A stretch of 64,000 bases of DNA from Agaribacillus aureus (GTDB lineage Bacteria > Bacteroidota > Bacteroidia > Cytophagales > Cyclobacteriaceae). Numbering within the stretch: position 1 is the stretch's first letter; each line of letters begins with the position of its first letter. The stretch spans positions 620,001 to 684,000 of the forward strand of contig JAUJEB010000003.1 in NCBI GenBank assembly GCA_030442055.1. Direction: 5' to 3'. A model generated the notes under the pieces. The model was not told where the DNA came from. It did no database searches and worked only from the letters and a program-made list of their open reading frames with translations. Shown here piece by piece: positions 1 to 64,000 of this stretch. The position numbers and the translations under genes are program-made.

Positions 1-78
1 CCAGGTGACGTGATGCCACTGCAAAATATTCAAAAAACAGCCTTGATCAAAGCATGGCAAACCATCCAGGGTAATTAA
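1..78 (+). CDS. C-terminal end of an unidentified protein (partial, 5' end outside window)
   Basis: An open frame enters from the left edge and stops at TAA 76-78, giving 25 residues. They contain PGDVMPLQNI followed by a charged helix (KTALIKAW). The VMPL-N pattern followed by a short helix resembles the tail of some c-type cytochrome domains, where a VMPLGN motif precedes the last helix, but the match is short. The minus strand here also has an open frame (see the 1-162 entry); only one of the two is likely to be the real coding sequence over bases 1-60. Function is not assigned. Confidence 0.35.
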   Translation, partial: PGDVMPLQNIQKTALIKAWQTIQGN

Positions 79-162
79 AAACACATTTTCAGTGCGGGAC
101 ATTTGAGCACATCCCTGGAAAGTTATGAATACCAAAAGTGCAAAAACAGCTATCCTGTTCAT
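1..162 (-). pseudogene. 5' fragment of a probable alkaline-phosphatase-superfamily lipoprotein gene (partial)
   Basis: An ATG at 162 opens a lipoprotein signal peptide (MNRIAVFALLVFITFQGCAQ, lipobox before Cys18), then SRTENVFLITLDGL. The NVFLITLDG stretch is the usual first strand and metal-binding Asp of the alkaline phosphatase/sulfatase/nucleotide pyrophosphatase superfamily, where it normally continues as RWQEVF or similar. Here it continues instead into Cys- and Trp-rich residues that do not look like the family. The frame stays open to base 1, so the gene may be truncated or frameshifted near base 60, or this may be an unusual intact gene. It lies just downstream of the SusD gene on the same strand, as expected for a periplasmic hydrolase of that locus, but a strong terminator (208-234) lies between them. 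Confidence 0.4.
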
Positions 163-207
163 AAGGTCATTTTATTGTTAAGGTTAAAATTTTGTGGTAT
201 ATAAAAA

Positions 208-234
208 TAGAGAGGGCAATATATGCCCTCTCTA
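208..234 (-). terminator. Rho-independent-type terminator after the SusD gene
   Basis: A perfect 11-bp inverted repeat (arms 208-218 and 224-234, TAGAGAGGGCA) surrounds a 5-nt loop. Read on the minus strand, it follows the SusD stop codon by about 20 bp and is followed by a T-rich run (TATTTTTATA), as in an intrinsic terminator. It closes the SusC-SusD transcription unit. Confidence 0.8.
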
Positions 235-254
235 CATTCTAAACAATTATCCTA

Positions 255-1691
255 CTAATTTTCCCACCAACCTTTGGCATTGATATTGTCACTACCCAGG
301 CCTTGTATCGCCTGCTGATAATTTTCGGCATTCAATGACTGTTCCTGATCCGGGTATAAAAACCTTACGGGCACCTGGTTGTCATTTACATTATCCTGCC
401 CGGGCTGTATCTCTTCCGGCAAGCCGGTTCTTCTGAAATCATACCAGGCTTCCAGCCCAACCATGAAGGAGGCCAGCCATTTTTGTCTCATGATAACATC
501 CAGCTCGCCGTTGTAGGCAACGCCGGGCTGTGACAGGTATGCGGTGAGATCCTGCTCGGTGTTCCAATACTCAAAAGAGCTCTTTACACCTTCCTCATAA
601 TAGGTTTGGCCGTCTCCTGTAATCATTCCTCTCTGGGCAGCCTCGGCTAAAATAAATTGCAATTCAGCGTGTTGCATCAAAGCTCCGCCCACCGCATCCG
701 GCGAATCAAAAAACAATCCCTGATTCAATCTTGAAACATTAGACGCACCGCCATTAAAGGTAGAAGCGTTGTTTTCACTTAGTCCATTGGGCAAGCCTAC
801 AAATAAGGTTGGATCGTCATTTGGATTATCTGTTGGTTGAAACCAGGTGTTGAGCCTGTTGTCTCCGAATCCTTTTAACACTGCCTCACTTGTTTCACTT
901 AAACGATGCTCATCGAAACCGCCAATTCTGCCTCTTCCTATTGGAAAAGATGTGGCCACGCTTGCGGCCGGATATATTAGCACAGCATTGTCTTCGTTAC
1001 TTTCAAAAATCGGTTTGTTATCAATGATTTGCTGCATCTGGCTGGATACATCGACCTTACTTGAAATTCTCATCAGGTATCTCAGCTGAAGAGAATTAGC
1101 CAGTTTCCTCCAGGCTAACAAATCACCGTCATACAACAAGTCACCACCAAAAATCGGCACACCCTGTGTCAATAAACCATCAGCTGCGGTAAGATCAGCC
1201 AGTATGCCATTATAAATACTTTCCTGAGAATCGTATTTTGGCTGGAATTCTCCATCAGTCTGGCCTTTAATAGCTTCGGAATAAGGCACCTCACCCCAGC
1301 TATCGGTCAGGTTGGAATATATCCATGACTTAACAATTAGTGCCATGGCCTCGTAACTAGGATTTTTTGATTCTTCGGCACGGGCAGACTCTAAAATCAA
1401 TTCCACTTCCGTAAGATTGCCGTAATAGTCATTCCACTTGCCACTTTCCGACCCCCAATTGTAACGGTCAAAATCTGTAAAGTTAATTTTAGCGGTAAGC
1501 TGAGCTACAATGTTCCCGTTACTCCATCCGGTGTTAACCTGATCTGTCAGGGTCTTGGAGAGAACAGTTGATAACAGTAAATTAGGACTTACTGTTTCAG
1601 GCTCATTGTTGTTTGTGTTGATATCTTCAAAATCATCAGTGCAGCCTGCAAAAATAAGAATGCAGAGCAACATTGTTTTAAATTGTTTCAT
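255..1691 (-). CDS. SusD/RagB-family outer-membrane lipoprotein (SusD-like 2 type)
   Basis: This is a surface lipoprotein that forms the lid of a SusC-type porin and binds the substrate. The protein begins MKQFKTMLLCILIFAGCTDD, a clear type II signal peptide with the lipid-anchored Cys at residue 16. The rest has the helical TPR-like SusD fold with motifs of the SusD-like 2 branch, including a C-terminal LDVIMRQKWLASFMVGLEAW block and a YPDQEQSLN segment. An upstream in-frame ATG at 1724 overlaps the SusC stop codon (TGATG) and would add 11 residues; the ATG at 1691 was chosen because it starts the signal peptide. It pairs with the SusC gene directly upstream. The substrate cannot be read from sequence, but the neighbouring phosphonatase-type genes make an organophosphonate or its conjugate a candidate. 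Confidence 0.9.
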   Translation of the reverse strand: MKQFKTMLLCILIFAGCTDDFEDINTNNNEPETVSPNLLLSTVLSKTLTDQVNTGWSNGNIVAQLTAKINFTDFDRYNWGSESGKWNDYYGNLTEVELILESARAEESKNPSYEAMALIVKSWIYSNLTDSWGEVPYSEAIKGQTDGEFQPKYDSQESIYNGILADLTAADGLLTQGVPIFGGDLLYDGDLLAWRKLANSLQLRYLMRISSKVDVSSQMQQIIDNKPIFESNEDNAVLIYPAASVATSFPIGRGRIGGFDEHRLSETSEAVLKGFGDNRLNTWFQPTDNPNDDPTLFVGLPNGLSENNASTFNGGASNVSRLNQGLFFDSPDAVGGALMQHAELQFILAEAAQRGMITGDGQTYYEEGVKSSFEYWNTEQDLTAYLSQPGVAYNGELDVIMRQKWLASFMVGLEAWYDFRRTGLPEEIQPGQDNVNDNQVPVRFLYPDQEQSLNAENYQQAIQGLGSDNINAKGWWEN

Positions 1692-1723
1692 CACAAGAAT
1701 ATTTTTAATTTTAATTGAATTCA

Positions 1724-4700
1724 TCAGAAGGTAATATTTAAGTTAAAGCCCATACTTCTTGAAGAAGGTGTGGCCATATCTTCAACACCCGGAACAATAG
1801 TTCCACCGTTAAATGATAAAGTTTCAGGGTCAAAGTGTGGGTTTTCCGTCCACAAGGCCAGGTTTCTACCAACAACGGAAATAGTCAGCGCTTTAAATGG
1901 CGTTCTTTCTATCAGGGTCTGAGGTAAGCTATATCCAAGCTTTACTTCTCTTAATTTCAGGAAAGAAGCATCAAACATTCCCACTTCCTCGTTGCCCCTG
2001 TTGTATCTCCACCAGTAGAAGTCTCTACCACTCAATCGCACGTCATTTACTCTGTAGGTACCGTCGCCATTGTCAATTACACCTTCTGAAATGATTCCCT
2101 CTTCCCTGCCTTCGGCAGTGAAATCCATCATGCCTGATGTACCGCCAATCAATACGGTTCTTGAGTTGACAACACCACCATGTCGCCAGTCAAACAAAAC
2201 ACCCAGGGATATATTCTTGTAAGTGAAGGTGTTCTGGAAGCCAAGCATGAAATCAGGGTTATAGTTGCCAAGGTTTTTCAGCGTAGGGTCGCGCACTGCA
2301 AAGCCGTCTTCATTGTGGATTACCTGTCCAAAGAATTGGCTATTTTCATCTTCCACGGTGGCAAATCCGGTTCCGTAAACATCGCCAACCCTGCCACCTA
2401 CGCGGGCCTGCACTTCGACGTAATTATTGGAAATGGTATACACATCCAAATCATCAATTAGTTCTTTTACCTTTCCCCGGTTTCTGGTAAAGTTGAAGGA
2501 AGATGTCCAGCTAAATCCTGATGGTGATTGGACAATCTGACCATTCAACATTATTTCCAGACCCTGGTTCTCAATTTCACCGGCGTTGATAATTCTCGAT
2601 TTATAGCCTGAGGTAATGGAAACAGGCAGGGTCAGGATCTGGTTCTTGGTATTTGCCTTATAATAAGTCACATCCAATCCAAGTCTGCCTTTAAACAGCC
2701 TGATATCAGCTCCTACCTCAATTGAATTTGACTCCTCGGGCTTTAGGTTAGAGTTTTTCAAGGTTTCAGAGGCACTTACCTGCTGAACATTGCCAAAAGG
2801 CTCCTCGAATTTAAAGGTATTGATCAGGGCATATGGATCGGTATCATTACCTACAATTGCCCAGCCTGCTCTAAGTTTTGCAAATGAAAACACCGGTGGC
2901 AGGTCAACCATATCGGAGATGATGGCGCTTAAACCAACCGAAGGATAGAAATAGGAATTGTCAGATTCCGGCAATGTACTTGACCAGTCGTTTCTGCCCG
3001 TTACATCAAGGAAAAGTATGTTTTTATAAGACAGGTTCAGGAAACCGTATAAACTTTGGACTTCCTTTTCATCGTTGAACTGATTTTTTGACAGTGGTTC
3101 GGCGGCATTGCCAAAATTGAAAATGCCAGGGACGGAAAGTGCATTGGCACTGATTCGTTTATACCGGTTTTCCTCCCGTCTGAGGTTTCCGCCCAGTGAG
3201 GCGCCCAGTTGAAAATCACCGTTGAGTTTTTTATTATAAGAAAGCAGGAAGTCTGTATTCTGCTCTTTAAAATAGATGTCATCCTCACGGTATTGCCCTC
3301 TGTCAAATCGCTGTGTACTGAACGCCCTTTTGCCAATTCTCAGGTCATTGAATAAGTCAAGCCCGGATCGTACCATTAACGAAAGCTCGTCTGTAATTTC
3401 AAAATCCAGTCTTACATTACCAAACAACCTGTCTTTATTAAAGCTGTTCGTATTTTCATACATGGTAAAGTAAGGGTTATCATGCCAGTTGTAGTTGTAA
3501 TTAAACTGCTGAACACCTTCCAATCCGGGCTGCCAGTAATCCCTCAGTGTGCTCATGTCAATTTGCCTTCCAAACCACACCCACAGATACATGATATTTT
3601 CAGTACCATAGGAGTTATTTGGCCGATTCCCACTGCTGCTATTCACATAGTTAAGTGATGAAGTTACCTTCACTTTGTCAGTTAACTGATAAGAGCCGCT
3701 TAACGCAAAGTTTTCTCTTTTATAATCAGTATTGGGAAGGATGCCTTCACTATTCATCCTGGTGTAGGCCGTCCGGAAATTGCCTTGCTCATTAGAACCG
3801 CTGAGTGCCACATTGGTGCTTGTCGTATAGCCGGTTCTGAAAAAATCCTCGATGTTATCCGGGCTGGCTGTCCATGGCAGCGGCGTAGCCTCATCGGTAA
3901 AATTACCATTTTCATCTCTTGGGCGCAGTGCAAAGTCTCCGGCTCTCACACCGGAAGAGGTCGGACTGTTGTGTTGCACAATAGGCTGACCATTAAATCT
4001 GGGGCCCCAGCTTTCATCTATATTGTCGTTGATACCAGCGCCAAAGCCATCGCCAAATGCAAATTCTCCTCCCGCACCCTGGCCGTACTGGTTCTGATAT
4101 CTGGGTATTCTCAATGGTTCTTCAAAGGTGACGTTCTGGTTAATATCAACCCTGAAACCCTGGCTCCCTTTGCCAGATTTGGTAGTGACCAGAATAACGC
4201 CATTGGCGCCTCTTGAACCGTACAAGGCAGTTGCGTTGGGTCCTTTTAGTACTGAAATAGACTCGATATCATCGGGGTTGATATCCTGTGCGCCATTACC
4301 AAAATCTGTTTCCAGGTTTCCTTCCGTACGGTTACTTACTGTTCTGTTATTAATCGGAATACCGTCAACGACAAAAAGCGGAGAATTCTGACCTGGTATC
4401 AAAGAGCTTTCTCCTCTGATGGTGATTAATGCCGTGGAACCCACGCCCGAGCTACCACCTACTACCTGCACACCAGCAACTTTGCCAGACAATGAGTTAA
4501 CCACATTGGTTTCTCTCGCTTCGGTAAGTTCAGAGCCCTGCACTTCCTGCACTGCATAACCAAGTGCCTTTTGCTCTCTTTCCACGCCGAGCGCCGTTAC
4601 TACTACTTCATCCAGTGAGGTGACATTTTCCTTTAGCTGCACATTAATGACCGTCCTGTTACCGATGACCTCCTCGACATTCAGATAGCCAACAAACGAA

Positions 4701-4984
4701 AATATTAAGGCTTCTGCGTCCTCAGGTACAGTAATTCTATAATCTCCATTGACATCGGTTACCTGGCCAATATTTGTGTTTTTGACGGTGACAGCTACAA
4801 ATGGAAGTTCTATGCCAGTGCTGGCATCTGTTACTTTTCCGGTTATGGTTATGTCTTTTCGCTGGTTTTTTGGATCCTTTGACTCCCCAGCCACAAGGTT
4901 GTTGATAATTATTGTCTGAATCAGTACAATGCACAAAACGGTCCGGACCGTTAGAAAGACTGATCTTTTTAAACAATTTTTCAT
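1724..4984 (-). CDS. SusC/RagA-family TonB-linked outer-membrane porin
   Basis: This 1086-residue protein is a TonB-dependent transporter of the SusC family. After a signal peptide it has a carboxypeptidase-regulatory-like beta-sandwich (roughly residues 43-130), the SLDEVVVTALG TonB-box region, a plug domain (residues 135-270, with SGKVAGVQV, IRGESSL and LFVVDGIPI motifs) and a 22-strand barrel ending in a terminal Phe (NLNITF). No STN domain is present, so unlike the SusC at 32.8-36.3 kb it is not expected to signal to an anti-sigma factor. The SusD partner follows with a stop/start overlap (TGATG at 1722-1726). A hairpin at 5088-5109 separates it from the FAD oxidoreductase gene upstream. 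Confidence 0.95.
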   Translation of the reverse strand: MKNCLKRSVFLTVRTVLCIVLIQTIIINNLVAGESKDPKNQRKDITITGKVTDASTGIELPFVAVTVKNTNIGQVTDVNGDYRITVPEDAEALIFSFVGYLNVEEVIGNRTVINVQLKENVTSLDEVVVTALGVEREQKALGYAVQEVQGSELTEARETNVVNSLSGKVAGVQVVGGSSGVGSTALITIRGESSLIPGQNSPLFVVDGIPINNRTVSNRTEGNLETDFGNGAQDINPDDIESISVLKGPNATALYGSRGANGVILVTTKSGKGSQGFRVDINQNVTFEEPLRIPRYQNQYGQGAGGEFAFGDGFGAGINDNIDESWGPRFNGQPIVQHNSPTSSGVRAGDFALRPRDENGNFTDEATPLPWTASPDNIEDFFRTGYTTSTNVALSGSNEQGNFRTAYTRMNSEGILPNTDYKRENFALSGSYQLTDKVKVTSSLNYVNSSSGNRPNNSYGTENIMYLWVWFGRQIDMSTLRDYWQPGLEGVQQFNYNYNWHDNPYFTMYENTNSFNKDRLFGNVRLDFEITDELSLMVRSGLDLFNDLRIGKRAFSTQRFDRGQYREDDIYFKEQNTDFLLSYNKKLNGDFQLGASLGGNLRREENRYKRISANALSVPGIFNFGNAAEPLSKNQFNDEKEVQSLYGFLNLSYKNILFLDVTGRNDWSSTLPESDNSYFYPSVGLSAIISDMVDLPPVFSFAKLRAGWAIVGNDTDPYALINTFKFEEPFGNVQQVSASETLKNSNLKPEESNSIEVGADIRLFKGRLGLDVTYYKANTKNQILTLPVSITSGYKSRIINAGEIENQGLEIMLNGQIVQSPSGFSWTSSFNFTRNRGKVKELIDDLDVYTISNNYVEVQARVGGRVGDVYGTGFATVEDENSQFFGQVIHNEDGFAVRDPTLKNLGNYNPDFMLGFQNTFTYKNISLGVLFDWRHGGVVNSRTVLIGGTSGMMDFTAEGREEGIISEGVIDNGDGTYRVNDVRLSGRDFYWWRYNRGNEEVGMFDASFLKLREVKLGYSLPQTLIERTPFKALTISVVGRNLALWTENPHFDPETLSFNGGTIVPGVEDMATPSSRSMGFNLNITF

Positions 4985-5087
4985 AATTTTACATGTTTTA
5001 CTAAGTGGAATGCTTAAGTGAAATATTAGGGTTGTTGAAAGCCAACGTATCCGTGCAAAGATTTCCTTGGCTTTAAATAATCAATTT

Positions 5088-5109
5088 GGAAGTGCTACCC
5101 GGCACTTCC
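5088..5109 (-). terminator. Hairpin between the FAD oxidoreductase gene and the SusC gene
   Basis: A perfect 8-bp stem (GGAAGTGC at 5088-5095, GCACTTCC at 5102-5109) surrounds a 6-nt loop, about 60 bp after the oxidoreductase stop codon and about 100 bp before the SusC start. The minus-strand tail (AAATTGATTATTT) is only moderately T-rich. It may end the oxidoreductase operon or partly attenuate read-through into the SusCD genes. Confidence 0.5.
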
Positions 5110-5170
5110 TTCTTCTTCATAGTTTTCCTTTTACATAGGCTAGTTTGGTTTTAGTAATCTTCTAAATCAA

Positions 5171-6286
5171 TTAAACAGGTTCAATTACCTCCTCGGCAAG
5201 GCCAAACGACAAGGTCATTCCGGCTCCGCCGAGTCCGTTAATAATCGTCACACCATCTTGTGGTGTCAGGACTATTTCCGTAGTGCCATCCTGCATTTTG
5301 GAATACACGCCATTCCAGTGGGTGCCAATCGTCCAGTCTTTGAACTGGGCAAAAGTTGATAGATATTGCAGGATCATATCATCAATAATTTTTTTGTTAA
5401 AAGGTTCCAAATCCAGTCCATACTCATGTGAATCGCCAATGGTGAGTTCTCCCTGGCCATTTTGTGATACCATCACGTTCAGCCCCCATTTCAGGTGATC
5501 CTGAAAATTGCTCTCATAATACAGTCGCATAGCCTCATGAGATTCCATGGCCTTAAATGAGTTATAATGGACCATGGTAATGCCACCACAAAGCGCCGGA
5601 CCTATTTTCCAGTCTTGCGGCTGGGACACCAGGCGCATCATTTGTAATTTACACTTGGTGATGTTGGCCTGTTTAAATTCTTCGGGAAACAAGGTTTCAA
5701 AGTCGGCACCGCTGCAGATGTATATCAGGTCGGCTTCATGCGTTTCATGGCCTGTTCTTATGTTGGGATAAGTCACTTCCGTTACCGACTTACCCCAATG
5801 AAAGCGAACGCCATATTTTTGCTCCAAAGTCCCTGGAATAGCAGCAATGGCCTCACGTGGATCGACGATAAGTTCTTCACTACTCCACAGCGCGCCCATT
5901 AAACCTTTACTAACAACGGCCTCTGATTTTTGCAAGGCTTCCGCTCCCGTCAGCACTTTGTATTGAGGGTTTTTATTAGCGAACTCTTCAATCACGGCCA
6001 GCTCCTCGGGCCTATAAGCCAAATGAAGGCTTCCCACCTCTCCGTACCAGATATCTGCCAGTCCGGCCATTTCTTTCCATATACTTCTTGATCTCAACGC
6101 GCGCTCATACAGCTTGCCTGCCGGTTGGCCGACAGGCCACACCATACCAAAGTTTCGAACAGATGCTCCCCGCGCTTTTGGGTTTCTTTCAAATACCTCC
6201 ACGTGAAAGTCTTTGAGTGCCAACGCTCTGGCAGTGGCTAGCCCTACGACCCCGGCTCCGACAACGATGGCTTTTTTCTTCCTCAT
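5171..6286 (-). CDS. FAD-dependent oxidoreductase of the phosphonate-associated TIGR03364 type
   Basis: This is a DAO-family (pfam01266-like) flavoenzyme of about 371 residues. The N-terminus MRKKKAIVVGAGVVGLATAR is a Rossmann FAD-binding fold (GxGxxG), and the C-terminal IINGLGGAGMTLSFGLAEEV is the second FAD-contacting loop. The SVRNFGMVWPVGQP motif near residue 45 is typical of the TIGR03364 clade, which is found beside phosphonatase-like hydrolases. The likely reaction is oxidative deamination of an aminophosphonate, such as an N-alkylated or hydroxylated 2-aminoethylphosphonate, to the aldehyde used by the hydrolase encoded at 7595-8299. A TTG at 6292 overlaps the upstream stop; the ATG at 6286 is preferred. 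It is the last gene of a three-gene operon. Confidence 0.85.
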   Translation of the reverse strand: MRKKKAIVVGAGVVGLATARALALKDFHVEVFERNPKARGASVRNFGMVWPVGQPAGKLYERALRSRSIWKEMAGLADIWYGEVGSLHLAYRPEELAVIEEFANKNPQYKVLTGAEALQKSEAVVSKGLMGALWSSEELIVDPREAIAAIPGTLEQKYGVRFHWGKSVTEVTYPNIRTGHETHEADLIYICSGADFETLFPEEFKQANITKCKLQMMRLVSQPQDWKIGPALCGGITMVHYNSFKAMESHEAMRLYYESNFQDHLKWGLNVMVSQNGQGELTIGDSHEYGLDLEPFNKKIIDDMILQYLSTFAQFKDWTIGTHWNGVYSKMQDGTTEIVLTPQDGVTIINGLGGAGMTLSFGLAEEVIEPV

Positions 6287-6288
6287 AT

Positions 6289-7593
6289 TCAAGGGGTTAA
6301 AACAATTTGTCTTTCTAATATTTTTAAACCTGCCCGGTGTTTAAGATAGAAGTAGATGGAGGCTACGAAAGTGGTAACTACACCAATCACCGACGCTACC
6401 ACCAGCGTTGTGCTGAAAAACTCCGTCCAGGAGGTATGTTTGAAGCCACCCAGCTCCTTGTAAAACAAGAAACTCACGCTACCCAGATAACCAAAACTAT
6501 CAGCCAGGTATATCAAAAATCCAGCATTACCCGTATGTCTGAATACGGCCATAAAGCGTTCAAAAATCACACAATTAAAAGGGACATAAGCCATATACAA
6601 ACCCAGGCCAATGGCGATCATCCAGGTAACCGGCGTGATAAGAGCTTTCGAGAATAAAATAGTGGTTACCAGTATAATCAAAAACCCAATTATAATAATT
6701 ATGTGATTGATTATCAGTGCTTTTATATTATTTTTCACCAGTACCAATGAGCTTATAATTACCAGAACAGCAATGGAAACAGGCACCTCTGTGGTTGTAA
6801 AAATAGCAGACTCCCCTTCAAAACCCAGCTCCAGCCAGATGTTGGAAACAAAGTTATCCCTAATATCTCTCAGCAGGGTAAGCAGCACATAGCCCGCTAT
6901 GAGCATGGCTATACCAAACCCATAGGATTTCAACAGAGTCAGACGATCTTCTCTCGTCATCGGTACCCGTTTATTTCGCAACGTAATGTCCTCTTTGGTA
7001 GGCTGGGGGGTTTGATCCAAAAGCCACGTAAATAATAGCAGTGGACCAGCAAAAACCAACCCCGTCAGACAGGGCATCCACCATTGACTTACCTGAAAAT
7101 TCACCATCAGGTAAGCGCCCACTGATTTTACTAATCCGGAGGAGAAAATGAAGCTCACGCTTAGGAAGGCTCCCATAAACTCGGTATACCTTCTGCCTTC
7201 CAGGTAACTGAAAACAAGTCCCCATACCATGCCGAGTGGAAAGCCGTTGACAAAAAGCAGCAAGATATTAAAAGGCTGAGGTATCAGAGGAAACATCAAT
7301 AACGCCAGCCAGGACAGCAGAATAAACATCAAAATGGCCCTCGACCTGGCATTTTGCCCCATTTCGGAAATGAATTTGACACCGTAAAACTTGGAAAGTG
7401 TGTAACCTACGGTCTGTGCAAAAATCAACCAGATTTTATAATCTATTCCCAGCCAAACCATGGCATCGAAAGTGGCCACCGTAAATGGTTTTCGAAATGC
7501 GTACATGCACGAGTAGGTGCCAAAGGCAGCGACAGCTGCTATGAGGGCTATAAGTTTTTCGTTTTTACCGGTCAGATGCTCTTGCAGGGTCAT
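6289..7593 (-). CDS. DUF5690 family multi-pass membrane protein, candidate phosphonate-related transporter
   Basis: The product is a very hydrophobic protein of about 434 residues with roughly eleven or twelve membrane helices, arranged like a major-facilitator transporter. The AFGTYSCMYAFRKPFTVATF segment in the first helix and the SKFYGVKFISEM loop identify the DUF5690 family. The ATG at 7593 lies two bases after the stop of the upstream HAD gene (TAAAATG) and is preferred over an in-frame ATG at 7668 inside that gene. The stop codon is next to the downstream oxidoreductase start. This position between two predicted phosphonate-catabolic enzymes suggests inner-membrane uptake of their substrate. 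That role is inferred from context only. Confidence 0.75.
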   Translation of the reverse strand: MTLQEHLTGKNEKLIALIAAVAAFGTYSCMYAFRKPFTVATFDAMVWLGIDYKIWLIFAQTVGYTLSKFYGVKFISEMGQNARSRAILMFILLSWLALLMFPLIPQPFNILLLFVNGFPLGMVWGLVFSYLEGRRYTEFMGAFLSVSFIFSSGLVKSVGAYLMVNFQVSQWWMPCLTGLVFAGPLLLFTWLLDQTPQPTKEDITLRNKRVPMTREDRLTLLKSYGFGIAMLIAGYVLLTLLRDIRDNFVSNIWLELGFEGESAIFTTTEVPVSIAVLVIISSLVLVKNNIKALIINHIIIIIGFLIILVTTILFSKALITPVTWMIAIGLGLYMAYVPFNCVIFERFMAVFRHTGNAGFLIYLADSFGYLGSVSFLFYKELGGFKHTSWTEFFSTTLVVASVIGVVTTFVASIYFYLKHRAGLKILERQIVLTP

Positions 7594-7594
7594 T

Positions 7595-8299
7595 TTAAGT
7601 GGTAACAATTTCTTTAAGTTCCCCGAGTGAACTAATGGCATGTGTAGCTCCCATTGCCAGCATTTCATCTTCGGTATACTGGCTGGAGATCATACCAACA
7701 ACATAACGACAACCAGCATTCAAGCCTTCTTCCACATCCGACCGTGTATCTCCAACCTTGGCGACCTCCCGGGCACTATCAATGTTAAAATGAGTCAAAG
7801 CCTTTTCAATCATCATCGGCGAAGGCCTGCCCTGGCTCACTTCGTCGGAGGTAACAGAAAAGTCTATCAGATTCCTGTCGTCCCAACCCATTTTTGAGAT
7901 CAGCAGGTCGGCGGTAGACCTGGCGTAGCCTGTGTCAAGTATCACCTTTACATCATTTTTCCGCAGGTGCGCAAAAAGATCAGACGCGCCGGGCATCTCT
8001 TTGATGCTATTGCTGGTCCGGTAGGCTTCCTCGACCATATTCGTGAATATAGCTGCCGCCTCATCCAGTTGTTCGTCCGTCGCGGATTCCCACTTCAATA
8101 ACATCATCTTTTTAATACCTTCTTTCTTATTCATACCCCCTATGGATTCCATTATTTCATCCAGTGAAAAGTACAGATCGTATTTTTGTAAAGTCTTGCG
8201 GACACAGTCATACACTTTTTTTCCTTCATCGACAGTAGTACCGGCCATATCAAAAACCACGGCTTTAATTCTTTGGGTGTTAGTTCCGGTATCAGTCAT
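7595..8299 (-). CDS. Phosphonatase-like HAD hydrolase (PhnX-related, TIGR03351 type)
   Basis: This 234-residue HAD-superfamily enzyme is close to phosphonoacetaldehyde hydrolase. The nucleophile motif is FDMAGTTVD (residues 16-24), the DxAGT form of the phosphonatase group rather than the usual DxDxT. The cap segment (GGMNKKEGIKKMM) supplies lysines that could form the Schiff base used for C-P cleavage. Arg replaces the usual Lys before the final motif (QGRPSPMMI), and the acidic motif is VGDTRSD. Members of this clade are reported next to FAD oxidoreductases rather than the PhnW transaminase, exactly as here. The expected reaction is cleavage of phosphonoacetaldehyde or a close relative into aldehyde and phosphate. 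It is first in the operon; a 14-bp palindrome sits 17 bp upstream of its ATG. Confidence 0.85.
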   Translation of the reverse strand: MTDTGTNTQRIKAVVFDMAGTTVDEGKKVYDCVRKTLQKYDLYFSLDEIMESIGGMNKKEGIKKMMLLKWESATDEQLDEAAAIFTNMVEEAYRTSNSIKEMPGASDLFAHLRKNDVKVILDTGYARSTADLLISKMGWDDRNLIDFSVTSDEVSQGRPSPMMIEKALTHFNIDSAREVAKVGDTRSDVEEGLNAGCRYVVGMISSQYTEDEMLAMGATHAISSLGELKEIVTT

Positions 8300-8315
8300 A
8301 GCTAAATTTTTGTTA

Positions 8316-8329
8316 GCAAAGCGCTTTGC
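8316..8329. promoter_or_regulatory. 14-bp perfect palindrome, candidate operator of the phosphonate operon
   Basis: GCAAAGCGCTTTGC reads the same on both strands and has a central CG. It lies 17 bp before the HAD gene start and about 50 bp before the remnant of a divergent regulator gene. The shape (AAAGCGCTTT core) is that of LacI-family operators. No LacI-type gene is in the window, so the binding protein is unknown. Confidence 0.5.
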
Positions 8330-8377
8330 GTATTAATTTTTTCCTAATTTGGCCGTAAAATTCACGGGCTGAAATAA

Positions 8378-8842
8378 GATATATTAGGCGTAATTGGTAA
8401 GAAACTTCGTGAGATCCGTAAAGAAAAAGGCCTGAGTCTTGTGGAAGTAACCGGGTAAAGCGGCATAACAGCCGGCCTGCTATCAAAAATTGAAAACTTT
8501 CGCACCACTCCTTCGCTGCCAGACCTCTATAAAATCGCTGTAGCACTAAAAAAGCCCCTTTCAGAAATTGTAAAACCGGTAGATGACAGACCCGAAGCAT
8601 CATATACGTTGATAGGAAGTGGAGAAGGCGACGAAGCAATAAGGTACGATTCCAAAGGACTTATTTATGAACTGATTTACGTACTTGAAGGGGAAGTCAT
8701 TTATGGCCTTGATGAAGAACAAATTCACCTTAGACCAGGAGCTACTTTGTATTTTAACAGTCAAATTCTTCATTCTTTGAAAAATCCGGGTACAAATAGT
8801 GTCAAGCTTTTTAAAGTTTATTTTATGAATCCAATTCCGTAA
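8378..8842 (+). pseudogene. Decayed XRE-cupin transcriptional regulator
   Basis: The conceptual translation starts as a helix-turn-helix (IGKKLREIRKEKGLSLVEV, then GITAGLLSKIENFRTTPSLP) and ends as a cupin (YVLEGEVIYGLDEEQIHLRP, then GATLYFNSQILHSLKN). This is the usual two-domain design of small-molecule-responsive XRE-cupin regulators. Three lesions are visible. No start codon precedes the HTH (the frame opens after a TAA), an in-frame TAA at 8456-8458 interrupts the HTH, and about 35 residues between the first cupin strand (GLIYELI) and YVLEGE are missing. The ATG at 8609 opens 77 codons, but that would be only a partial cupin. The gene is divergent from the phosphonate operon and was probably its regulator. 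Confidence 0.8.
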
Positions 8843-9255
8843 ACAGTCTTTTATTCCCGGAATTAAAAAATTCATATTTGTAAAGTTATTAAGATTAATT
8901 CTTTGCGAAACGGCTGCGAAGATGTTTAACAATATAATAACTTTTTTCACATTAGGTTAATATTCAAATATCTGAAAATCAATCAATTATTTATCAATAT
9001 TCAAAATAATCGATTTTCACAAGCTCAATGGTATTAATTTCTATTAACAGAGCGGTTTGAATATTTATCAAATTTCAAAAAAGAAGATCTGCGATGGACA
9101 AAAGCGAGGCCTGCAGTCGGACGAATAAATATGGGTGTTATGGCTGGCCAGGCAGGGAAAATTCGCAAGACATAGATACCTACAGTGAGGGTAACGTTGT
9201 GGGACTACCACGGTTTTAACCGCTTCAGTTTTGGGTGGTAATGTCTAAAACCAAA
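8843..9255. other. Intergenic stretch without a recognised gene
   Basis: About 410 bp follow the broken regulator. The first half is AT-rich. Around 9085-9180 there is a less AT-rich patch, with short open frames on the plus strand that have no recognisable domain; it may be the remnant of a lost gene. No RNA gene or repeat was seen. Confidence 0.4.
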
Positions 9256-9294
9256 ATTCCCCTGGCCCGGGTCTGCTGCCCGAACCAGGGGAAT
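9256..9294 (-). terminator. Terminator of the cadherin-SusD gene
   Basis: A 10-bp perfect stem (ATTCCCCTGG at 9256-9265, CCAGGGGAAT at 9285-9294) encloses a loop that can itself pair (CGGG/CCCG). On the minus strand it follows the stop codon by about 30 bp and is followed by a T-rich run (TTTGGTTTT). Confidence 0.7.
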
Positions 9295-9324
9295 CCATGC
9301 CTGTTCTATATCAATAAATAACCC

Positions 9325-11055
9325 CTAGTATCCCGGATTTTGAAACAGGTTAGGGTTGTTATCAATAGCTGTCTGCGGTATCGGAAGGATCAATTGCATG
9401 TCTGTGATGGAAAGTTGAGTTGTTGCCTTTCCAAATACTCTCAGCGTTAAAAATGAAATACCTTCCTTCTCCATTTCAGCTTGCGATTGTGCAAAGGCGG
9501 CCTCTAAAAGCTCTCCTTGCGACATCCCGCCGGGCAGAGCCGCTTCACCGGCACGTAGTTTTAATTCGTCAAGCGTGTCTTTGGCCGTCCCTAAAGAACC
9601 CATAACGGTATTTGCATGGGCATTGATGAGATATGCCTCTGTCAGCCGGAATACCGGCACATGCGCTCCCTTTGAGAAAAAATCGGAAAATTCCGCATCT
9701 GCGCTTTTATCAAATCCCCAAATTAATTCTACATTATCTGAAGTAAAATTAGTTGTATTGTCGCTTAATTCGTACATAGGATCGCCGATTAAGATATCAG
9801 CCTGACTCAGGGCATTGGACCAATCTTCACTAAAAAGGTAAGTCCTGGCCAGTAAGGCACGTGCAAAACCCTGGGTAACATTGCCTTCATTTTCCGCCGT
9901 CCAGCTGGTGGGAAGGTCGGTGATAGCGGTATTAAGATCACTTTGAATCAAGGCAATCATATTTTGTTGTGCGACTTGTGCGCCCTGGCTGTCTTCAATT
10001 CCCGTCTCCTGCGGAATACTTCCAAACCACATTACCAAATTAAAATTCAGATAGGCCCTCATGGCCAAAGCCTGGGGTGTAACATCGTCTTTTTCTGGCG
10101 CCGAACTAAAAACAGTTTCAGCGCTTGAAATAATATTATTCAAACCAAATATGATATCAAAGGCTCCGGACCAAAGCTCATTGACCTTACTATCAAGCGA
10201 ATTTTGCGTATGAGCATGTACATTATCCCAATCCGTTGACGGGGCTGTCGTGGTATTCGCATATACCCCATCAAAGATGGAGGCGAACTCCAGGTACGCG
10301 GTGAGCTCCTCATACCTCAATGCGAGACTTTGCAGTATTTCAGCCGGTGAGGTAAGTGGTTCAGGCTCAATATCATTCAGACTTACTGTAACTACCGCGG
10401 TGCTGCTCACCTGCCCGTCATTTACCGCGATGGTAAGCGAGAAGGAAGGTGTCACTTCATAATTCAGTTCTGAGGAAGTGTTGACAGTCAACTCTCCGGA
10501 GTTAGCATCAATCGCAAAAGCGTCATTTGTATTTCCTGCTGTAATAGAAAAAGTCAAGGTATTCTGATCAGGGTCGCTGGCTAATATGGTACCTACGGCA
10601 GTGGCGTCGGCACTGTTTTCATCAATGGTAAATTCCTGGTTGTCAATTACAGGCGCTGAATTTTCATTTTCGTCTGTAACATTAACCGTAATCGTTGCCT
10701 GGGCTGTTTCTGTTCCGTCACTTACCTGAATAGTGAGGGTAAAAGTGGGATTGGTTTCAAAATCAAATACTGACGCAGTATTTACGATCAATTCTCCCGT
10801 TGCGGCATTGATGGAAAAAGCATCACCGGTATTGCCGGCGGTTATAGAAAAAGTCAGGGCATCACTGTTGGGGTCGGTAGCTTTGACCGTTCCTACAACG
10901 GCGTCCTTTGCGCTGTTCTCCTGTATAGAAAAGCTTTGATTTTCTATTGTGGGTGGCTGATTCACATTACCGTCATCATCTTCCTTACAGGAAGTGCAAA
11001 AATATAATACCATGCAATAGAGCGCAAGTTTGACAAGTGGCTTAATAGTTTTCAT
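9325..11055 (-). CDS. Lipoprotein with two cadherin repeats fused to a SusD/RagB domain
   Basis: The protein (about 576 residues from the ATG at 11055) starts MKTIKPLVKLALYCMVLYFC, a lipoprotein signal with the anchor Cys at residue 23. Two cadherin-type repeats follow, at about residues 33-130 and 131-228. Each has PPTIENQSF/APVIDNQEF openings, the ENSA and DPN/DPD calcium-site residues, FSINAATGEL/FAIDANSGEL and a closing V-DEN or L-DIE. From about residue 237 to the end is a SusD-like helical domain, ending in the family signature LPIPQTAIDNNPNLFQNPGY. No SusC gene is adjacent, which is unusual. An ATG at 11163 would add 36 residues without a signal-peptide character and was rejected. The likely role is surface ligand binding. 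Confidence 0.85.
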   Translation of the reverse strand: MKTIKPLVKLALYCMVLYFCTSCKEDDDGNVNQPPTIENQSFSIQENSAKDAVVGTVKATDPNSDALTFSITAGNTGDAFSINAATGELIVNTASVFDFETNPTFTLTIQVSDGTETAQATITVNVTDENENSAPVIDNQEFTIDENSADATAVGTILASDPDQNTLTFSITAGNTNDAFAIDANSGELTVNTSSELNYEVTPSFSLTIAVNDGQVSSTAVVTVSLNDIEPEPLTSPAEILQSLALRYEELTAYLEFASIFDGVYANTTTAPSTDWDNVHAHTQNSLDSKVNELWSGAFDIIFGLNNIISSAETVFSSAPEKDDVTPQALAMRAYLNFNLVMWFGSIPQETGIEDSQGAQVAQQNMIALIQSDLNTAITDLPTSWTAENEGNVTQGFARALLARTYLFSEDWSNALSQADILIGDPMYELSDNTTNFTSDNVELIWGFDKSADAEFSDFFSKGAHVPVFRLTEAYLINAHANTVMGSLGTAKDTLDELKLRAGEAALPGGMSQGELLEAAFAQSQAEMEKEGISFLTLRVFGKATTQLSITDMQLILPIPQTAIDNNPNLFQNPGY

Positions 11056-11578
11056 CAAATTTTTATTTAAGTGTGGGTGTTCCCGATTTTCTTTAAATGA
11101 GGTAAGACCGGTAAAAAAACAGTCTAAAATCCCCTGATCAACCATTACAATGATCCGGGCCAATCAGGTGGTCTTGCCAGTAAATATATCTTTATGTGAT
11201 CTTTGTTATCATCGCCTTGATAAGGCTTTCTTACATTTGCTAGAAATTCATTAAAAAAACTGAAATAAGACTCCTGGTTAATTTTAGGTAAACACAGGCT
11301 TCTTACCATCTTTGTTCGACACCTTTAATCTCAACATGGTGGCAAAAAATTCATCAAAGAAACTTAAGAACTTAAACCTAAAAGTAACCAAAAACGCTTG
11401 AAAATTCAAAATCACCCTCCGCTCAAACAGTAAACTTTCGGGAAAATATCCTAAAGACACGTTTACAAACATTTCACAATGGATTCTTTCGTGCAACCCG
11501 CGGTAATATAATTACAACAGATGGGAATTAGCCAGATCATGGGGCATTCAGTTTGGCCATAGATGTGTGTATGTAAAT
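11056..11578. other. Intergenic region containing an interspersed repeat copy
   Basis: About 520 bp lie between the cadherin-SusD gene and the RiPP-associated glycosyltransferase. The only structured element seen is the repeat copy at 11381-11461. A 70-codon minus-strand frame at 11284-11496 reads through that repeat and is not regarded as a gene. Confidence 0.5.
11381..11461 (+). repeat. Interspersed intergenic repeat, copy 1
   Basis: This segment matches 18517-18598 in the same orientation. Shared words include CGCTCAAACAGTAA, GGGAAA and ATATCCTAAA followed by ACACG, with several point differences. It resembles short intergenic repeats common in Bacteroidota genomes. The two copies bracket the exporter and glycosyltransferase half of the RiPP locus. 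Confidence 0.65.
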
Positions 11579-12328
11579 TTAAAATAGTCGTTCCAAAGGA
11601 GGTAATTGTCTCCTTATATAATTCTCGGCTTCCAACTGCAATTGCCTCCCTCTGGCTGAGGCGTGATCATTTTGAGAATGTAAACGGTAGCAATAAACAA
11701 CATTGGAAATAAATTCAACATTATGATAACCAGCAATCTCCATCAAAGGAATCATGATACCCATATCACTACTTGCCTTAAAAAAAGAACCGTCTTTATA
11801 CTTGAAGTTTTTGCCTTGGGGATCTGCTTTAAGTAAAGTTTTAAACAGCTTGTATTTAAATGTTTTGAGGTGTGAAGCTTTCCATGGTGCGTTTCTTAAC
11901 TGCCTGAATTCTTCTTCCGAATAAGCCGAGCAATTCCCGACTACCCCGTAATTGGTGATATACTGACCATGTGTTAATAGCGTCCCTTTTTGGTATTTGT
12001 CATTCAAAATCTGAAATGCAAATTCTCCAAAAATGTAATCGTCACCGTCCAGCAACACGATTATGTCCTCCTCGTCAAAAGATAGCTCTTTTAATGCACG
12101 GAAAATATTACCCATAGGCCCTAATCGAGTTTCATTTCGGATCTTATGAATATGATCAAATTCTTCCGTGATTAAATCTAAAGTTCCATCGTCTGATTGG
12201 TCGTCTAATAAATATGCTTCGTAGTTTATATATTCTTGGTTCAGCAAGGAGTTAACACAATCGACAATGTAGCCTCCTACATTTCTAAATGGTATTAAAA
12301 CTACTATTTTTTGCATTTTTTCTATCAT
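11579..12328 (-). CDS. Family 2 glycosyltransferase of the RiPP operon
   Basis: This is a GT-A fold glycosyltransferase of 249 residues. The start (KIVVLIPFRN), the DDQSDDGTLDLI motif and the metal-binding LLDGDDYIFGE are typical of GT2 enzymes that move a sugar from a nucleotide donor. There are no membrane helices, so it acts in the cytoplasm. The ATG is two bases after the UDP-galactopyranose mutase stop, so the two are co-transcribed. A second ATG at 12316 is also possible. Given the neighbouring mutase and galactosyltransferase-like gene, a galactofuranose or related donor is plausible. The acceptor could be the exported peptide or a surface glycan; sequence alone does not decide. Confidence 0.85.
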   Translation of the reverse strand: MIEKMQKIVVLIPFRNVGGYIVDCVNSLLNQEYINYEAYLLDDQSDDGTLDLITEEFDHIHKIRNETRLGPMGNIFRALKELSFDEEDIIVLLDGDDYIFGEFAFQILNDKYQKGTLLTHGQYITNYGVVGNCSAYSEEEFRQLRNAPWKASHLKTFKYKLFKTLLKADPQGKNFKYKDGSFFKASSDMGIMIPLMEIAGYHNVEFISNVVYCYRLHSQNDHASARGRQLQLEAENYIRRQLPPLERLF

Positions 12329-12330
12329 AA

Positions 12331-13452
12331 TTACAGCATATTCTGTTTTTCCCGCTTAACAGCATTCAGCGCTGCCGCTAACACCTGATCCATATTGTAG
12401 TACTTATAGGTCGCTAAACGCCCTCCAAAAATTATATTATTTAAGCCACCTGCCATCTTTTTATAACTTTCATAAATTGAATTATTCTTCCTGTCATTTA
12501 CAGGGTAATATGGTTCAGTACCCTTTTGGTATGCGTTCGGGTATTCTCTGGTTATAATGGTATGAGATTGGTTTCCAAATTCAAAATGCTTATGTTCTAT
12601 GATTCTGGTGTAGGGAATATTAAGATCGGTATAATTTACCACCGCATTGCCTTGAAAATTATCAATTTCCAATCTCTCGTGTTCAAAACGTAAACTTCTG
12701 TATTCCAATTTCCCCAATTTGAATTCAAAAAACTCATCAATAGGCCCTGTATACACTATCGTGTTAGCTAAATGTGCCAACCATGATCTGTTTACATTAT
12801 AATTGATTCCTAATTTAACCTCTACCTCATTCAGTAAGGCATTTGATAGCATGTTATATCCTCCAATAGGAATTCCCTGATACTTATCATTGAAGTAGTT
12901 ATTATCATAATTAAACCTTATTGGGATTCTTTTAATAAGAAAAGCAGGCAATTCAGTGGCCTTCCTGCCCCATTGTTTTTCGGAGTATCCCTTAATAAAG
13001 TAATTATATATATCCTTTCCAACTAAAGACAAGGCATATTCTTCCAGGTTTATGGGCACCTTAATAGCTAGCTTACCCACCTGTTGTTTTATTTTTTCTT
13101 TAGCTTCCCTGGGCGTAACCACTCCCCACAATCGATTGAATGTATTCATATTAAAAGGAAGGTTGTAAATCTGGTTCTTATAAATAGCAATTGGGCTATT
13201 AGTGTACCTATTAAAGGTGACAAATCCATTTACATACTTCCAAATTTTTTCATCATTAGTATGAAAAACGTGCGCTCCATACTGATGTACATTGATACCA
13301 TCTTCGTTTTTACAATATGTATTTCCTCCTATATGATTCCTTTGATCTATAACCAAACACTTCTTTCCCAGCTTATGCATCTCGTGAGCGAACGTCGCGC
13401 CAAAGAGTCCGGCGCCAACTATTAAATAATCATATGGTTTATTGACCTTCAT
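12331..13452 (-). CDS. glf: UDP-galactopyranose mutase
   Basis: This 373-residue flavoenzyme interconverts UDP-galactopyranose and UDP-galactofuranose, supplying the furanose donor. The N-terminus YDYLIVGAGLFGATFAHEMH is the FAD-binding Rossmann motif. Family landmarks seen include RNHIGGNTY, YGAHVFHTND, YNLPFNMNTFNRLWG, YSEKQWGRKATELP and the C-terminal FGGRLATYKYYNMDQV. Length and motifs fit a complete bacterial Glf. It lies between two glycosyltransferase genes with gaps of 28 bp and 2 bp. Glf genes usually sit in capsule or O-antigen loci; here the operon instead begins with a C39-peptidase exporter, which is the unusual point. Confidence 0.95.
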   Translation of the reverse strand: MKVNKPYDYLIVGAGLFGATFAHEMHKLGKKCLVIDQRNHIGGNTYCKNEDGINVHQYGAHVFHTNDEKIWKYVNGFVTFNRYTNSPIAIYKNQIYNLPFNMNTFNRLWGVVTPREAKEKIKQQVGKLAIKVPINLEEYALSLVGKDIYNYFIKGYSEKQWGRKATELPAFLIKRIPIRFNYDNNYFNDKYQGIPIGGYNMLSNALLNEVEVKLGINYNVNRSWLAHLANTIVYTGPIDEFFEFKLGKLEYRSLRFEHERLEIDNFQGNAVVNYTDLNIPYTRIIEHKHFEFGNQSHTIITREYPNAYQKGTEPYYPVNDRKNNSIYESYKKMAGGLNNIIFGGRLATYKYYNMDQVLAAALNAVKREKQNML

Positions 13453-13480
13453 CTGTTTAGAGACATACAGCTCACAATCA

Positions 13481-14260
13481 TTAATACCATGTACTCATTT
13501 CCTTTAATAACTGCTCTTTAGACATCATCGCTAACCGCTCAAGCTCGGCCTGTTTAATTTCTACCTGTCTCTTGGAATGAAACCCACTATTGATTCCTCT
13601 TTCATGAGTAAGGTGATACATATAACCTTCTACCCTTTTAAATTTATAGCCTAAGGTTTCCCATCGATTGATTCGTTCGCCATCTTCCTTGCCCCAGCCA
13701 TAGAAAAACTCGTTTTCCAAGCCGGAAGCCAAATATGCCAATCGATTAGCAAAGAATCCTCCTCCGACGGGATTTGGAGCATATAACTCCTTCATTTTCA
13801 ATTCATTTTCCTTCAAAACATTGAAGTTTTTAGTTTGAAAATATAGTTCCCTTACAATTTTGGAAGTATCCAAAGCCTTCTTTTTATAAGGAGAGGCAAA
13901 ATCTGCTTTTTTATCGCGCACTATGCCTACTGCTTCTAATATTTGCTCTTTTGTAACCAATACGTCCGAATCCCAAATAGCAACTATAGGTGTAAAGGTT
14001 TTCCTTACTAATTGGTTTATATAATATGTTCTGTGAAAGACAGGATCAAAATCTTCTTCAAATGTGATCTTCACTTCCACAGGTAATAGCCGGGAGAGTA
14101 AGGTATTGTTATACTCATCGGCTTCTAACACATGTATGTAGGTATCGAAATTCCTATTAATAAAATCAACGATTTCCAACAGGTTTTCCAGGCGGTCAAT
14201 TGAATCAAGCCTTAGAGGAATTAGAAAGGTTACATCTTTTAAATTTGTTTTAGCTGTCAT
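13481..14260 (-). CDS. Galactosyltransferase-like glycosyltransferase
   Basis: This 259-residue GT-A enzyme has FLIPLRLDSIDRLENL at the N-terminus, a DxD-type metal site in AIWDSDVLV and the C-terminal block FFYGWGKEDGERINRWETLG, the GWGxED signature of the galactosyltransferase C-terminal (Glyco_transf_7C) family. The conserved PNPVGGGFFANR loop precedes it. It has no signal peptide or membrane helix. The start is 13 bp after the HlyD gene stop, so exporter and transferase are translated from one transcript. With the mutase next door, a galactose or galactofuranose transfer is the most direct reading; the acceptor is not known. Confidence 0.85.
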   Translation of the reverse strand: MTAKTNLKDVTFLIPLRLDSIDRLENLLEIVDFINRNFDTYIHVLEADEYNNTLLSRLLPVEVKITFEEDFDPVFHRTYYINQLVRKTFTPIVAIWDSDVLVTKEQILEAVGIVRDKKADFASPYKKKALDTSKIVRELYFQTKNFNVLKENELKMKELYAPNPVGGGFFANRLAYLASGLENEFFYGWGKEDGERINRWETLGYKFKRVEGYMYHLTHERGINSGFHSKRQVEIKQAELERLAMMSKEQLLKEMSTWY

Positions 14261-14273
14261 AATCTGTTAAGAC

Positions 14274-15581
14274 TTAGTAATGTCCATTATTTAGTAATGT
14301 TCGAAGAGGGTTGATAAGCCTGAATATCAATCTTGTCTCATCAGTAATGATATCAGCCGTGCCATCCATTTGCTGTATGAATTTCAACGTTTCTTTATAA
14401 GTTGACTTCATACCTTTCTCAAGTTTGATTTCAGCAACATAACCTTCCGGTTCCGGTACCAGCGAAATTGTATTCACGCGACCGATCAGAACACCATATT
14501 CCATATAAGGAAACCCGGAAAGCTTGATATTTACCTTTTGTCCAGATTCCACTTTTCCGAGACCTGAGGAAGGTATAAATGCCCGGGCAATAATGATAGT
14601 TTCTTCGTTTGGAACAATGGTGGCTAATCTTTCACCGGCATTGATGACCTGATTTTCGCTCCAGTAATTGGTTAAAGTAATTTTACCATCAATTGGAGAG
14701 GTCAACACATAACTTTCAATCCAATTATTAATTTGAGTTTGGAGCGATACCAATGCTTCATCCAATGAATTTTGATAGGCATTTATTTCACTTTCTTTTG
14801 TTAAGTTTAGTTCTAAAAGATTTTCTTTTAGTTGTAATAGTGAAACTTCAGTATTTCTAACCGATGCTTCAACAGATATTAATGCGGACTTTTGATTAAG
14901 GAAATTTTGCAAGGACTGTTGGTATTCTGTTTTGATAATTCCATACCCTCCTTTAAAATAGGCTGATGAATCCTGAAAGAAAATACGCTGGATTAAATCA
15001 AATTCCTGCCGCTTTAGCTGCCATTGTTTTAAGATCAAATCATACTGTTTTTCCTGGTTTAAAATCCGGTTTTGTAGCAATGTTATCTTTTTACCGATCA
15101 CATCTTGTTTTAGATAGTGGTGGAGGTTGTAACAGGTTTTTTGAAAATTAACAAAGGTATTTTGTATTTTGCCCAATGAGAGTTCATCGGGAAATCTTAT
15201 CGCCATAACTTCCTTTACCCAATCTCCGGTAAAATTTTCGAGTAAATTATCTAGTAACTTTATGTGTGTATAGTTCGCAGAATTTTCAAGCAATGCGATT
15301 ACTTTTTGTCTATACACATCTTCGCCATCGGAAATGTACCACTTAGCAATCCTGCCACTACTTTTACAAATTAATGGGGCCGGTGGATTAATGGTGGTCA
15401 GTACAAGCGGGGTAGAAACTACTACCGGAAACTTAAAGAAGTAACTCCCGGCAATGGTTACCAGAAATATTGAAAAGAAAACTGTGACTCCCCATCGAAC
15501 GACCCAGCGTGGCACATAGCCCATGATTTCCTGAATTTCTTCACTATATTCTTCCAGATTCCGGTTCCTTATGTTTGGCAT
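14274..15581 (-). CDS. HlyD-family membrane fusion protein of the peptide exporter
   Basis: The 435-residue protein has one membrane helix near residues 28-49, a short biotinyl-lipoyl-like segment, a long coiled-coil hairpin (roughly residues 120-290, rich in Leu, Gln and Glu heptads) and a closing beta-barrel (GLGKVESGQKVNIKLSGFPY). This is the adaptor that links an inner-membrane ABC exporter to an outer-membrane channel. The upstream gene, 26 bp away, encodes the C39-type ABC exporter that it serves. No TolC-type outer-membrane gene is in the window. Confidence 0.9.
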   Translation of the reverse strand: MPNIRNRNLEEYSEEIQEIMGYVPRWVVRWGVTVFFSIFLVTIAGSYFFKFPVVVSTPLVLTTINPPAPLICKSSGRIAKWYISDGEDVYRQKVIALLENSANYTHIKLLDNLLENFTGDWVKEVMAIRFPDELSLGKIQNTFVNFQKTCYNLHHYLKQDVIGKKITLLQNRILNQEKQYDLILKQWQLKRQEFDLIQRIFFQDSSAYFKGGYGIIKTEYQQSLQNFLNQKSALISVEASVRNTEVSLLQLKENLLELNLTKESEINAYQNSLDEALVSLQTQINNWIESYVLTSPIDGKITLTNYWSENQVINAGERLATIVPNEETIIIARAFIPSSGLGKVESGQKVNIKLSGFPYMEYGVLIGRVNTISLVPEPEGYVAEIKLEKGMKSTYKETLKFIQQMDGTADIITDETRLIFRLINPLRTLLNNGHY

Positions 15582-15607
15582 TACACTATATTTTATTGTT
15601 TAAAATA

Positions 15608-17836
15608 TCAGCCGCCTAATTCTAACTGATCTTTCACGAGGTTATAGTAGCCACCTCGTGCAGCTACTAATTCATTATGCATTCCTTTTTCGGCTATCTT
15701 ACCTTCTTCCAATACAATAATCTGATCCGCATCCCTGACAGTACTGAGTCTGTGAGCAATAATTAACACCGTGCGATGTTTGAAGAAAACCTTAAGGTTT
15801 TTCATAATTGTTCGTTCATTTTTTGCGTCCAGTGCATTAGTTGCTTCATCAAAGAAAAGATAGTCCGGGTCCTTGTACACGGCACGGGCGATTAAAATCC
15901 TTTGCTTTTGGCCGCTGCTCAAGCCATGTCCATCATTACCTATCCTGGTTTTCAGACCTAAAGGAAGTGCTTTAATAAAATCCTTAATGTTTGCTATTTC
16001 CATAGCCTTTTCAAGCTTTTGCATATCAGGTATTTCATCTGCTACTGCTATATTATTAGCAATGGTATCTGAGAAAATATATCCTTCCTGCATAACAACC
16101 CCACATTTTCGCCTCCATTCTCCAGGGCTGTATTTATCAAGTGAAAGACCATTCAGCTCGATTTTACCCTCCACAAAATCATAGAACCCTAATAATAGTT
16201 TTATCAAGGTTGTTTTACCACTACCACTCCCACCTACGATTGCGGTTATTTTATTGGATGGAATTTTCAAACATACTTTATTGAGTACCTTTTCCGAATG
16301 CGGTCCTTCATATTGAAAAACCAGATTGTTAATAGACAACCCATTGCCCGGGAGGATCTCTTTGATTTTATTATCTTCAGGTTTTTCCTCCTCTTCCCGC
16401 TCATGTATTTCACTAAGTCTTTCAAGGCTTATTTTAGCATCCTGGGCTGCCTGTGTAAACCCGATAAATTGTTGGACAGGTGCATTAAGCTGGCCAATGA
16501 TGTACTGCATAGCCATCATCATCCCAAGGGTTATATCTCCCTGTACCACGGCTTTGGCTGCTAAAAATGAAATAAGGATATTCTTCGTTTGGTCAATAAA
16601 AATCGAACCTATTTGTTGATTTTGATTAAGTGTTAGCCCTTTTACACTTACCTTAAACAATTGTGCCTGGATACGTTCCCATTCCCAGCGTTTAAGCTTT
16701 TCACAATTATTTAATTTTATTTCCTGCATGCCATTCACCAACTGCACAAGATTGCTTTGATTGGCAGATGACTGCTGAAATCGTTTATAATCAAGCTCAC
16801 GTCTTTTCTTTAGGAATAACAAAATCCAAAGTACATACAAAAGGCTGCCTAAATAAAATATGCCTAATATCCCCATATGATAGCCGGCCATGATAAAGGT
16901 ATACATGACCAGGGTGAATGTGGAAAACACAATGTTGATCAAAGAACTTGTTAGGAAAGATTGGATACGGCTATGATCACCTATCCTTTGCATGATGTCA
17001 CCAACCATCTTTATATCAAAAAAAGATATAGGCAATTTCATAAGTTTAGTTAAAAAACCAGCTATCAGAGAAATACTTACCCTGGTCGTGACATGAAGCA
17101 TAATCCAGCTACGTATAAGGCTATTAGCTGCTTGCCCTAAAGTAAGCACCATCTGGGCCACCAAAACCATGATTATAAAGGCAAGGTCACTGTTACCGAT
17201 ACCAAAATCTACTATAGACTGTGTGAGAAATGGGAAAGCTAAACTAAGAAGTGTACCGGTAAGAGTCGCCAGCATAAGCTGAGCCATGAATTTTGCATAA
17301 GGCCTTAGATAGCCCAGCAAATACATAAACTTTAGTTTTCCCTCTTTATCTTGTTTTTCTTTGTAGAAATCAGGTGTTGTTGCAAACAACAGGGTGATGC
17401 CATTATTTCCATCTTCTTCTTTGCTACTTATCCAACATTCAAAAAACTCTTCTTTGGTGTAAGTTAGCAGGCCAAGTGCAGGGTCAGATATAAATACGAC
17501 ATCATCAGAATTATTCTTTCCAAGTAAATTAAAAAGCTTTTTTCTTTTCCCAATTTTATACACTACCACAAAGTGGTTTCGTTTCCAGTGCACAATACAA
17601 GGTAATGGAGCCTCATTACAAAGTTGCTCCCAGGTAAGCCTGGCCCCCTGTGTATGAAGACCAATACTCTCGGCAGCTTCACTTATACCTAATAAAGACA
17701 CACCTGCCTTTGTAATGTAACTGCGTTCGCGTAAGAATGCCAGGCTATGACTTTTACCATAATATTTCGCTATAATGCGCAGGCATGTTGGCCCACAGTC
17801 CATAGCGTCAAGCTGTTTGTAGTGAGGAAATTTCAA
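15608..17836 (-). CDS. C39-peptidase-containing ABC transporter (leader-cleaving peptide exporter)
   Basis: This 742-residue exporter cleaves GG-type leaders and moves the mature peptide across the inner membrane. The N-terminal C39 protease domain (about residues 1-140) has the catalytic Cys in MDCGPTC (Cys14), the His in NHFVVVYKI and the Asp in ISDPALGLL. Six membrane helices follow (about 165-460). The ATPase domain has Walker A GGSGSGKTT, the signature LSSGQKQR, Walker B YLFFDEAT and the switch His in IIAHRLS. The domain set and length are standard for bacteriocin exporters. Its natural substrate here is the GG-leader peptide encoded at 21420-21779. Confidence 0.95.
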   Translation of the reverse strand: MKFPHYKQLDAMDCGPTCLRIIAKYYGKSHSLAFLRERSYITKAGVSLLGISEAAESIGLHTQGARLTWEQLCNEAPLPCIVHWKRNHFVVVYKIGKRKKLFNLLGKNNSDDVVFISDPALGLLTYTKEEFFECWISSKEEDGNNGITLLFATTPDFYKEKQDKEGKLKFMYLLGYLRPYAKFMAQLMLATLTGTLLSLAFPFLTQSIVDFGIGNSDLAFIIMVLVAQMVLTLGQAANSLIRSWIMLHVTTRVSISLIAGFLTKLMKLPISFFDIKMVGDIMQRIGDHSRIQSFLTSSLINIVFSTFTLVMYTFIMAGYHMGILGIFYLGSLLYVLWILLFLKKRRELDYKRFQQSSANQSNLVQLVNGMQEIKLNNCEKLKRWEWERIQAQLFKVSVKGLTLNQNQQIGSIFIDQTKNILISFLAAKAVVQGDITLGMMMAMQYIIGQLNAPVQQFIGFTQAAQDAKISLERLSEIHEREEEEKPEDNKIKEILPGNGLSINNLVFQYEGPHSEKVLNKVCLKIPSNKITAIVGGSGSGKTTLIKLLLGFYDFVEGKIELNGLSLDKYSPGEWRRKCGVVMQEGYIFSDTIANNIAVADEIPDMQKLEKAMEIANIKDFIKALPLGLKTRIGNDGHGLSSGQKQRILIARAVYKDPDYLFFDEATNALDAKNERTIMKNLKVFFKHRTVLIIAHRLSTVRDADQIIVLEEGKIAEKGMHNELVAARGGYYNLVKDQLELGG

Positions 17837-18516
17837 AAGGCTTATATAACTTAATTTCTAAAAACTGGGATTTATAGAATTACATTTGATTGATTTGTAA
17901 TGTGATCCATCAAGACAGTGAAATAAGATTTTATCCACATAAGATCTTAATAATATTCCTGGCACACCAGACTTATATCAAAATCAGCTATGCTCATATA
18001 CTGAGTTGGTCTCCCTACTTATAGCTGGTACTCTTCCGAGTTCCATAATTTTAGCGATACAATTTTCACAGGTTTCATAATTTGGACTTAGCATATATTT
18101 TCGTCATATACTGAAATCATTAAGCGGTTTTTTAAGTAACAGCAATGGACAAGACCTAATAAATGATCCAGTTCGTATTTCCTGACCTTTGACAAAAGCA
18201 TAATGAATGTCACCCGTGATTCAGATTCGTACTTAATTTTATATGTTGATATCATTGCTAAAATACCAGGTATCAACAAGGCAAACCCTATAATTAAATA
18301 ATTGATATGGTTATCAAACGGCATTTTTGAAACAGTTAACTTTCAGTCTGTGGAAATTATTCTTTTAACCAATCTCAAATCGGAATTAAGCTTTTTCAAA
18401 GTATTCAATGAAGTATTAGTATAATCTATTTTGTTTCTGAGCTTACCAATGTTTTTTATAAGCACTATGCTGAGCTTTTGCCCTCAAGCCGGGCAGGCTC
18501 TTACTTTTGCATTGCC
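17837..18516. other. Intergenic region with only short unassigned frames
   Basis: About 680 bp of AT-rich DNA lie upstream of the exporter gene. A 78-codon minus-strand frame at 18088-18324 starts with a hydrophobic helix (INYLIIGFALLIPGILAMIS) and could be a small membrane protein, but no family was recognised. A 36-codon frame just downstream, ending near 17985, contains ETCENCIAKIMELGR. Both may be remnants of decayed peptide genes. A promoter for the exporter operon is expected here, but no clear Bacteroidota -7 motif was found. Confidence 0.35.
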
Positions 18517-18598
18517 AAAAAGGGTAAACAACAACGCCGAAAAATTTAAACTCGCTGCGCTCAAACAGTAATTTTTTGGGAAATATCCTAAAACACGC
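18517..18598 (+). repeat. Interspersed intergenic repeat, copy 2
   Basis: This is the partner of 11381-11461 in the same orientation. It shares GCGCTCAAACAGTAA and AAATATCCTAAA with ACACG. It overlaps the 3' end of the open frame that follows the decayed leader gene. Confidence 0.65.
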
Positions 18599-18956
18599 AT
18601 TTTATAATGTATTCCTTCATTGAACTCACGTTTAAATTAGCGCCAGAACATTTTGGACGTGTCTTAATTTGATGATTACAATTGCCCGCAGACATATTAT
18701 GAATCTGATATAGAGAATATACAAATTGTAAACTAGTGACTTGATCAAAGAATTTATTATTTAGTTTTAATAAATTCTTTGTTACTAGTAGATTGGGTTG
18801 AATTATCAGATATTTCGTGTCTAATACAGCACACGTATACCGAATACTGGAACCACAATAACCCACACCATCTATAACCTTTCTCTTCATGGTCCGGAGG
18901 TTAATCTTCACAGTTGACGGCAACTCACCAAGACGTTTTCCCTCACAATTGGCACT

Positions 18957-19157
18957 TCAATGCAGTACAAACATCACAGAATGGAATGCCTCCTGTTCCT
19001 CTCCTTTAAAACTTATCAACTCATCACAATTCCACATTTTTTCTGGCAGTAATTTTAACTTTCCAGGCCTTTTTAAATTTTTCATTTCTCTGTTTACTTT
19101 AAGAATACCTACTCTTTTCGGCTTTCGGCTTCTCCGGATATTTCTTATAGTGTATAT
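18957..19157 (-). pseudogene. Decayed second copy of the GG-leader peptide gene
   Basis: The frame aligns codon for codon with the leader of the intact precursor. RNIRRSRKPKRVGI matches RNIRGSRKPKRVGI, followed by KNLKRPGKLKLLPEKM and DELISFKGE. Several differences are synonymous (AAA/AAG, ATA/ATT), so it was once under coding selection. The start codon is ATA (19155-19157) where the intact gene has ATG. The GG cleavage site is GE, and a TGA at 18957-18959 ends the frame 14 codons later, without any cysteine-rich core. The same frame then stays open to 18588 (including CGSSIRYTC). Homology also extends upstream into the 3' end of the HTH gene (about 19190-19250). Confidence 0.75.
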
Positions 19158-19366
19158 TTTGGAAACATCATTATAAAATTAACAAGTAAGGGTCCGGTAT
19201 TTTCGGACTCTTAAAATTTTACATGAAAAATTAATTTTTTATATAAATATCCATTAGTTCCATCGGTTGACTCATACCTATCAGCTATTTGGATTAAAAA
19301 TCTAACAATTTTTGTACTATGATACTTTAAACCATTAGTCTCCGACTTTTGAACTGGTTGAGCGCG

Positions 19367-21355
19367 CTACTCAATTAATATTTTTTTTAATGTACCATTC
19401 TTTTCCTTTTCAATTAATACCCTTTCCTCCGATAAAATGTATCCTTTTTTTCCCCAAAGATTATCTTCTTTCAGTCTGGCAGTCATTGTCAGCTCGTAAA
19501 CCTTATTTAGTAGTAGTTCACAATTCAATTTTGCCTGATACAATTTTAGTGTCCCCGGAGAAACATGTATGTCGCTGATTTCAATTTCTGCAACCTTTCT
19601 ATTGCCAAGCATTAATACTACCCCTAAATTAAATTCTGAAAAATTCGTGTATTCAAGTTTGTTCTTAATAGCAATTTGAAAAGAAGTATTTTGGATCCAT
19701 TGTAATTCCATTTCCTGTAGCTCATATTTCAACTTTTGCGCTTGTAGACTATCAGTTAAAATATCGCCTTTAAACACAAGGCCCTGAATATTGGATGGGT
19801 ATCCATGTTTTAATATGTTTATATACCGCTCAACAGATTGACCTACTCCTAAGTCAGCTATTGACTGATTAAAGATAAGGATGGGGTAATCGTATTTTTT
19901 TGCTATTTTAACAACATCAGGATCACCGTGATCATCAAAACCAAGGATTAACCTGTCTTTTTTTTCTAATATTTTTAAAAGCCCTGGATTTGATAGCCTA
20001 ACTACCAATGGTAGTTCCATAGAGTAATCATTCAAAACATCATCAATCATTTTATAAGTGTCATATAATTTTTGAGGATCAGTATTTTCCGGGCTTTTTA
20101 TTGCCAAAGCAAATAGTGATGGGTGATTCCCATAGGTTAAAACCACATGAGTAAATATGTCTTTAGTTGTAGCCAGGTAATCGCTATCTTTAAAATTTGA
20201 TGGGGAGACATCCAGCATTACATAAATCCCATATTTGTTGCAAAAATCAATTATAATGCCGTTAATATCTGTAATGGAAAGGTATAAGGCATTAATATTG
20301 TTTTTTTTCAAAGAGCTAATCTCTTTTTTAATTTTTTCATAATCCCCTGGAGTCTCCGGGGCATAATTAATGGCTTTTATTTTTGCCTTTTTCCTGTTTA
20401 CAAATAATTTCCCCTGTGTGATGTCTATGTTCTTAAAGCCTGTTTTCGTGCTATACGCTGCTACAAAGTTATTTTTGTCATCCAATAATTCTTCCGATAT
20501 ATTATACACATTAGGATACTCTAAGCTCCATTTTTGACTTTTTGGAACAATTACACTAAAAAAATCTTTGCTTTCCTGAGGTAAAGAAAAATCATGAAAC
20601 TTATATTTATTATGAGGAAAGGGGTGACCTGCGGAATCAAAGGTCAACTTATTAGTTTGATAGCTAAGATAATTTTTTAAATCCTTATCATTTTCATTAT
20701 ACATAGAAGGTATTATTGAATAACCTTGTACCGATGTTTCAGCAAAATTGAATGTTTTGCCCAGGATACTTAAATCATGATAATTTGTTTTCGTATTAAA
20801 ATAACCTCTTGCGCAGATATTAGCAATATGCTTATCCCTTAAAATGATTACATAAATACCCTTAAGAAATCTTTTTAAGTTAGCACTCAATTTGCATTGT
20901 AAGGTGATAAAATTTGATCCTTCTTTTATTTGTGAGGTCAATTCAATATTATTAGAGAGTTGGTATGGGAAATTTTTTGGTATTTTTTGGCCATTTATCT
21001 TAATATCATATTGAAAAGGGCTGCTTGGAATGTGCAGAATCACTTTTCCTCTTTGAGCAAAATTATTTATAGACAATTTATTTTTAAAAGCAATTTTAAA
21101 AGCAGATGAATATGCCCCGCTTAGCTCTCTTATACTTAACCATTCTGTTGTATCCTCGGGCGCATATTGGTGCGTTTGTCTGTATTTCCATTCATCATCA
21201 AAAGTTAATACATAATCGGAATTCACTGGTGAAAAAGTTAAGGAAGAACTCTTACTTGCATAAGGAACATCATTGGAAACTAAATATGATGGAACGGTTT
21301 GTCCCGTGGTTTCAAAAAAGACCAGTATAAAACACGTAATGAGTGGAAAACGCAT
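19367..21355 (-). CDS. Secreted GH2-like protein, apparently without catalytic glutamates
   Basis: The 662-residue protein has a signal peptide (MRFPLITCFILVFFETTGQT) and the layout of a family 2 glycoside hydrolase. A jelly-roll domain comes first (KVILHIPSSPFQYDIKINGQ), then an Ig-like segment, a TIM barrel (about residues 310-530) and a beta-galactosidase-like closing domain (FSEFNLGVVLMLGNRKVAEI, WGKKGYILSEE). Where active GH2 enzymes have a GNE acid/base, this protein has LFALAIKSPENTD. Where they have a nucleophile Glu strand such as GEFGG, it has PILIFNQSIADLG. It may therefore bind sugars rather than cleave them. It follows the precursor gene by 64 bp with a hairpin between. Role in the peptide system is unknown; immunity, binding of a glycosylated peptide or surface anchoring are possibilities. 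Confidence 0.7.
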   Translation of the reverse strand: MRFPLITCFILVFFETTGQTVPSYLVSNDVPYASKSSSLTFSPVNSDYVLTFDDEWKYRQTHQYAPEDTTEWLSIRELSGAYSSAFKIAFKNKLSINNFAQRGKVILHIPSSPFQYDIKINGQKIPKNFPYQLSNNIELTSQIKEGSNFITLQCKLSANLKRFLKGIYVIILRDKHIANICARGYFNTKTNYHDLSILGKTFNFAETSVQGYSIIPSMYNENDKDLKNYLSYQTNKLTFDSAGHPFPHNKYKFHDFSLPQESKDFFSVIVPKSQKWSLEYPNVYNISEELLDDKNNFVAAYSTKTGFKNIDITQGKLFVNRKKAKIKAINYAPETPGDYEKIKKEISSLKKNNINALYLSITDINGIIIDFCNKYGIYVMLDVSPSNFKDSDYLATTKDIFTHVVLTYGNHPSLFALAIKSPENTDPQKLYDTYKMIDDVLNDYSMELPLVVRLSNPGLLKILEKKDRLILGFDDHGDPDVVKIAKKYDYPILIFNQSIADLGVGQSVERYINILKHGYPSNIQGLVFKGDILTDSLQAQKLKYELQEMELQWIQNTSFQIAIKNKLEYTNFSEFNLGVVLMLGNRKVAEIEISDIHVSPGTLKLYQAKLNCELLLNKVYELTMTARLKEDNLWGKKGYILSEERVLIEKEKNGTLKKILIE

Positions 21356-21382
21356 AATTCATCATTGAAAATTGATTACAAC

Positions 21383-21410
21383 CAGTTCCCCCAATAAAAT
21401 AGGGGAACTG
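21383..21410 (-). terminator. Intercistronic hairpin after the RiPP precursor gene
   Basis: A perfect 9-bp stem (CAGTTCCCC at 21383-21391, GGGGAACTG at 21402-21410) with a 10-nt A/T-rich loop lies 10 bp after the precursor stop. No strong T-run follows on the minus strand. Such hairpins after bacteriocin precursor genes often give partial termination or mRNA stability, so that the precursor is made in excess over downstream genes. Confidence 0.6.
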
Positions 21411-21419
21411 AAATACTAA

Positions 21420-21779
21420 TTATCCATAGGTTGTACATGTATCATTACATGAAGTTAATTGATTACAGGTGGTAGTAGCAGAACTTCCTACCGGATTATT
21501 ATTTTTACATGTTTGTACATTAGGTGCGTAACATGTCCAATCACGTGAAGGCCACGGCGCCAATGTACTTTTGCAGCAATATTTATTTTGACCAGGAGCA
21601 CAACCACCACCATCACCAGACCCGCCTCTAAAACTCAATAGTTCATCCTGCTTGAGCATTTTTTCCGGCATTAATTTTAGCTTGCCAAGCCTTTTTAAAT
21701 TTTTCATTTCTTTAATAGCTTTATTTATACCTACTCTCTTCGGTTTTCGGCTTCCCCGGATATTTCTGGTAGCGCGCAT
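21420..21779 (-). CDS. RiPP precursor: GG-leader with an eight-cysteine core
   Basis: This 119-residue peptide has a leader (residues 1-53) rich in Lys and Arg that ends LKQDELLSFRGG, the double-glycine form cut by C39 exporters. The KNLKRLGKLKLMPEKML stretch is typical of Bacteroidota natural-product precursors of the TIGR04149 type. The 66-residue core starts SGDGGGC and has Cys at 60, 68, 69, 83, 91, 105, 111 and 115, with a Ser/Thr-rich tail. Eight cysteines allow four disulfides, matching the VKOR-thioredoxin gene upstream. The ATG at 21779 is preferred over Met25 because the decayed paralogue keeps the same frame through residues 5-24 with synonymous changes. The core does not resemble a known bacteriocin by eye. 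Confidence 0.8.
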   Translation of the reverse strand: MRATRNIRGSRKPKRVGINKAIKEMKNLKRLGKLKLMPEKMLKQDELLSFRGGSGDGGGCAPGQNKYCCKSTLAPWPSRDWTCYAPNVQTCKNNNPVGSSATTTCNQLTSCNDTCTTYG

Positions 21780-21821
21780 GTTAGAAGTATCAAGGTAAAA
21801 GTAAATGGTCTGAGTCTAGCA

Positions 21822-22130
21822 TTATCGGACTTTTAAAATTTCGCAAAATTTTTTCAGGCTTTTTTTGTTAATGCTCATTAATTCCTTTTCAGTCAGCATC
21901 TTGCTTTCAAAACCGATTTTCAACTTACATGGAAAAAGATAGTAATAACTATTTCTAAATTTATCGTATGCGACAGGCGCCCCCATTTTTCTTAAAAGAT
22001 TAATGTATTCCATGAGTGTACTTCGTGAAATGTTTAATTTTTCTGCAAATTCTCTGGAGGTCCCGGTAGCTCTCCTACGAATAAGATTGTCCATTAGCTT
22101 TATCCTATTCAGATATTTTAAGATATCCAT
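21822..22130 (-). CDS. Small HTH protein of RiPP clusters
   Basis: This 102-residue protein has an N-terminal winged-helix domain of the HTH_11/DeoR-like kind. It reads YLNRIKLMDNLIRRRATGTS then REFAEKLNISRSTLMEYINL, followed by a hairpin (AYDKFRNSYYYLF). Proteins of this type often sit just upstream of Bacteroidota GG-leader genes and probably control them. It starts 7 bp after the stop of the disulfide-forming gene and ends 42 bp before the precursor. A degraded copy of its last codons lies upstream of the decayed leader gene. DNA binding is inferred from the fold. Confidence 0.8.
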   Translation of the reverse strand: MDILKYLNRIKLMDNLIRRRATGTSREFAEKLNISRSTLMEYINLLRKMGAPVAYDKFRNSYYYLFPCKLKIGFESKMLTEKELMSINKKSLKKFCEILKVR

Positions 22131-22136
22131 AACATT

Positions 22137-23729
22137 TCAGTGTTTTTGTTTTTTGAGAAAATCAATAAAATAAACAATATCTTTTATCCGGTATTCTTCC
22201 GGAAGGTTATAGCCTTGCACAAAAATGGTGGGTGTTTCGGATATCCCAGCAAACAGAAAAAGTTCTCCATGTGCTTTTTGTATTTTTTCAAAATGATCAT
22301 CCGGTTCACTTTCTTTAGCCTGTTTTATTAACGAATTCGGTAAATTACCTTTCGAATGGTACCAAACATCAAGTAACTCCGTAGCTTCCCGGTGTTTTTT
22401 CTCGTTGTACAATTGCGCAATCCTATTCACAAAGGATTTGTCATGATCGTGCAAGGAAAATATCAAGTTAATTTTTATGTTTTCATTATTAAATACCGTT
22501 TTTAACTGGTTGAAGGCTTTCTGGCAGGGGGCGCAATTCAAACTCAAAAAAGCAGTTATTTCTACTGGGGCCTCAGGGTTTCCCACAACAAAAACCTCCT
22601 TTGAAAGGTCAAAAATTTTGTGTTTGTTCTCAAAAAGAAGTTTGGAAAAAACCTTGGGGTTTCTTTTGAATCTGAGGTGTGCCAACTTTTCATGTTGTGA
22701 CAACTGCTTGTTTTTAAAGTACGTTTTATATAACACCACACCAAAAGTAGTTGTTACTAACAGACTTCCGTATTTCAAGGCCGCAATCCATGTCACATCT
22801 ATTGGTAATAAATAAGTATAGAATAGTGCTGCTTCTGTCAAAAGTACAAACTGTATCAAAACACAGAGTAAACACCATATTTTTACTACAATTGCCTGGT
22901 AGTAAATAGAAAACACTACAAATCCCAAAGCACCAAAAGATAATATCGCCAGGAGCTTGAGGTCGCCTGGATTCGAAACGCTAGTCAATGTCAACAAACC
23001 TGATAGAAAGTAAATGAGTCCTATATCGCTCCAATGCACCCAGCCAAAAATTTTTGAGGCATCGGCATTCACCATGGAATTACAATTTGTCTTTTTATGC
23101 AAACCGCATAACTTATCAGTCAGGTTACTATCGATATTCAAATCTTTCAATACCAGTAAAAGAGAAAGACCTAGCCCTATCAATCTGGTGAAAAATAGTG
23201 TTATATTCACGGGTGTGATACTCAGGCGGTCATTAAAAGATAAAATCGAATAACCTATAAACAATATAAGAGCGATTCCTGCTAAATAAAGTATGCTTTT
23301 GTGTAATAGGTCAACCTGCTTTTTTTGTACATATCCTTCTTCACCGGCATTTTTATCCGGATCTATAAAGAGTGCTATACCTGTGTATCTTTCAAAAAAA
23401 ACATCTTCATCCAAGACCTTGTTTTTACCGGATGAATCAAAATATTTTAATTCCGGATCACTGTTAAGTCCAGGGACAAAAGCCAGTTTCTCTCCTTCTT
23501 CATTTAAATGAGCAATAAATGGAGCACCTGTTTCTATAAGCTCGGTTTTATCCATCCTCATAGGATAATTATCGACTCGCCATTCGTCAAAAACATCACA
23601 AATACTTTTTAAGGAAGGATATTCAGGATGTGATTTCAAACTTTCAGCGATCGTATTGTTTGAAACCGGTATTTCATAGTATTTAATGGCCTTCTTTACA
23701 ACGGCCACCGCATTATCTTCATTTCCCAT
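22137..23729 (-). CDS. C39-like / VKOR / thioredoxin fusion protein, disulfide-bond formation
   Basis: The 530-residue protein joins three units. Residues 1-115 resemble a C39 peptidase domain (AVVKKAIKYYEIPVSNNTIA) but lack the catalytic Cys, so this part probably binds the leader rather than cutting it. Residues 140-330 form a vitamin K epoxide reductase-type membrane domain with the loop cysteine pair Cys208/Cys216 and the redox pair WCLLC (Cys286, Cys289). Residues 370-530 form a thioredoxin/DsbA-like domain with CAPC (Cys399, Cys402) and a cis-Pro loop (SETPTIFV). Together they can take electrons from substrate thiols to quinone, making disulfides. The neighbouring eight-Cys peptide is the obvious client. 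The downstream HTH gene starts 7 bp after the stop. Confidence 0.9.
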   Translation of the reverse strand: MGNEDNAVAVVKKAIKYYEIPVSNNTIAESLKSHPEYPSLKSICDVFDEWRVDNYPMRMDKTELIETGAPFIAHLNEEGEKLAFVPGLNSDPELKYFDSSGKNKVLDEDVFFERYTGIALFIDPDKNAGEEGYVQKKQVDLLHKSILYLAGIALILFIGYSILSFNDRLSITPVNITLFFTRLIGLGLSLLLVLKDLNIDSNLTDKLCGLHKKTNCNSMVNADASKIFGWVHWSDIGLIYFLSGLLTLTSVSNPGDLKLLAILSFGALGFVVFSIYYQAIVVKIWCLLCVLIQFVLLTEAALFYTYLLPIDVTWIAALKYGSLLVTTTFGVVLYKTYFKNKQLSQHEKLAHLRFKRNPKVFSKLLFENKHKIFDLSKEVFVVGNPEAPVEITAFLSLNCAPCQKAFNQLKTVFNNENIKINLIFSLHDHDKSFVNRIAQLYNEKKHREATELLDVWYHSKGNLPNSLIKQAKESEPDDHFEKIQKAHGELFLFAGISETPTIFVQGYNLPEEYRIKDIVYFIDFLKKQKH

Positions 23730-23803
23730 ATTTCATACATTAAAATTGATATTAAGTATTTTAACTAGTTGATTTCAGTATTTCGTCATCGTGGTAGTCC
23801 TTA

Positions 23804-24850
23804 TCAGAATATACCAAGCAATGAATATCCAATCCCGGATAAACCATCAAGTATTCCTAAATTCTTAGCATTAAGCTTATCTTTTCCCTCAAAACTTTTC
23901 CAGCAAGCAGATCGCACGATCTTCTCTGCTATTTTGGATGACAGTTGAAGGAGTGCACTTTCTTTATTAGCATCCTCAAGCAACTTTGCAATCAAGGTTA
24001 TACCTCCCAAACCATCACTAACCATAATATTTTTGTCAGGGAACTCCCTGAGTATTTCATCCGCATCAAGAGTATCCTTCAATAAACGGAAATGCTCATG
24101 CCAACCTTTTAAATCTGCTTGTTTTAGGATAGCTTGCATGCCTGTCAACAAAAACAATTTGTTAGCTTGCTTCATAGGGAACCTGGACAAAGTAATGTGC
24201 GAAAGCCTGTTAAGGATAATATCTATCTTGCGGTTGTAAATATTCAGTCTTCTTATTTCCGATAGTAGAATAAGTGTCAAAGGCAAAGACCAGGTAATCT
24301 TAAAAGTCACCGGTTCTATTAATACTTCTTCTTTTTCTTCTATTGTTTCATATAAGCAATTAATAAGGTCTATCAGTAATCGCTTCAGAATGAAATTATG
24401 ATCAACATTTTTTTTTAAATCCTTGTTCCGAAGGCGTGAAAGCAGATAAAACCCATAGCCTAGAAGACCGTTTTCAACACTAATGGAAAGTCCCACGGAA
24501 TTAGTCAGATGTTGGAAAATTTTATCATCTAAATCGGAAAGGATTTCATCTGTATCCGCTTCAATGAATCCATTGTGCACAAGATGTTCAATACCCCAAG
24601 CAACACCTGCCAGTCCGTTTTCAAAATCCATGGGTATAATAGTGGTTCCAATTTTTTGATAAATATCATCGACAAGCTCTTCAGCATAGTCTTCATAGAC
24701 TTGGATTTTCATCATTTTTCCGAGATGGAAAAAGAATATAGCAATCCCCATTTTTCCATTCATCAGTCCGATATTATCAATGAAACTGGCATGACGTAGC
24801 AGCACGTTGATAATGTACTTCTCTTGAATAAAGGTACCTGGTTGATTCAT
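23804..24850 (-). CDS. LanC-like protein lacking the usual zinc ligands
   Basis: The 348-residue protein shows the repeated GxxG helical-hairpin motifs of the lanthionine cyclase (LanC) toroid: LMNGKMGIAIFFF, FENGLAGVAWGIE, VENGLLGYGFYLL, VSDGLGGITLIAK and LDGLSGIGYSLLG. Classical LanC enzymes bind zinc through two Cys and a His, including a CHG motif. No such motif is seen here; SACWKS is the only Cys in the C-terminal half that could be near the site. No LanB, LanM or other dehydratase gene lies in the window, so lanthionine formation is doubtful and a binding or chaperone role is possible. It is the first gene of the RiPP locus, 74 bp upstream of the disulfide gene. Confidence 0.75.
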   Translation of the reverse strand: MNQPGTFIQEKYIINVLLRHASFIDNIGLMNGKMGIAIFFFHLGKMMKIQVYEDYAEELVDDIYQKIGTTIIPMDFENGLAGVAWGIEHLVHNGFIEADTDEILSDLDDKIFQHLTNSVGLSISVENGLLGYGFYLLSRLRNKDLKKNVDHNFILKRLLIDLINCLYETIEEKEEVLIEPVTFKITWSLPLTLILLSEIRRLNIYNRKIDIILNRLSHITLSRFPMKQANKLFLLTGMQAILKQADLKGWHEHFRLLKDTLDADEILREFPDKNIMVSDGLGGITLIAKLLEDANKESALLQLSSKIAEKIVRSACWKSFEGKDKLNAKNLGILDGLSGIGYSLLGIF

Positions 24851-24992
24851 TTCGTTTCCAATTGTTCTGTTCGAACCTTCACCTGGTGTGGAGGTTCGAT
24901 GGCTGATTTTACAACAATTTTACATCTAAAAATAGCTTCCCATTACCCATTAAATATTTTATAGTACGCTGGATTTTTAAGTTTAAATGTTT

Positions 24993-26843
24993 CTACCGGT
25001 TTTCAATAACCACGTCATACAATGGAGCATTGATCTCATTCATTCTTTTCTCATCCATTTTTATAACGCCCCGATCATAAGTCATCAAACCGTTTACCTC
25101 CCCTTCCACATCGGTGGTTTGGGTGTAAATGGCCGCTGATAACCCTCTTTTAATCAACTCCGGGATCTTATTGATCAGCGCCTCATAGTTCCGGACTAAT
25201 TCATCCCGGTCAATAAGATTCCTGTATCCCCAGTTTTTATCCTTTTGCCACAGATGGTCTTTAACCGGTAAACCCAATCCACCAAATTCTCCCAATACCA
25301 AAACCCGGTCTTTTAAAATTGCCGGCGCATGATTATTGGCATCGGGCATACCAGGTCCGGGATACTGATGCCAATCGACCGTATGACCTACCGGAAAGTA
25401 ATTGCCCCCACTCGGACCATTTACCAGGCGCGAGGGATCGTAATTCATTGTCCAGTTGATCACTTCAACCGTGTTAAACTGGCCCCAGGCCTCATTAAAT
25501 GGCACCCACATGACAATTGAAGGTTTATTGTAATTGGCATCCATCACAGCCTTCCATTCCCTGTAAAATTGATGGGCCGACTGTGCCGTTCTTTGCATCT
25601 CCCTACCGTCGTATCCCGAAGGCCCTCTCCAATCGGCACTTTTATCTCCGCTTGGCATATCCTGCCAGACTAGCATCCCTAGTTTATCGCAGTGGTAGTA
25701 CCATCTGGCGGGTTCTACTTTTACATGTTTTCTTATCATGTTGAACCCACTTTTTTTGGTGATCTCTATATCATATTTAAGTCCTTCGTCCGAAGGGGCC
25801 GTATACAGGCCATCCGGCCACCACCCCTGATCCAGGGTTCCGTATTGAAACAAGTATTTGTTATTCAACATGAGGCGGACGTAACCGTTTGCATCTTTTT
25901 GTGTTGATATTTTTCTCATCCCAAAATAACTATCTACTTCGTCAACGTTCTTTCCATTGGAAGTGAGTGCTACCTTCAGATCATACAGGAAAGGATCGCC
26001 CGGAGACCAGAGCTTTGATTTTTTAATAGCCATGGTAATGGTTTGGCCCAAATCTCCTTTTGCAGTAGCCACCTTCCGTTTGCCATCAAAGGCAGTAAGT
26101 GTAACTTCATAACCTTCAGGGAATGACCCACTGCCATTAACGATCACAGCCAGTTGTTCCTTGTCAATGTCGGGTGTTAGTCGTAATGAGGTAATAGATT
26201 GCCTGGGAACAGGTTCCAGCCAAACCGTTTGCCAGATACCGGTGACGGGCGTGTACCATATGCCTTTGGGATCTGTCACTTGCTTGCCTCTGGGCTGGGT
26301 GCCATTGCTGGTAGGATCCCAAACTGATACTATAAGTTCCTGCGGTCCGGAGGTAGTCAATGCATCGGTAATGTCAAACGAAAACGGATCGAAGCCCCCC
26401 TGGTGAGTACCCAACTTCTTGCCATTGACATAGACAGTAGCCTCCCAATCCACTGCACCAAAATGCAATAAAATCCTTTTGTCATTCCAATTTTCAGGTA
26501 AAGTAAAAGAGCGGCGATACCACAGCACTTCTTTTTCAGAAATTCTTTTTTGGACACCGGACAGGGCCGACTCAATCGCAAAAGGCACCAGGATCTTTTG
26601 TTCATAACTTTCCGGAACGTTGCTGCCTTCCGAAGTTATTGTATAATCCCATAAGCCATTGAGATTATTCCAGGCTTTCCGCTTCATCTGTGGTCGCGGG
26701 TATTCGGGCAGGGGATTCGAAATATTAACCTCGGCAGCCCATTTTGACTGTAGGGTGTTAGCTTTGTTACCTGGCAAATTTTGTGCTTTTAAACCTCCAA
26801 AGTAAAGTACGGCTATCAGCATCAAACTAAAATTTCTATACAT
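24993..26843 (-). CDS. Family 2 glycoside hydrolase (beta-galactosidase/glucuronidase-like)
   Basis: This is a periplasmic GH2 enzyme of about 616 residues. A signal peptide (MYRNFSLMLIAVLYFGGLKA) starts at the ATG at 26843; an ATG 14 codons upstream adds a non-hydrophobic stretch. The sugar-binding domain (ILLHFGAVDWEATVYVNGKK), Ig-like domain and TIM barrel follow. The acid/base glutamate is in VMWVPFNEAWGQF and the nucleophile in VLVLGEFGGLGLP, so unlike the protein at 19367-21355 it looks active. It lacks a long C-terminal extension. It is the last gene of the glycan locus, 22 bp after the FG-GAP/ASPIC gene. The exact sugar cut cannot be read from sequence. Confidence 0.9.
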   Translation of the reverse strand: MYRNFSLMLIAVLYFGGLKAQNLPGNKANTLQSKWAAEVNISNPLPEYPRPQMKRKAWNNLNGLWDYTITSEGSNVPESYEQKILVPFAIESALSGVQKRISEKEVLWYRRSFTLPENWNDKRILLHFGAVDWEATVYVNGKKLGTHQGGFDPFSFDITDALTTSGPQELIVSVWDPTSNGTQPRGKQVTDPKGIWYTPVTGIWQTVWLEPVPRQSITSLRLTPDIDKEQLAVIVNGSGSFPEGYEVTLTAFDGKRKVATAKGDLGQTITMAIKKSKLWSPGDPFLYDLKVALTSNGKNVDEVDSYFGMRKISTQKDANGYVRLMLNNKYLFQYGTLDQGWWPDGLYTAPSDEGLKYDIEITKKSGFNMIRKHVKVEPARWYYHCDKLGMLVWQDMPSGDKSADWRGPSGYDGREMQRTAQSAHQFYREWKAVMDANYNKPSIVMWVPFNEAWGQFNTVEVINWTMNYDPSRLVNGPSGGNYFPVGHTVDWHQYPGPGMPDANNHAPAILKDRVLVLGEFGGLGLPVKDHLWQKDKNWGYRNLIDRDELVRNYEALINKIPELIKRGLSAAIYTQTTDVEGEVNGLMTYDRGVIKMDEKRMNEINAPLYDVVIENR

Positions 26844-26907
26844 TATTTGTTTTTTATATGGTTTGCAATTTATTATTATTCTCACAAGGCCGTTGGCCTC
26901 TTGTCAT

Positions 26908-29900
26908 TCATTTAAGCGCAATAACGCGTAAGGGCTGATTATTTACGGCTACCAAAACCGCTTTTCCCCATTTATTCAGTTGTATGGTCCGCATTTTCTT
27001 CACATTCCCATTGACCAATAATCCTGAAAGGTGCGGCGGGACCTCTGAAAAATTTCCCTGGCCATCTCCGCGGAGCAAAAGCCCTGTCCCCGCATCTGCT
27101 CTTGGCGTTTCCACTTCACTGCCATACAGATTTCCGGCCAGTAAAATATCTTTGTGTTTATCATCATCGAAATCTTCAATGATGATATCGTTGACCGGCG
27201 CCAGCTGTGCCCTTGGTGGTAAAGCGCGGATATTGAATTTTCCGTCGCCCAGGTTTTCTATGTAGGACGATGAAAAATTTGTCGCACTATATTTCAACGC
27301 CTGATCAATGTTCATTTCTTCATAAATATCCATCAAAGTAGCTCCGGCAAAGGCATTGTAACTATTAAACTTCCTTTGAATGCCGGGTATTTGCTGGCTG
27401 GAACACTGCAGTCCTCTCACCGGATACAATTCGTGATCATTGTAGTAACCCAGTACAATATCCCACCGTCCATTTTGATCAAAATCCTTGGCATAGATAT
27501 TAAATGGCTCCTGCTTATTTGCCTGGTATTTGTAGTTGTTCCCTAAATTTCCCGCAATAAGATCCATATCACCGTCACCGTCCATATCTGCGGAAGTCAC
27601 CGAAAACCACCATCCTGTATTTTCCTTAAAACCTTCCCGGAAAGGCAGCTCTTCAAGTTTTCCCTTTTTATTTAAAAGTATATGAACAGGCATCCACTCT
27701 CCCACTACCACCAGGTCGGGTCTGTTATCACCATTGAAATCGGACCAGGTGGCGTCAGTGATCATTCCCGGCCTGTTCAAAGATGGAGCAGCCACAGCAG
27801 TGATATCTGTAAAAACACCCATATTGTTTTCCAAAATATAGCTGCGAGGTGACCTGGGATATTGACCTGGTGTCAAACGGCCACCCACAAAAAGGTCCGG
27901 ATCACCATCACCGTCCAAATCGCCAGCTTTGACCACGCCTCCACTCACCAACATCGCGGGCAGGGCTTCAGCTGCGTAAGTAAATGCTCCAAGACCATTG
28001 TTGAGATATAATCTGTCCTGCAACAAGGTATCATTTATTTCATATTCATTTCCTCCGCTTACCACATACAAATCAGGATCGCCATCGGTGTCGGCATCAA
28101 AAAACAGCGCATCCAGATCTTCCGACTGATCGTGTATTTGCCATGGGGCATTTGTTGAGGCGCTAAATCTCCCATCTTTCCCCTGAAAATAAAGCACGCC
28201 GGCCTGCCCTCTGGCACCTCCTACATAAAAATCATCCAAGCCATCTCCATTTACATCCGAAACGGCTAAAGCCGGACCAAACTGAGATAGCTTATGAGGT
28301 AAAAGTATTTGTTCCTCAAAGTCATCGAATTCATTTTCAATATGTCTGAAGTCGATTCCTAACTCACCGGTGATTTCCCGGAAATGATTAGCTTCAGGCT
28401 TTTTAATGCTATTGACAGGTTCGGCGGCGTTGGTGTAGGATAAGGTAAGCAACCGGTTGGGTTTCACATTTTTCAGGAGTTCGACCTTTCCATCAAACCA
28501 TATTACTTCAATCTCGTCGATCTGCCTAGTATGGCCAAGCCCAAAATGCATTACCGGCTCGACGGAAGACTGGTATCCTCTGGTAATATAATGCTCCTGG
28601 AATTGCTCCCGGCTACCTATCCTGACCGTTACTTTAGCACCCAGGCCCAGCTTATTCTGCGCGGGACCTTGAAACTTTATGCGCAGGTAATTATTGGTTG
28701 TCATACCCATATTTTCATAAACAAAAGCCTGGTGATCGAGATTGTTCAGTACTAAGTCCAGATCTCCGTCATTATCCAGGTCTGCGTGAGCAAATCCGTT
28801 TGAGAATGAAGGTTCATCCAATCCCCAGCTTTCTGTGACAGGCTCAAATGACAGATTCCCTTTATTGCGGAACATATAGTTTTTTACTTTTTCAGAGGGT
28901 ACATTGTTCATGGCCTCGCGGGTTTCCGCCGCATAATCTCTTTCATGGACCGGTCTCATGCTTAAGAATTTTTCCCGTTCTTTGTACCAATTGATAAAAT
29001 CTTTGGACAGGGTTACCCGGTAACCATTGGTTATGAACTGGTCTTTCAAGCCATCATTATCAAAATCAGCAAACACGGCTCCCCAGCTCCAATCACTATA
29101 ACTGACTCCCGCCATGGCAGCAACGTCGCTGAAAGAACCTTTGCCATTATTCAGTTGCAAACAATTGACCATATATTGGTAATGTTTGCCCGCATTGACC
29201 GTAGCCCAAAATTTTTCCGGATCCATGCCCGCCATGTTGGCCTTTTGCCTGAAATTATCTTCGGCGGTCATATCCAGCGTCATAAGATCGAGTAAACCGT
29301 CATTATTAAAATCGGCCATATCCCCGCCCATGGAATACAATGGGATATGCGGCATCTGCTCTTTTATGCATTCGGAAAACGACCCGTTTCCATTGTTGAT
29401 GTACAAATAATCGTTTTCAATGTAGTCATTACTTACGTAAACATCCGGCCAGCCGTCTTGATTCACGTCGCCTATCATAACACCAAGCCCATAACCAATT
29501 GTACTACCCAGGATCCCAGCTTCTTCTGACACATCCGTGAACTTACCCTCATCATTCCGGTAAAGTTTGTCACCGACAAAGATATCCCTGAAAGTAAATG
29601 TCATACTTTCGGGGGTAATTCTTTTCACATTGTGATTGAGCAGGAAAACATCAAGGTCTCCATCCAGGTCGTAATCGAAAAATGATGCCTGGGTAGTGTG
29701 TGAAATATCCGCCAGCCCATATACACTTGCCTGTTCTGTGAAAGTATTATCTTTGTTATTCACATAAAGAAGGTTCTGAGAGGGGGTATCAGGCATCAAG
29801 CCCGATCGCGAAACGTATATATCCAACCAGCCATCATTGTTAATATCACACATAGTAACACCGGTCTCCCAACTTTTTACACCAATCACATTGGCACTTA

Positions 29901-30192
29901 GGCTTATATCTTCAAAAATCATGTCCCCTTTGTTAAGGTACAATTTATCGGGCCCAAAATTAGCAACAAAGAAAATATCGGATAATCCGTCGTTATTGAT
30001 ATCACCTACTGCCACTCCGCCTCCATTGTAGAAATAGGGTGAAATAAAAACGTTCATCCGGGCGGTTGGTTCCACCCAATTGGTAAACCTGATGTTAGTT
30101 ACGGATGAAGGTAGCAGCTGAAATTTTTTGTGTTGGCCACACAGATTCCAACTTATCAACCAAAGTGTTAGCATTCCGATGTAACGCATCAT
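26908..30192 (-). CDS. FG-GAP/VCBS-repeat protein with ASPIC/UnbV domain (CRTAC1 type)
   Basis: This large secreted protein (1094 residues) has a signal peptide and many FG-GAP/VCBS repeats. Calcium-loop motifs such as GDINNDGLSDIFF, CDINNDGWLDIYV, FDYDLDGDLDVFL and ADMDGDGDMDLIA recur through residues 60-480 and 640-1060, forming two beta-propellers. Between them (about 515-595) is an ASPIC/UnbV domain (LGLGAKVTVRIGS, HFGLGHTRQIDEIEVIWFDG). Such proteins are common in Bacteroidota SusCD loci as surface or secreted accessory proteins. It sits between the DUF3823 lipoprotein and the GH2 gene. Either of two adjacent ATGs could be used. Confidence 0.9.
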   Translation of the reverse strand: MMRYIGMLTLWLISWNLCGQHKKFQLLPSSVTNIRFTNWVEPTARMNVFISPYFYNGGGVAVGDINNDGLSDIFFVANFGPDKLYLNKGDMIFEDISLSANVIGVKSWETGVTMCDINNDGWLDIYVSRSGLMPDTPSQNLLYVNNKDNTFTEQASVYGLADISHTTQASFFDYDLDGDLDVFLLNHNVKRITPESMTFTFRDIFVGDKLYRNDEGKFTDVSEEAGILGSTIGYGLGVMIGDVNQDGWPDVYVSNDYIENDYLYINNGNGSFSECIKEQMPHIPLYSMGGDMADFNNDGLLDLMTLDMTAEDNFRQKANMAGMDPEKFWATVNAGKHYQYMVNCLQLNNGKGSFSDVAAMAGVSYSDWSWGAVFADFDNDGLKDQFITNGYRVTLSKDFINWYKEREKFLSMRPVHERDYAAETREAMNNVPSEKVKNYMFRNKGNLSFEPVTESWGLDEPSFSNGFAHADLDNDGDLDLVLNNLDHQAFVYENMGMTTNNYLRIKFQGPAQNKLGLGAKVTVRIGSREQFQEHYITRGYQSSVEPVMHFGLGHTRQIDEIEVIWFDGKVELLKNVKPNRLLTLSYTNAAEPVNSIKKPEANHFREITGELGIDFRHIENEFDDFEEQILLPHKLSQFGPALAVSDVNGDGLDDFYVGGARGQAGVLYFQGKDGRFSASTNAPWQIHDQSEDLDALFFDADTDGDPDLYVVSGGNEYEINDTLLQDRLYLNNGLGAFTYAAEALPAMLVSGGVVKAGDLDGDGDPDLFVGGRLTPGQYPRSPRSYILENNMGVFTDITAVAAPSLNRPGMITDATWSDFNGDNRPDLVVVGEWMPVHILLNKKGKLEELPFREGFKENTGWWFSVTSADMDGDGDMDLIAGNLGNNYKYQANKQEPFNIYAKDFDQNGRWDIVLGYYNDHELYPVRGLQCSSQQIPGIQRKFNSYNAFAGATLMDIYEEMNIDQALKYSATNFSSSYIENLGDGKFNIRALPPRAQLAPVNDIIIEDFDDDKHKDILLAGNLYGSEVETPRADAGTGLLLRGDGQGNFSEVPPHLSGLLVNGNVKKMRTIQLNKWGKAVLVAVNNQPLRVIALK

Positions 30193-30263
30193 TGTTTTTA
30201 CAGATAAAAAAGAAAGACGATGCTACATCGCCCTTCTTTTCAGGAAAATATATTTATGAATAT

Positions 30264-30950
30264 TTATTTGTTCATCTTTTGGGTCAGCGAGTAATTCCAT
30301 GGCGCTCCCGCAGCCCTTGCTCCTGCCCGGACAAACACATAGTTTTTGTTCAGGCCAGATATATCGACATTTATCGAAATACCGGTCATCCCCGGCAAGT
30401 CGCCGGCGGCAACGGATTCTATGACAACATCCTGATTGATGGAAGCATCCACAATCCTGGTATCGCCAACAAAAACGGCTACCTCATCCAAAGTTTTAGC
30501 AGCGTCCGGCTGTTCTACCGTAAAGGTAGCGGTAAGGGTATTACCGGAGATGCTGTAACTGGCAGAGGTTTCAGGAATAAAGAAAAATGGTACAACCGAA
30601 ATATCGAATGTCTGATTGTCAGAAACATTTAAATCCATGCTTGTAGCCCCACCCTGAAAACTATATGGTGCCGATCCCCCTATTTCAACCCTGTAATTTC
30701 CGTTAAAGAGCAAGGCGCTATAGTGACCATCCTGATCTACTGCCATTTGAAGGTCACTTTCAAAGGCAAACCCCGACTGAATAAGATTAAACCATATCTG
30801 GGATTGTTCAACAGCTACGGCCTGATTATTATACATTAGCGTTCCCTGCACCAAAGAAGAAGGCGGATCCACATCATCAATCTCATTGCAACCTGTTCCT
30901 ACCAAACCAATCAATACAGCTGACAAAATTATATATGTTATTTTTCTCAT
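30264..30950 (-). CDS. DUF3823 domain lipoprotein
   Basis: The 228-residue lipoprotein (MRKITYIILSAVLIGLVGTG, then Cys21) has the N-terminal DUF3823 beta-sandwich (LVQGTLMYNNQAV, YSALLFNGNYRVE) and a second beta domain in the C-terminal half (TFTVEQPDAAKTLDEVAVFV). DUF3823 proteins are almost always encoded next to SusC/SusD pairs and are thought to be surface accessory proteins. Here the SusD gene ends 24 bp upstream. No enzymatic residues were seen. Confidence 0.85.
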   Translation of the reverse strand: MRKITYIILSAVLIGLVGTGCNEIDDVDPPSSLVQGTLMYNNQAVAVEQSQIWFNLIQSGFAFESDLQMAVDQDGHYSALLFNGNYRVEIGGSAPYSFQGGATSMDLNVSDNQTFDISVVPFFFIPETSASYSISGNTLTATFTVEQPDAAKTLDEVAVFVGDTRIVDASINQDVVIESVAAGDLPGMTGISINVDISGLNKNYVFVRAGARAAGAPWNYSLTQKMNK

Positions 30951-30974
30951 AATTGTTGCATTTACATATTTTAA

Positions 30975-32768
30975 TTAATGATTGGGGTTTTTTACCAATT
31001 TCGGGTTATTGGCCAGCGCATTTCCAGGAATGGCTGAATAGTAGTTAACATCGGCCCGGAAGTTTCTGGCAGGATTTACTCCTAATCTTGATAAAGATTT
31101 TTGAACATAAACATACTTTTTATGGAAAGGCTGCCCTTCGTGCAGAACCAGGTAAGGATATGCACCAGTAGGCTTCGTGGCTCCATCAAATTCCAGGTGG
31201 GCTATTCTCCATCTTTTCAGGTCAAAAAACCGATGACCTTCATAGGCCAATTCGACCCGTCTTTCCTTACGGATATCATCTATCGTAACTGAACCAAGAC
31301 TATTGGCCGGAAAGCCAGCTCTTTCCCTGATCGCGTTAATGTGGATTAGGGCTCCTGTCTGACCAAGCTCCTGGAGTGCCTCGGCGGCGTTTAACAACAC
31401 CTCTGCATAGCGATATACAGGCCACCAGTTATCTGCCAGAATTGTTCGCGAGCCGGCTCCCGGCGCTTCTGAAACGAACTTTTTCATATAAAACCCGGTA
31501 TTGGTTACGGAAGCTTCATCCGCTGGCCCATCTTGTCCGGTAATGATGTTGTTATCAGCATCCCTATCTCCCAGCACGGTTGTTGTTAGCGTATCATATG
31601 ATGAGCCGTTCCATTGGATAATACCTGCCTGAATCTGAGCCCTGGATCCCCTAAACTGAGTATTCGGTAATACGTACGTTGAATTTAACCTCCGGTCCTT
31701 ATCAGCAAAAATATCCTCAGGATTATCATAATAAACAGGATCTCCCAAAGCATCCTTCATGCGTAATTCTCCGGAAGAATTGTCAAGATAATCATATGCT
31801 TCAATCATTTCTAATGTGGGGGATAAGTTTCCTCCGTTATCATCTTCACGCGTGGTCGGCATTGTGTTCCAATAGGTAAACCAACTTCTTTTCACAGGAT
31901 TTCTAAAGTCGTCAACAAAAATCACTTCGTTAACCGCATTTTTGCCTGCCGGCACAAACAAATCATAATAATCCTCATGCAATGAAAAATTTCCGGAATT
32001 GATTATTTCATTAGACGCATCCAATGAAGCTTGAAAATAAGTATTGGCCTGACTTGCAGATATCCCGACTTCTCCTCCCGGCAAGGTAACTGGCACCGCC
32101 AGGGCGGCATTGTATTTGGCAATAGAACCGGCGTACAGCATAGCCCGGGACTTCAGTGCCAACGCAGCCCATTTGCTGGCCCTTCTTATTTCGGTCGGCG
32201 AATTCGCAAGATCATCTTTGATAACGTCCAATTCTGATCCAATAAAATCATATACTTCCGCTTCTGTAACCCGGGCAAATTGAAGCTCTTCTTCATTACT
32301 TCCTTCAAATGAAAAAGTGCTGGTGATAATAGGCACGCCACCCATACGCTTCGCCATCTCGAAATAAACCGAAGCCCTGATAAATCTCGCTTCTGCCACC
32401 AGCCCTTTAAGAATAGCGGCATCCAGAGAGGAAGTTTCGGCATTTTCGATAAATAGATTTATCTCTCTTACAAGGCCATAGTCCCAATAAGTATACAAAT
32501 CCAGGTCGAAATCGCCTCCGCCGTTACGGCCGTTTCCACCTCCACTCCATATAGCCTCATTGCTATACTGCATGTCGTCTTGCTCAAAAGCTCCCCGAGG
32601 AACACGATTGTATAAATCTCCTAATAGGGATATTACCAAATCTTCGTTTGACCAAACCGTTTCGACGCTTAAAATATCAAATGGTTCCTTATCCAAAAAA
32701 TCGTCCGAACATCCTATAAAAACGTGTCCGGTTACAATTGTTATTAATACAATTATCAGCTTTTTCAT
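30975..32768 (-). CDS. SusD/RagB-family outer-membrane lipoprotein
   Basis: This 597-residue SusD protein has a lipoprotein signal (MKKLIIVLITIVTGHVFIGC) followed by SDDFLDKEPFDILSVETVW. Family motifs include FLDKEP, ARFIRASVYFEMAKRMGGVP, WPVYRYAEVLLNAAEALQEL and the C-terminal RRVELAYEGHRFFDLKRWR. It binds the substrate outside the outer membrane and caps the SusC barrel encoded 30 bp upstream. Confidence 0.95.
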   Translation of the reverse strand: MKKLIIVLITIVTGHVFIGCSDDFLDKEPFDILSVETVWSNEDLVISLLGDLYNRVPRGAFEQDDMQYSNEAIWSGGGNGRNGGGDFDLDLYTYWDYGLVREINLFIENAETSSLDAAILKGLVAEARFIRASVYFEMAKRMGGVPIITSTFSFEGSNEEELQFARVTEAEVYDFIGSELDVIKDDLANSPTEIRRASKWAALALKSRAMLYAGSIAKYNAALAVPVTLPGGEVGISASQANTYFQASLDASNEIINSGNFSLHEDYYDLFVPAGKNAVNEVIFVDDFRNPVKRSWFTYWNTMPTTREDDNGGNLSPTLEMIEAYDYLDNSSGELRMKDALGDPVYYDNPEDIFADKDRRLNSTYVLPNTQFRGSRAQIQAGIIQWNGSSYDTLTTTVLGDRDADNNIITGQDGPADEASVTNTGFYMKKFVSEAPGAGSRTILADNWWPVYRYAEVLLNAAEALQELGQTGALIHINAIRERAGFPANSLGSVTIDDIRKERRVELAYEGHRFFDLKRWRIAHLEFDGATKPTGAYPYLVLHEGQPFHKKYVYVQKSLSRLGVNPARNFRADVNYYSAIPGNALANNPKLVKNPNH

Positions 32769-32798
32769 AATTCTTTTTTTACTTTGATGATGTATTAA

Positions 32799-35700
32799 TT
32801 AGAATGATAAATCTATACCTAGATTCATAATTTTGGTCTGGGGGTAGGTCTGGCCTACTCCCGAGGCTCCCTCTGAATCAGTCACCTCAGGGTCACGTAC
32901 CTCCACATTGGTTATGGTAAATAGGTTGGTTCCATTTGCAAAAATTCTGGCTTTCCTGATACCGACCTTTTCTATGATTGATTGTGGTAATGAATACCCT
33001 ACTTCCAGGTTTCTCAGCCGCAGGTACCTGGCCCTTTTCATCCAAAAGGTAGATGGCCTGTTATTGGAATTGTGTCCGTTCACTCTTGTCGCGGGATACT
33101 TTCCGGGGATCCATGCACTCTCGGGATTAAACGGATCTTCTCTGTGCCATCTGTCCAGCAAATGCTCCGCAATATTTCCATTACCAAAGCCAAAGGATGA
33201 AATCAAGGGACGCCCGTGATCCCCACTCAAATAAGTGGTGTATCCACTAGCTCCCTGAAACACCATCACCAAATCAAAACCTTTCCAGGTAGCTTGTGTC
33301 GTCAAACCATAAGAGAAATTCGGATTACCATTGCCAAGGTTCGGATCACCAGTACCAAACCCTAAGGGTCTCATATCAAGTTCGTCAATTTTATTATCGC
33401 CATTAATATCCCTGTAAATAATATCACCTGGTAATAAACTTTGATTTCCATTACCATCCAGTTCGATAGGGTAGTTATCAATCTCTTCCTGAGTCTGGAA
33501 TTGTCCAATGGCTTCAAAACCCCACCAACGATCTTTCCAACGTCCTTCATCACCAAATCTATACGCTTCCCAGGAATTACCGAACCGAGGGTTATACCTA
33601 TCGATAACCTTCGTACGTCCATAGGTCAAAACACCGCCAATATTGAGTTGTAAATCAGAAATACTGGTTGCGTAATTCAGGCTCATATCAAAACCGGAAG
33701 TTTGATCTGATTCCAGGTTTTCCAGAGGAACATCAAGCCCTACCTCTACCGGAATCACTACATCATTTCTCCTGGCAGGTAAATCATTACGGGTTCTTTT
33801 AAACACATCAAAGGTACCTGTGACCTTATTATCCAATAACCCAAAGTCGATACCAACATTTTGGGTAGTAGCTACAATCCAGGAAATTGTCCGTACAGGT
33901 ACACCCCTGTCCCTGATTACTGTAAAAGGAACTTCCCTATTCCTGAACGTACCAATAAACGAACCATTCTGCCCAAAATTATAGCCTGACAAATAATCAA
34001 AATCATTGTATCCGAAATCCCGTAAATCATCGCTACCCAGCTTTCCCGAAGAAACTCGTATTTTCAAATCAGAGACTATGTTACCCATAAACGATCCCTT
34101 AAAGAAATCCTCTTCGGAAATTCTATAAGCTAAAGAATAACTTGGAAAGAAACCCCATCTGCCTTCCTTAGGGAATAGATAGCTACCATCCCGTCTCCCA
34201 ACAATCTGCGCAATGTATTTGCCCTTGTAACTATAGTTGATCCTACCTGAATATCCCTGTGTAGCAGTCTCTGTTATGTTATGATTAGAAAGTCTGAACT
34301 CCGCATTTGTAGGATACAAAAACAAAAAGTTACTGGGAGGATCAATAACTAACCACCTGGTTTCTACCTTTCTGTCATATGTCTCGGTAGCCAGAACCGC
34401 GGCGACTTCGTGATCACCAAAAATATTATTATAGGATAATTGAGTTTGCAAATTGATCTCTGAAATGAATTCAGTGCGCTCGTCCCTCCAATCATTATCA
34501 TTGCCCCCCGTCCTTTCATAGGTATCAGTAGCTTCCCTGTAAGTAAAGGTGTCGAATGTGAACTCATGAGAATTCTGAGCATTTTGAGCATTATAGTAGC
34601 TGGCGGTTACCTTTGCTTTTAATCCACGTAGGAAGGAACTTTCAGGCATTTTATATTCTAAGCTGGTATTGCCCTGAAATACTTTCCAAATATTGGTATG
34701 ATTGCCGGAATTGTCGTAAGTAAGATAAGCAAAATTCAAAAAGGTTCTGCTTCCATTATCTGCCAGAAAACCCGGGTTGTCGTTGGCAAATGGTCTTTGA
34801 GTAGGAACATTTCTGGACAAGGCCCATAATGGGTATAACAGATCATCGCCCCAGGGCAAACCCGGGTTTAAACGGCTTTCTTGTCTCGCATTCACCCTTG
34901 TTGATAAGGTGAGGTTATCGGTTAACTTGACATCTGTATTAAATTGAAGGTTAATTCTCTCGAATTCAAAATCTGCCAATGTGCCCTCCTGGTCAATAAA
35001 ACTCAATCCGGTATAAAAGTTAATCCTTTTTGATCCGCCCTGGGCATCAATGTGATAATAATTTATGGGAGCCGGGTCTATAAAAGAGCTCCAATCAAAA
35101 CTTTGATAACCTCGCTCTGTGCCAGCCTGCCACTTATCATATTCCGCTTTATCCCATGTGGTGGTTCCAGTTCTGTTGACTTCATCCTCTACCAGTGCCT
35201 GAACATAGTTAGGTGCATCGGCAAATTTGGGGAATTTTGTCCATTCCTGTTTACCGGTATAATATCGAGCATTAAATTGAACGCCGTCAATATCTTTACC
35301 GGACTTGGTAGTGACAATGACAACACCATTTGCTCCCCTGACTCCGTAAACAGCAGCCTCTGCATCTTTCAGGACCGAGATGGTCTCAATATCATTTACA
35401 TCAAGATTGTTGAACTGCCCCTCATCTTTTTGTACACCATCAATAATGAATAATGGGCTTCCAGTAAAATTCCTGATTCTGATGTTGGCACCGGCACCAG
35501 GGCGGCCGTCAGATTGTCTTTGTGTTACCCCTGCAATTTTTCCCACTAATGCCCCGGAAACAGTCGGTACGGTATTGATGGTTAATTGATCTGATTTTAC
35601 CTGCGAAACAGACCCGGCCACATTTTCCTTCTTCAAAGTTTGAAAGCCTACCACTACAATTTCCGAAAGTGTGGATATATCCGGCGCTAGTGAGATATTG

Positions 35701-36299
35701 ATCTGAGATCGACCATTAATTTCTACCTCTTCCGCCAAATAGCCCACATAGGTAAATACCAGAGTGGTAGCGTCCTCCGGGACTGCCAGCGTGTAGTTTC
35801 CTACAGCGTCTGTTACTGTGCCTATAGTAGTACCTTTCACTAATATGTTAACCCCGGGCAATCCTTCGCCTCCCTCATCACTCACTTTCCCGGAGATTTC
35901 CACCGCCAATACAAATTCCGGCCCGTCATAAACGGGCTCGTCTGCAAAACTGACATCAATGCTTTGATTAACCCGCCTGAAGCGCAGGTTGGTCTGTTTT
36001 GATATTTCAATTAAAACCTCTGCCAGAGAAACGTCTTTTTTAGAAAAATTAATAGTTTGTTTACTCGTTAATACCTTTTTATCATATGAAAAATCAAACT
36101 CCGTTTTATCTTTAATCTTTCTAAGTGTGCGTAAAATACTTTCATTTTTAAGGGTAATATTTAATCGGGTATTTTTGAGTGTATTTTGAGCATCAACACC
36201 TCCAGCAAGTACAAATGAGAATAACATCCCATTAATGATGATTGCAATTAGAGATATTTTCATTATGAAAACACTTAAGGTTAGTATACTTTTTTTCAT
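32799..36299 (-). CDS. SusC/RagA-family TonB-linked porin with STN signalling domain
   Basis: The 1166-residue transporter has a signal peptide ending near VDAQ and an STN domain (about residues 40-110: LNITLKNESILRTLRKIKDK, VLIEISKQTNLRF). It then has a carboxypeptidase-like domain (residues 130-210), plug (PLFIIDGVQKDEG, YGVRGANGVVIV) and barrel ending in a terminal Phe. The STN domain normally contacts a FecR anti-sigma factor, and a FecR/ECF pair is encoded directly upstream, so substrate binding probably switches on the locus. Confidence 0.95.
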   Translation of the reverse strand: MKKSILTLSVFIMKISLIAIIINGMLFSFVLAGGVDAQNTLKNTRLNITLKNESILRTLRKIKDKTEFDFSYDKKVLTSKQTINFSKKDVSLAEVLIEISKQTNLRFRRVNQSIDVSFADEPVYDGPEFVLAVEISGKVSDEGGEGLPGVNILVKGTTIGTVTDAVGNYTLAVPEDATTLVFTYVGYLAEEVEINGRSQINISLAPDISTLSEIVVVGFQTLKKENVAGSVSQVKSDQLTINTVPTVSGALVGKIAGVTQRQSDGRPGAGANIRIRNFTGSPLFIIDGVQKDEGQFNNLDVNDIETISVLKDAEAAVYGVRGANGVVIVTTKSGKDIDGVQFNARYYTGKQEWTKFPKFADAPNYVQALVEDEVNRTGTTTWDKAEYDKWQAGTERGYQSFDWSSFIDPAPINYYHIDAQGGSKRINFYTGLSFIDQEGTLADFEFERINLQFNTDVKLTDNLTLSTRVNARQESRLNPGLPWGDDLLYPLWALSRNVPTQRPFANDNPGFLADNGSRTFLNFAYLTYDNSGNHTNIWKVFQGNTSLEYKMPESSFLRGLKAKVTASYYNAQNAQNSHEFTFDTFTYREATDTYERTGGNDNDWRDERTEFISEINLQTQLSYNNIFGDHEVAAVLATETYDRKVETRWLVIDPPSNFLFLYPTNAEFRLSNHNITETATQGYSGRINYSYKGKYIAQIVGRRDGSYLFPKEGRWGFFPSYSLAYRISEEDFFKGSFMGNIVSDLKIRVSSGKLGSDDLRDFGYNDFDYLSGYNFGQNGSFIGTFRNREVPFTVIRDRGVPVRTISWIVATTQNVGIDFGLLDNKVTGTFDVFKRTRNDLPARRNDVVIPVEVGLDVPLENLESDQTSGFDMSLNYATSISDLQLNIGGVLTYGRTKVIDRYNPRFGNSWEAYRFGDEGRWKDRWWGFEAIGQFQTQEEIDNYPIELDGNGNQSLLPGDIIYRDINGDNKIDELDMRPLGFGTGDPNLGNGNPNFSYGLTTQATWKGFDLVMVFQGASGYTTYLSGDHGRPLISSFGFGNGNIAEHLLDRWHREDPFNPESAWIPGKYPATRVNGHNSNNRPSTFWMKRARYLRLRNLEVGYSLPQSIIEKVGIRKARIFANGTNLFTITNVEVRDPEVTDSEGASGVGQTYPQTKIMNLGIDLSF

Positions 36300-36338
36300 A
36301 TCTTTGCTAGATTATTTTAATTAATAATATGATACATT

Positions 36339-36373
36339 GGAGAGTGTGATTCCGTCAAAAATTTGCACTCTCC
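36339..36373 (-). terminator. Hairpin between the FecR and SusC genes
   Basis: An 8-bp perfect stem (GGAGAGTG at 36339-36346, CACTCTCC at 36366-36373) with a 19-nt loop lies 50 bp after the FecR stop codon. The tail on the minus strand (AATGTATCATATTATTAA) is AT-rich but has no T-run. It may separate the regulator genes from the SusC operon. Confidence 0.45.
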
Positions 36374-36422
36374 TTTCTTTTAGGATGGGATCAGCTTGTA
36401 TTTGTAAATTTTTTCATGGCTT

Positions 36423-37442
36423 TTATTTTAGTTTAATTGTTACGTTATCTTTATTGATACTATAGGTAAATTTTTCGGCAAAGCTCATCCTTAGCAGCAC
36501 ATGCTCCAGGCTTTTTTTGTCAAACCGCCCGGTATACTCCCACTCGCGTTTTTGGGGGTTACTCACGGTAATCTTCACCCCATACCATCTTTCCAACTTA
36601 TGGATTACCTCCGGTAGCGATTCATCTGTAAAATTCAATACCTGATCTTTCCAGCAAATGAATGCTTCCGGCTCAATTCTCCTGATCTTTACTTCTTTGG
36701 TTGTTTTGGAATAAGAGATCATTTCGTTGGGGTTCAGGATCTTTTCAACGCGGGTTTCTTCATCAAAAAAATCTACCTTCACCAGGCCGGTGACCAATAC
36801 GACATCGAGGTCGCCGTCATCCCGATATGCCCTTACGTTGAAGGAGGTGCCTAACACCTCTGTTTTTAAAGACTTTGATCTTACGATGAATGGTTTATCC
36901 GGATCTTTGGTGACTTCAAAAAACGCCTCGCCGTCTAATTCAACGTCCCTGTTTTCCAGTCCAAAAGGCGAATGATACGATAACTTACTACCGGAGTTTA
37001 GCTTAACCGTAGATCCATCCGATAAAGTAATGGTGACTTTTGAGCCTATTGCCGCAGTTTTTTCAACAAGTTCGGATTGACCACCACCGGCAACCAGGTC
37101 TTCATTATTATAATTGATATAATAGGTTACACCAAAGGCCAGGATCAGAACTGCCGCGACACCTCTGATCCAGTATTTCACATAAGACCGGCGGGGATTG
37201 GTTACATTCAATTGGCCTTCTATCGATTCTAAAATTTGGCTGCTTTCCGATTCATGCAGTCTATATGTTTCCTGATAGTGGGCGGATCTTATCAGTTGCT
37301 GCGCTTTCTTAAATTCCGTTTCAAACTCCGGATGTTCCCGCAGCCACTCACTCCAATACTCCTTTAAGGCAGGGTCATCTGATTTCACCCATTTGACAAA
37401 ACGCTCGTCAGCTAATAATGCCAATATTTGATTTTGAGACAT
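36423..37442 (-). CDS. FecR-family anti-sigma factor
   Basis: This membrane anti-sigma factor of about 339 residues starts MSQNQILALLADERFVKWV; the longer frame from 37499 adds 19 residues without family similarity. A cytoplasmic N-terminal region precedes one membrane helix (GVAAVLILAFGVTYYINY), then the periplasmic FecR domain (VTLSDGSTVKLNSGSKLSYH-like strand, FEVTKDPDKPFIVRS, VLGTSFNVRAY) and a C-terminal STN-like DUF4974 domain (VIHKLERWYGVKITV). It holds the ECF sigma factor encoded upstream and is expected to release it when the STN-bearing SusC transports its substrate. Confidence 0.9.
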   Translation of the reverse strand: MSQNQILALLADERFVKWVKSDDPALKEYWSEWLREHPEFETEFKKAQQLIRSAHYQETYRLHESESSQILESIEGQLNVTNPRRSYVKYWIRGVAAVLILAFGVTYYINYNNEDLVAGGGQSELVEKTAAIGSKVTITLSDGSTVKLNSGSKLSYHSPFGLENRDVELDGEAFFEVTKDPDKPFIVRSKSLKTEVLGTSFNVRAYRDDGDLDVVLVTGLVKVDFFDEETRVEKILNPNEMISYSKTTKEVKIRRIEPEAFICWKDQVLNFTDESLPEVIHKLERWYGVKITVSNPQKREWEYTGRFDKKSLEHVLLRMSFAEKFTYSINKDNVTIKLK

Positions 37443-37726
37443 TCGGCTACTTGTATATTTTAGGTTTGACCTTATAATAGAGGGCTGCAAGTCCTTCAAA
37501 TGACCATGACTTTTAACAATAAATACATTATTTTTACTAAAGCGACACTTTAGTTAATGATTTATCATCATTCTTATCAAATAATTGAATACATCGCAAC
37601 AGAGATTGTTGTACTTGTAGGCGTAGATTATTGCCTTATACCTGAAGTTGTCATAAACCTGGTATTGGATCTACAGGTGGAGCCGGTGTACATTGAGGTA
37701 TGGCAGGCCAGAGCCAATGTATCGCC

Positions 37727-38371
37727 TCAGGCTGGATTTAATTTTTGAGATATAGAAGACAGCGCCCGATAGATCAGCGCTCTTGCGGATTTAACTCTTG
37801 TCATATTCATCAACACTGCGATTTGTTTGTAATCCATCCCCTCATAAAAGTATAGAATTATCGCTTCTCTTTGTGCGTTTGGCAGGGCATTAATGGTATC
37901 TTTTAGCTGTTTCTTCAGATCCGCCGAAAGCGTTTCCTCAATTTCATGGAATTGGTTGGTCACACCCAGCATAAAATTATCACGACTAACATCGGCTTGA
38001 TGAAGTGTCAGATCCCGTTTCTTTTTTATTGAATTTATTATTTTTCGCTTAAAACATTTGAATAAGTAAAACTTGATCGACGCAGCTTTTTTAATATCAT
38101 TTTTGTTTTTAACCAGGGTGACAAAAGCATCCTGAATGCAATCCTTGACCAGCTCCCGGTCTGAACACAGATGCATGCCATAGTTGAACAGATGTTGATG
38201 ATAACTTTGATAAATAAACTCAAAGTCGCTCTTCCTGCCCGCTACAAAACTCAGCCATTTTTTTTCAATCACCGATTCTTTAGCCGTTTCGGCCTTGGCG
38301 CTGAAAAAGAACTCGGAACTATCCCCTTTAACGTTTATGTTATTGTTAACATTTAAATCCATTTGCGGCAA
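37727..38371 (-). CDS. ECF-family RNA polymerase sigma factor
   Basis: This 214-residue sigma-70 family protein has region 2 (FEFIYQSYHQHLFNYGMHLC, VKDCIQDAFVTLVKNK) and region 4 (NALPNAQREAIILYFYEGMD, YKQIAVLMNMTRVKSARALI), with nothing between that resembles region 3, as in ECF factors. An N-terminal extension of about 40 residues is of unknown use. A second ATG three codons in (38362) is possible. It lies upstream of FecR and the STN-SusC operon, the standard order for a self-controlled glycan locus. Confidence 0.9.
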   Translation of the reverse strand: MPQMDLNVNNNINVKGDSSEFFFSAKAETAKESVIEKKWLSFVAGRKSDFEFIYQSYHQHLFNYGMHLCSDRELVKDCIQDAFVTLVKNKNDIKKAASIKFYLFKCFKRKIINSIKKKRDLTLHQADVSRDNFMLGVTNQFHEIEETLSADLKKQLKDTINALPNAQREAIILYFYEGMDYKQIAVLMNMTRVKSARALIYRALSSISQKLNPA

Positions 38372-38643
38372 CGTATAGGATACAATTTATTAAAACCAGT
38401 GCAAAAACCAATTCCTAAAGTTTGAAAATGTTGACCGGCGTAATTACCTATTTTTTTAGCCAATCTATCATTTGTGTAGTCGACCCTCAGGTTGGTAGTT
38501 AACAGGATCTTACCTATCAGAGGCCCTTGATCTTTACTTAATGCAGAACAGGTATAAAGCGTAAATTAAACGCTTTTGGATCCAAAATCAAAAAATACAC
38601 AAAATTTTTGAGGAGATGCGCGCTTACATCATTGTTGCTTTTT

Positions 38644-39321
38644 CTATTGATTAAGCTTTTGGCTTGTGAGTTTCGCCCCTATATAATATTGCTCTATACT
38701 CATGGGAGTATCCGCCTTTCCGTCAAAAGCCAGGTGGCAGCAATATTTTTCATGCGGCAAAGCTATTTCACGCATTTGCCATGTCCGGTTATTAATTTCA
38801 GCCTGTCCGGAACCATCAAAGCGTATTTTCTTTAGTGGCAGGCTCAAGCCCATGCCATCGGCTTTGATGATCGCTTCTTTCCGGGTCCACCACCGATAGA
38901 ATTCGCGGTCATTGTCTTTGGCATTACGGATGATAGCTAATTCCCGCTCCGTGAATTGCCTGGTAAAGTATTCAAGCTTGATAGGGTTAATCTCTTCGAT
39001 ATCCACCCCAATATCGCCATTTTGGGTAATGACACATACAACAGCCTTACCTGAGTGAGATATGTTAAAGTCTATTTCTCCAGTCAGAAACGGCCGGTTG
39101 TACTTGGTGTACTGAATTTCATTTAATATTCCCCGGCTGATCCCATACTTTTTCAACCCTTCGATCAACAATAGTTTTCCAAACAAGCTGCAATGGGCAT
39201 CCTGCCATCTGCGAAATTTTCCTATTCTTTCCCGTAAGGCCTGCGGGACGCTGTCAAGGTGGTTGCCAAAGTCCGCCCGGTCTAATTGTTGGTCAAAAAA
39301 TGTGAACAGCATATTTATCAT
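38644..39321 (-). CDS. Sfp-type 4'-phosphopantetheinyl transferase
   Basis: This 225-residue enzyme moves phosphopantetheine from CoA to the serine of carrier proteins, making the NRPS T domains active. Motifs are FNISHSGKAVVCVI, the metal-binding GDIGVDIEEI and WWTRKEAIIKADGMGL. The length fits Sfp-type rather than AcpS-type transferases. It is 82 bp downstream of the interrupted NRPS gene on the same strand. All carrier domains of the cluster (43603 PCP and three NRPS T domains) are likely substrates. Confidence 0.92.
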   Translation of the reverse strand: MINMLFTFFDQQLDRADFGNHLDSVPQALRERIGKFRRWQDAHCSLFGKLLLIEGLKKYGISRGILNEIQYTKYNRPFLTGEIDFNISHSGKAVVCVITQNGDIGVDIEEINPIKLEYFTRQFTERELAIIRNAKDNDREFYRWWTRKEAIIKADGMGLSLPLKKIRFDGSGQAEINNRTWQMREIALPHEKYCCHLAFDGKADTPMSIEQYYIGAKLTSQKLNQ

Positions 39322-39403
39322 ATCGTGACTATTAAAAAAAACAGGTGTTATTTCCCAAAACAGTTATCTTTTGCATACGGCGTTATCCTTGTTTGGGATA
39401 CGA

Positions 39404-42400
39404 TTACTGCTGTTCCCTATAAGCATCCATCATAGCTGTAATGGTCGATTCGACGTGGGCTGCCAGTTCACTTATGGTAGGTTTTTCAAAAATACAATTG
39501 ACCGGAAGTGCCAGCTTCAGCGTCTCTTCGATGCGCGCGATAATTCGAATAGCGCCTAACGAGTTTCCACCCAGATCAAGGAAGTTGTCATTTACACCCA
39601 CCTGGCTGATTTGCAACACTTCCGCCCAGATTCCGGCAAGTATCTCCTCTATTTCGGTTTCAGGGGCCACATAGGGCACCTCTACTGTTGGCTGCTCTAT
39701 GTTTAAATCCGGCAGGGCCTTACGGTCAATTTTACCATTGGCAGATAAGGGTAAATTTTCCAGTTGTTTGAAATATGTGGGTATCATATAAGGCGGCACG
39801 TGCCTGGATAAATGTGCCTTCAGCGCTGATTGGGTTATACCGGAAGAAGCCTTATAAAAAGCTACAAGATGCTTTTTATCCCGGGTGTGGTTTTCGGCTG
39901 TTTCGGTGTAGCCGATTTCGCGCATAATTCTGTGCACCTCCTGCGAATCTATCTCCTCATTGATCTCGTCCAGGGCCCCTTCCCTGGTCTTGTGCCCCAG
40001 GCGAACATCCCAGCTGTAAGGAAAGGCATAATTGCTGTACCCCTGTTCTTTTTTATGCACATAAATACCTACCTGATTAATCAGGCAATTTGTGGAGCGT
40101 CCTGTATCTGATGGCCGTATCCACGGCAAATGTTGCTGCAGATAATTCATCATTACATCCATGCTTACATTTGTGTAGCGATAGAAGTCAATAAACTGCA
40201 CTTTCTCAAACACCTCATCCCCGGCAAAAACGGACGTATCCAATAATTTATTTACAGCATCATCTACCCGGTGGTATGCTTTTCTCACATTCAGGATGAT
40301 GTCGTCAATCCTCTGAATATCTATATCTTTTTTCCAGAATAACTCCTCGGTTAGCCTCGTTTCAAAAAACTGACCTCGTGAAAGTCCGGTTACGATAAAA
40401 GGTATTCCTTTCTCCAGCGCTACTTTTGTACTTAAGGTATACAGGGTTTTAAAGCATCCGTTGCAGACGTTGCTATGCCTTTTCAGGCTATCCACAAAGA
40501 TGGCGTTCATGGCGGGGGTAGTCCCGTACATATGATCCACGCCGAGATGTGCAGCTACCCGCTCAATATTGGCCTTAGCCTCTTCCGAGATGTAGCCATT
40601 ATCCAGGGTGTAGGCAAGCACCTTTGCGCCCATATCCACTAATTGTGCCAGGGCATAGGTGCTGTCTTTGCCGCCACTCAACAGCATCATGCAGTCATAA
40701 TTTTTCTTCTCCTGTTCTTTGGTTTCCGTGAATAGGTTACCTAGATCTTCTGTGGTTTTAAAATATTTTTTTGCCTTTTCCTGGTAACTATCAAAAGAGA
40801 GGCATAGTTCGCAGGTACCTGTCTCATCAAATGCCACATTAGGATAATTGGACGGCAGCCCACAGCGAACACAATGACTAATTTCACCTGATTCAATAGC
40901 ACCAGGATGGGTCTGCAATGCTACCACACAATCCTGAATATCGGGATGCGCGTTCAACGCCGATTCAATTTCACCTGGTTCAACGCGGATACCCCCAATT
41001 TTTACCTGATGATCTATTCTCCCTAAAAATTCCAATTCGCCATCTTTATTCATACGGGCCATATCGCCGGTGCGATACATTAGTGACCCGGCCTCAAACT
41101 TGTGATCGATAAATCGATCCTCCGTAAGTTTTTTGTCCTCCCAGTATCCATTTGCCAATCCTTTTCCGCTTAAATATAATTCACCCGGTACTCCCTGCGG
41201 AACCTGATTTTGACCGGCATCCAATACCAGGGCCTGCATATTGGGAATGGGTTTGCCAATGGGCACCGAGGTTTGCACATCGCGGCTCACATCGAGTTCG
41301 TGAACCACGCAACCAACGGTGGCTTCGGTGGGTCCATATTCATTGAATACCCGTATGGTTGAACCAAAAGCCCCGGCAATTGCCTTTGCCAGCTCCAACT
41401 TCAGGTCCTCACCGCCGACGATCACGGTTTTTAATGACGAAGTTGCCAGATCTTTATCCCGCAGTAACGCCAGGTGTGCCGGAGTCAGTTTAATGGTGTT
41501 GATTGTTTTGTCTTCAATAACATTTAGCAGTGATAAATCCGGACCTGCATCTGAGTCTCTGAATACTACCAGGTGTCCTCTGGAAATCAAGGGCACAAAA
41601 ACAGAAGTAATCGTCAGATCAAAACCGACGGAGGTAAACAATGGAAATACCGGCAACTCCTCATTCACATACTTTGTTTTGGCCCATTGTACGTAATGCG
41701 CCAGCGCACCATGAGAGATCATTACACCCTTGGGGTTTCCCGTAGAGCCGGAAGTATACATGATGTAAGCCAAATCGCGAGGTGCCGGGGCAACATCGGG
41801 TTTATCTGCATTTTCCGAAAAGATTTCTTCTTTATCGAGGTCCAGCGATAACAACGATACCTTGGAGTTACCCAGGTTTTTGGCCAACGCACTATTGGTC
41901 AATATCATGGTTGGGTTCGCCGATTCAAGTATTTGCTGCACGCGATGATCCGGGTTATCTGCGGCTATCGGAATAAAAGTGCCACCAGCCTTCAATATTC
42001 CCAGCACACTGATCAAAAATTCAGGTGTCCTGGGCAGGTAAATGATCAGTCTTTTTCCAGGTGAAATTCCTCTTTTGCCAAGATATTGCGCAAGCTGATT
42101 TGATTTTTCATCCAAATCGCGATAACTCAAAGATGTACCCTGATAGCACACCGCAATGGCATCGGGACTTTCAATGGCCTGTTTTCGAAATAACTCAACG
42201 ACCGTTGTCTGATCATGGTCTGTCGTTTTTCCGGCATCCAGGGTGGCCATTAATTGATGCTGTTCCTCCTGATCCGGTAAGCCAATTCGGACTATCGGTT
42301 GAAAGCGGTCTTCTATAAAAGCATCCAGAATTTTTAAAAAATGCTTAGGCACTTTTTCAAGCAGCGATCTATCAAATACCTCATGATTCAGATCAAAATG

Positions 42401-43591
42401 AAGCTGGATGCTCCCATCAGTGGTAAAATCATACACCTGCAACCTCATATGATGACGTGGGTCGACATGACCGGGATGTAACCATTCGGCATTAACAGGA
42501 ATGTCACCAAAGTCACCGAAGGTAGCGTGGATATAGTTCAGTATCACATTAAAGCCCTGACCCAGCGCCGGGGTTGCGGTACCGGCCCTTGCATTCATCA
42601 TAAATTCATTGACTTCCGTACGAACGCGCTCTAGCAGCGTGCTAAAGGTATCTTCCTGCCATACTTCAGCCACCAACGGTAAAACCTCAATAAAAACACC
42701 TGGTGTCTCCTTAAAATCAGTGGTGGTCCTGTTGTGCGTAGGCGTCCCGATGGCTAGTTTCGTTTGGGTGCTTACCCGGTGCAGGTACGCAAATAGAACG
42801 GATGCAAAAATGTTAAATAAGGAAAGGTGCTGCGTCCAGGAACGCAAATCTTTTTCCTTTGTCAGCTGTCGCAAACGATCTGAGCGATCTTTCCCAAGGT
42901 CGATAGAAACCCGGGTAGCTCCGGTGGTGGACGGAGAACCGGTATAACCGTATAATCCCGGAGGCGGAGGAAGTTTGGTTGTTACTTCCTGCCAATAGGT
43001 ATCGGACTTTTCATTTTGATCAACAAACCTGCTTTCATGCTCGTAAGCCACGTAATTTTGGAAGCCAGGCAAAGGTGAAATCTCTTCCAGGGTATCTGAT
43101 GACAGACCCTGATATAGCTCCGCCATTTTTTGATACAGCACCGACACGCCCCAGGCATCGGTAATAAGGTGATGTTGGTTAAGGTACCACATCCAGTGAT
43201 GTTCCGATTTTTTGACGAGCACCGTATCAAACAACCGGTGCGACAGATCAAACTTTACCCGGTTCCGGTTGGCAAGCCATGATGCTTCGTTTTCCAAAGC
43301 TGCCGCATTTGCCGACCAGTCCAATATCTCGAGTTGATAGTCAAGCTCCGGCAGTACCTTTTGTTGCGGGATTCCTCCTTCTTCTACAAAGACCGTTCTC
43401 AATGCATCGCTTTGTCGCATCAAATGCTGAAACGCCTGTTGGAAACGCTGGGCATCGACCGGCCCCGGCAGGTCAAAGGTCAAAACCATGTTATACAGTG
43501 GCGCATCGGGACTCAATTTTTGTCCTGTCCAAAGCAGCAACTGACTTTGCGTTAAGTTGGAAGTATTTAAAGAAGTATCAATTTGGCTCAT
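39404..43591 (-). CDS. NRPS C-A-T with a PP-loop amidotransferase-like domain inserted in an Asn-type A domain
   Basis: The 1395-residue protein has a condensation domain (active site HHLITDAWG, residues 140-148), an adenylation domain (TSGSTGNPKG from 613, GPTEA at 753, YRTGD at 839) and a carrier domain (LGGNSLGAI, Ser near 1344). The A domain is interrupted after its A8 motif. Residues about 899-1238 form a zinc ribbon (Cys907, 910, 927, 930) plus a PP-loop ATP-pyrophosphatase fold (LSGGKDST, residues 971-978) with NVCNGC at 1041-1046. This resembles WbpG-type N-acetyl-sugar amidotransferases. The A domain then resumes (LVAFYKA) and ends LPLSANGKIDRKAL. Specificity residues read D, L, T, K, I, G, E, V, G, K, close to the known Asn code. 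The insert may turn a carboxyl or amide into an amide, amidine or nitrile; this is inference. Confidence 0.9.
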   Translation of the reverse strand: MSQIDTSLNTSNLTQSQLLLWTGQKLSPDAPLYNMVLTFDLPGPVDAQRFQQAFQHLMRQSDALRTVFVEEGGIPQQKVLPELDYQLEILDWSANAAALENEASWLANRNRVKFDLSHRLFDTVLVKKSEHHWMWYLNQHHLITDAWGVSVLYQKMAELYQGLSSDTLEEISPLPGFQNYVAYEHESRFVDQNEKSDTYWQEVTTKLPPPPGLYGYTGSPSTTGATRVSIDLGKDRSDRLRQLTKEKDLRSWTQHLSLFNIFASVLFAYLHRVSTQTKLAIGTPTHNRTTTDFKETPGVFIEVLPLVAEVWQEDTFSTLLERVRTEVNEFMMNARAGTATPALGQGFNVILNYIHATFGDFGDIPVNAEWLHPGHVDPRHHMRLQVYDFTTDGSIQLHFDLNHEVFDRSLLEKVPKHFLKILDAFIEDRFQPIVRIGLPDQEEQHQLMATLDAGKTTDHDQTTVVELFRKQAIESPDAIAVCYQGTSLSYRDLDEKSNQLAQYLGKRGISPGKRLIIYLPRTPEFLISVLGILKAGGTFIPIAADNPDHRVQQILESANPTMILTNSALAKNLGNSKVSLLSLDLDKEEIFSENADKPDVAPAPRDLAYIMYTSGSTGNPKGVMISHGALAHYVQWAKTKYVNEELPVFPLFTSVGFDLTITSVFVPLISRGHLVVFRDSDAGPDLSLLNVIEDKTINTIKLTPAHLALLRDKDLATSSLKTVIVGGEDLKLELAKAIAGAFGSTIRVFNEYGPTEATVGCVVHELDVSRDVQTSVPIGKPIPNMQALVLDAGQNQVPQGVPGELYLSGKGLANGYWEDKKLTEDRFIDHKFEAGSLMYRTGDMARMNKDGELEFLGRIDHQVKIGGIRVEPGEIESALNAHPDIQDCVVALQTHPGAIESGEISHCVRCGLPSNYPNVAFDETGTCELCLSFDSYQEKAKKYFKTTEDLGNLFTETKEQEKKNYDCMMLLSGGKDSTYALAQLVDMGAKVLAYTLDNGYISEEAKANIERVAAHLGVDHMYGTTPAMNAIFVDSLKRHSNVCNGCFKTLYTLSTKVALEKGIPFIVTGLSRGQFFETRLTEELFWKKDIDIQRIDDIILNVRKAYHRVDDAVNKLLDTSVFAGDEVFEKVQFIDFYRYTNVSMDVMMNYLQQHLPWIRPSDTGRSTNCLINQVGIYVHKKEQGYSNYAFPYSWDVRLGHKTREGALDEINEEIDSQEVHRIMREIGYTETAENHTRDKKHLVAFYKASSGITQSALKAHLSRHVPPYMIPTYFKQLENLPLSANGKIDRKALPDLNIEQPTVEVPYVAPETEIEEILAGIWAEVLQISQVGVNDNFLDLGGNSLGAIRIIARIEETLKLALPVNCIFEKPTISELAAHVESTITAMMDAYREQQ

Positions 43592-43602
43592 TCACTGTTT
43601 GT

Positions 43603-43845
43603 TTATGCTGATTTGCGCCCTTTCAGGTAATTATCAATATCTTCAACCGTCATAAAATTTTCGATGACCAGATCTTCCGGGGGAATAGTAATCTCAAAAT
43701 GATCCTCAATAAACCTGACAAATCGCATCATGCCCATGGAATCTATTAATCCGCTACCCATCAGATCGTCTTCCGCCGCTACCTTTATCCCCGACCTGCC
43801 GCTAAGTAATTGTTCTTCAATATAATCTATTAAAACCTGACGCAT
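43603..43845 (-). CDS. Free-standing peptidyl carrier protein
   Basis: This 80-residue acyl/peptidyl carrier protein carries the phosphopantetheine site GLIDSMGMMRFV (Ser36). It sits 11 bp upstream of the interrupted NRPS gene and 5 bp downstream of the free adenylation gene. This trio of free A enzyme, carrier and flavin dehydrogenase is the set that loads proline and oxidises it to pyrrole-2-carboxyl while bound to the carrier (as in the PltF/PltL/PltE and Red systems). Confidence 0.9.
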   Translation of the reverse strand: MRQVLIDYIEEQLLSGRSGIKVAAEDDLMGSGLIDSMGMMRFVRFIEDHFEITIPPEDLVIENFMTVEDIDNYLKGRKSA

Positions 43846-43850
43846 AATTA

Positions 43851-45428
43851 TTATTTGTTTTCTTTAATCTTTGCTCCTTCTTCCTGTAGTTTTACCCGGT
43901 CTATTTTTCCCGTTGATGTATGGGGAAGTGATGACACAAAATTGATTTTATGAGGCATGGCATATAGTGGCAAATGAAGTCCGACGAAACTTTGTAAAGC
44001 CTTTTCAGACAAAGTGCATTGGTCTTTGAGTATTACTGTAGCCTCGATCAGCAAACCTTCCACATCATTGGAAACACTGAAGACAGCGGCCTCCGTTACG
44101 CCCTCATGCCTGAGTAACGCCGCTTCGACTTCATCTAGTTCCACACGATACCCTCTTGTTTTGATCTGCCGGTCTTTCCGGCCTAAAAACATCAATTCTC
44201 CTTTTGGGTTAAGTTGAACCAGGTCACCTGTACGGTAAAATACCTTTTCGAATCCCCATTCATCCCTGGAAACATATAATGATTTTTCCGTAAGCTGTGG
44301 CTGTTTCCAATAGCCTTTCATCATGGTAGCAGACCTGACGAGCAGCTCTCCCTGCTCACCCTCCGGCACCATAGCATCGGTTTTATCGACAATCATTATT
44401 TCCGTATTGTCCCAAACCTGGCCAATCGGAATAGCAGTATTGATGTCGGGTGGTGTGGTCATGTGATAATAAGTGCACTGATTGACCTCCGCGGGACCAT
44501 AAACATTGCTAAATATTGCCTGTGGCCAAAGTTCCATCAGCGCCTTCAGGTGCCGGCTCGAAAAAGGTTCACCGCCAAACAAAACCCATTTAATCGCACG
44601 CAGATCACGTTGGTCCAAAAGTCCCTGATCAAGTAACTGTACCAGGGCCAGCGGCACGGAGTACCAAACCGTTAATTTCTCTTTTTCCATCAGCTGTGCC
44701 AGGCTGGCGGGCATTTTTGTATGAGCCTCGGGAATGATGACAGTCGTTGCTCCAACCAGCGGACCTGAAAAATAACCCATTGTGGATATATCGAAGTGTA
44801 ATGCTGCGTGATTACCAATCCGGTCCTCCGGGCTTAGGTGATATAGTTGTGCGGATAATCTCGCATAACTCAGACCGCTGTAGTGGGTATGCATGATTCC
44901 TTTCGGAGCTCCTGTTGAACCAGAAGTGTACATTACATAAGCCAGGTCTTGTTCCAGTATCCGCAGGGCCGGTCCATTTCCGGCAGGAAATTGTTCCAGC
45001 ACCTCCCAGGGCAATGTTTTGATCACCTGCTCTTCACTGATACCAATGATGGTTTTCAGCTTTACATCTTCTTTTAAAATATCGTCTAAACCTCTTAACT
45101 GGGACCTGTGTGAGATTAAATGTTCGATGCTACAATCTTCCAGCAAAAAACGGGTACGGGCTGCCGGAGCATCGGGATCCAACGGGACATAGGCAGCGCC
45201 GGCTTTCATAATACCATAAACAGCAACGGCGGTCTCCAAACTCCGGCGAAGATAAATTCCTACCCGGTCGCCTTTCCGGACTCCCAAACTAACCAGCAAA
45301 TGTGCCAGTTGATTGGTTTTCGCAGATAACTCACGATAAGATATATGATTATTACCACAACGGAATGCGTCTTTGTCCGGAAAATTTCCGGCGGCTTGAT
45401 CAATCGAATGTGGTAATAGATAATTCAT
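43851..45428 (-). CDS. Stand-alone adenylation enzyme, probable L-proline activator
   Basis: This 525-residue A enzyme has A3 YTSGSTGAPKG, A5 NVYGPAEVNQCTYY, A7 FYRTGDL, A8 GRKDRQIKTRGYRVELDEVE and A10 HTSTGKIDRVKL, with no fused C or T domain. By the Gramicidin-synthetase alignment done by eye, the pocket residues are D, I, M, Y, L, G, V, Q, C, K. This is close to the Tyr/Leu/Val/Cys pattern of prolyl-AMP ligases of pyrrole pathways. The neighbours (carrier protein, acyl-CoA-dehydrogenase-like enzyme) support L-proline as substrate. The carrier gene starts 5 bp after its stop. Confidence 0.85.
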   Translation of the reverse strand: MNYLLPHSIDQAAGNFPDKDAFRCGNNHISYRELSAKTNQLAHLLVSLGVRKGDRVGIYLRRSLETAVAVYGIMKAGAAYVPLDPDAPAARTRFLLEDCSIEHLISHRSQLRGLDDILKEDVKLKTIIGISEEQVIKTLPWEVLEQFPAGNGPALRILEQDLAYVMYTSGSTGAPKGIMHTHYSGLSYARLSAQLYHLSPEDRIGNHAALHFDISTMGYFSGPLVGATTVIIPEAHTKMPASLAQLMEKEKLTVWYSVPLALVQLLDQGLLDQRDLRAIKWVLFGGEPFSSRHLKALMELWPQAIFSNVYGPAEVNQCTYYHMTTPPDINTAIPIGQVWDNTEIMIVDKTDAMVPEGEQGELLVRSATMMKGYWKQPQLTEKSLYVSRDEWGFEKVFYRTGDLVQLNPKGELMFLGRKDRQIKTRGYRVELDEVEAALLRHEGVTEAAVFSVSNDVEGLLIEATVILKDQCTLSEKALQSFVGLHLPLYAMPHKINFVSSLPHTSTGKIDRVKLQEEGAKIKENK

Positions 45429-45459
45429 ATTTTAATACAAATGTTAGGTGCTTTATAAG

Positions 45460-46611
45460 CTACAAACCGAGCCATTTGGCAATGATATTGCGCTGAATAT
45501 CAGATGTACCTGCATAAAGCACACCGCCTACAGCATCTCTTAAATTTCGTTCTACCTCAAAATCGGTCATGTAGCCACTGCCACCATAGTTGCGAATAGC
45601 ATCCAGGCTTGAGGCGATGAAAGACTCGCTTAAGTGCAGTTTCAGGAGCGCTGCTTCCAGTGTGGCAGGTTTGTTGTTTTTCTTGAGCCATGCTACTTTG
45701 TACAGTAATAGCCTGGATGTCTCCAAACGTAATTTCATATCGGCTATTCTGTTGGAAACAGACTGAAATTGGCCAATGGGTTGTCCAAACTGTTGGCGTT
45801 CCTGCACATACTTAATCGTTTGCTCAAGCTGACGCTCCATGGCACCAAGTTGACTTGCCAGAATGCAACACCGGTCATATTCCAAAGAGTGGTTTAATAT
45901 ACTAAAACCGGCGCCCTCTTTGCCAAGCCGGTTTTCTTCCGGCACGAAGCAATTTTCAAATTTCAATTCTCCAAATGGAACGGTGCGCATACCCATTTTA
46001 TCTCGTACCGGACTGGCCTTAAAAGATTCTTCACCTTTCTCAACTAGAAAAGCCGATACCCCCCATCTACCTAACTTGGGATTGACATTGGCAAAAACCA
46101 ACACCACATCTGCTATTGGTGCCAGGGTAATCAGGCGCTTTTCGCCATTAAGTACATAGCCGCCGTCGCATTTTTCAGCTGTCATTTTCATGCTTAAAAT
46201 ATCCGATCCGGCGTCGGGTTCGGTCAATGCATGTGCGCCTATTTGTTGTCCGCTGGTAAATGCGTTGAGGTATTTCTCTTTTTGTGCCTCCGTTCCAAAT
46301 TGCGCAATCGGAACCTGAACAGTCCACATCTGGGCATTTAAGGCCAGGGCAAGGCCATTATCGCGACAGCCATAGCCAAACCCTTCCATGGCCAGCATCC
46401 CGGAAAGAATATCTATTTCCTCCCGTTGCCCGCCATATTGCGCCGGAGCGGCCAGTCCCTGGATCCCAAATTGAGCGCACTTCTGCCATAGTTCGCGGGA
46501 GAAACTCCCCTGTTTATCACGATCAACCAGATCGTCATTTAAGGTTTCTTGGGCGAACCGAACAACGCTGTCGCGATATTTTATTTGTTCTTCTGACCAG
46601 GAAAAATCCAT
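45460..46611 (-). CDS. Acyl-CoA-dehydrogenase-family flavoenzyme, probable prolyl-carrier dehydrogenase
   Basis: This 383-residue enzyme has the complete acyl-CoA dehydrogenase fold. It has AHALTEPDAGSDI in the middle beta domain, KMGMRTVPFGELKFENCFVP, YVQERQQFGQPIGQFQSVSN, RNYGGSGYMTDFEVERNLRD and YAGTSDIQRNIIAKWLGL at the C-terminus. In pyrrole pathways such an enzyme (PltE/RedW type) oxidises carrier-bound proline to pyrrole-2-carboxyl using FAD. It is first in the operon, 31 bp before the A enzyme. A simple fatty-acid role is less likely because no CoA-related genes are near. Confidence 0.85.
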   Translation of the reverse strand: MDFSWSEEQIKYRDSVVRFAQETLNDDLVDRDKQGSFSRELWQKCAQFGIQGLAAPAQYGGQREEIDILSGMLAMEGFGYGCRDNGLALALNAQMWTVQVPIAQFGTEAQKEKYLNAFTSGQQIGAHALTEPDAGSDILSMKMTAEKCDGGYVLNGEKRLITLAPIADVVLVFANVNPKLGRWGVSAFLVEKGEESFKASPVRDKMGMRTVPFGELKFENCFVPEENRLGKEGAGFSILNHSLEYDRCCILASQLGAMERQLEQTIKYVQERQQFGQPIGQFQSVSNRIADMKLRLETSRLLLYKVAWLKKNNKPATLEAALLKLHLSESFIASSLDAIRNYGGSGYMTDFEVERNLRDAVGGVLYAGTSDIQRNIIAKWLGL

Positions 46612-46701
46612 CTAATGTATCCTTGTTAAAAATCTAAAATATTCCAAAAAACTTAAAAGTTGTATGAAATGGGTCTCGAATTATATGAAACCCTGTGATA
46701 T

Positions 46702-48915
46702 TTAGAATTCAAATTTCACTTTTCCTTTCAAAAAAAATGGGACACCTGGTGTAAAGTGAATTTCTTCGACACTTGTCGCTTCAGAAGCTAGCCGGGACTC
46801 CGTGGCAAATTGCGTCTCGTTCCATTCCTGATCAAAAAGGTTTTCGACAGCCAGCCCGAAGGTGAATGATTTCCATTCGTAGTTAACATTCACATCTGTA
46901 ATAAAATAGCCTTCGGCAACAATGCTGTTGTCTTCATTGGCAGGTCTGTCTTTTAAGTATCGCATCTGCAGGCCACCGGAAAAATTTTCTTTTTGGACAC
47001 TAAACCCACCCATAACTGTCAGGTCCGGTGCAAGCGGAATATATCGCTGTCCCTCCGGTTCATCCACGCTTCTGGCATAGGTATAATTAATATCTCCATT
47101 AAAAAACAACCAATCCAAAAGCTGGTACTGTAACCCAAAATCCACGCCAAGACGCCTGGTTTTTCCACTGGGCTCCACGATCCCTTCGTCTCCTACATAG
47201 ACAAACTCCTGCTCCAGCGATAAGTACCACAATGCAGAATTTATAATCAAATCGGGTACCGGCTTCCAGATAACTCCCAAATCACTGCCATAAGACGCAG
47301 GAAGCACCGACCTGGCCCCATCGATCACTACACGGGCATCGTTGGAATGGAATCCAACACCTGATTTTAGAAAAAACTGCACATTTTCATCATAGTTGTA
47401 GATAAAATTAAGTTTGGGGCTCACAGCGGACTTCGAAAGCTGGCGCTCATTATCGTCGGTAGACAGAAGACCATTTCGATAATTAAAATCAAAATAGTCA
47501 AACCGGATACCAGGGTTGATCAACAGCGATCCCAAATCAAATTCAAAATTGAGATAGGAAAATAAATTGGTTTCATCTATATCTCCGAACTGGAGGCGTT
47601 CAATAGTAGTCTGGCGATCCCGCATTCGCGAAAGTTCCACATCGTCGTTGTTATCATACCGCACTCCCACTCCGACCTGCATCAGGACTTCGGTGTTGTT
47701 AATATCGAAATGATGATTCAATTCACTTTCTGCACCGAATAATTGGCGATCCTCACTTTGCATGATCCTGTCACCATTTACAGGATCATTCAGGAAAAAG
47801 GTAAAATTGGAGAATAACCTAAAATCATAAGCAGAATAATAGAGCTTATTCTTAAGAAAAGTACCGTCGTTAAAACTTTTCATATACTTCAGCATCACAT
47901 TGGTGCGATGTGTTTCGCCGCCTTCGGTATCATCAATGGCACCAAAGCGCGAAATAAGTCCCGCATCCACCGCTCGCTGAGGAATTTGTCCGGAGGCATC
48001 CCAATCACTGGAAAAATGAGAAACCATTAACGAAAACCGGTCCAGGTTATGAAAATTGGCGGTATACTTTCCCATCACGTTGATCCTACTAAAATCCTGG
48101 GGCGACTCAAAAGCACCGTCGGAGCTCAGATACTCGGCAGCTACGTAAGCGTCATGATGATCAGAATCTGCCAGTTTAAACAATCCAACCGAACGGAATG
48201 TATTGAAACGTCCGGCTTCCACGCTCACGGAACTTTTTTCTAACCGGTCTTTAGTTTTAAAATTGACATAGCCGGCGGTGCCAAAATTACCTTTGTCTGC
48301 ATAATAAGCTCCTTTTCCAAAATCAATTTTATCAACTGTCTCCGGAATCAAAAAATGAAGATCGGAATACCCCTGTCCATGCGCATGCGAAACCATATTG
48401 ACCGGTAAGCCATCCACGTCGATACGTATATCCGTGCCGTGGTCAATATCAAAACCTCGCAGAAATATTTGCTCCGCCTTGCCTCCTCCGGCATGTTGCC
48501 CGATGAACAGCCCCGGCACTTTTCTTAAAATTTCCTGGGAGGAATTAACCGGGAACAATTCGGTGTTAATATCCGAAATAAGATTAACAGCCTTCACATT
48601 TTGGGTCACCATTATTTCATCCAGCCGGAAGGAAGCTTCGGAAAGTACTATTTCGAGGTAATTGGATAAATCGTCGACAACTACTTCCATACTCTTGTAT
48701 CCCAAATGTCTCACCAGCAAAGTGTCGCCGGATTTTACCTTCATAGAAAACTTACCGAGTTCGTTGGTATGTTCATGTCTCCCCGAAAGATTATGAATAA
48801 TGTAAGCTCCTTCAATGGGTACGTTTTTCGCATCAGTTACTGATCCTTTTATGGTTTGTCCATAAATAACGGATGGTGCAATAACAAAAATAAAAATGGT
48901 AAATATAGATTTCAT
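46702..48915 (-). CDS. TonB-dependent outer-membrane receptor
   Basis: This 737-residue receptor is shorter than the SusC proteins and has no SusD partner. It has a signal peptide, a carboxypeptidase-like domain (GSVTDAKNVPIEGAYIIH), a plug (RKVPGLFIGQHAGGGKAEQI, IFLRGFDIDHGTDIRIDVDG) and a barrel ending in Phe. A histidine-rich loop (MVSHAHGQGYSDLHF) lies in the plug. Receptors of this size take up metal complexes or small chelates. It is between the two arms of the NRPS cluster and close to a HupE gene, so it may import the metal-loaded product or another metal complex. Confidence 0.85.
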   Translation of the reverse strand: MKSIFTIFIFVIAPSVIYGQTIKGSVTDAKNVPIEGAYIIHNLSGRHEHTNELGKFSMKVKSGDTLLVRHLGYKSMEVVVDDLSNYLEIVLSEASFRLDEIMVTQNVKAVNLISDINTELFPVNSSQEILRKVPGLFIGQHAGGGKAEQIFLRGFDIDHGTDIRIDVDGLPVNMVSHAHGQGYSDLHFLIPETVDKIDFGKGAYYADKGNFGTAGYVNFKTKDRLEKSSVSVEAGRFNTFRSVGLFKLADSDHHDAYVAAEYLSSDGAFESPQDFSRINVMGKYTANFHNLDRFSLMVSHFSSDWDASGQIPQRAVDAGLISRFGAIDDTEGGETHRTNVMLKYMKSFNDGTFLKNKLYYSAYDFRLFSNFTFFLNDPVNGDRIMQSEDRQLFGAESELNHHFDINNTEVLMQVGVGVRYDNNDDVELSRMRDRQTTIERLQFGDIDETNLFSYLNFEFDLGSLLINPGIRFDYFDFNYRNGLLSTDDNERQLSKSAVSPKLNFIYNYDENVQFFLKSGVGFHSNDARVVIDGARSVLPASYGSDLGVIWKPVPDLIINSALWYLSLEQEFVYVGDEGIVEPSGKTRRLGVDFGLQYQLLDWLFFNGDINYTYARSVDEPEGQRYIPLAPDLTVMGGFSVQKENFSGGLQMRYLKDRPANEDNSIVAEGYFITDVNVNYEWKSFTFGLAVENLFDQEWNETQFATESRLASEATSVEEIHFTPGVPFFLKGKVKFEF

Positions 48916-49498
48916 ACTTACTTTTAAGGTTCAAATTTATAACGGACTAATTTTAACCACACATCAACCATCCGAGCCAGCTGTGACAATAATTTGCAGA
49001 TTTGCTATGTTGAATTCAATTAGTTTAGTTTTGACAAGAACTAAACAATAAAGTATTGAAAGTGTTCAATAGAATTTTCAAAAATAATCATTATCCCTCA
49101 ATAATACCTCATGTTTAATACAATTTTTTATACAAATTATACAAATTATTCAGTGAATCACGTCTATCTTTCGATTATGAGGACATCCTCCACAACCTGA
49201 CCAAACCTTAGATTTTTAAAGAATCTGACCCGGAACTCGAAATATGGGACTTGCTTCTACGCCTGGAAGACTGGTCGATTTAATTATAGGCATCAGCCGG
49301 TCGCTGCAATTACCCGCGGGACTTCTACTGGAAAGTTATCAAAAACCATTTACATTCCTCGCTTCTCAGAGAAAAATCTTCGGCAACCAGCAATTCCCGC
49401 TTTTGGTACCAGCCCTATGGGCCGACTTTTAATAATAACCGATATTTGAAAATTCAGAAATACCCATGCTAAAAGTCAAGATCTCCTTGCAGGCCCTT
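48916..49498. other. Intergenic region, AT-rich, possible decayed coding stretch
   Basis: About 580 bp lie between the TonB receptor and the ornithine-cyclodeaminase-family gene. From about 49165 to 49432 the plus strand keeps a coding-like texture in shifting frames (for example SDPELEIWDLLLRLEDW, then a stop, then WKVIKNHLHSS), suggesting a broken gene. No family was recognised. Confidence 0.35.
48932..48939 (-). promoter_or_regulatory. Candidate Bacteroidota -7 promoter element of the TonB receptor gene
   Basis: On the minus strand this reads TAAATTTG, matching the TAnnTTTG consensus of Bacteroidota housekeeping promoters, 17 bp before the receptor ATG. A TTG lies about 25 bp further upstream, a slightly long spacing for the -33 element. 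Confidence 0.4.
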
Positions 49499-50584
49499 TC
49501 ACAAGTCTTTTCGCTCGACCATGCTTATGGCATTTATAAAATGATATGGGCTTTTGGCATCTTCAGGCATAAATTCTATTTCTATCTCCTGCCCTAAGCC
49601 CAGCGAGGATGCGTACTCCAAAAACAATTCCATCACTACCTGATCTTCCAATGCCCATCCGGTAGAGTCAAATACGGTGCATTGATTTTGTACATGAGCA
49701 TAAGCCTCTTTATTTTGAGCTACCTCTACCAAATCGGGACCTATTTTACTGTGATCTAATTGCTGGCACTCCCCTTCAACAATGGCCTGTTCCCTAAAAT
49801 CCGGGCATACGAAACTGTTTTCTAAAAGATTTAAGGGCAATTCTACCTTGCCTGGAAAATCGGCACCAACGGCATTTATATGCAGCCAGGGTTTGGTACG
49901 AAGCCCTGAAAACAACGGGCCTTTGCCTACCTCAACGGAAGTGGCGGTACACAATATATCGGCCCTGGCCACAATCTCCTCGATGGAAGCCGGAACAATT
50001 TCAACATGCAGTTGCAGGGCTGCACAGCGATCCTCAAAGGAAGCTAAAGCGACGTCATCGACATCGTAAATCAGCACCCGGTCAAAGTCATACTTACAAG
50101 ACAACCCGTGGAGTTGTGTTACTGACTGCGCACCGCAGCCAATCAATCCAAGGGTAGTACTATCAGGATTTGCCAATAGCATGCTGGCAATAGCTGAGGC
50201 CGCTCCTGTTCTGAGCGCCGTAAGCAAGACGCCATCCATCAGTCCCAACAGGTGTCCTGTAGCCGTATCGTAAGCCGACAAAGTTGACAGGATAGTTGGT
50301 AAATTATACTTTTCAGGATTGTTGGGATGATACCCTACAACCTTAATGATTACTTTCTCCCCTTTCCCGTGTAAAGGCATCCATTCGATCAATCCCGATT
50401 CCGGATTCTGGTAATTAAACCCGGAGCGTTTGGGTATGATGGTATTCAAAGGGTCAAATTTTCTAAAAGCTTTCCACATTCTTGAAATAAGCGCCTCCAT
50501 AACTGCGTCAATACCATGATGTTGCACAATTTTTTGCACATCCTGGCCAGATAAAATTATCGTTTTGTTTTGACTGAATCTCAT
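49499..50584 (-). CDS. Ornithine cyclodeaminase / mu-crystallin family protein
   Basis: This 361-residue NAD-binding protein shows the family signatures: LLTALRTGAASAIASMLLAN before the Rossmann fold, LGLIGCGAQSVTQLHGLS (GxGxxG) and a DFREQA/STGWALEDQVV C-terminal block. Two roles fit an NRPS cluster: conversion of ornithine to proline, which would feed the pyrrole branch, or an SbnB-like dehydrogenase step that makes 2,3-diaminopropionate. No SbnA-type partner is in the window, which favours proline supply. It is divergent from the HupE gene, with 248 bp between. Confidence 0.8.
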   Translation of the reverse strand: MRFSQNKTIILSGQDVQKIVQHHGIDAVMEALISRMWKAFRKFDPLNTIIPKRSGFNYQNPESGLIEWMPLHGKGEKVIIKVVGYHPNNPEKYNLPTILSTLSAYDTATGHLLGLMDGVLLTALRTGAASAIASMLLANPDSTTLGLIGCGAQSVTQLHGLSCKYDFDRVLIYDVDDVALASFEDRCAALQLHVEIVPASIEEIVARADILCTATSVEVGKGPLFSGLRTKPWLHINAVGADFPGKVELPLNLLENSFVCPDFREQAIVEGECQQLDHSKIGPDLVEVAQNKEAYAHVQNQCTVFDSTGWALEDQVVMELFLEYASSLGLGQEIEIEFMPEDAKSPYHFINAISMVERKDL

Positions 50585-50832
50585 GATTAAATGATTACGT
50601 TATCGAGAAAGAAATTTGTAATTTGGGCACTTTTCTCAATGCAATATACTATATTTAATGCAATTTTTAATTAGTTTTGTACACTTTTCGTCCCAAAGCC
50701 AGTAAGATCAACTATACTACACAACAGAACATATTGACGAAAAAATTGTTCTGAAATACATAGAAAATAATCTTGTCAAACGTCTGAAACCTTTTGTTTG
50801 GCAAATTGATTTTGTAAGATAAATTTAAGAAA

Positions 50833-52083
50833 ATGAGGATACATTTACGATTCATCTATGTTGTCATTATAGGTTTAATTATTATCGCCGCTCCCCGACC
50901 CGTGCAGGCGCATGCCCCCAATCAGAGCTACATTTTCTTCTACATTTATGAAGACGGTATTGACGGGATAATAGAGATTACCACTGACGACATCAACCGG
51001 GCCCTAAACCTTTCGTTGCCCCGCGAAATAGCTTTGGAAGATTTGAATGCATACCTGCCTCAGATAAAGGCATATGCGCTTGAAAATATTTCCTTTAAGT
51101 CGGTACAAGGCAGCCATACCATTCAATTCAACGAAACTACCCTGTTTAATGGCGGCAGTCTGGGCAATTACGTCCAGCTTCATTTCAGCCTGGAAAGTCT
51201 CTCGGAAGTGCCGGAAAAATTAGATATCAGGTACGAGGTTTTATTTGACAAAGATCCTTCCCACCAGGGTCTCATGGTAATCGCAGAACACTGGAAGGCG
51301 GGGATCGTTAATAACGAAGCTATGGTTTCGTTGATCCTGAGCACCGATGAGCGCCAAAAAACTTTGGAAATAGCGGAGGGATCCTTATGGCAAGGATTTA
51401 CTATGATGGTGGGCCAGGGAATACACCACATTTGGATTGGCCTTGACCATATACTATTTTTACTGGCCCTGATACTACCTTCCGTGTTGACAAGACTTTT
51501 TTCAGAGAAGAAGTCTTCCGGGACAACCTCTGGCAAATTAGGATTTTTATCCAGCATCAGCAATAGCTGGAAACCGGTTGAAAGCTTCAAGCCGGCCTTC
51601 ATTTATATCGTTAAAATTGTAACTTTCTTTACCATTGCGCACACCATTACATTGAGCCTGGCCGCATTGGAAATTGTCAGCCTGCCTTCACGCATTGTCG
51701 AATCCATTATCGCCTTGTCAATCGCACTGGCCGCTTTACATAACATTTATCCCCTTTTCAAAGGGAAAGATTGGCTCATCGCTTTTGGTTTCGGGCTTTT
51801 TCACGGTTTTGGTTTTGCCAGCGTTCTCGGAGACATCGGCCTGGGTGGGCAATTTTTAACGTTGACCTTATTCGGGTTTAATGTCGGCGTGGAGATAGGA
51901 CAGGTCGTCATTATCTGCCTTATTTTTCCGGTACTTTATCTGATGCGCAATCTGAAGTTCTATCCTCAGTTCCTGTTTTCGGGTTCCATTTTACTTATTT
52001 TAATATCACTCTATTGGTTTACAGAGCGGTTTTTCGAAGTAGATCTGCTGCTAGGCAAATTTGTTTTTGGCTTTATAGTTTAG
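50833..52083 (+). CDS. HupE/UreJ-family membrane protein
   Basis: The 416-residue protein has a signal peptide (cleavage near VQAHA), a soluble N-terminal domain of about 170 residues and seven or so membrane helices. The His-rich motif GIHHIWIGLDHILFLLALIL and the later FGFGLFHGFGFASVLGDIGL identify the HupE/UreJ_2 family, whose members are linked to nickel or cobalt handling. It is the first gene of the rightward arm, 82 bp before the NRPS gene. Together with the TonB receptor it hints at a metal-related role of the cluster. Direct evidence for the metal is lacking. Confidence 0.85.
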   Translation: MRIHLRFIYVVIIGLIIIAAPRPVQAHAPNQSYIFFYIYEDGIDGIIEITTDDINRALNLSLPREIALEDLNAYLPQIKAYALENISFKSVQGSHTIQFNETTLFNGGSLGNYVQLHFSLESLSEVPEKLDIRYEVLFDKDPSHQGLMVIAEHWKAGIVNNEAMVSLILSTDERQKTLEIAEGSLWQGFTMMVGQGIHHIWIGLDHILFLLALILPSVLTRLFSEKKSSGTTSGKLGFLSSISNSWKPVESFKPAFIYIVKIVTFFTIAHTITLSLAALEIVSLPSRIVESIIALSIALAALHNIYPLFKGKDWLIAFGFGLFHGFGFASVLGDIGLGGQFLTLTLFGFNVGVEIGQVVIICLIFPVLYLMRNLKFYPQFLFSGSILLILISLYWFTERFFEVDLLLGKFVFGFIV

Positions 52084-52165
52084 TATTTTAATAGATTTAT
52101 TTGATCCAAAAGAACGATAGAAGCAGCAATTATGGCTTCTATTCAAAAAAAGAAAATAGGTATTC

Positions 52166-55132
52166 ATGACATCCAAAAATAAGTCATCTCAAAACAAGGG
52201 TTCGCTACTTGAAAGGTGGTTGACACTCAACAAATCCCAGGAAACTCCCGGTGGCGTCGCTCCCCGTCCTGAGGGTACAATAAGTCCGCTTTCATCGGGC
52301 CAGCAAAAGCTATGGTTTTTACAGCAACTTTATCCTCAAAACCCATTTTACAACTATACGGAAATATATCGTTTCACCGGAAAACTAAATACTGAAATTT
52401 TGCTGAAGAGTTTCCGGCAGGTCATTGCCCGTCATGAAATCTTACGCACAACCATTGCGCTGAAGGATGGTGAAGCGGTTCAAATTGTTAACGACGATGT
52501 CGCTGTTGATGTCGTCAACCACGATTTCCGGCATATTGTTGTCGCGCAACACGAGCAAGAGATACAATCGCTGATATCCAAAGAATCAAGCCATTCATTT
52601 GATCTCACGAGGGGTCCTCTTACCAGGCTCAACATGGTAAAACTGTCGGAGGATAATCATTTGGTCATGATAACCATGCATCATATTATTACCGATGAAT
52701 GGTCTTTGGGAATTCTGCAAAAGGAATGGGCCATGATTTATCAAGCCTTGCAGTCGGGGAACAACCCAACACTGCAGACATTGACCATTCAATATGCAGA
52801 CTATGCCTATTGGCAAAAGAAACGCCCCGTTGATCCGAAGCATTTGGCCTATTGGAAGGAGAAGCTGCAAGGAAAATTACCTGTCTTAAATTTACCTTCA
52901 GACCGGCCCCGCCCTGCCATACCTTCCTTTGAGGGGGGATTTTGCACGCAGTCATTTCCCATAGCATTATCTGGGCGGATACAGGAGCTGGCCAAGGAAA
53001 CAAATACAACGATGTTTGTCTTTTTGTTAGCAGTTTACAAGGTCTTACTCTATCGCTATTCGGGCCAGGAAGACATACTGGTAGGAACTCCCTTCAACGG
53101 ACGGGACCAGGTTTCAATGGAAAAACTGATCGGTTATTTTATTGATACTTTGGTGCTTCGCTCCAAACTCAGTGGCAATACGAAGTTTACCGATTTGCTG
53201 GCTGCCGTTCGTCAGACATCCCTGGATGCGTTCTCTCATAAAGAGCTGCCTTTTGAAACGCTTGTTAAGGAATTGAAACCCGATCGTTATATGAGCGCAA
53301 ATCCATTGTTCCAGGTAATGTTCGTGTATCACAAGGTTCCTACTCTTCCTTCCTTTGGTCCCGACGTGACCTTTGAGCAAGTGCCATTTGAGGCTGTTTC
53401 AGCAAAATTTGATCTCACCTTGCATGTTTCGGAAAAAGACGGTGTGCTGACCGCTACCTTTGAATATGCAAAGGATCTTTTCGAACGCACCACTATTGAG
53501 CGAATACAGCGGCATTTGAAAGTATTGATCGAAGGTATCGCTGAAAACCCGGAAACTGCGATCGAAGACTTGCGGCTGCTGACCCAACCCGAGCAACATC
53601 AGCTGTTAGATGAGTGGAATGAAACCGGGGTTCCATTTGAGGATGGCCTTCTGATCCATCAATTATTTGAACGTCAGGCCATAGATAATCCTAATGCACC
53701 GGCTGTAGCTTTTCAAGGAAAGCAGCTTACCTATCAACAGCTAAATGAGCAGTCCAATGCCATAGCTGCCTATCTGCATGAAAAAGGGGTTGGCAAAGGC
53801 AGCCTGGTTGGATTATTTGCCGAACGCTCTACCGAGTTTCCGGTGGGTATTTTAGGAATTTTAAAGGCCGGAGGTGCTTACTTGCCGCTGGACCCCGACT
53901 ACCCCGCAGAGCGGATATCCCTGATGATCGCAGATGCCGGGATCGATGTTATTTTGACGCATGATCGATTAACCGCAAACTTTTCAAATACAACCTTATC
54001 GTTACTCACCTTTGAAGAGGCCGAAACAAGGCCTTCGACAGTGCCCCAAGGTCTACCCAACGACCTATCTGCAGACAACCTGGCATATGTTATCTATACT
54101 TCCGGAAGTACTGGGCAACCAAAGGGCGTGCCGGTTACCCATGGTAATTTACTGCGCTCGACACAAGCTCGTTTTGAATATTACCCCACCACCCCTGAGT
54201 CCTTTCTGTTGTTGTCATCATTTTCTTTTGACAGTTCGGTCGCGGGGATTTTCTGGACGCTTAGCAGTGGCGGACTTCTGGTAGTATCCGACAAGCGTAT
54301 AGAACAGGATATCAGCCAGTTAGCAAACCTGATACAGGACCATCGGATAACCCATACGCTGCTTTTGCCTTCGCTCTATAATTTGTTACTACAATACGCC
54401 CCGGAAAAGAGTCTTACCTCCCTGCGCACCATTATTGTAGCGGGTGAGGCGTGCCCGCCTTCCCTGTGCAAACTTCACGCCCACACCATGGAGCACGCGA
54501 CGCTTTACAACGAATACGGCCCCACTGAGGCGACGGTCTGGTGTACAGTCCATAAAACCTCGGCAGAAGATAAGGAGGGGCCGGTCTCGATTGGGCGTCC
54601 TATTGCCAATGCGCGCATTTACATCCTGGATCAAAAATTGAGACCTGTGCCGGTGGGTGTCCCCGGCGAATTATATGTTGCAGGAGCCGGCCTGACCCAG
54701 GGGTATTTGGGAAAGCCGGAAATTTCAAATATCAAATTTCTGCCCAATCCGTTTAGTGCTGATCCCACAGATAAAATCTACAAAACCGGTGATCTGGCGC
54801 GGTATAGAGCCGATGGCCTTATCGAGTTTTTGGGGCGCGCTGATGATCAGGTAAAGATCCGTGGTTTTCGTATTGAGCTGGATGAAATTAAGGAAACCCT
54901 GAAAACATTAGATGGCATTCAGGATGCCGCTGTTCTGGTACACAAAGAACAAAAGTCTGCACCGATTGAAGATATAAATAGTGTGGATGTAAAGGAACTT
55001 GTGGACTACATGACAGTGTTAGATGCTGAGAAAGCTTCTGAACTGTTAAGGTCCGTGGAGATCCTTTCGGAAAACGAGCTGGATTACATGTTGGATGAGA
55101 TGAAGAAGTCAAATAAACAAAATGGGATATGA
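52166..55132 (+). CDS. NRPS C-A protein whose A domain stops after motif A8
   Basis: The 988-residue protein has a condensation domain (HHIITDEWS, residues 172-180) and an adenylation domain with A3 YTSGSTGQPKG (645), A5 NEYGPTEATVWC, A7 YKTGDLARY (872) and A8 GRADDQVKIRGFRIELDEI (890). After AAVLVHKEQ (929) the A-domain C-terminal half is missing and a helical tail (LLRSVEILSENELDYMLDEM) ends the protein. The missing A10 part and carrier domain are encoded by the gene at 55914. Pocket residues read by eye are D, S, A, L, I, A, E, V, W; the amino acid was not assigned. The stop TGA overlaps the next ATG (ATGA at 55129-55132). Confidence 0.9.
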   Translation: MTSKNKSSQNKGSLLERWLTLNKSQETPGGVAPRPEGTISPLSSGQQKLWFLQQLYPQNPFYNYTEIYRFTGKLNTEILLKSFRQVIARHEILRTTIALKDGEAVQIVNDDVAVDVVNHDFRHIVVAQHEQEIQSLISKESSHSFDLTRGPLTRLNMVKLSEDNHLVMITMHHIITDEWSLGILQKEWAMIYQALQSGNNPTLQTLTIQYADYAYWQKKRPVDPKHLAYWKEKLQGKLPVLNLPSDRPRPAIPSFEGGFCTQSFPIALSGRIQELAKETNTTMFVFLLAVYKVLLYRYSGQEDILVGTPFNGRDQVSMEKLIGYFIDTLVLRSKLSGNTKFTDLLAAVRQTSLDAFSHKELPFETLVKELKPDRYMSANPLFQVMFVYHKVPTLPSFGPDVTFEQVPFEAVSAKFDLTLHVSEKDGVLTATFEYAKDLFERTTIERIQRHLKVLIEGIAENPETAIEDLRLLTQPEQHQLLDEWNETGVPFEDGLLIHQLFERQAIDNPNAPAVAFQGKQLTYQQLNEQSNAIAAYLHEKGVGKGSLVGLFAERSTEFPVGILGILKAGGAYLPLDPDYPAERISLMIADAGIDVILTHDRLTANFSNTTLSLLTFEEAETRPSTVPQGLPNDLSADNLAYVIYTSGSTGQPKGVPVTHGNLLRSTQARFEYYPTTPESFLLLSSFSFDSSVAGIFWTLSSGGLLVVSDKRIEQDISQLANLIQDHRITHTLLLPSLYNLLLQYAPEKSLTSLRTIIVAGEACPPSLCKLHAHTMEHATLYNEYGPTEATVWCTVHKTSAEDKEGPVSIGRPIANARIYILDQKLRPVPVGVPGELYVAGAGLTQGYLGKPEISNIKFLPNPFSADPTDKIYKTGDLARYRADGLIEFLGRADDQVKIRGFRIELDEIKETLKTLDGIQDAAVLVHKEQKSAPIEDINSVDVKELVDYMTVLDAEKASELLRSVEILSENELDYMLDEMKKSNKQNGI

Positions 55133-55917
55133 CCCGAAGAATTAAAAGATCAGAAAAATTTGAAATCTCTTTGGTGATCAAGGATGATCAGTTTATCCGT
55201 CCACCGAGAGACGCCCAGCGCAATGCGTTGCTAAACAGAGCGGTTAAGGAATTCGCGGAGGATCTTGCTGCATTGAATCAGCAAGCTGCCGAATTTGTCG
55301 AAGGAGCTGTCCAGGATACCTTTGGAGACCGAACCCAGGCTTTGCTTTCGGACCAGGAAATTATGGAGGACTGGCAGCTGCCGATTATGCAGGCAATGGC
55401 CGATATTGTCACTGAAAGCCAGGGAGATGTATTGGAAATTGGCTTTGGCAGAGGCATTTCCTCCGATATGATCCAGGCTCGTGCCATAAATTCACATACG
55501 ATTATCGAATGTAATGACGCCATCGTAGACCGTTTCCATCAGTGGAAAGAAAATTATCAAGGCAAAGATATCAGACTTAAGCACGGCATGTGGCAGGATG
55601 TTATTCATGATTTAGGGAGGTTTGACAGTATTTTTTTTCACACCTATCCTTTAAATGAGGATGAATACATGAATTATGTGAATGGCAGCGTTACCTTTGC
55701 CGAGCACTTTTTCCAAACGGCTGTAAAACACCTGCAACCCAACGGGGTGTTTACCTATTTCTCCAACGAAATAGACTCCCTGAGCAGGGAGCACCAACGC
55801 TTGCTCTTAAAACATTTTTCATCTTTTTCTGTTAAAACCGTCGAACTACAGGTTCCGGATGATGTTAAGGACACGTGGTGGGCCAATTCAATGGTAATTG
55901 TTAAAGCCGTAAAATGA
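55129..55917 (+). CDS. GAMT-like SAM-dependent methyltransferase between two halves of an A domain
   Basis: This 262-residue class I methyltransferase matches guanidinoacetate N-methyltransferase (GAMT) in its core. It has MEDWQLPIMQAMA, the SAM-binding VLEIGFGRGISS (residues 101-112), IIECND (125-130), GMWQDVI and FFHTYPLNEDEY (169-180). In GAMT the last motif is normally YDTYP; the Asp, which contacts the guanidinium group, is His171 here, so the substrate probably differs. An N-terminal extension of about 75 residues precedes the core. The gene overlaps both neighbours by ATGA, so all three are translationally coupled. It likely methylates the amino acid tethered or activated by the split module. 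Confidence 0.88.
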   Translation: MTRRIKRSEKFEISLVIKDDQFIRPPRDAQRNALLNRAVKEFAEDLAALNQQAAEFVEGAVQDTFGDRTQALLSDQEIMEDWQLPIMQAMADIVTESQGDVLEIGFGRGISSDMIQARAINSHTIIECNDAIVDRFHQWKENYQGKDIRLKHGMWQDVIHDLGRFDSIFFHTYPLNEDEYMNYVNGSVTFAEHFFQTAVKHLQPNGVFTYFSNEIDSLSREHQRLLLKHFSSFSVKTVELQVPDDVKDTWWANSMVIVKAVK

Positions 55918-57896
55918 GTAAGCAGGAATTAAAACAACGGATAGAAAAACTGTCTCCAAAGCAAAAAGCTTTGCTGGCTCTTCAACTCAAGGCGCAACAC
56001 CTTGACGCGAGTTTGGACAATGGACATGATACGGAGCGACTCGTGGCTTATATTATTGATGACGGTAATTTGATCTCCGACGATTTTCGCGATCATCTAA
56101 AAAATTTGCTGCCTGACTATATGATACCTACCGCCTACGTACAGTTGGAGGAATTCCCCAGGCTGCCAAACGGCAAAATCGACAATCAGGCCCTGCCCAG
56201 CCCCGATGAAGTTTCCAACCAAACGGCGGGAGACTACGCAGCGCCAGGAACGGAGGCTGAAAAAAAACTTGCAGCCATTTGGAGCGAGGTGTTGAATTTC
56301 GAGCCCGTAGGTATACATGATAATTATTTCGAAATCGGAGGGGATTCCATTCTTAGCATCCAAATTATTGCCAAAGCCAACAAGGCCGGACTCAAACTTA
56401 AACCCAATGCGCTGTTCGACCATCAAACCATCGCCGCATTGGCGCAGTCAGCCGAAACCGGGGCTGAAAAGCCTGGGGAAGATAAAGTTGTAACCGGCGA
56501 AATACCCCTCCTGCCTATTCAACACTGGTTTTTTGAAGAACATCAACAGGCACCGCATCACTGGAATCAGGGGTTGATCTTCACCAATACTTCGGGTATT
56601 AATACCGAACTCCTGGCAACGGCCGTGCGGCACCTGACTTTACATCACGATGCTTTAAGGACAATATTTGTCCAGGATGGCAACCGTTGGAAAGCGTCTA
56701 TTGAGGAACCGCAAAACAGGGAAGTTTTTCAGCATATTAACTTAAGCGCACTATCGCTTGCGGCGCAGGAAAAAGAAATCAAAGCAAAATCTGGGCAAAT
56801 ACAGGGTGGCTTAAATCTTTCGGAGGGGAGACTCTTTCAGGGGATTTACTTTGACTGTGGCCAAGAACAACACGGTAAACTTTATCTATTTGCCCACCAC
56901 CTGGTAGTAGACGCTGTGTCGTGGGGTATCTTGGTGGAAGACCTAAAAACCATATGTGAACAATTACAACACGGTGTTGATATATCGCTACCTTCCAAGA
57001 CGGTATCTTATAAGGATTGGGGGCTTCATCTCCTGGGAATGGCAGACAGCGGCCAATTTGAGAAGGAATATGAATTCTGGCATCGACAAACGCAGGGTGT
57101 CAATGCTTTGCCATATGACCTGGAAGCAAAACTTCCAGTATCAGAGGAGCACACAGCCACCATCGACTTTGCTCTGGACCAATCCACCACACGTCAATTA
57201 CGTACCGATGCATTAAATACCTATAACACCAGGATTGATGAATTTTTAATAGCCGTACTCACAGAAGTTATCGTCAAGTGGTCAAATAGCCATAACATCT
57301 GTCTGGGGCTTGAACGCCATGGGCGGGAAGTCATGAACAGTGACATAGACCTTTCATACACCGTTGGATGGTGTACGGCCTATTTTCCATTAACACTGGA
57401 CTATCCGGCTAATGCAGATGCCGGCATACTCTTAAAATCTGTCAAAGAACGAATACGGAAAATACCAAACGGAGGCATTGGTTATGGGATACTTCGGTAT
57501 CTTTGTAAAGAGAATGGCAGCAGGATGGACAGGCAACACCGTCCTCCCATAATTTTTAACTATCTGGGCAACCTGTCACCCTTCGACGCTGGCATACTGG
57601 GATTTGGAAAAGAAATGCCGGATGATACCCGGCACCAGCAAAGCGAGCGCTATCACATGTTGGAAATCAACGCTTTTATCCAGGAGGAGCAACTCAAAAT
57701 GCGTTGGAGCTACAGCAGGCAGTTGCATCAGCCAGATACGATTTATAATTTGGTGCAGGCGTTTGAAAAAACATTGCAGAGTTTTATCGAGCATTGCAGT
57801 GTGCCGAATAGCGGGGGCTTTACCCCATCAGATTTTCCTGAAGCGGGACTCAGTCAGGACGATCTAGACAACTTGCTGGGAGAAATAGACTCATAA
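55914..57896 (+). CDS. NRPS protein: A-domain C-terminal half, carrier domain, epimerase
   Basis: The 660-residue protein starts with a helical linker. From about residue 40 it has the missing C-terminal part of an adenylation domain (ERLVAYIIDD, LLPDYMIPTAYVQL, LPNGKIDNQAL with the A10 Lys88). A carrier domain follows (IGGDSILSIQ, Ser145), then an epimerisation domain (about 195-620). The latter has AHHLVVDAVSW (328-337), ERHGRE, TVGWCTAYFPL, NGGIGYGILRYL and FNYLGNL, all standard E motifs. So the module at 52166-57896 is C-A(MT)-T-E and should deliver a D-configured residue. Start codon overlaps the methyltransferase stop (ATGA). Confidence 0.92.
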   Translation: MSKQELKQRIEKLSPKQKALLALQLKAQHLDASLDNGHDTERLVAYIIDDGNLISDDFRDHLKNLLPDYMIPTAYVQLEEFPRLPNGKIDNQALPSPDEVSNQTAGDYAAPGTEAEKKLAAIWSEVLNFEPVGIHDNYFEIGGDSILSIQIIAKANKAGLKLKPNALFDHQTIAALAQSAETGAEKPGEDKVVTGEIPLLPIQHWFFEEHQQAPHHWNQGLIFTNTSGINTELLATAVRHLTLHHDALRTIFVQDGNRWKASIEEPQNREVFQHINLSALSLAAQEKEIKAKSGQIQGGLNLSEGRLFQGIYFDCGQEQHGKLYLFAHHLVVDAVSWGILVEDLKTICEQLQHGVDISLPSKTVSYKDWGLHLLGMADSGQFEKEYEFWHRQTQGVNALPYDLEAKLPVSEEHTATIDFALDQSTTRQLRTDALNTYNTRIDEFLIAVLTEVIVKWSNSHNICLGLERHGREVMNSDIDLSYTVGWCTAYFPLTLDYPANADAGILLKSVKERIRKIPNGGIGYGILRYLCKENGSRMDRQHRPPIIFNYLGNLSPFDAGILGFGKEMPDDTRHQQSERYHMLEINAFIQEEQLKMRWSYSRQLHQPDTIYNLVQAFEKTLQSFIEHCSVPNSGGFTPSDFPEAGLSQDDLDNLLGEIDS

Positions 57897-57908
57897 ACGT
57901 AAAGTAAA

Positions 57909-60380
57909 ATGTCAAAACCTAAAGTTGAAGCGATTTATCCATTAACATTTATGCAGCAAACCCTGCTGTTGCATAAACTGCATGAAAGTGAAGATCAAGG
58001 ATTTCTCCAGGTAATCTGTAAACTGGAGGGGTCGCTGGATGTCGATTTGCTAAAAACTTCCTGGCAGCAATGCGTCACGAGGCACTGGGCCTTGCGGGCG
58101 TCAGTTCATTGGGAAAAAATAAAAAAACCCGTTCAAATTATTCACCCCGAAGGCCAGATGCCGTGGATGGTACACGATTTGACGGGATTGTCAGACAAGG
58201 CGCAAAAGAAGAAAGTCGAAGCATTGAAAAAGGAAGATCGCGATCAAGGGTTTGACCTGACTAAAGCGCCAATTTCCCGGTTGGCGTTAATTCGCCTGGA
58301 TACAGATCTCTATCAAATGTTATGGAGTTGTCATCACCTGCTCCTCGACGGGTGGTCTGCGGCGCTTATTATTAAGGATGTGTTTGCATTTTATGATGCA
58401 CTATGCCATAAAAAAACCATCTCACCACCTCAGCTACCCACTTATCCAAACTACCTGCATTGGTTACAAAACCAGGATCTTAAACAGGCAAAGTCATTTT
58501 GGCAACAGAAATTTGAAGGCTTTAAAACGCCGGCGCTGCTGGCTGAAAATTCAGGCAGAAAGCCTGTAAATTCAAATGCTTTTATCACGGAGGTTTTTTC
58601 ATTATCAGATGGGGAAACGGATCGGTTGCAATCCTTGGCCCGGCAGCACCAGGTGACACTTGGCACCATTATTCAATGTAGCTGGGGGCTTATACTCGGT
58701 CGCTATTCGGATACGAACGACACTACCTTTGGCACGACCGTTTCCGGGCGTAATACCGGGTTGACTAATATGGAACTTCTCGCCGGTATGTTTACCAATG
58801 TCTTGCCGGCAAGAGTAAACTGGGACAAAAACACAACCTTACCCAAATGGCTGAAAACCACGCAATCAGCGCAGTCGGGTACACAAAACTTTGAATATAC
58901 CACGTTGGATCAAATAACCGATTGGATCGGCTGGCCTGGAGAGCTGCCGCTGCTGGATAGTTTGCTGGTCTTTGAAAACTTTCCCTGGAGCACCCTGGAA
59001 GCCGGAGGTATCAAGGTGAAAGATTTTTCCGGAGGTATTACATCTACCTATCCGATCACCGTCATCGTGGTACCCGGAAAATCGCTTAAGTTTGAAGTTA
59101 AATACAACAAAAACCGCATCTCCAAGGCCACTGTCGGCTGGCTTTCAAACCAGCTTTACCAGTTGCTCCTATCCCTGCCAGACCAGGCAACGGCAGCAGT
59201 AGGTGACCTGGGTAAAAGTATCAAGGCCCCACCGGTTGAAAAAAGTACCCAAAACTTTAAAAAAACAGCGGGCAAAAAGCGATCGACACTTTTATCTCAG
59301 GAGAAAATAGATAAGCGTTTTATCACGCCTCGAAATCATGCGGAGCTGCAGATCGCCAAACTCTGGGAACAGCTCTTTGGCCGGAGCCCTATTGGGATCA
59401 CTGAGAATTTTTTCGAAATCGGGGGCACTTCCATTCTCGCCGTGAGATTGTTGGCCCTGATCGAGCAAAAATTAGGTAGAAATTTACCACCCATTGCCCT
59501 TTTGCAAAATCCAACCATTGAGGCATTGGCCAAATTGCTTAACGAAGATGAAGCAGGCCCCGGGTGGTCGGCCCTGGTGCCGTTGCGTACAAAGGGCAGC
59601 AAAACTCCCATTTTCTGTATGCACGCCGGCGGTGGCCATGTATATTTTTACCATGCACTTTCAACCTACCTGGACGAAGATCAGCCGGTGTACTCCATGC
59701 AACCGGTTGGGCTGGATGGTGTAAGCGCTTATCACAAAAGCATAAAAGACATGGCCGCGGATTATATAAAAGAAATCCAGAGCGTTCAGCCGGAAGGGCC
59801 TTACGCATTGTTGGGAACCTGCTTCAGCAATGCGGTATGTCTTGAGATTGCCCACCAGCTGCGAAAAATGGGAGAAGCCATTTCTCTATTGGTTATTGTA
59901 GATTCAGGTGGCAGGGAGCTGGGACGGCGCGTATGGGTGCCCACACCTGCGCCGCCTATTCAGAAGCGGCTGAAGCGATTTGTCAATCTGGAATTTAAAG
60001 AGGCCAGGGATGCGGTATTGAAAAAAATTACCAAGAGGTATGAAAAGTTAAAAAAGAAATGGATCATTTTAACGGAAACCAAGCAGGCCCGTAATTTGCG
60101 CGAAATGCAGGAGCATCTCGGCAAACTTTATGGAGACTATTTCTGGGAGCCCTGTCAGCAAAAAGTCACGCTAATTCGCAGCAGTGAATACAATGACGAC
60201 CCTGACAAAGATTTTCATATCGAAAGATGGACGGCCATCGCCCTGGGTGGTCTCAGCACCTACGTTGTACCCGGAAAGCACTTGACTTTGTTTGAAGAAC
60301 CGGATGTGCAGCCGCTGGCCCGGCAGTTGCAGGCGTGCCTCGATGAAGCCCACAAAATGCAGGAGTCGGTCAAGGTCTAA
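57909..60380 (+). CDS. NRPS C-T-TE termination protein with Cys-type thioesterase
   Basis: The 823-residue protein has a condensation domain (HHLLLDGWS, residues 142-150), no adenylation domain, a carrier domain (IGGTSILAVR, Ser508) and a type I thioesterase. The TE nucleophile motif is LLGTCFSNAV (Cys638), where most have GxSxG; the second Gly is also Ser. An Asp (VDSGG, near 665) and a late His (GKHLTL) complete the triad. The C domain after an E domain is expected to be D-specific for its donor. With no A domain, its carrier must be loaded in trans or stay empty while C and TE act together. It starts 12 bp after the epimerase gene. Confidence 0.9.
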   Translation: MSKPKVEAIYPLTFMQQTLLLHKLHESEDQGFLQVICKLEGSLDVDLLKTSWQQCVTRHWALRASVHWEKIKKPVQIIHPEGQMPWMVHDLTGLSDKAQKKKVEALKKEDRDQGFDLTKAPISRLALIRLDTDLYQMLWSCHHLLLDGWSAALIIKDVFAFYDALCHKKTISPPQLPTYPNYLHWLQNQDLKQAKSFWQQKFEGFKTPALLAENSGRKPVNSNAFITEVFSLSDGETDRLQSLARQHQVTLGTIIQCSWGLILGRYSDTNDTTFGTTVSGRNTGLTNMELLAGMFTNVLPARVNWDKNTTLPKWLKTTQSAQSGTQNFEYTTLDQITDWIGWPGELPLLDSLLVFENFPWSTLEAGGIKVKDFSGGITSTYPITVIVVPGKSLKFEVKYNKNRISKATVGWLSNQLYQLLLSLPDQATAAVGDLGKSIKAPPVEKSTQNFKKTAGKKRSTLLSQEKIDKRFITPRNHAELQIAKLWEQLFGRSPIGITENFFEIGGTSILAVRLLALIEQKLGRNLPPIALLQNPTIEALAKLLNEDEAGPGWSALVPLRTKGSKTPIFCMHAGGGHVYFYHALSTYLDEDQPVYSMQPVGLDGVSAYHKSIKDMAADYIKEIQSVQPEGPYALLGTCFSNAVCLEIAHQLRKMGEAISLLVIVDSGGRELGRRVWVPTPAPPIQKRLKRFVNLEFKEARDAVLKKITKRYEKLKKKWIILTETKQARNLREMQEHLGKLYGDYFWEPCQQKVTLIRSSEYNDDPDKDFHIERWTAIALGGLSTYVVPGKHLTLFEEPDVQPLARQLQACLDEAHKMQESVKV

Positions 60381-60554
60381 TTGGATGCCTTTTATAGTGA
60401 GGAGGCGTGCTTATGGTTTCACCAACCCTCAGGCAGCCGGCCTTTTACATTCATTTGGCCTTCAACACCTTATGACTTTTTTTATTATATTTAACCCACT
60501 TCAAACAATATGGCATGGGGATAGCCAGTTTAAAAGAAGTAAATACATCATCCT

Positions 60555-61214
60555 ATGAAAACGCTGGTATTTTTTATTTTTTTTATTTCATTTTTTTACA
60601 GAATCCACGCACAGCAACATTCCGAATTTGGGCTCCAGGTCCAGGCAAATGCAGCCACCCAGCTTGTTAAAAACCCGGCAGTGCCAAATGACGGAACCTT
60701 TAGCTGGACATTTATTAAAACCTGGGGCATTGGCGTTTACAGAAATCATCACTTCAACGACCGCCTCGCTTTGCGAAATAGGTTAATCTATTCCCAAAAA
60801 GGATTTAAACACAATGCCCAATATGCCATCGGTCCCGGCTATCCTCTAAAAGATATTTCATCGAGATACCGCCTGCACTATGTCAGCATTGATAAATTAA
60901 TTCAATACAATATTGGCAAAAGCGATTCGAAACCCTATATCATCGGTGGGATTCGCGGTGATGTTCTGATCAGCGACAATATGCCGGAACAATTCGGCAA
61001 TCCGCAAGGCACCCAACCTATTAAACGGGGTGACTTCAGGCCGCTTGGGCTTGGAGGTATCGCCGGTATGGGTATAAAGTTGCACCAAAGAATGATTTTG
61101 CAGGGAGATCTCAATTTTGATATTTTGCCTACACTTAAACAACCCGATGCAGCCATCAGAAACTGGATGTGGTCATTAAGCCTTGGATTTAACCTCATAG
61201 GTTCCGATTCCTGA
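60555..61214 (+). CDS. Small outer-membrane beta-barrel protein
   Basis: This 219-residue protein has a signal peptide (ending RIHAQ) and alternating beta-strands with aromatic ends, as in the PorT/OmpW-like barrels of Bacteroidota (FGLQVQANAATQL, NRLIYSQKGFKHN, YVSIDKLIQYNI, GGIAGMGIKLHQR). The last strand ends GFNLIG. It lies 174 bp after the thioesterase gene. No specific role can be given; it may be unrelated to the NRPS cluster. Confidence 0.75.
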   Translation: MKTLVFFIFFISFFYRIHAQQHSEFGLQVQANAATQLVKNPAVPNDGTFSWTFIKTWGIGVYRNHHFNDRLALRNRLIYSQKGFKHNAQYAIGPGYPLKDISSRYRLHYVSIDKLIQYNIGKSDSKPYIIGGIRGDVLISDNMPEQFGNPQGTQPIKRGDFRPLGLGGIAGMGIKLHQRMILQGDLNFDILPTLKQPDAAIRNWMWSLSLGFNLIGSDS

Positions 61215-61357
61215 ACATACTTAAAACAGATTTTAAAATTTATGGCAGCGGCAAAAATTTTGTAGCTACCTCGCCCTTTTATCCTTAAAAATCCTTAAAT
61301 TAAAGGAAGCAAAGCAATTCAATACGCGAGCGGTATAACACAGACACGGAGGCTACC

Positions 61358-62443
61358 ATGCTAGAATTTCAAGCTTTTTCAGGTAAAAATTGGTTATGGT
61401 TCAAATGCTATATCGTCGTAAGTCTTGTGTCGGTTCCGCTGTGCCACGGTCAAGGTAATGATCTGGCCAATACGGAGGAATCACCGGTGGAGCTTCGCAA
61501 AACCAAGAGAAAAAATCCCAACACCTTTAGTAACAGCAGCAGCCAATCTGACTCAGAATTAGCCAGGCATGCAGGCAATCCGGATTTTCCTGAAGATATC
61601 AGCGGGATCTGGGAAAATACCACAGAAGTACCCGCCTATGATTTTAACGGCCACGTTCGGAGGGAGTCAACTTTTAAACTTACCCTCAAGCAGGAACAAT
61701 CAAGTGTTAAAGGAACTTTCCTGATGAGAGTATTCATGAGCGGGGGCACTGTACAAAAACACACGCACGTAAAAGGAACCTATAAAGCGGGCTTCCTGAC
61801 TTTAAAAACCGTTGGGATCATTAAGGAAGGATGTTATACGCCGGCAAATGTGTCCGGGTTGTATGACCTGAATTTTTCCGGAAAAATAACCAATAACAAT
61901 GGCGTGCTGATTCTCGATGGCCAGTATGATTTCGCTTCGCAAAAGTCTTTTCAAAGCCTGGGTGATTCTCTGATTTTTACAACAGCCATTCTAGGTTTGA
62001 AAGGACCGGTAAAGATCTATGCCAAACGTATTGCGCCCTTAAAACCTGAACCAAAAAAAACTATCCGGCCAGACACCGTACAGGCATTTAATCAATCTGA
62101 TTCCATCTTCAACAACATCCTGTTTAAACAGGGTGAAGCCGACCTGCTTACCCGCAAAGACTCCCTGGAGCTAGTACGGCTGGGTGACATGCTTCAGGCA
62201 TACCCAACATGGAAGGTAAAGCTGGATGGTTATACAGAAAACAGAGGTAGGCTTCGGGAAAACATAGTCCTATCCGAAAAGCGTTCGGAATTTCTCAAAA
62301 ATTACCTGGTTCAACAAAAAAGCATATCCGGTGAACGCATTATCACTGCCGGCTTTGGCCCCTATAACCCGGTAGCCGATAATCGCAACGAAAGAAAACG
62401 GCAGTTAAACCGGCGCGTAGAAATCCAGATTTATATTGAATAG
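61358..62443 (+). CDS. OmpA-family protein with an N-terminal beta domain
   Basis: The 361-residue protein has a hydrophobic N-terminal signal segment (YIVVSLVSVPLCHGQG) and a low-complexity linker rich in Ser and Asn. A beta domain of about 140 residues follows (DISGIWENTTEV, FKLTLKQEQSSVKGTFL). The C-terminal OmpA domain (about 250-361) has ILFKQGEADLLTRKDSLELV, VKLDGYTENRGRLRENIVLS, SEKRSEFLKNYLV and RRVEIQIYIE. OmpA domains bind peptidoglycan, so the protein probably anchors the envelope. Confidence 0.85.
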   Translation: MLEFQAFSGKNWLWFKCYIVVSLVSVPLCHGQGNDLANTEESPVELRKTKRKNPNTFSNSSSQSDSELARHAGNPDFPEDISGIWENTTEVPAYDFNGHVRRESTFKLTLKQEQSSVKGTFLMRVFMSGGTVQKHTHVKGTYKAGFLTLKTVGIIKEGCYTPANVSGLYDLNFSGKITNNNGVLILDGQYDFASQKSFQSLGDSLIFTTAILGLKGPVKIYAKRIAPLKPEPKKTIRPDTVQAFNQSDSIFNNILFKQGEADLLTRKDSLELVRLGDMLQAYPTWKVKLDGYTENRGRLRENIVLSEKRSEFLKNYLVQQKSISGERIITAGFGPYNPVADNRNERKRQLNRRVEIQIYIE

Positions 62444-62496
62444 CTGGTGCCGTTTTAACTGCTATATTCTTTTATAAGCTATTTTTCTACACGTGA

Positions 62497-64000
62497 CTAC
62501 AAATCCGCAGGATAAGAGATTTGCGCCCGCTCCCAGACACTTTTTAATACATCCAGGTTTTTAAAAAAGTCATCGTAGTTTTTATTGGCTTTTTGGGTCC
62601 ATCCAACTTCAGCATAGGCAGCCAAACGTGGAAATACCTGCCTGTCCATCTGTTCAACCGTCGGTATCCACTCTCCCCACATCTGACACCCCATACCAAT
62701 TACCTTATCGTGATATTTTATCTCCAGTCCCGCCGGTACAGGGTCAAACCCATAGGCTTTTTCCAGGGAAATGCTTTTGTAATTGTAATCGAGGTAGGTC
62801 ATTGAATGGAGAGAGTTAACGATGTCGTAGCCACTTTCTATGGCATTTCGCGCAAGCGCCAGATCTCCCTTCCAAAAATGGATTATGGTATTTTTAGCTA
62901 ACTGTTGTCCTACCCTGGTATCTTCCTTCTTTTGATAATCATGCACGTTATGCCCCATAATCTCGTTCCATCCCATCATTCTCTTTCCTTTTGACTGAAG
63001 ATACTGTGAAATCTTATTGGTAAAATGAATTTGTAAATCGACCGGGCTGTTGAGTCCGTTGTCTTTCATAAATTGGGCAACCGCTTTTGATTCCTTCCAT
63101 TGATCATATTTAACTTCATCACCCCCGATATGAATGACATCGGAAGGAAAAAGCGTCATCACCTCGTCGAGAACATCGGTGAGAAATTCATAAACTTTGG
63201 GATCCACCACATTGTAAGTATCAGGCATTTTACCAAAGACTACCGGCACTTCAATTTCCTTGCCGGAAGTACCCAACCAGGGATAGGCAGCTATTGCGGC
63301 ACTGGAATGCCCTGGCATTTCAATTTCGGGAATAACCGTTATATATCGATCTGCAGCATATTGCACAATTTCTTTAATTTGATCCTGGGTGTAAAAGCCA
63401 TCATGAGGTACCCCCGTCATTTCCTCACTTTTCCAGCCGCCAATTTGCGTATCTTTCCTTTTAGAGCCAATTTGGGTGAGCAAAGGGTATTTTTTGATCT
63501 CAATTCTCCAACCCTGATCATCAGTTAAATGCCAGTGAAATACATTCAATTTAAGTAATGCCATTTGGTCCAGCAACTTTTTCACCTGGTCTATGCCTTT
63601 AAAATTCCTGGCTTCATCAAGCATAAAAGCACGCCAGGTAAATCTGGGCTGATCTGCGATATGAAGTACGGAAAGTACAATACCCTTACCTTTCTTCTCA
63701 CCGGCCAAAGCCAGCTGCCTAAGCGTTTGGATGCCATAGAAAAGTCCCTGGTGATCCGGCGCCTTGATCAAAACCTGACTGGTCCCAATCTCCAAAGTAT
63801 AATGCCCGGATGAAGGCGCTCTATCCCCCTGCTTATCCAATTGTAATAATATGGAATTGCCTTGCTTTTCACCGCGGGAAGATGGTAATGATAACCCTAC
63901 ATCTTTTGCAAGTTGAACCTGCAAATATTCAGCGATTTCCCTCGTATTTTTATCGTGAATTATTTGCGCTTTGGTATCTAAAAGAAAAGTCCCATGTTTT
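62497..64000 (-). CDS. Beta-N-acetylhexosaminidase, GH20 (5' end outside window)
   Basis: The frame is open to the window edge. KHGTFLLDTKAQIIHD at the right end is part of the GH20b N-terminal domain, so the true start lies beyond base 64000. The catalytic barrel contains RFTWRAFMLDEARNF, LNVFHWHLTDDQGWRIEIK, IPEIEMPGHSSAAIAAYPW, the active-site HIGGDEVKYDQW (catalytic Asp-Glu pair) and MMGWNEIM. The C-terminal end (QVFPRLAAYAEVGW) is complete. It releases terminal GlcNAc or GalNAc from glycans or chitin fragments in the periplasm. Confidence 0.92.
   Translation of the reverse strand, partial: KHGTFLLDTKAQIIHDKNTREIAEYLQVQLAKDVGLSLPSSRGEKQGNSILLQLDKQGDRAPSSGHYTLEIGTSQVLIKAPDHQGLFYGIQTLRQLALAGEKKGKGIVLSVLHIADQPRFTWRAFMLDEARNFKGIDQVKKLLDQMALLKLNVFHWHLTDDQGWRIEIKKYPLLTQIGSKRKDTQIGGWKSEEMTGVPHDGFYTQDQIKEIVQYAADRYITVIPEIEMPGHSSAAIAAYPWLGTSGKEIEVPVVFGKMPDTYNVVDPKVYEFLTDVLDEVMTLFPSDVIHIGGDEVKYDQWKESKAVAQFMKDNGLNSPVDLQIHFTNKISQYLQSKGKRMMGWNEIMGHNVHDYQKKEDTRVGQQLAKNTIIHFWKGDLALARNAIESGYDIVNSLHSMTYLDYNYKSISLEKAYGFDPVPAGLEIKYHDKVIGMGCQMWGEWIPTVEQMDRQVFPRLAAYAEVGWTQKANKNYDDFFKNLDVLKSVWERAQISYPADL

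What the first reader, a model, noticed from the sequence alone, without database searches (positions are those of the whole stretch)
39404..43591. PP-loop, zinc-ribbon amidotransferase-like domain inserted in an Asn-type NRPS adenylation domain
Residues about 899-1238 interrupt the A domain between A8 and A9/A10 and contain a four-Cys zinc ribbon, SGGKDST and an NVCNGC motif, like WbpG-type enzymes that turn an acetamido into an acetamidino group. A-domain interruptions are usually methyltransferases; a PP-loop ATPase there is new to me. The pocket residues match the Asn code, so the insert may act on the Asn side chain (amidine or nitrile, as QueC-type PP-loop enzymes do) or make the amide from Asp.
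Basis: partly seen in the sequence, partly recalled or inferred. Interest (0 to 1): 0.92.

Follow-up and report, generated by a model that had tools for sequence, protein, structure and literature searches.

The report
Asparagine-modifying domain inside peptide synthetase
A peptide-building enzyme carries an extra ATP-using domain that probably strips water from its asparagine building block to make a nitrile; such domains are already known from two antibiotic pathways, but here one sits in a widespread, unexplored and possibly metal-collecting pathway and shows three cysteines that suggest an iron-sulfur cluster.

Summary
In detail: a 38.8 kDa zinc-ribbon/PP-loop domain (residues ~897-1236) interrupts an Asn-code adenylation domain between A8 and A9. 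It is not new in kind. Size, insertion site, Asn context and SGGKD motif match the AMDH (aminomutase/amide dehydratase) domain of cystobactamid CysH and the 342-residue extension of the albicidin module; CysH turns carrier-bound Asn into beta-cyanoalanine or isoasparagine. The CysH sequence could not be fetched, so this rests on matching anatomy. Best reading: ATP-dependent dehydration of Asn on the carrier; amidine formation or amidation of Asp is less likely. Two things go beyond what I found in print. (1) Three invariant cysteines (1043, 1046, 1169) align with the three of LarE, a PP-loop family with [4Fe-4S] members; 25 of 30 WbpG-like proteins and the solved sugar amidotransferase lack them. 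If CysH shares them, its dark brown colour is explained. (2) The 80 closest relatives all lie in ORFs homologous to this synthetase, mostly in one cluster with a prolyl/pipecolyl-type starter, a HupE/UreJ permease and, in Bacteroidota, a TonB receptor. Record titles span about nine phyla, product unknown to me: a metallophore candidate. Chemistry, cluster and metal are inferred, not shown.

The parts
39404..43591 (-). NRPS module C-A(insert)-PCP, 1395 aa
42251..43558 (-). Condensation domain (residues 12-447), HHLITDA active site
40922..42190 (-). Adenylation core (residues 468-890), code DLTKIGEVGK, Asn-type
39884..40903 (-). Inserted zinc-ribbon/PP-loop domain, AMDH-like (residues 897-1236, 38.8 kDa)
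40802..40873 (-). Zinc-ribbon pattern C907/C910...C927/C930
   Evidence: 99-100% conserved in 81 sequences
40658..40678 (-). PP-loop motif SGGKDST (972-978)
40454..40471 (-). NVCNGC (1041-1046), C1043 and C1046 of the cysteine triad
40085..40087 (-). C1169, third cysteine of the triad (GRSTNC)
39719..39874 (-). Remainder of the A subdomain with A9 and A10 (K1287)
39452..39640 (-). Peptidyl carrier domain (1318-1380), GGNSL
43603..43845 (-). Stand-alone carrier protein, 80 aa
   Evidence: a matching short ORF (E 1e-4 or better) in 69 of 80 loci
43851..45428 (-). Stand-alone A domain, code DIMYLGVQCK (relatives such as DPFYLALLCK): prolyl/pipecolyl-like starter, likeness recalled
45460..46611 (-). 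PigA/RedW-like acyl-CoA dehydrogenase (prolyl-carrier dehydrogenase type)
   Evidence: 427.6 bits to PigA, cut-off 500
46702..48915 (-). TonB-dependent receptor
49499..50584 (-). Ornithine/lysine cyclodeaminase-like enzyme (closest solved: lysine cyclodeaminase)
50833..52083 (+). HupE/UreJ_2 family membrane protein
52166..55132 (+). C-A(N-terminal part) of the second module, code DSALIAEVW
55129..55917 (+). Guanidinoacetate-methyltransferase-like enzyme lying between the two halves of the second A domain
55914..57896 (+). A(C-terminal part)-PCP-C of the second module
57909..60380 (+). C-PCP-thioesterase release module
38644..39321 (-). 4'-phosphopantetheinyl transferase

Best explanation
The insert is an AMDH-type (aminomutase/amide dehydratase) domain of the adenine-nucleotide alpha-hydrolase (PP-loop) fold. 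The A core loads L-Asn onto the neighbouring carrier. The PP-loop domain then uses ATP to activate the side-chain amide oxygen as an adenylate (inferred from the fold), and loss of AMP gives the nitrile, beta-cyanoalanine (shown for CysH, inferred here); isoasparagine is the known alternative outcome of the same domain. A [4Fe-4S] cluster held by C1043, C1046 and C1169, with one open iron, is predicted to sit by the PP-loop and help the chemistry. The modified residue follows a starter made by the stand-alone A domain, carrier, dehydrogenase and cyclodeaminase (dehydrogenated proline or pipecolate), and the peptide is probably a metal chelator, in Bacteroidota taken up through the TonB receptor. 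Shown here: anatomy, conservation, gene context, profile alignment of the triad. Inferred: reaction, cluster, product, metal.
For: Published AMDH: a 38 kDa domain inserted in the Asn-activating module CysH, SGGKD motif, Asn dehydrated to beta-cyanoalanine (+96 instead of +114) only when the domain is present, BLAST homologues all in Asn A domains, CysH dark brown (PMC7966384, passages). The albicidin module has a 342-aa extension of the alpha-ANH superfamily with SGGKD between A and T and prefers Asn (PMC8949500, passages). Here: 38.8 kDa for 897-1236, SGGKDST and the A8/A9 site, Asn-type code in 79 of 81. Triad: all three Cys in 81 of 81 aligned sequences and in 22 of 22 NRPS-type domains of a wider set, one of them a free-standing Streptomyces protein; of 30 WbpG-like proteins 5 have all three and 25 none. 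hhalign to an alignment of five LarE sequences (E 4.2e-8 global, 6.6e-8 local) and two MAFFT alignments place all three Cys on three LarE Cys. Foldseek: best 8wex, then TtuA, YcfA and LarE entries, some titled as [4Fe-4S]. TtuA's cluster is ligated by three Cys with one iron free (PMC6225789, passages). Context: of 58 loci with full flanks, HupE 50, CA2-like 50, TBDR 47, stand-alone A 42.
Against: No direct alignment to CysH could be made, nor a check that CysH has the same triad. Gross et al. saw no CxxCxxxC motif and left the cofactor open. hhalign profiles were shallow (Neff about 2.2-2.4) and I ran no negative control for the alignment. The 5 triad-bearing WbpG-like proteins are among the 8 fetched by similarity to the insert; 0 of the 22 fetched by the family model have it, so 5 of 30 is not a natural frequency. 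Foldseek TM-scores to Fe-S enzymes are low (about 0.27-0.39 of the query); only 8wex reaches 0.6, with rmsd 6.6. 8wex lacks the triad yet matches the fold best, so an amidotransferase reaction is not excluded. A cyanoalanine gives no obvious metal ligand. TBDR is missing from 11 and HupE from 8 of 58 full-flank loci, 4 lack both; by the locus rows no TBDR was seen in the cyanobacterial, acidobacterial, chloroflexal or actinobacterial loci, and no HupE in the two Anaerolineae loci.
Confidence: 0.8

Rival explanations
1. Amidine-forming amidotransferase: the domain adds ammonia to the activated Asn amide, as WbpG-type enzymes do on acetamido sugars.
For: TIGR03573 is the best family; 8wex is the best fold match.
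Against: Score below the family's cut-off (126.6 against 203.2); no ammonia-supplying glutaminase recognised among families shared by nine or more loci (rarer genes not examined); 8wex lacks the triad; the CysH domain, taken as homologous, gives a nitrile or isoasparagine.
Confidence: 0.06
2. Fe-S-dependent sulfur insertion: the domain makes a thioamide (thioasparagine), a soft-metal ligand suited to a copper-binding product, in the manner of LarE/TtuA.
For: Same three cysteines and fold class as [4Fe-4S] PP-loop sulfur-inserting enzymes; metal-uptake-like gene neighbours.
Against: No sulfur carrier or desulfurase recognised among families shared by nine or more loci; no sulfur product is reported for CysH in the passages read.
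Confidence: 0.1
3. Isoasparagine (aminomutase) rather than nitrile is the native outcome in this cluster. This is a variant within the AMDH reading, so its odds overlap with those of the best explanation.
For: CysH gives isoasparagine, favoured after beta-hydroxylation by CysJ.
Against: No CysJ-like dioxygenase recognised in the 25 of 41 window ORFs scanned against Pfam or in families shared by nine or more loci.
Confidence: 0.2
4. Asn synthetase-like domain that makes the amide from Asp before loading.
For: Asparagine synthetase and carbapenam synthetase appear among weaker fold matches.
Against: Asn-type pocket in 79 of 81; no glutaminase domain found in the protein.
Confidence: 0.02

Closest known systems
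AMDH domain of CysH (cystobactamid)
   Same: Asn A domain interrupted by a 38 kDa SGGKD domain (PMC7966384, passages)
   Different: Here the module has an N-terminal C domain and sits in a cluster with HupE, a TonB receptor and a prolyl/pipecolyl-type starter; CysH is a stand-alone module; direct sequence identity not measured
alpha-ANH-like extension of the albicidin [A-T] module
   Same: 342 aa, SGGKD, Asn preferred, cyanoalanine in the product (PMC8949500, passages)
   Different: Different pathway; sequence not fetched
TIGR03573 WbuX/WbpG N-acetyl sugar amidotransferases (8wex)
   Same: Zinc ribbon, PP-loop, overall fold
   Different: Below curated cut-off; 25 of 30 WbpG-like proteins and 8wex lack the cysteine triad
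[4Fe-4S] PP-loop enzymes LarE and TtuA
   Same: Three cysteines in register with LarE; PP-loop fold class
   Different: They insert sulfur; the insert scores only 26.4 bits to the LarE family (cut-off 150)
Methyltransferase-interrupted A domains (TioS, KtzH)
   Same: A8/A9 insertion site (PMC11355689, passages)
   Different: Different inserted fold and chemistry; the reviews seen in passages (PMC11355689; PMC8097286) name methyltransferase, oxidase, ketoreductase or monooxygenase inserts and hold no 'PP-loop'

Membership tests
AMDH domain | Inserted in an Asn-specific A domain | tested here: met
   (specificity by code only)
AMDH domain | About 38 kDa / 342 aa with SGGKD ATP motif | tested here: met
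   38.8 kDa, SGGKDST; reference values
AMDH domain | Sequence homology to CysH | not testable with these tools
   no CysH sequence was reached in the collections used
AMDH domain | Amide dehydratase / aminomutase activity | not testable with these tools
   needs protein mass spectrometry
WbuX/WbpG N-acetyl sugar amidotransferase (TIGR03573) | Score above the curated cut-off | tested here: not met
   126.6 against 203.2 bits
WbuX/WbpG N-acetyl sugar amidotransferase (TIGR03573) | Separate protein of a sugar pathway (definition recalled) | tested here: not met
   in an NRPS-homologous ORF in 80 of 80 kept relatives
[4Fe-4S] PP-loop enzymes | CxxC plus a distant third Cys in register with LarE | tested here: met
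[4Fe-4S] PP-loop enzymes | Bound cluster | not testable with these tools
   needs iron and sulfide analysis, EPR or Moessbauer
LarE (TIGR00268) | Score above the curated cut-off | tested here: not met
   26.4 against 150 bits
NRPS metallophore cluster | Metal-uptake genes beside the synthetase | tested here: inconclusive
   HupE 50, TBDR 47 of 58 full-flank loci; TBDR not seen in loci titled outside Bacteroidota and Balneolota; no known chelating group identified

The most novel reading that the evidence does not exclude
AMDH domains are iron-sulfur PP-loop enzymes: a three-cysteine [4Fe-4S] cluster like that of LarE and TtuA, inside an NRPS adenylation domain, drives amide-to-nitrile dehydration, perhaps through a transient thioamide. 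Their commonest use among the relatives examined is an undescribed, probably metal-binding peptide whose cluster occurs in records titled to about nine phyla.
Probability: 0.4. Interest if true: 0.75.

Novelty: new member of a known kind. Interest (0 to 1): 0.5.

Why it matters
The AMDH mechanism and its coloured cofactor were left open in 2021. The triad gives a concrete, cheap test: iron and sulfide content, UV-visible/EPR spectra, Cys-to-Ala changes. If right, it links Fe-S enzymes of the tRNA-thiolation type to nitrile formation on an assembly line. The conserved cluster points to a widespread small molecule, in marine Bacteroidota above all, whose metal and structure are unknown to me.

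Tried and rejected
Considered and rejected: methyltransferase insert (no such match); frame error (one ORF in the window, and homologous ORFs in 80 of 80 kept loci). Product guesses (picolinyl, pyrrole, Ni or Cu chelator) were not settled: the cyclodeaminase looks more like lysine (310 bits) than ornithine cyclodeaminase (129 bits), while the starter code looks proline-like from memory. My first hand reading of the starter code was off at one residue; one search corrected it. The TonB receptor has no close solved relative, and the copper-transporter paper PMC12914433 (outline and passages) gave no link to this cluster. The 'contiguous' and 'split' totals mix in the NRPS itself or the stand-alone A domain, so I used only ORFs over 900 aa from the rows. 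For one search, 38 loci (L092-L099, L109-L138) gave 34 candidate ORFs and 30 distinct proteins; the rest fell to my motif and similarity filter or were duplicates. A CysH alignment was wanted and not possible. Ten paper searches showed, in the listings and passages I saw, no report of this cluster's product; only two of the 14 papers listed hold the word AMDH, and the one with more than a mention leaves its cofactor open. The library lacks most subscription journals. The RSC Chem. Biol. 2020 survey of interrupted A domains is not held and is only recalled as covering methyltransferase inserts. The original albicidin paper (2015) was seen only through others.
Full report
What is there. The ORF at 39404-43591 (-) encodes C-A-PCP with the A domain interrupted between A8 and A9. 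The insert, residues about 897-1236, has mass 38.8 kDa. Alone it matches TIGR03573 (E 1.5e-36, 126.6 bits, cut-off 203.2) and more weakly argininosuccinate-synthase, LarE and QueC families. It folds well by itself (mean pLDDT 89.5). In the A-insert-PCP model (85.4; pTM 0.57, so relative placement of domains is uncertain) it follows the strand at model residues 424-433 and precedes the strand at 779-787. Best fold match is the Legionella N-acetyl sugar amidotransferase 8wex (E 6e-11, TM 0.60 of the query, rmsd 6.6), followed by TtuA, YcfA and LarE at TM about 0.27-0.39.

Conservation. A genome-contig scan found 167 relatives; the best 80 were kept and examined. All 80 lie in ORFs homologous to the window NRPS, two as fragments (L014, L057) and several cut by contig ends. 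The A-domain code is Asn-type in 79 of 81 sequences including the window; of the other two one shows no core position and one lacks only the final Lys. In the insert the four zinc-ribbon cysteines, the PP-loop, NVCNGC, TGLSRGQ, GRSTNC and SWDVR are nearly invariant. In 395 sampled Bacteroidota, 58 genomes have a match at E 0.001 or better, but only 2, own included, have one below 1e-100; the next best is 3.8e-20. In the phylum sample around the L072 genome 3 of 296, that genome included, have it at E 1e-30 or better.

What it is known as. Gross et al. 2021 (PMC7966384; abstract and passages read) describe AMDH: a 38 kDa domain inserted in the stand-alone Asn module CysH, with SGGKD, that dehydrates carrier-bound Asn to beta-cyanoalanine or converts it to isoasparagine. 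Deleting it abolishes both. They report BLAST homologues all in Asn A domains, none tied to a known metabolite. PMC8949500 (passages) describes the 342-aa alpha-ANH-like extension with SGGKD in the albicidin module. The present insert fits on size, place, substrate code and motif. I could not align it with CysH, so membership is strongly supported but not directly tested.

Cysteine triad. C1043, C1046 and C1169 are present in 81 of 81 aligned sequences, and in 22 of 22 NRPS-type domains of a wider set (the window, 16 of the 80 loci, four further inserts and one free-standing Streptomyces protein). Among 30 WbpG-like proteins from Bacteroidota, 5 have all three and 25 none of the three. The 5 come from the 8 proteins fetched by similarity to the insert; none of the 22 fetched by the family model has the triad, so the ratio is shaped by the sampling. 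8wex has no cysteine at these places in a sequence alignment. The 22 NRPS-type domains lie on one side of a branch with full support, but the branch is long (3.27) and the program warns of long-branch joins. Profile alignment to five Bacteroidota LarE sequences, one from the window's own genome, puts all three cysteines on three LarE cysteines in global and local modes (E 4.2e-8 and 6.6e-8), and two MAFFT alignments do so in 5 of 5 LarE rows; no negative control was run. LarE entries in the PDB are titled as [4Fe-4S] proteins, and TtuA holds its cluster by three cysteines with one free iron (PMC6225789, passages). I predict the same cluster here. It could account for the dark brown colour of CysH, for which the authors found no CxxCxxxC motif; whether CysH has this triad I could not check. 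A CxxC with a distant third Cys would not be caught by that pattern.

Mechanism. Shown elsewhere: Asn loading and loss of water on CysH. Inferred here: adenylation of the amide oxygen by the PP-loop, as in QueC-type nitrile formation (recalled), with the open iron as Lewis acid or as a sulfide carrier that gives a transient thioamide. Amidine, thioamide and isoasparagine remain possible and are scored as rivals.

Cluster. Conserved neighbours: a stand-alone A domain (code DIMYLGVQCK in the window, DPFYLALLCK-like in others), a carrier protein (short matching ORF in 69 of 80 loci), a PigA/RedW-like dehydrogenase, an ornithine/lysine cyclodeaminase, HupE/UreJ, a TonB receptor, and a second module with DSA(M/L/C)-type code. 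In 58 loci with full flanks, labels given by best BLAST hit: HupE 50, CA2-like 50, TBDR 47, stand-alone A 42, dehydrogenase 25, cyclodeaminase 24; 4 have neither HupE nor TBDR. Absence within 10 kb is not absence from the genome. Record titles span Bacteroidota, Balneolota, Cyanobacteriota, Acidobacteriota, Actinomycetota, Chloroflexota, Gemmatimonadota and Verrucomicrobiota (many are MAGs, so bins may err), and two Rhodobacterales plasmids carry the cluster with HupE. The make-up varies: in the rows no TBDR appears in the cyanobacterial, acidobacterial, actinobacterial, chloroflexal or verrucomicrobial loci, no HupE in the two Anaerolineae loci, and the Gemmatimonadota contig is too short to tell. 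In 40 of 80 loci a His-rich protein (median 7.7% His against 2.0% in 144 other ORFs of 100-220 aa) is shared. This suggests a metallophore; the metal is unknown.

Verdict. A real feature, correctly read from raw sequence, but a new member of a known kind. The interest left is the Fe-S prediction and the unexplored, widespread cluster.

Noticed in passing
52166-57896 (+): The second A domain is split over separate ORFs at the A8/A9 junction with a guanidinoacetate-methyltransferase-like gene between them, ORF ends overlapping. Of the 43 of 80 loci with a CA2-like ORF over 900 aa, 22 lack A10 in that ORF (split), 19 are contiguous and 2 are cut by the locus edge (my count from the rows); 17 of the 22 show the A-domain remainder in the next ORF and 9 have the methyltransferase.
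   Followed up: partly
L100:16062-20112: Streptomyces sp. NBC_01216 plasmid: the same PP-loop domain (38% identity, triad kept) is not inside an A domain but at the N-terminus of a separate protein with a condensation-like part, beside an A-T protein and asnB.
   Followed up: partly
L013:11513-11953 and 39 more loci: Family of about 155 aa, His-rich, with a hydrophobic N-terminal stretch in the six members printed; the one member scanned has no Pfam or NCBIfam match; mostly just downstream of the NRPS.
   Followed up: partly
L092-L094, L096, L097: WbpG-like proteins with the same three cysteines (CWHC...EC); perhaps Fe-S enzymes rather than plain sugar amidotransferases.
   Followed up: partly
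15608-17836 and 22137-24850 (-): C39-peptidase ABC transporter, VKOR/thioredoxin fusion and LanC-like protein: a possible exported modified-peptide locus.
   Followed up: no
L101 and L105: Plasmids of two Rhodobacterales genera share the cluster and its exopolysaccharide-gene flank with identical protein accessions for most listed genes; transposition genes lie beside the L101 copy, suggesting mobility.
   Followed up: no
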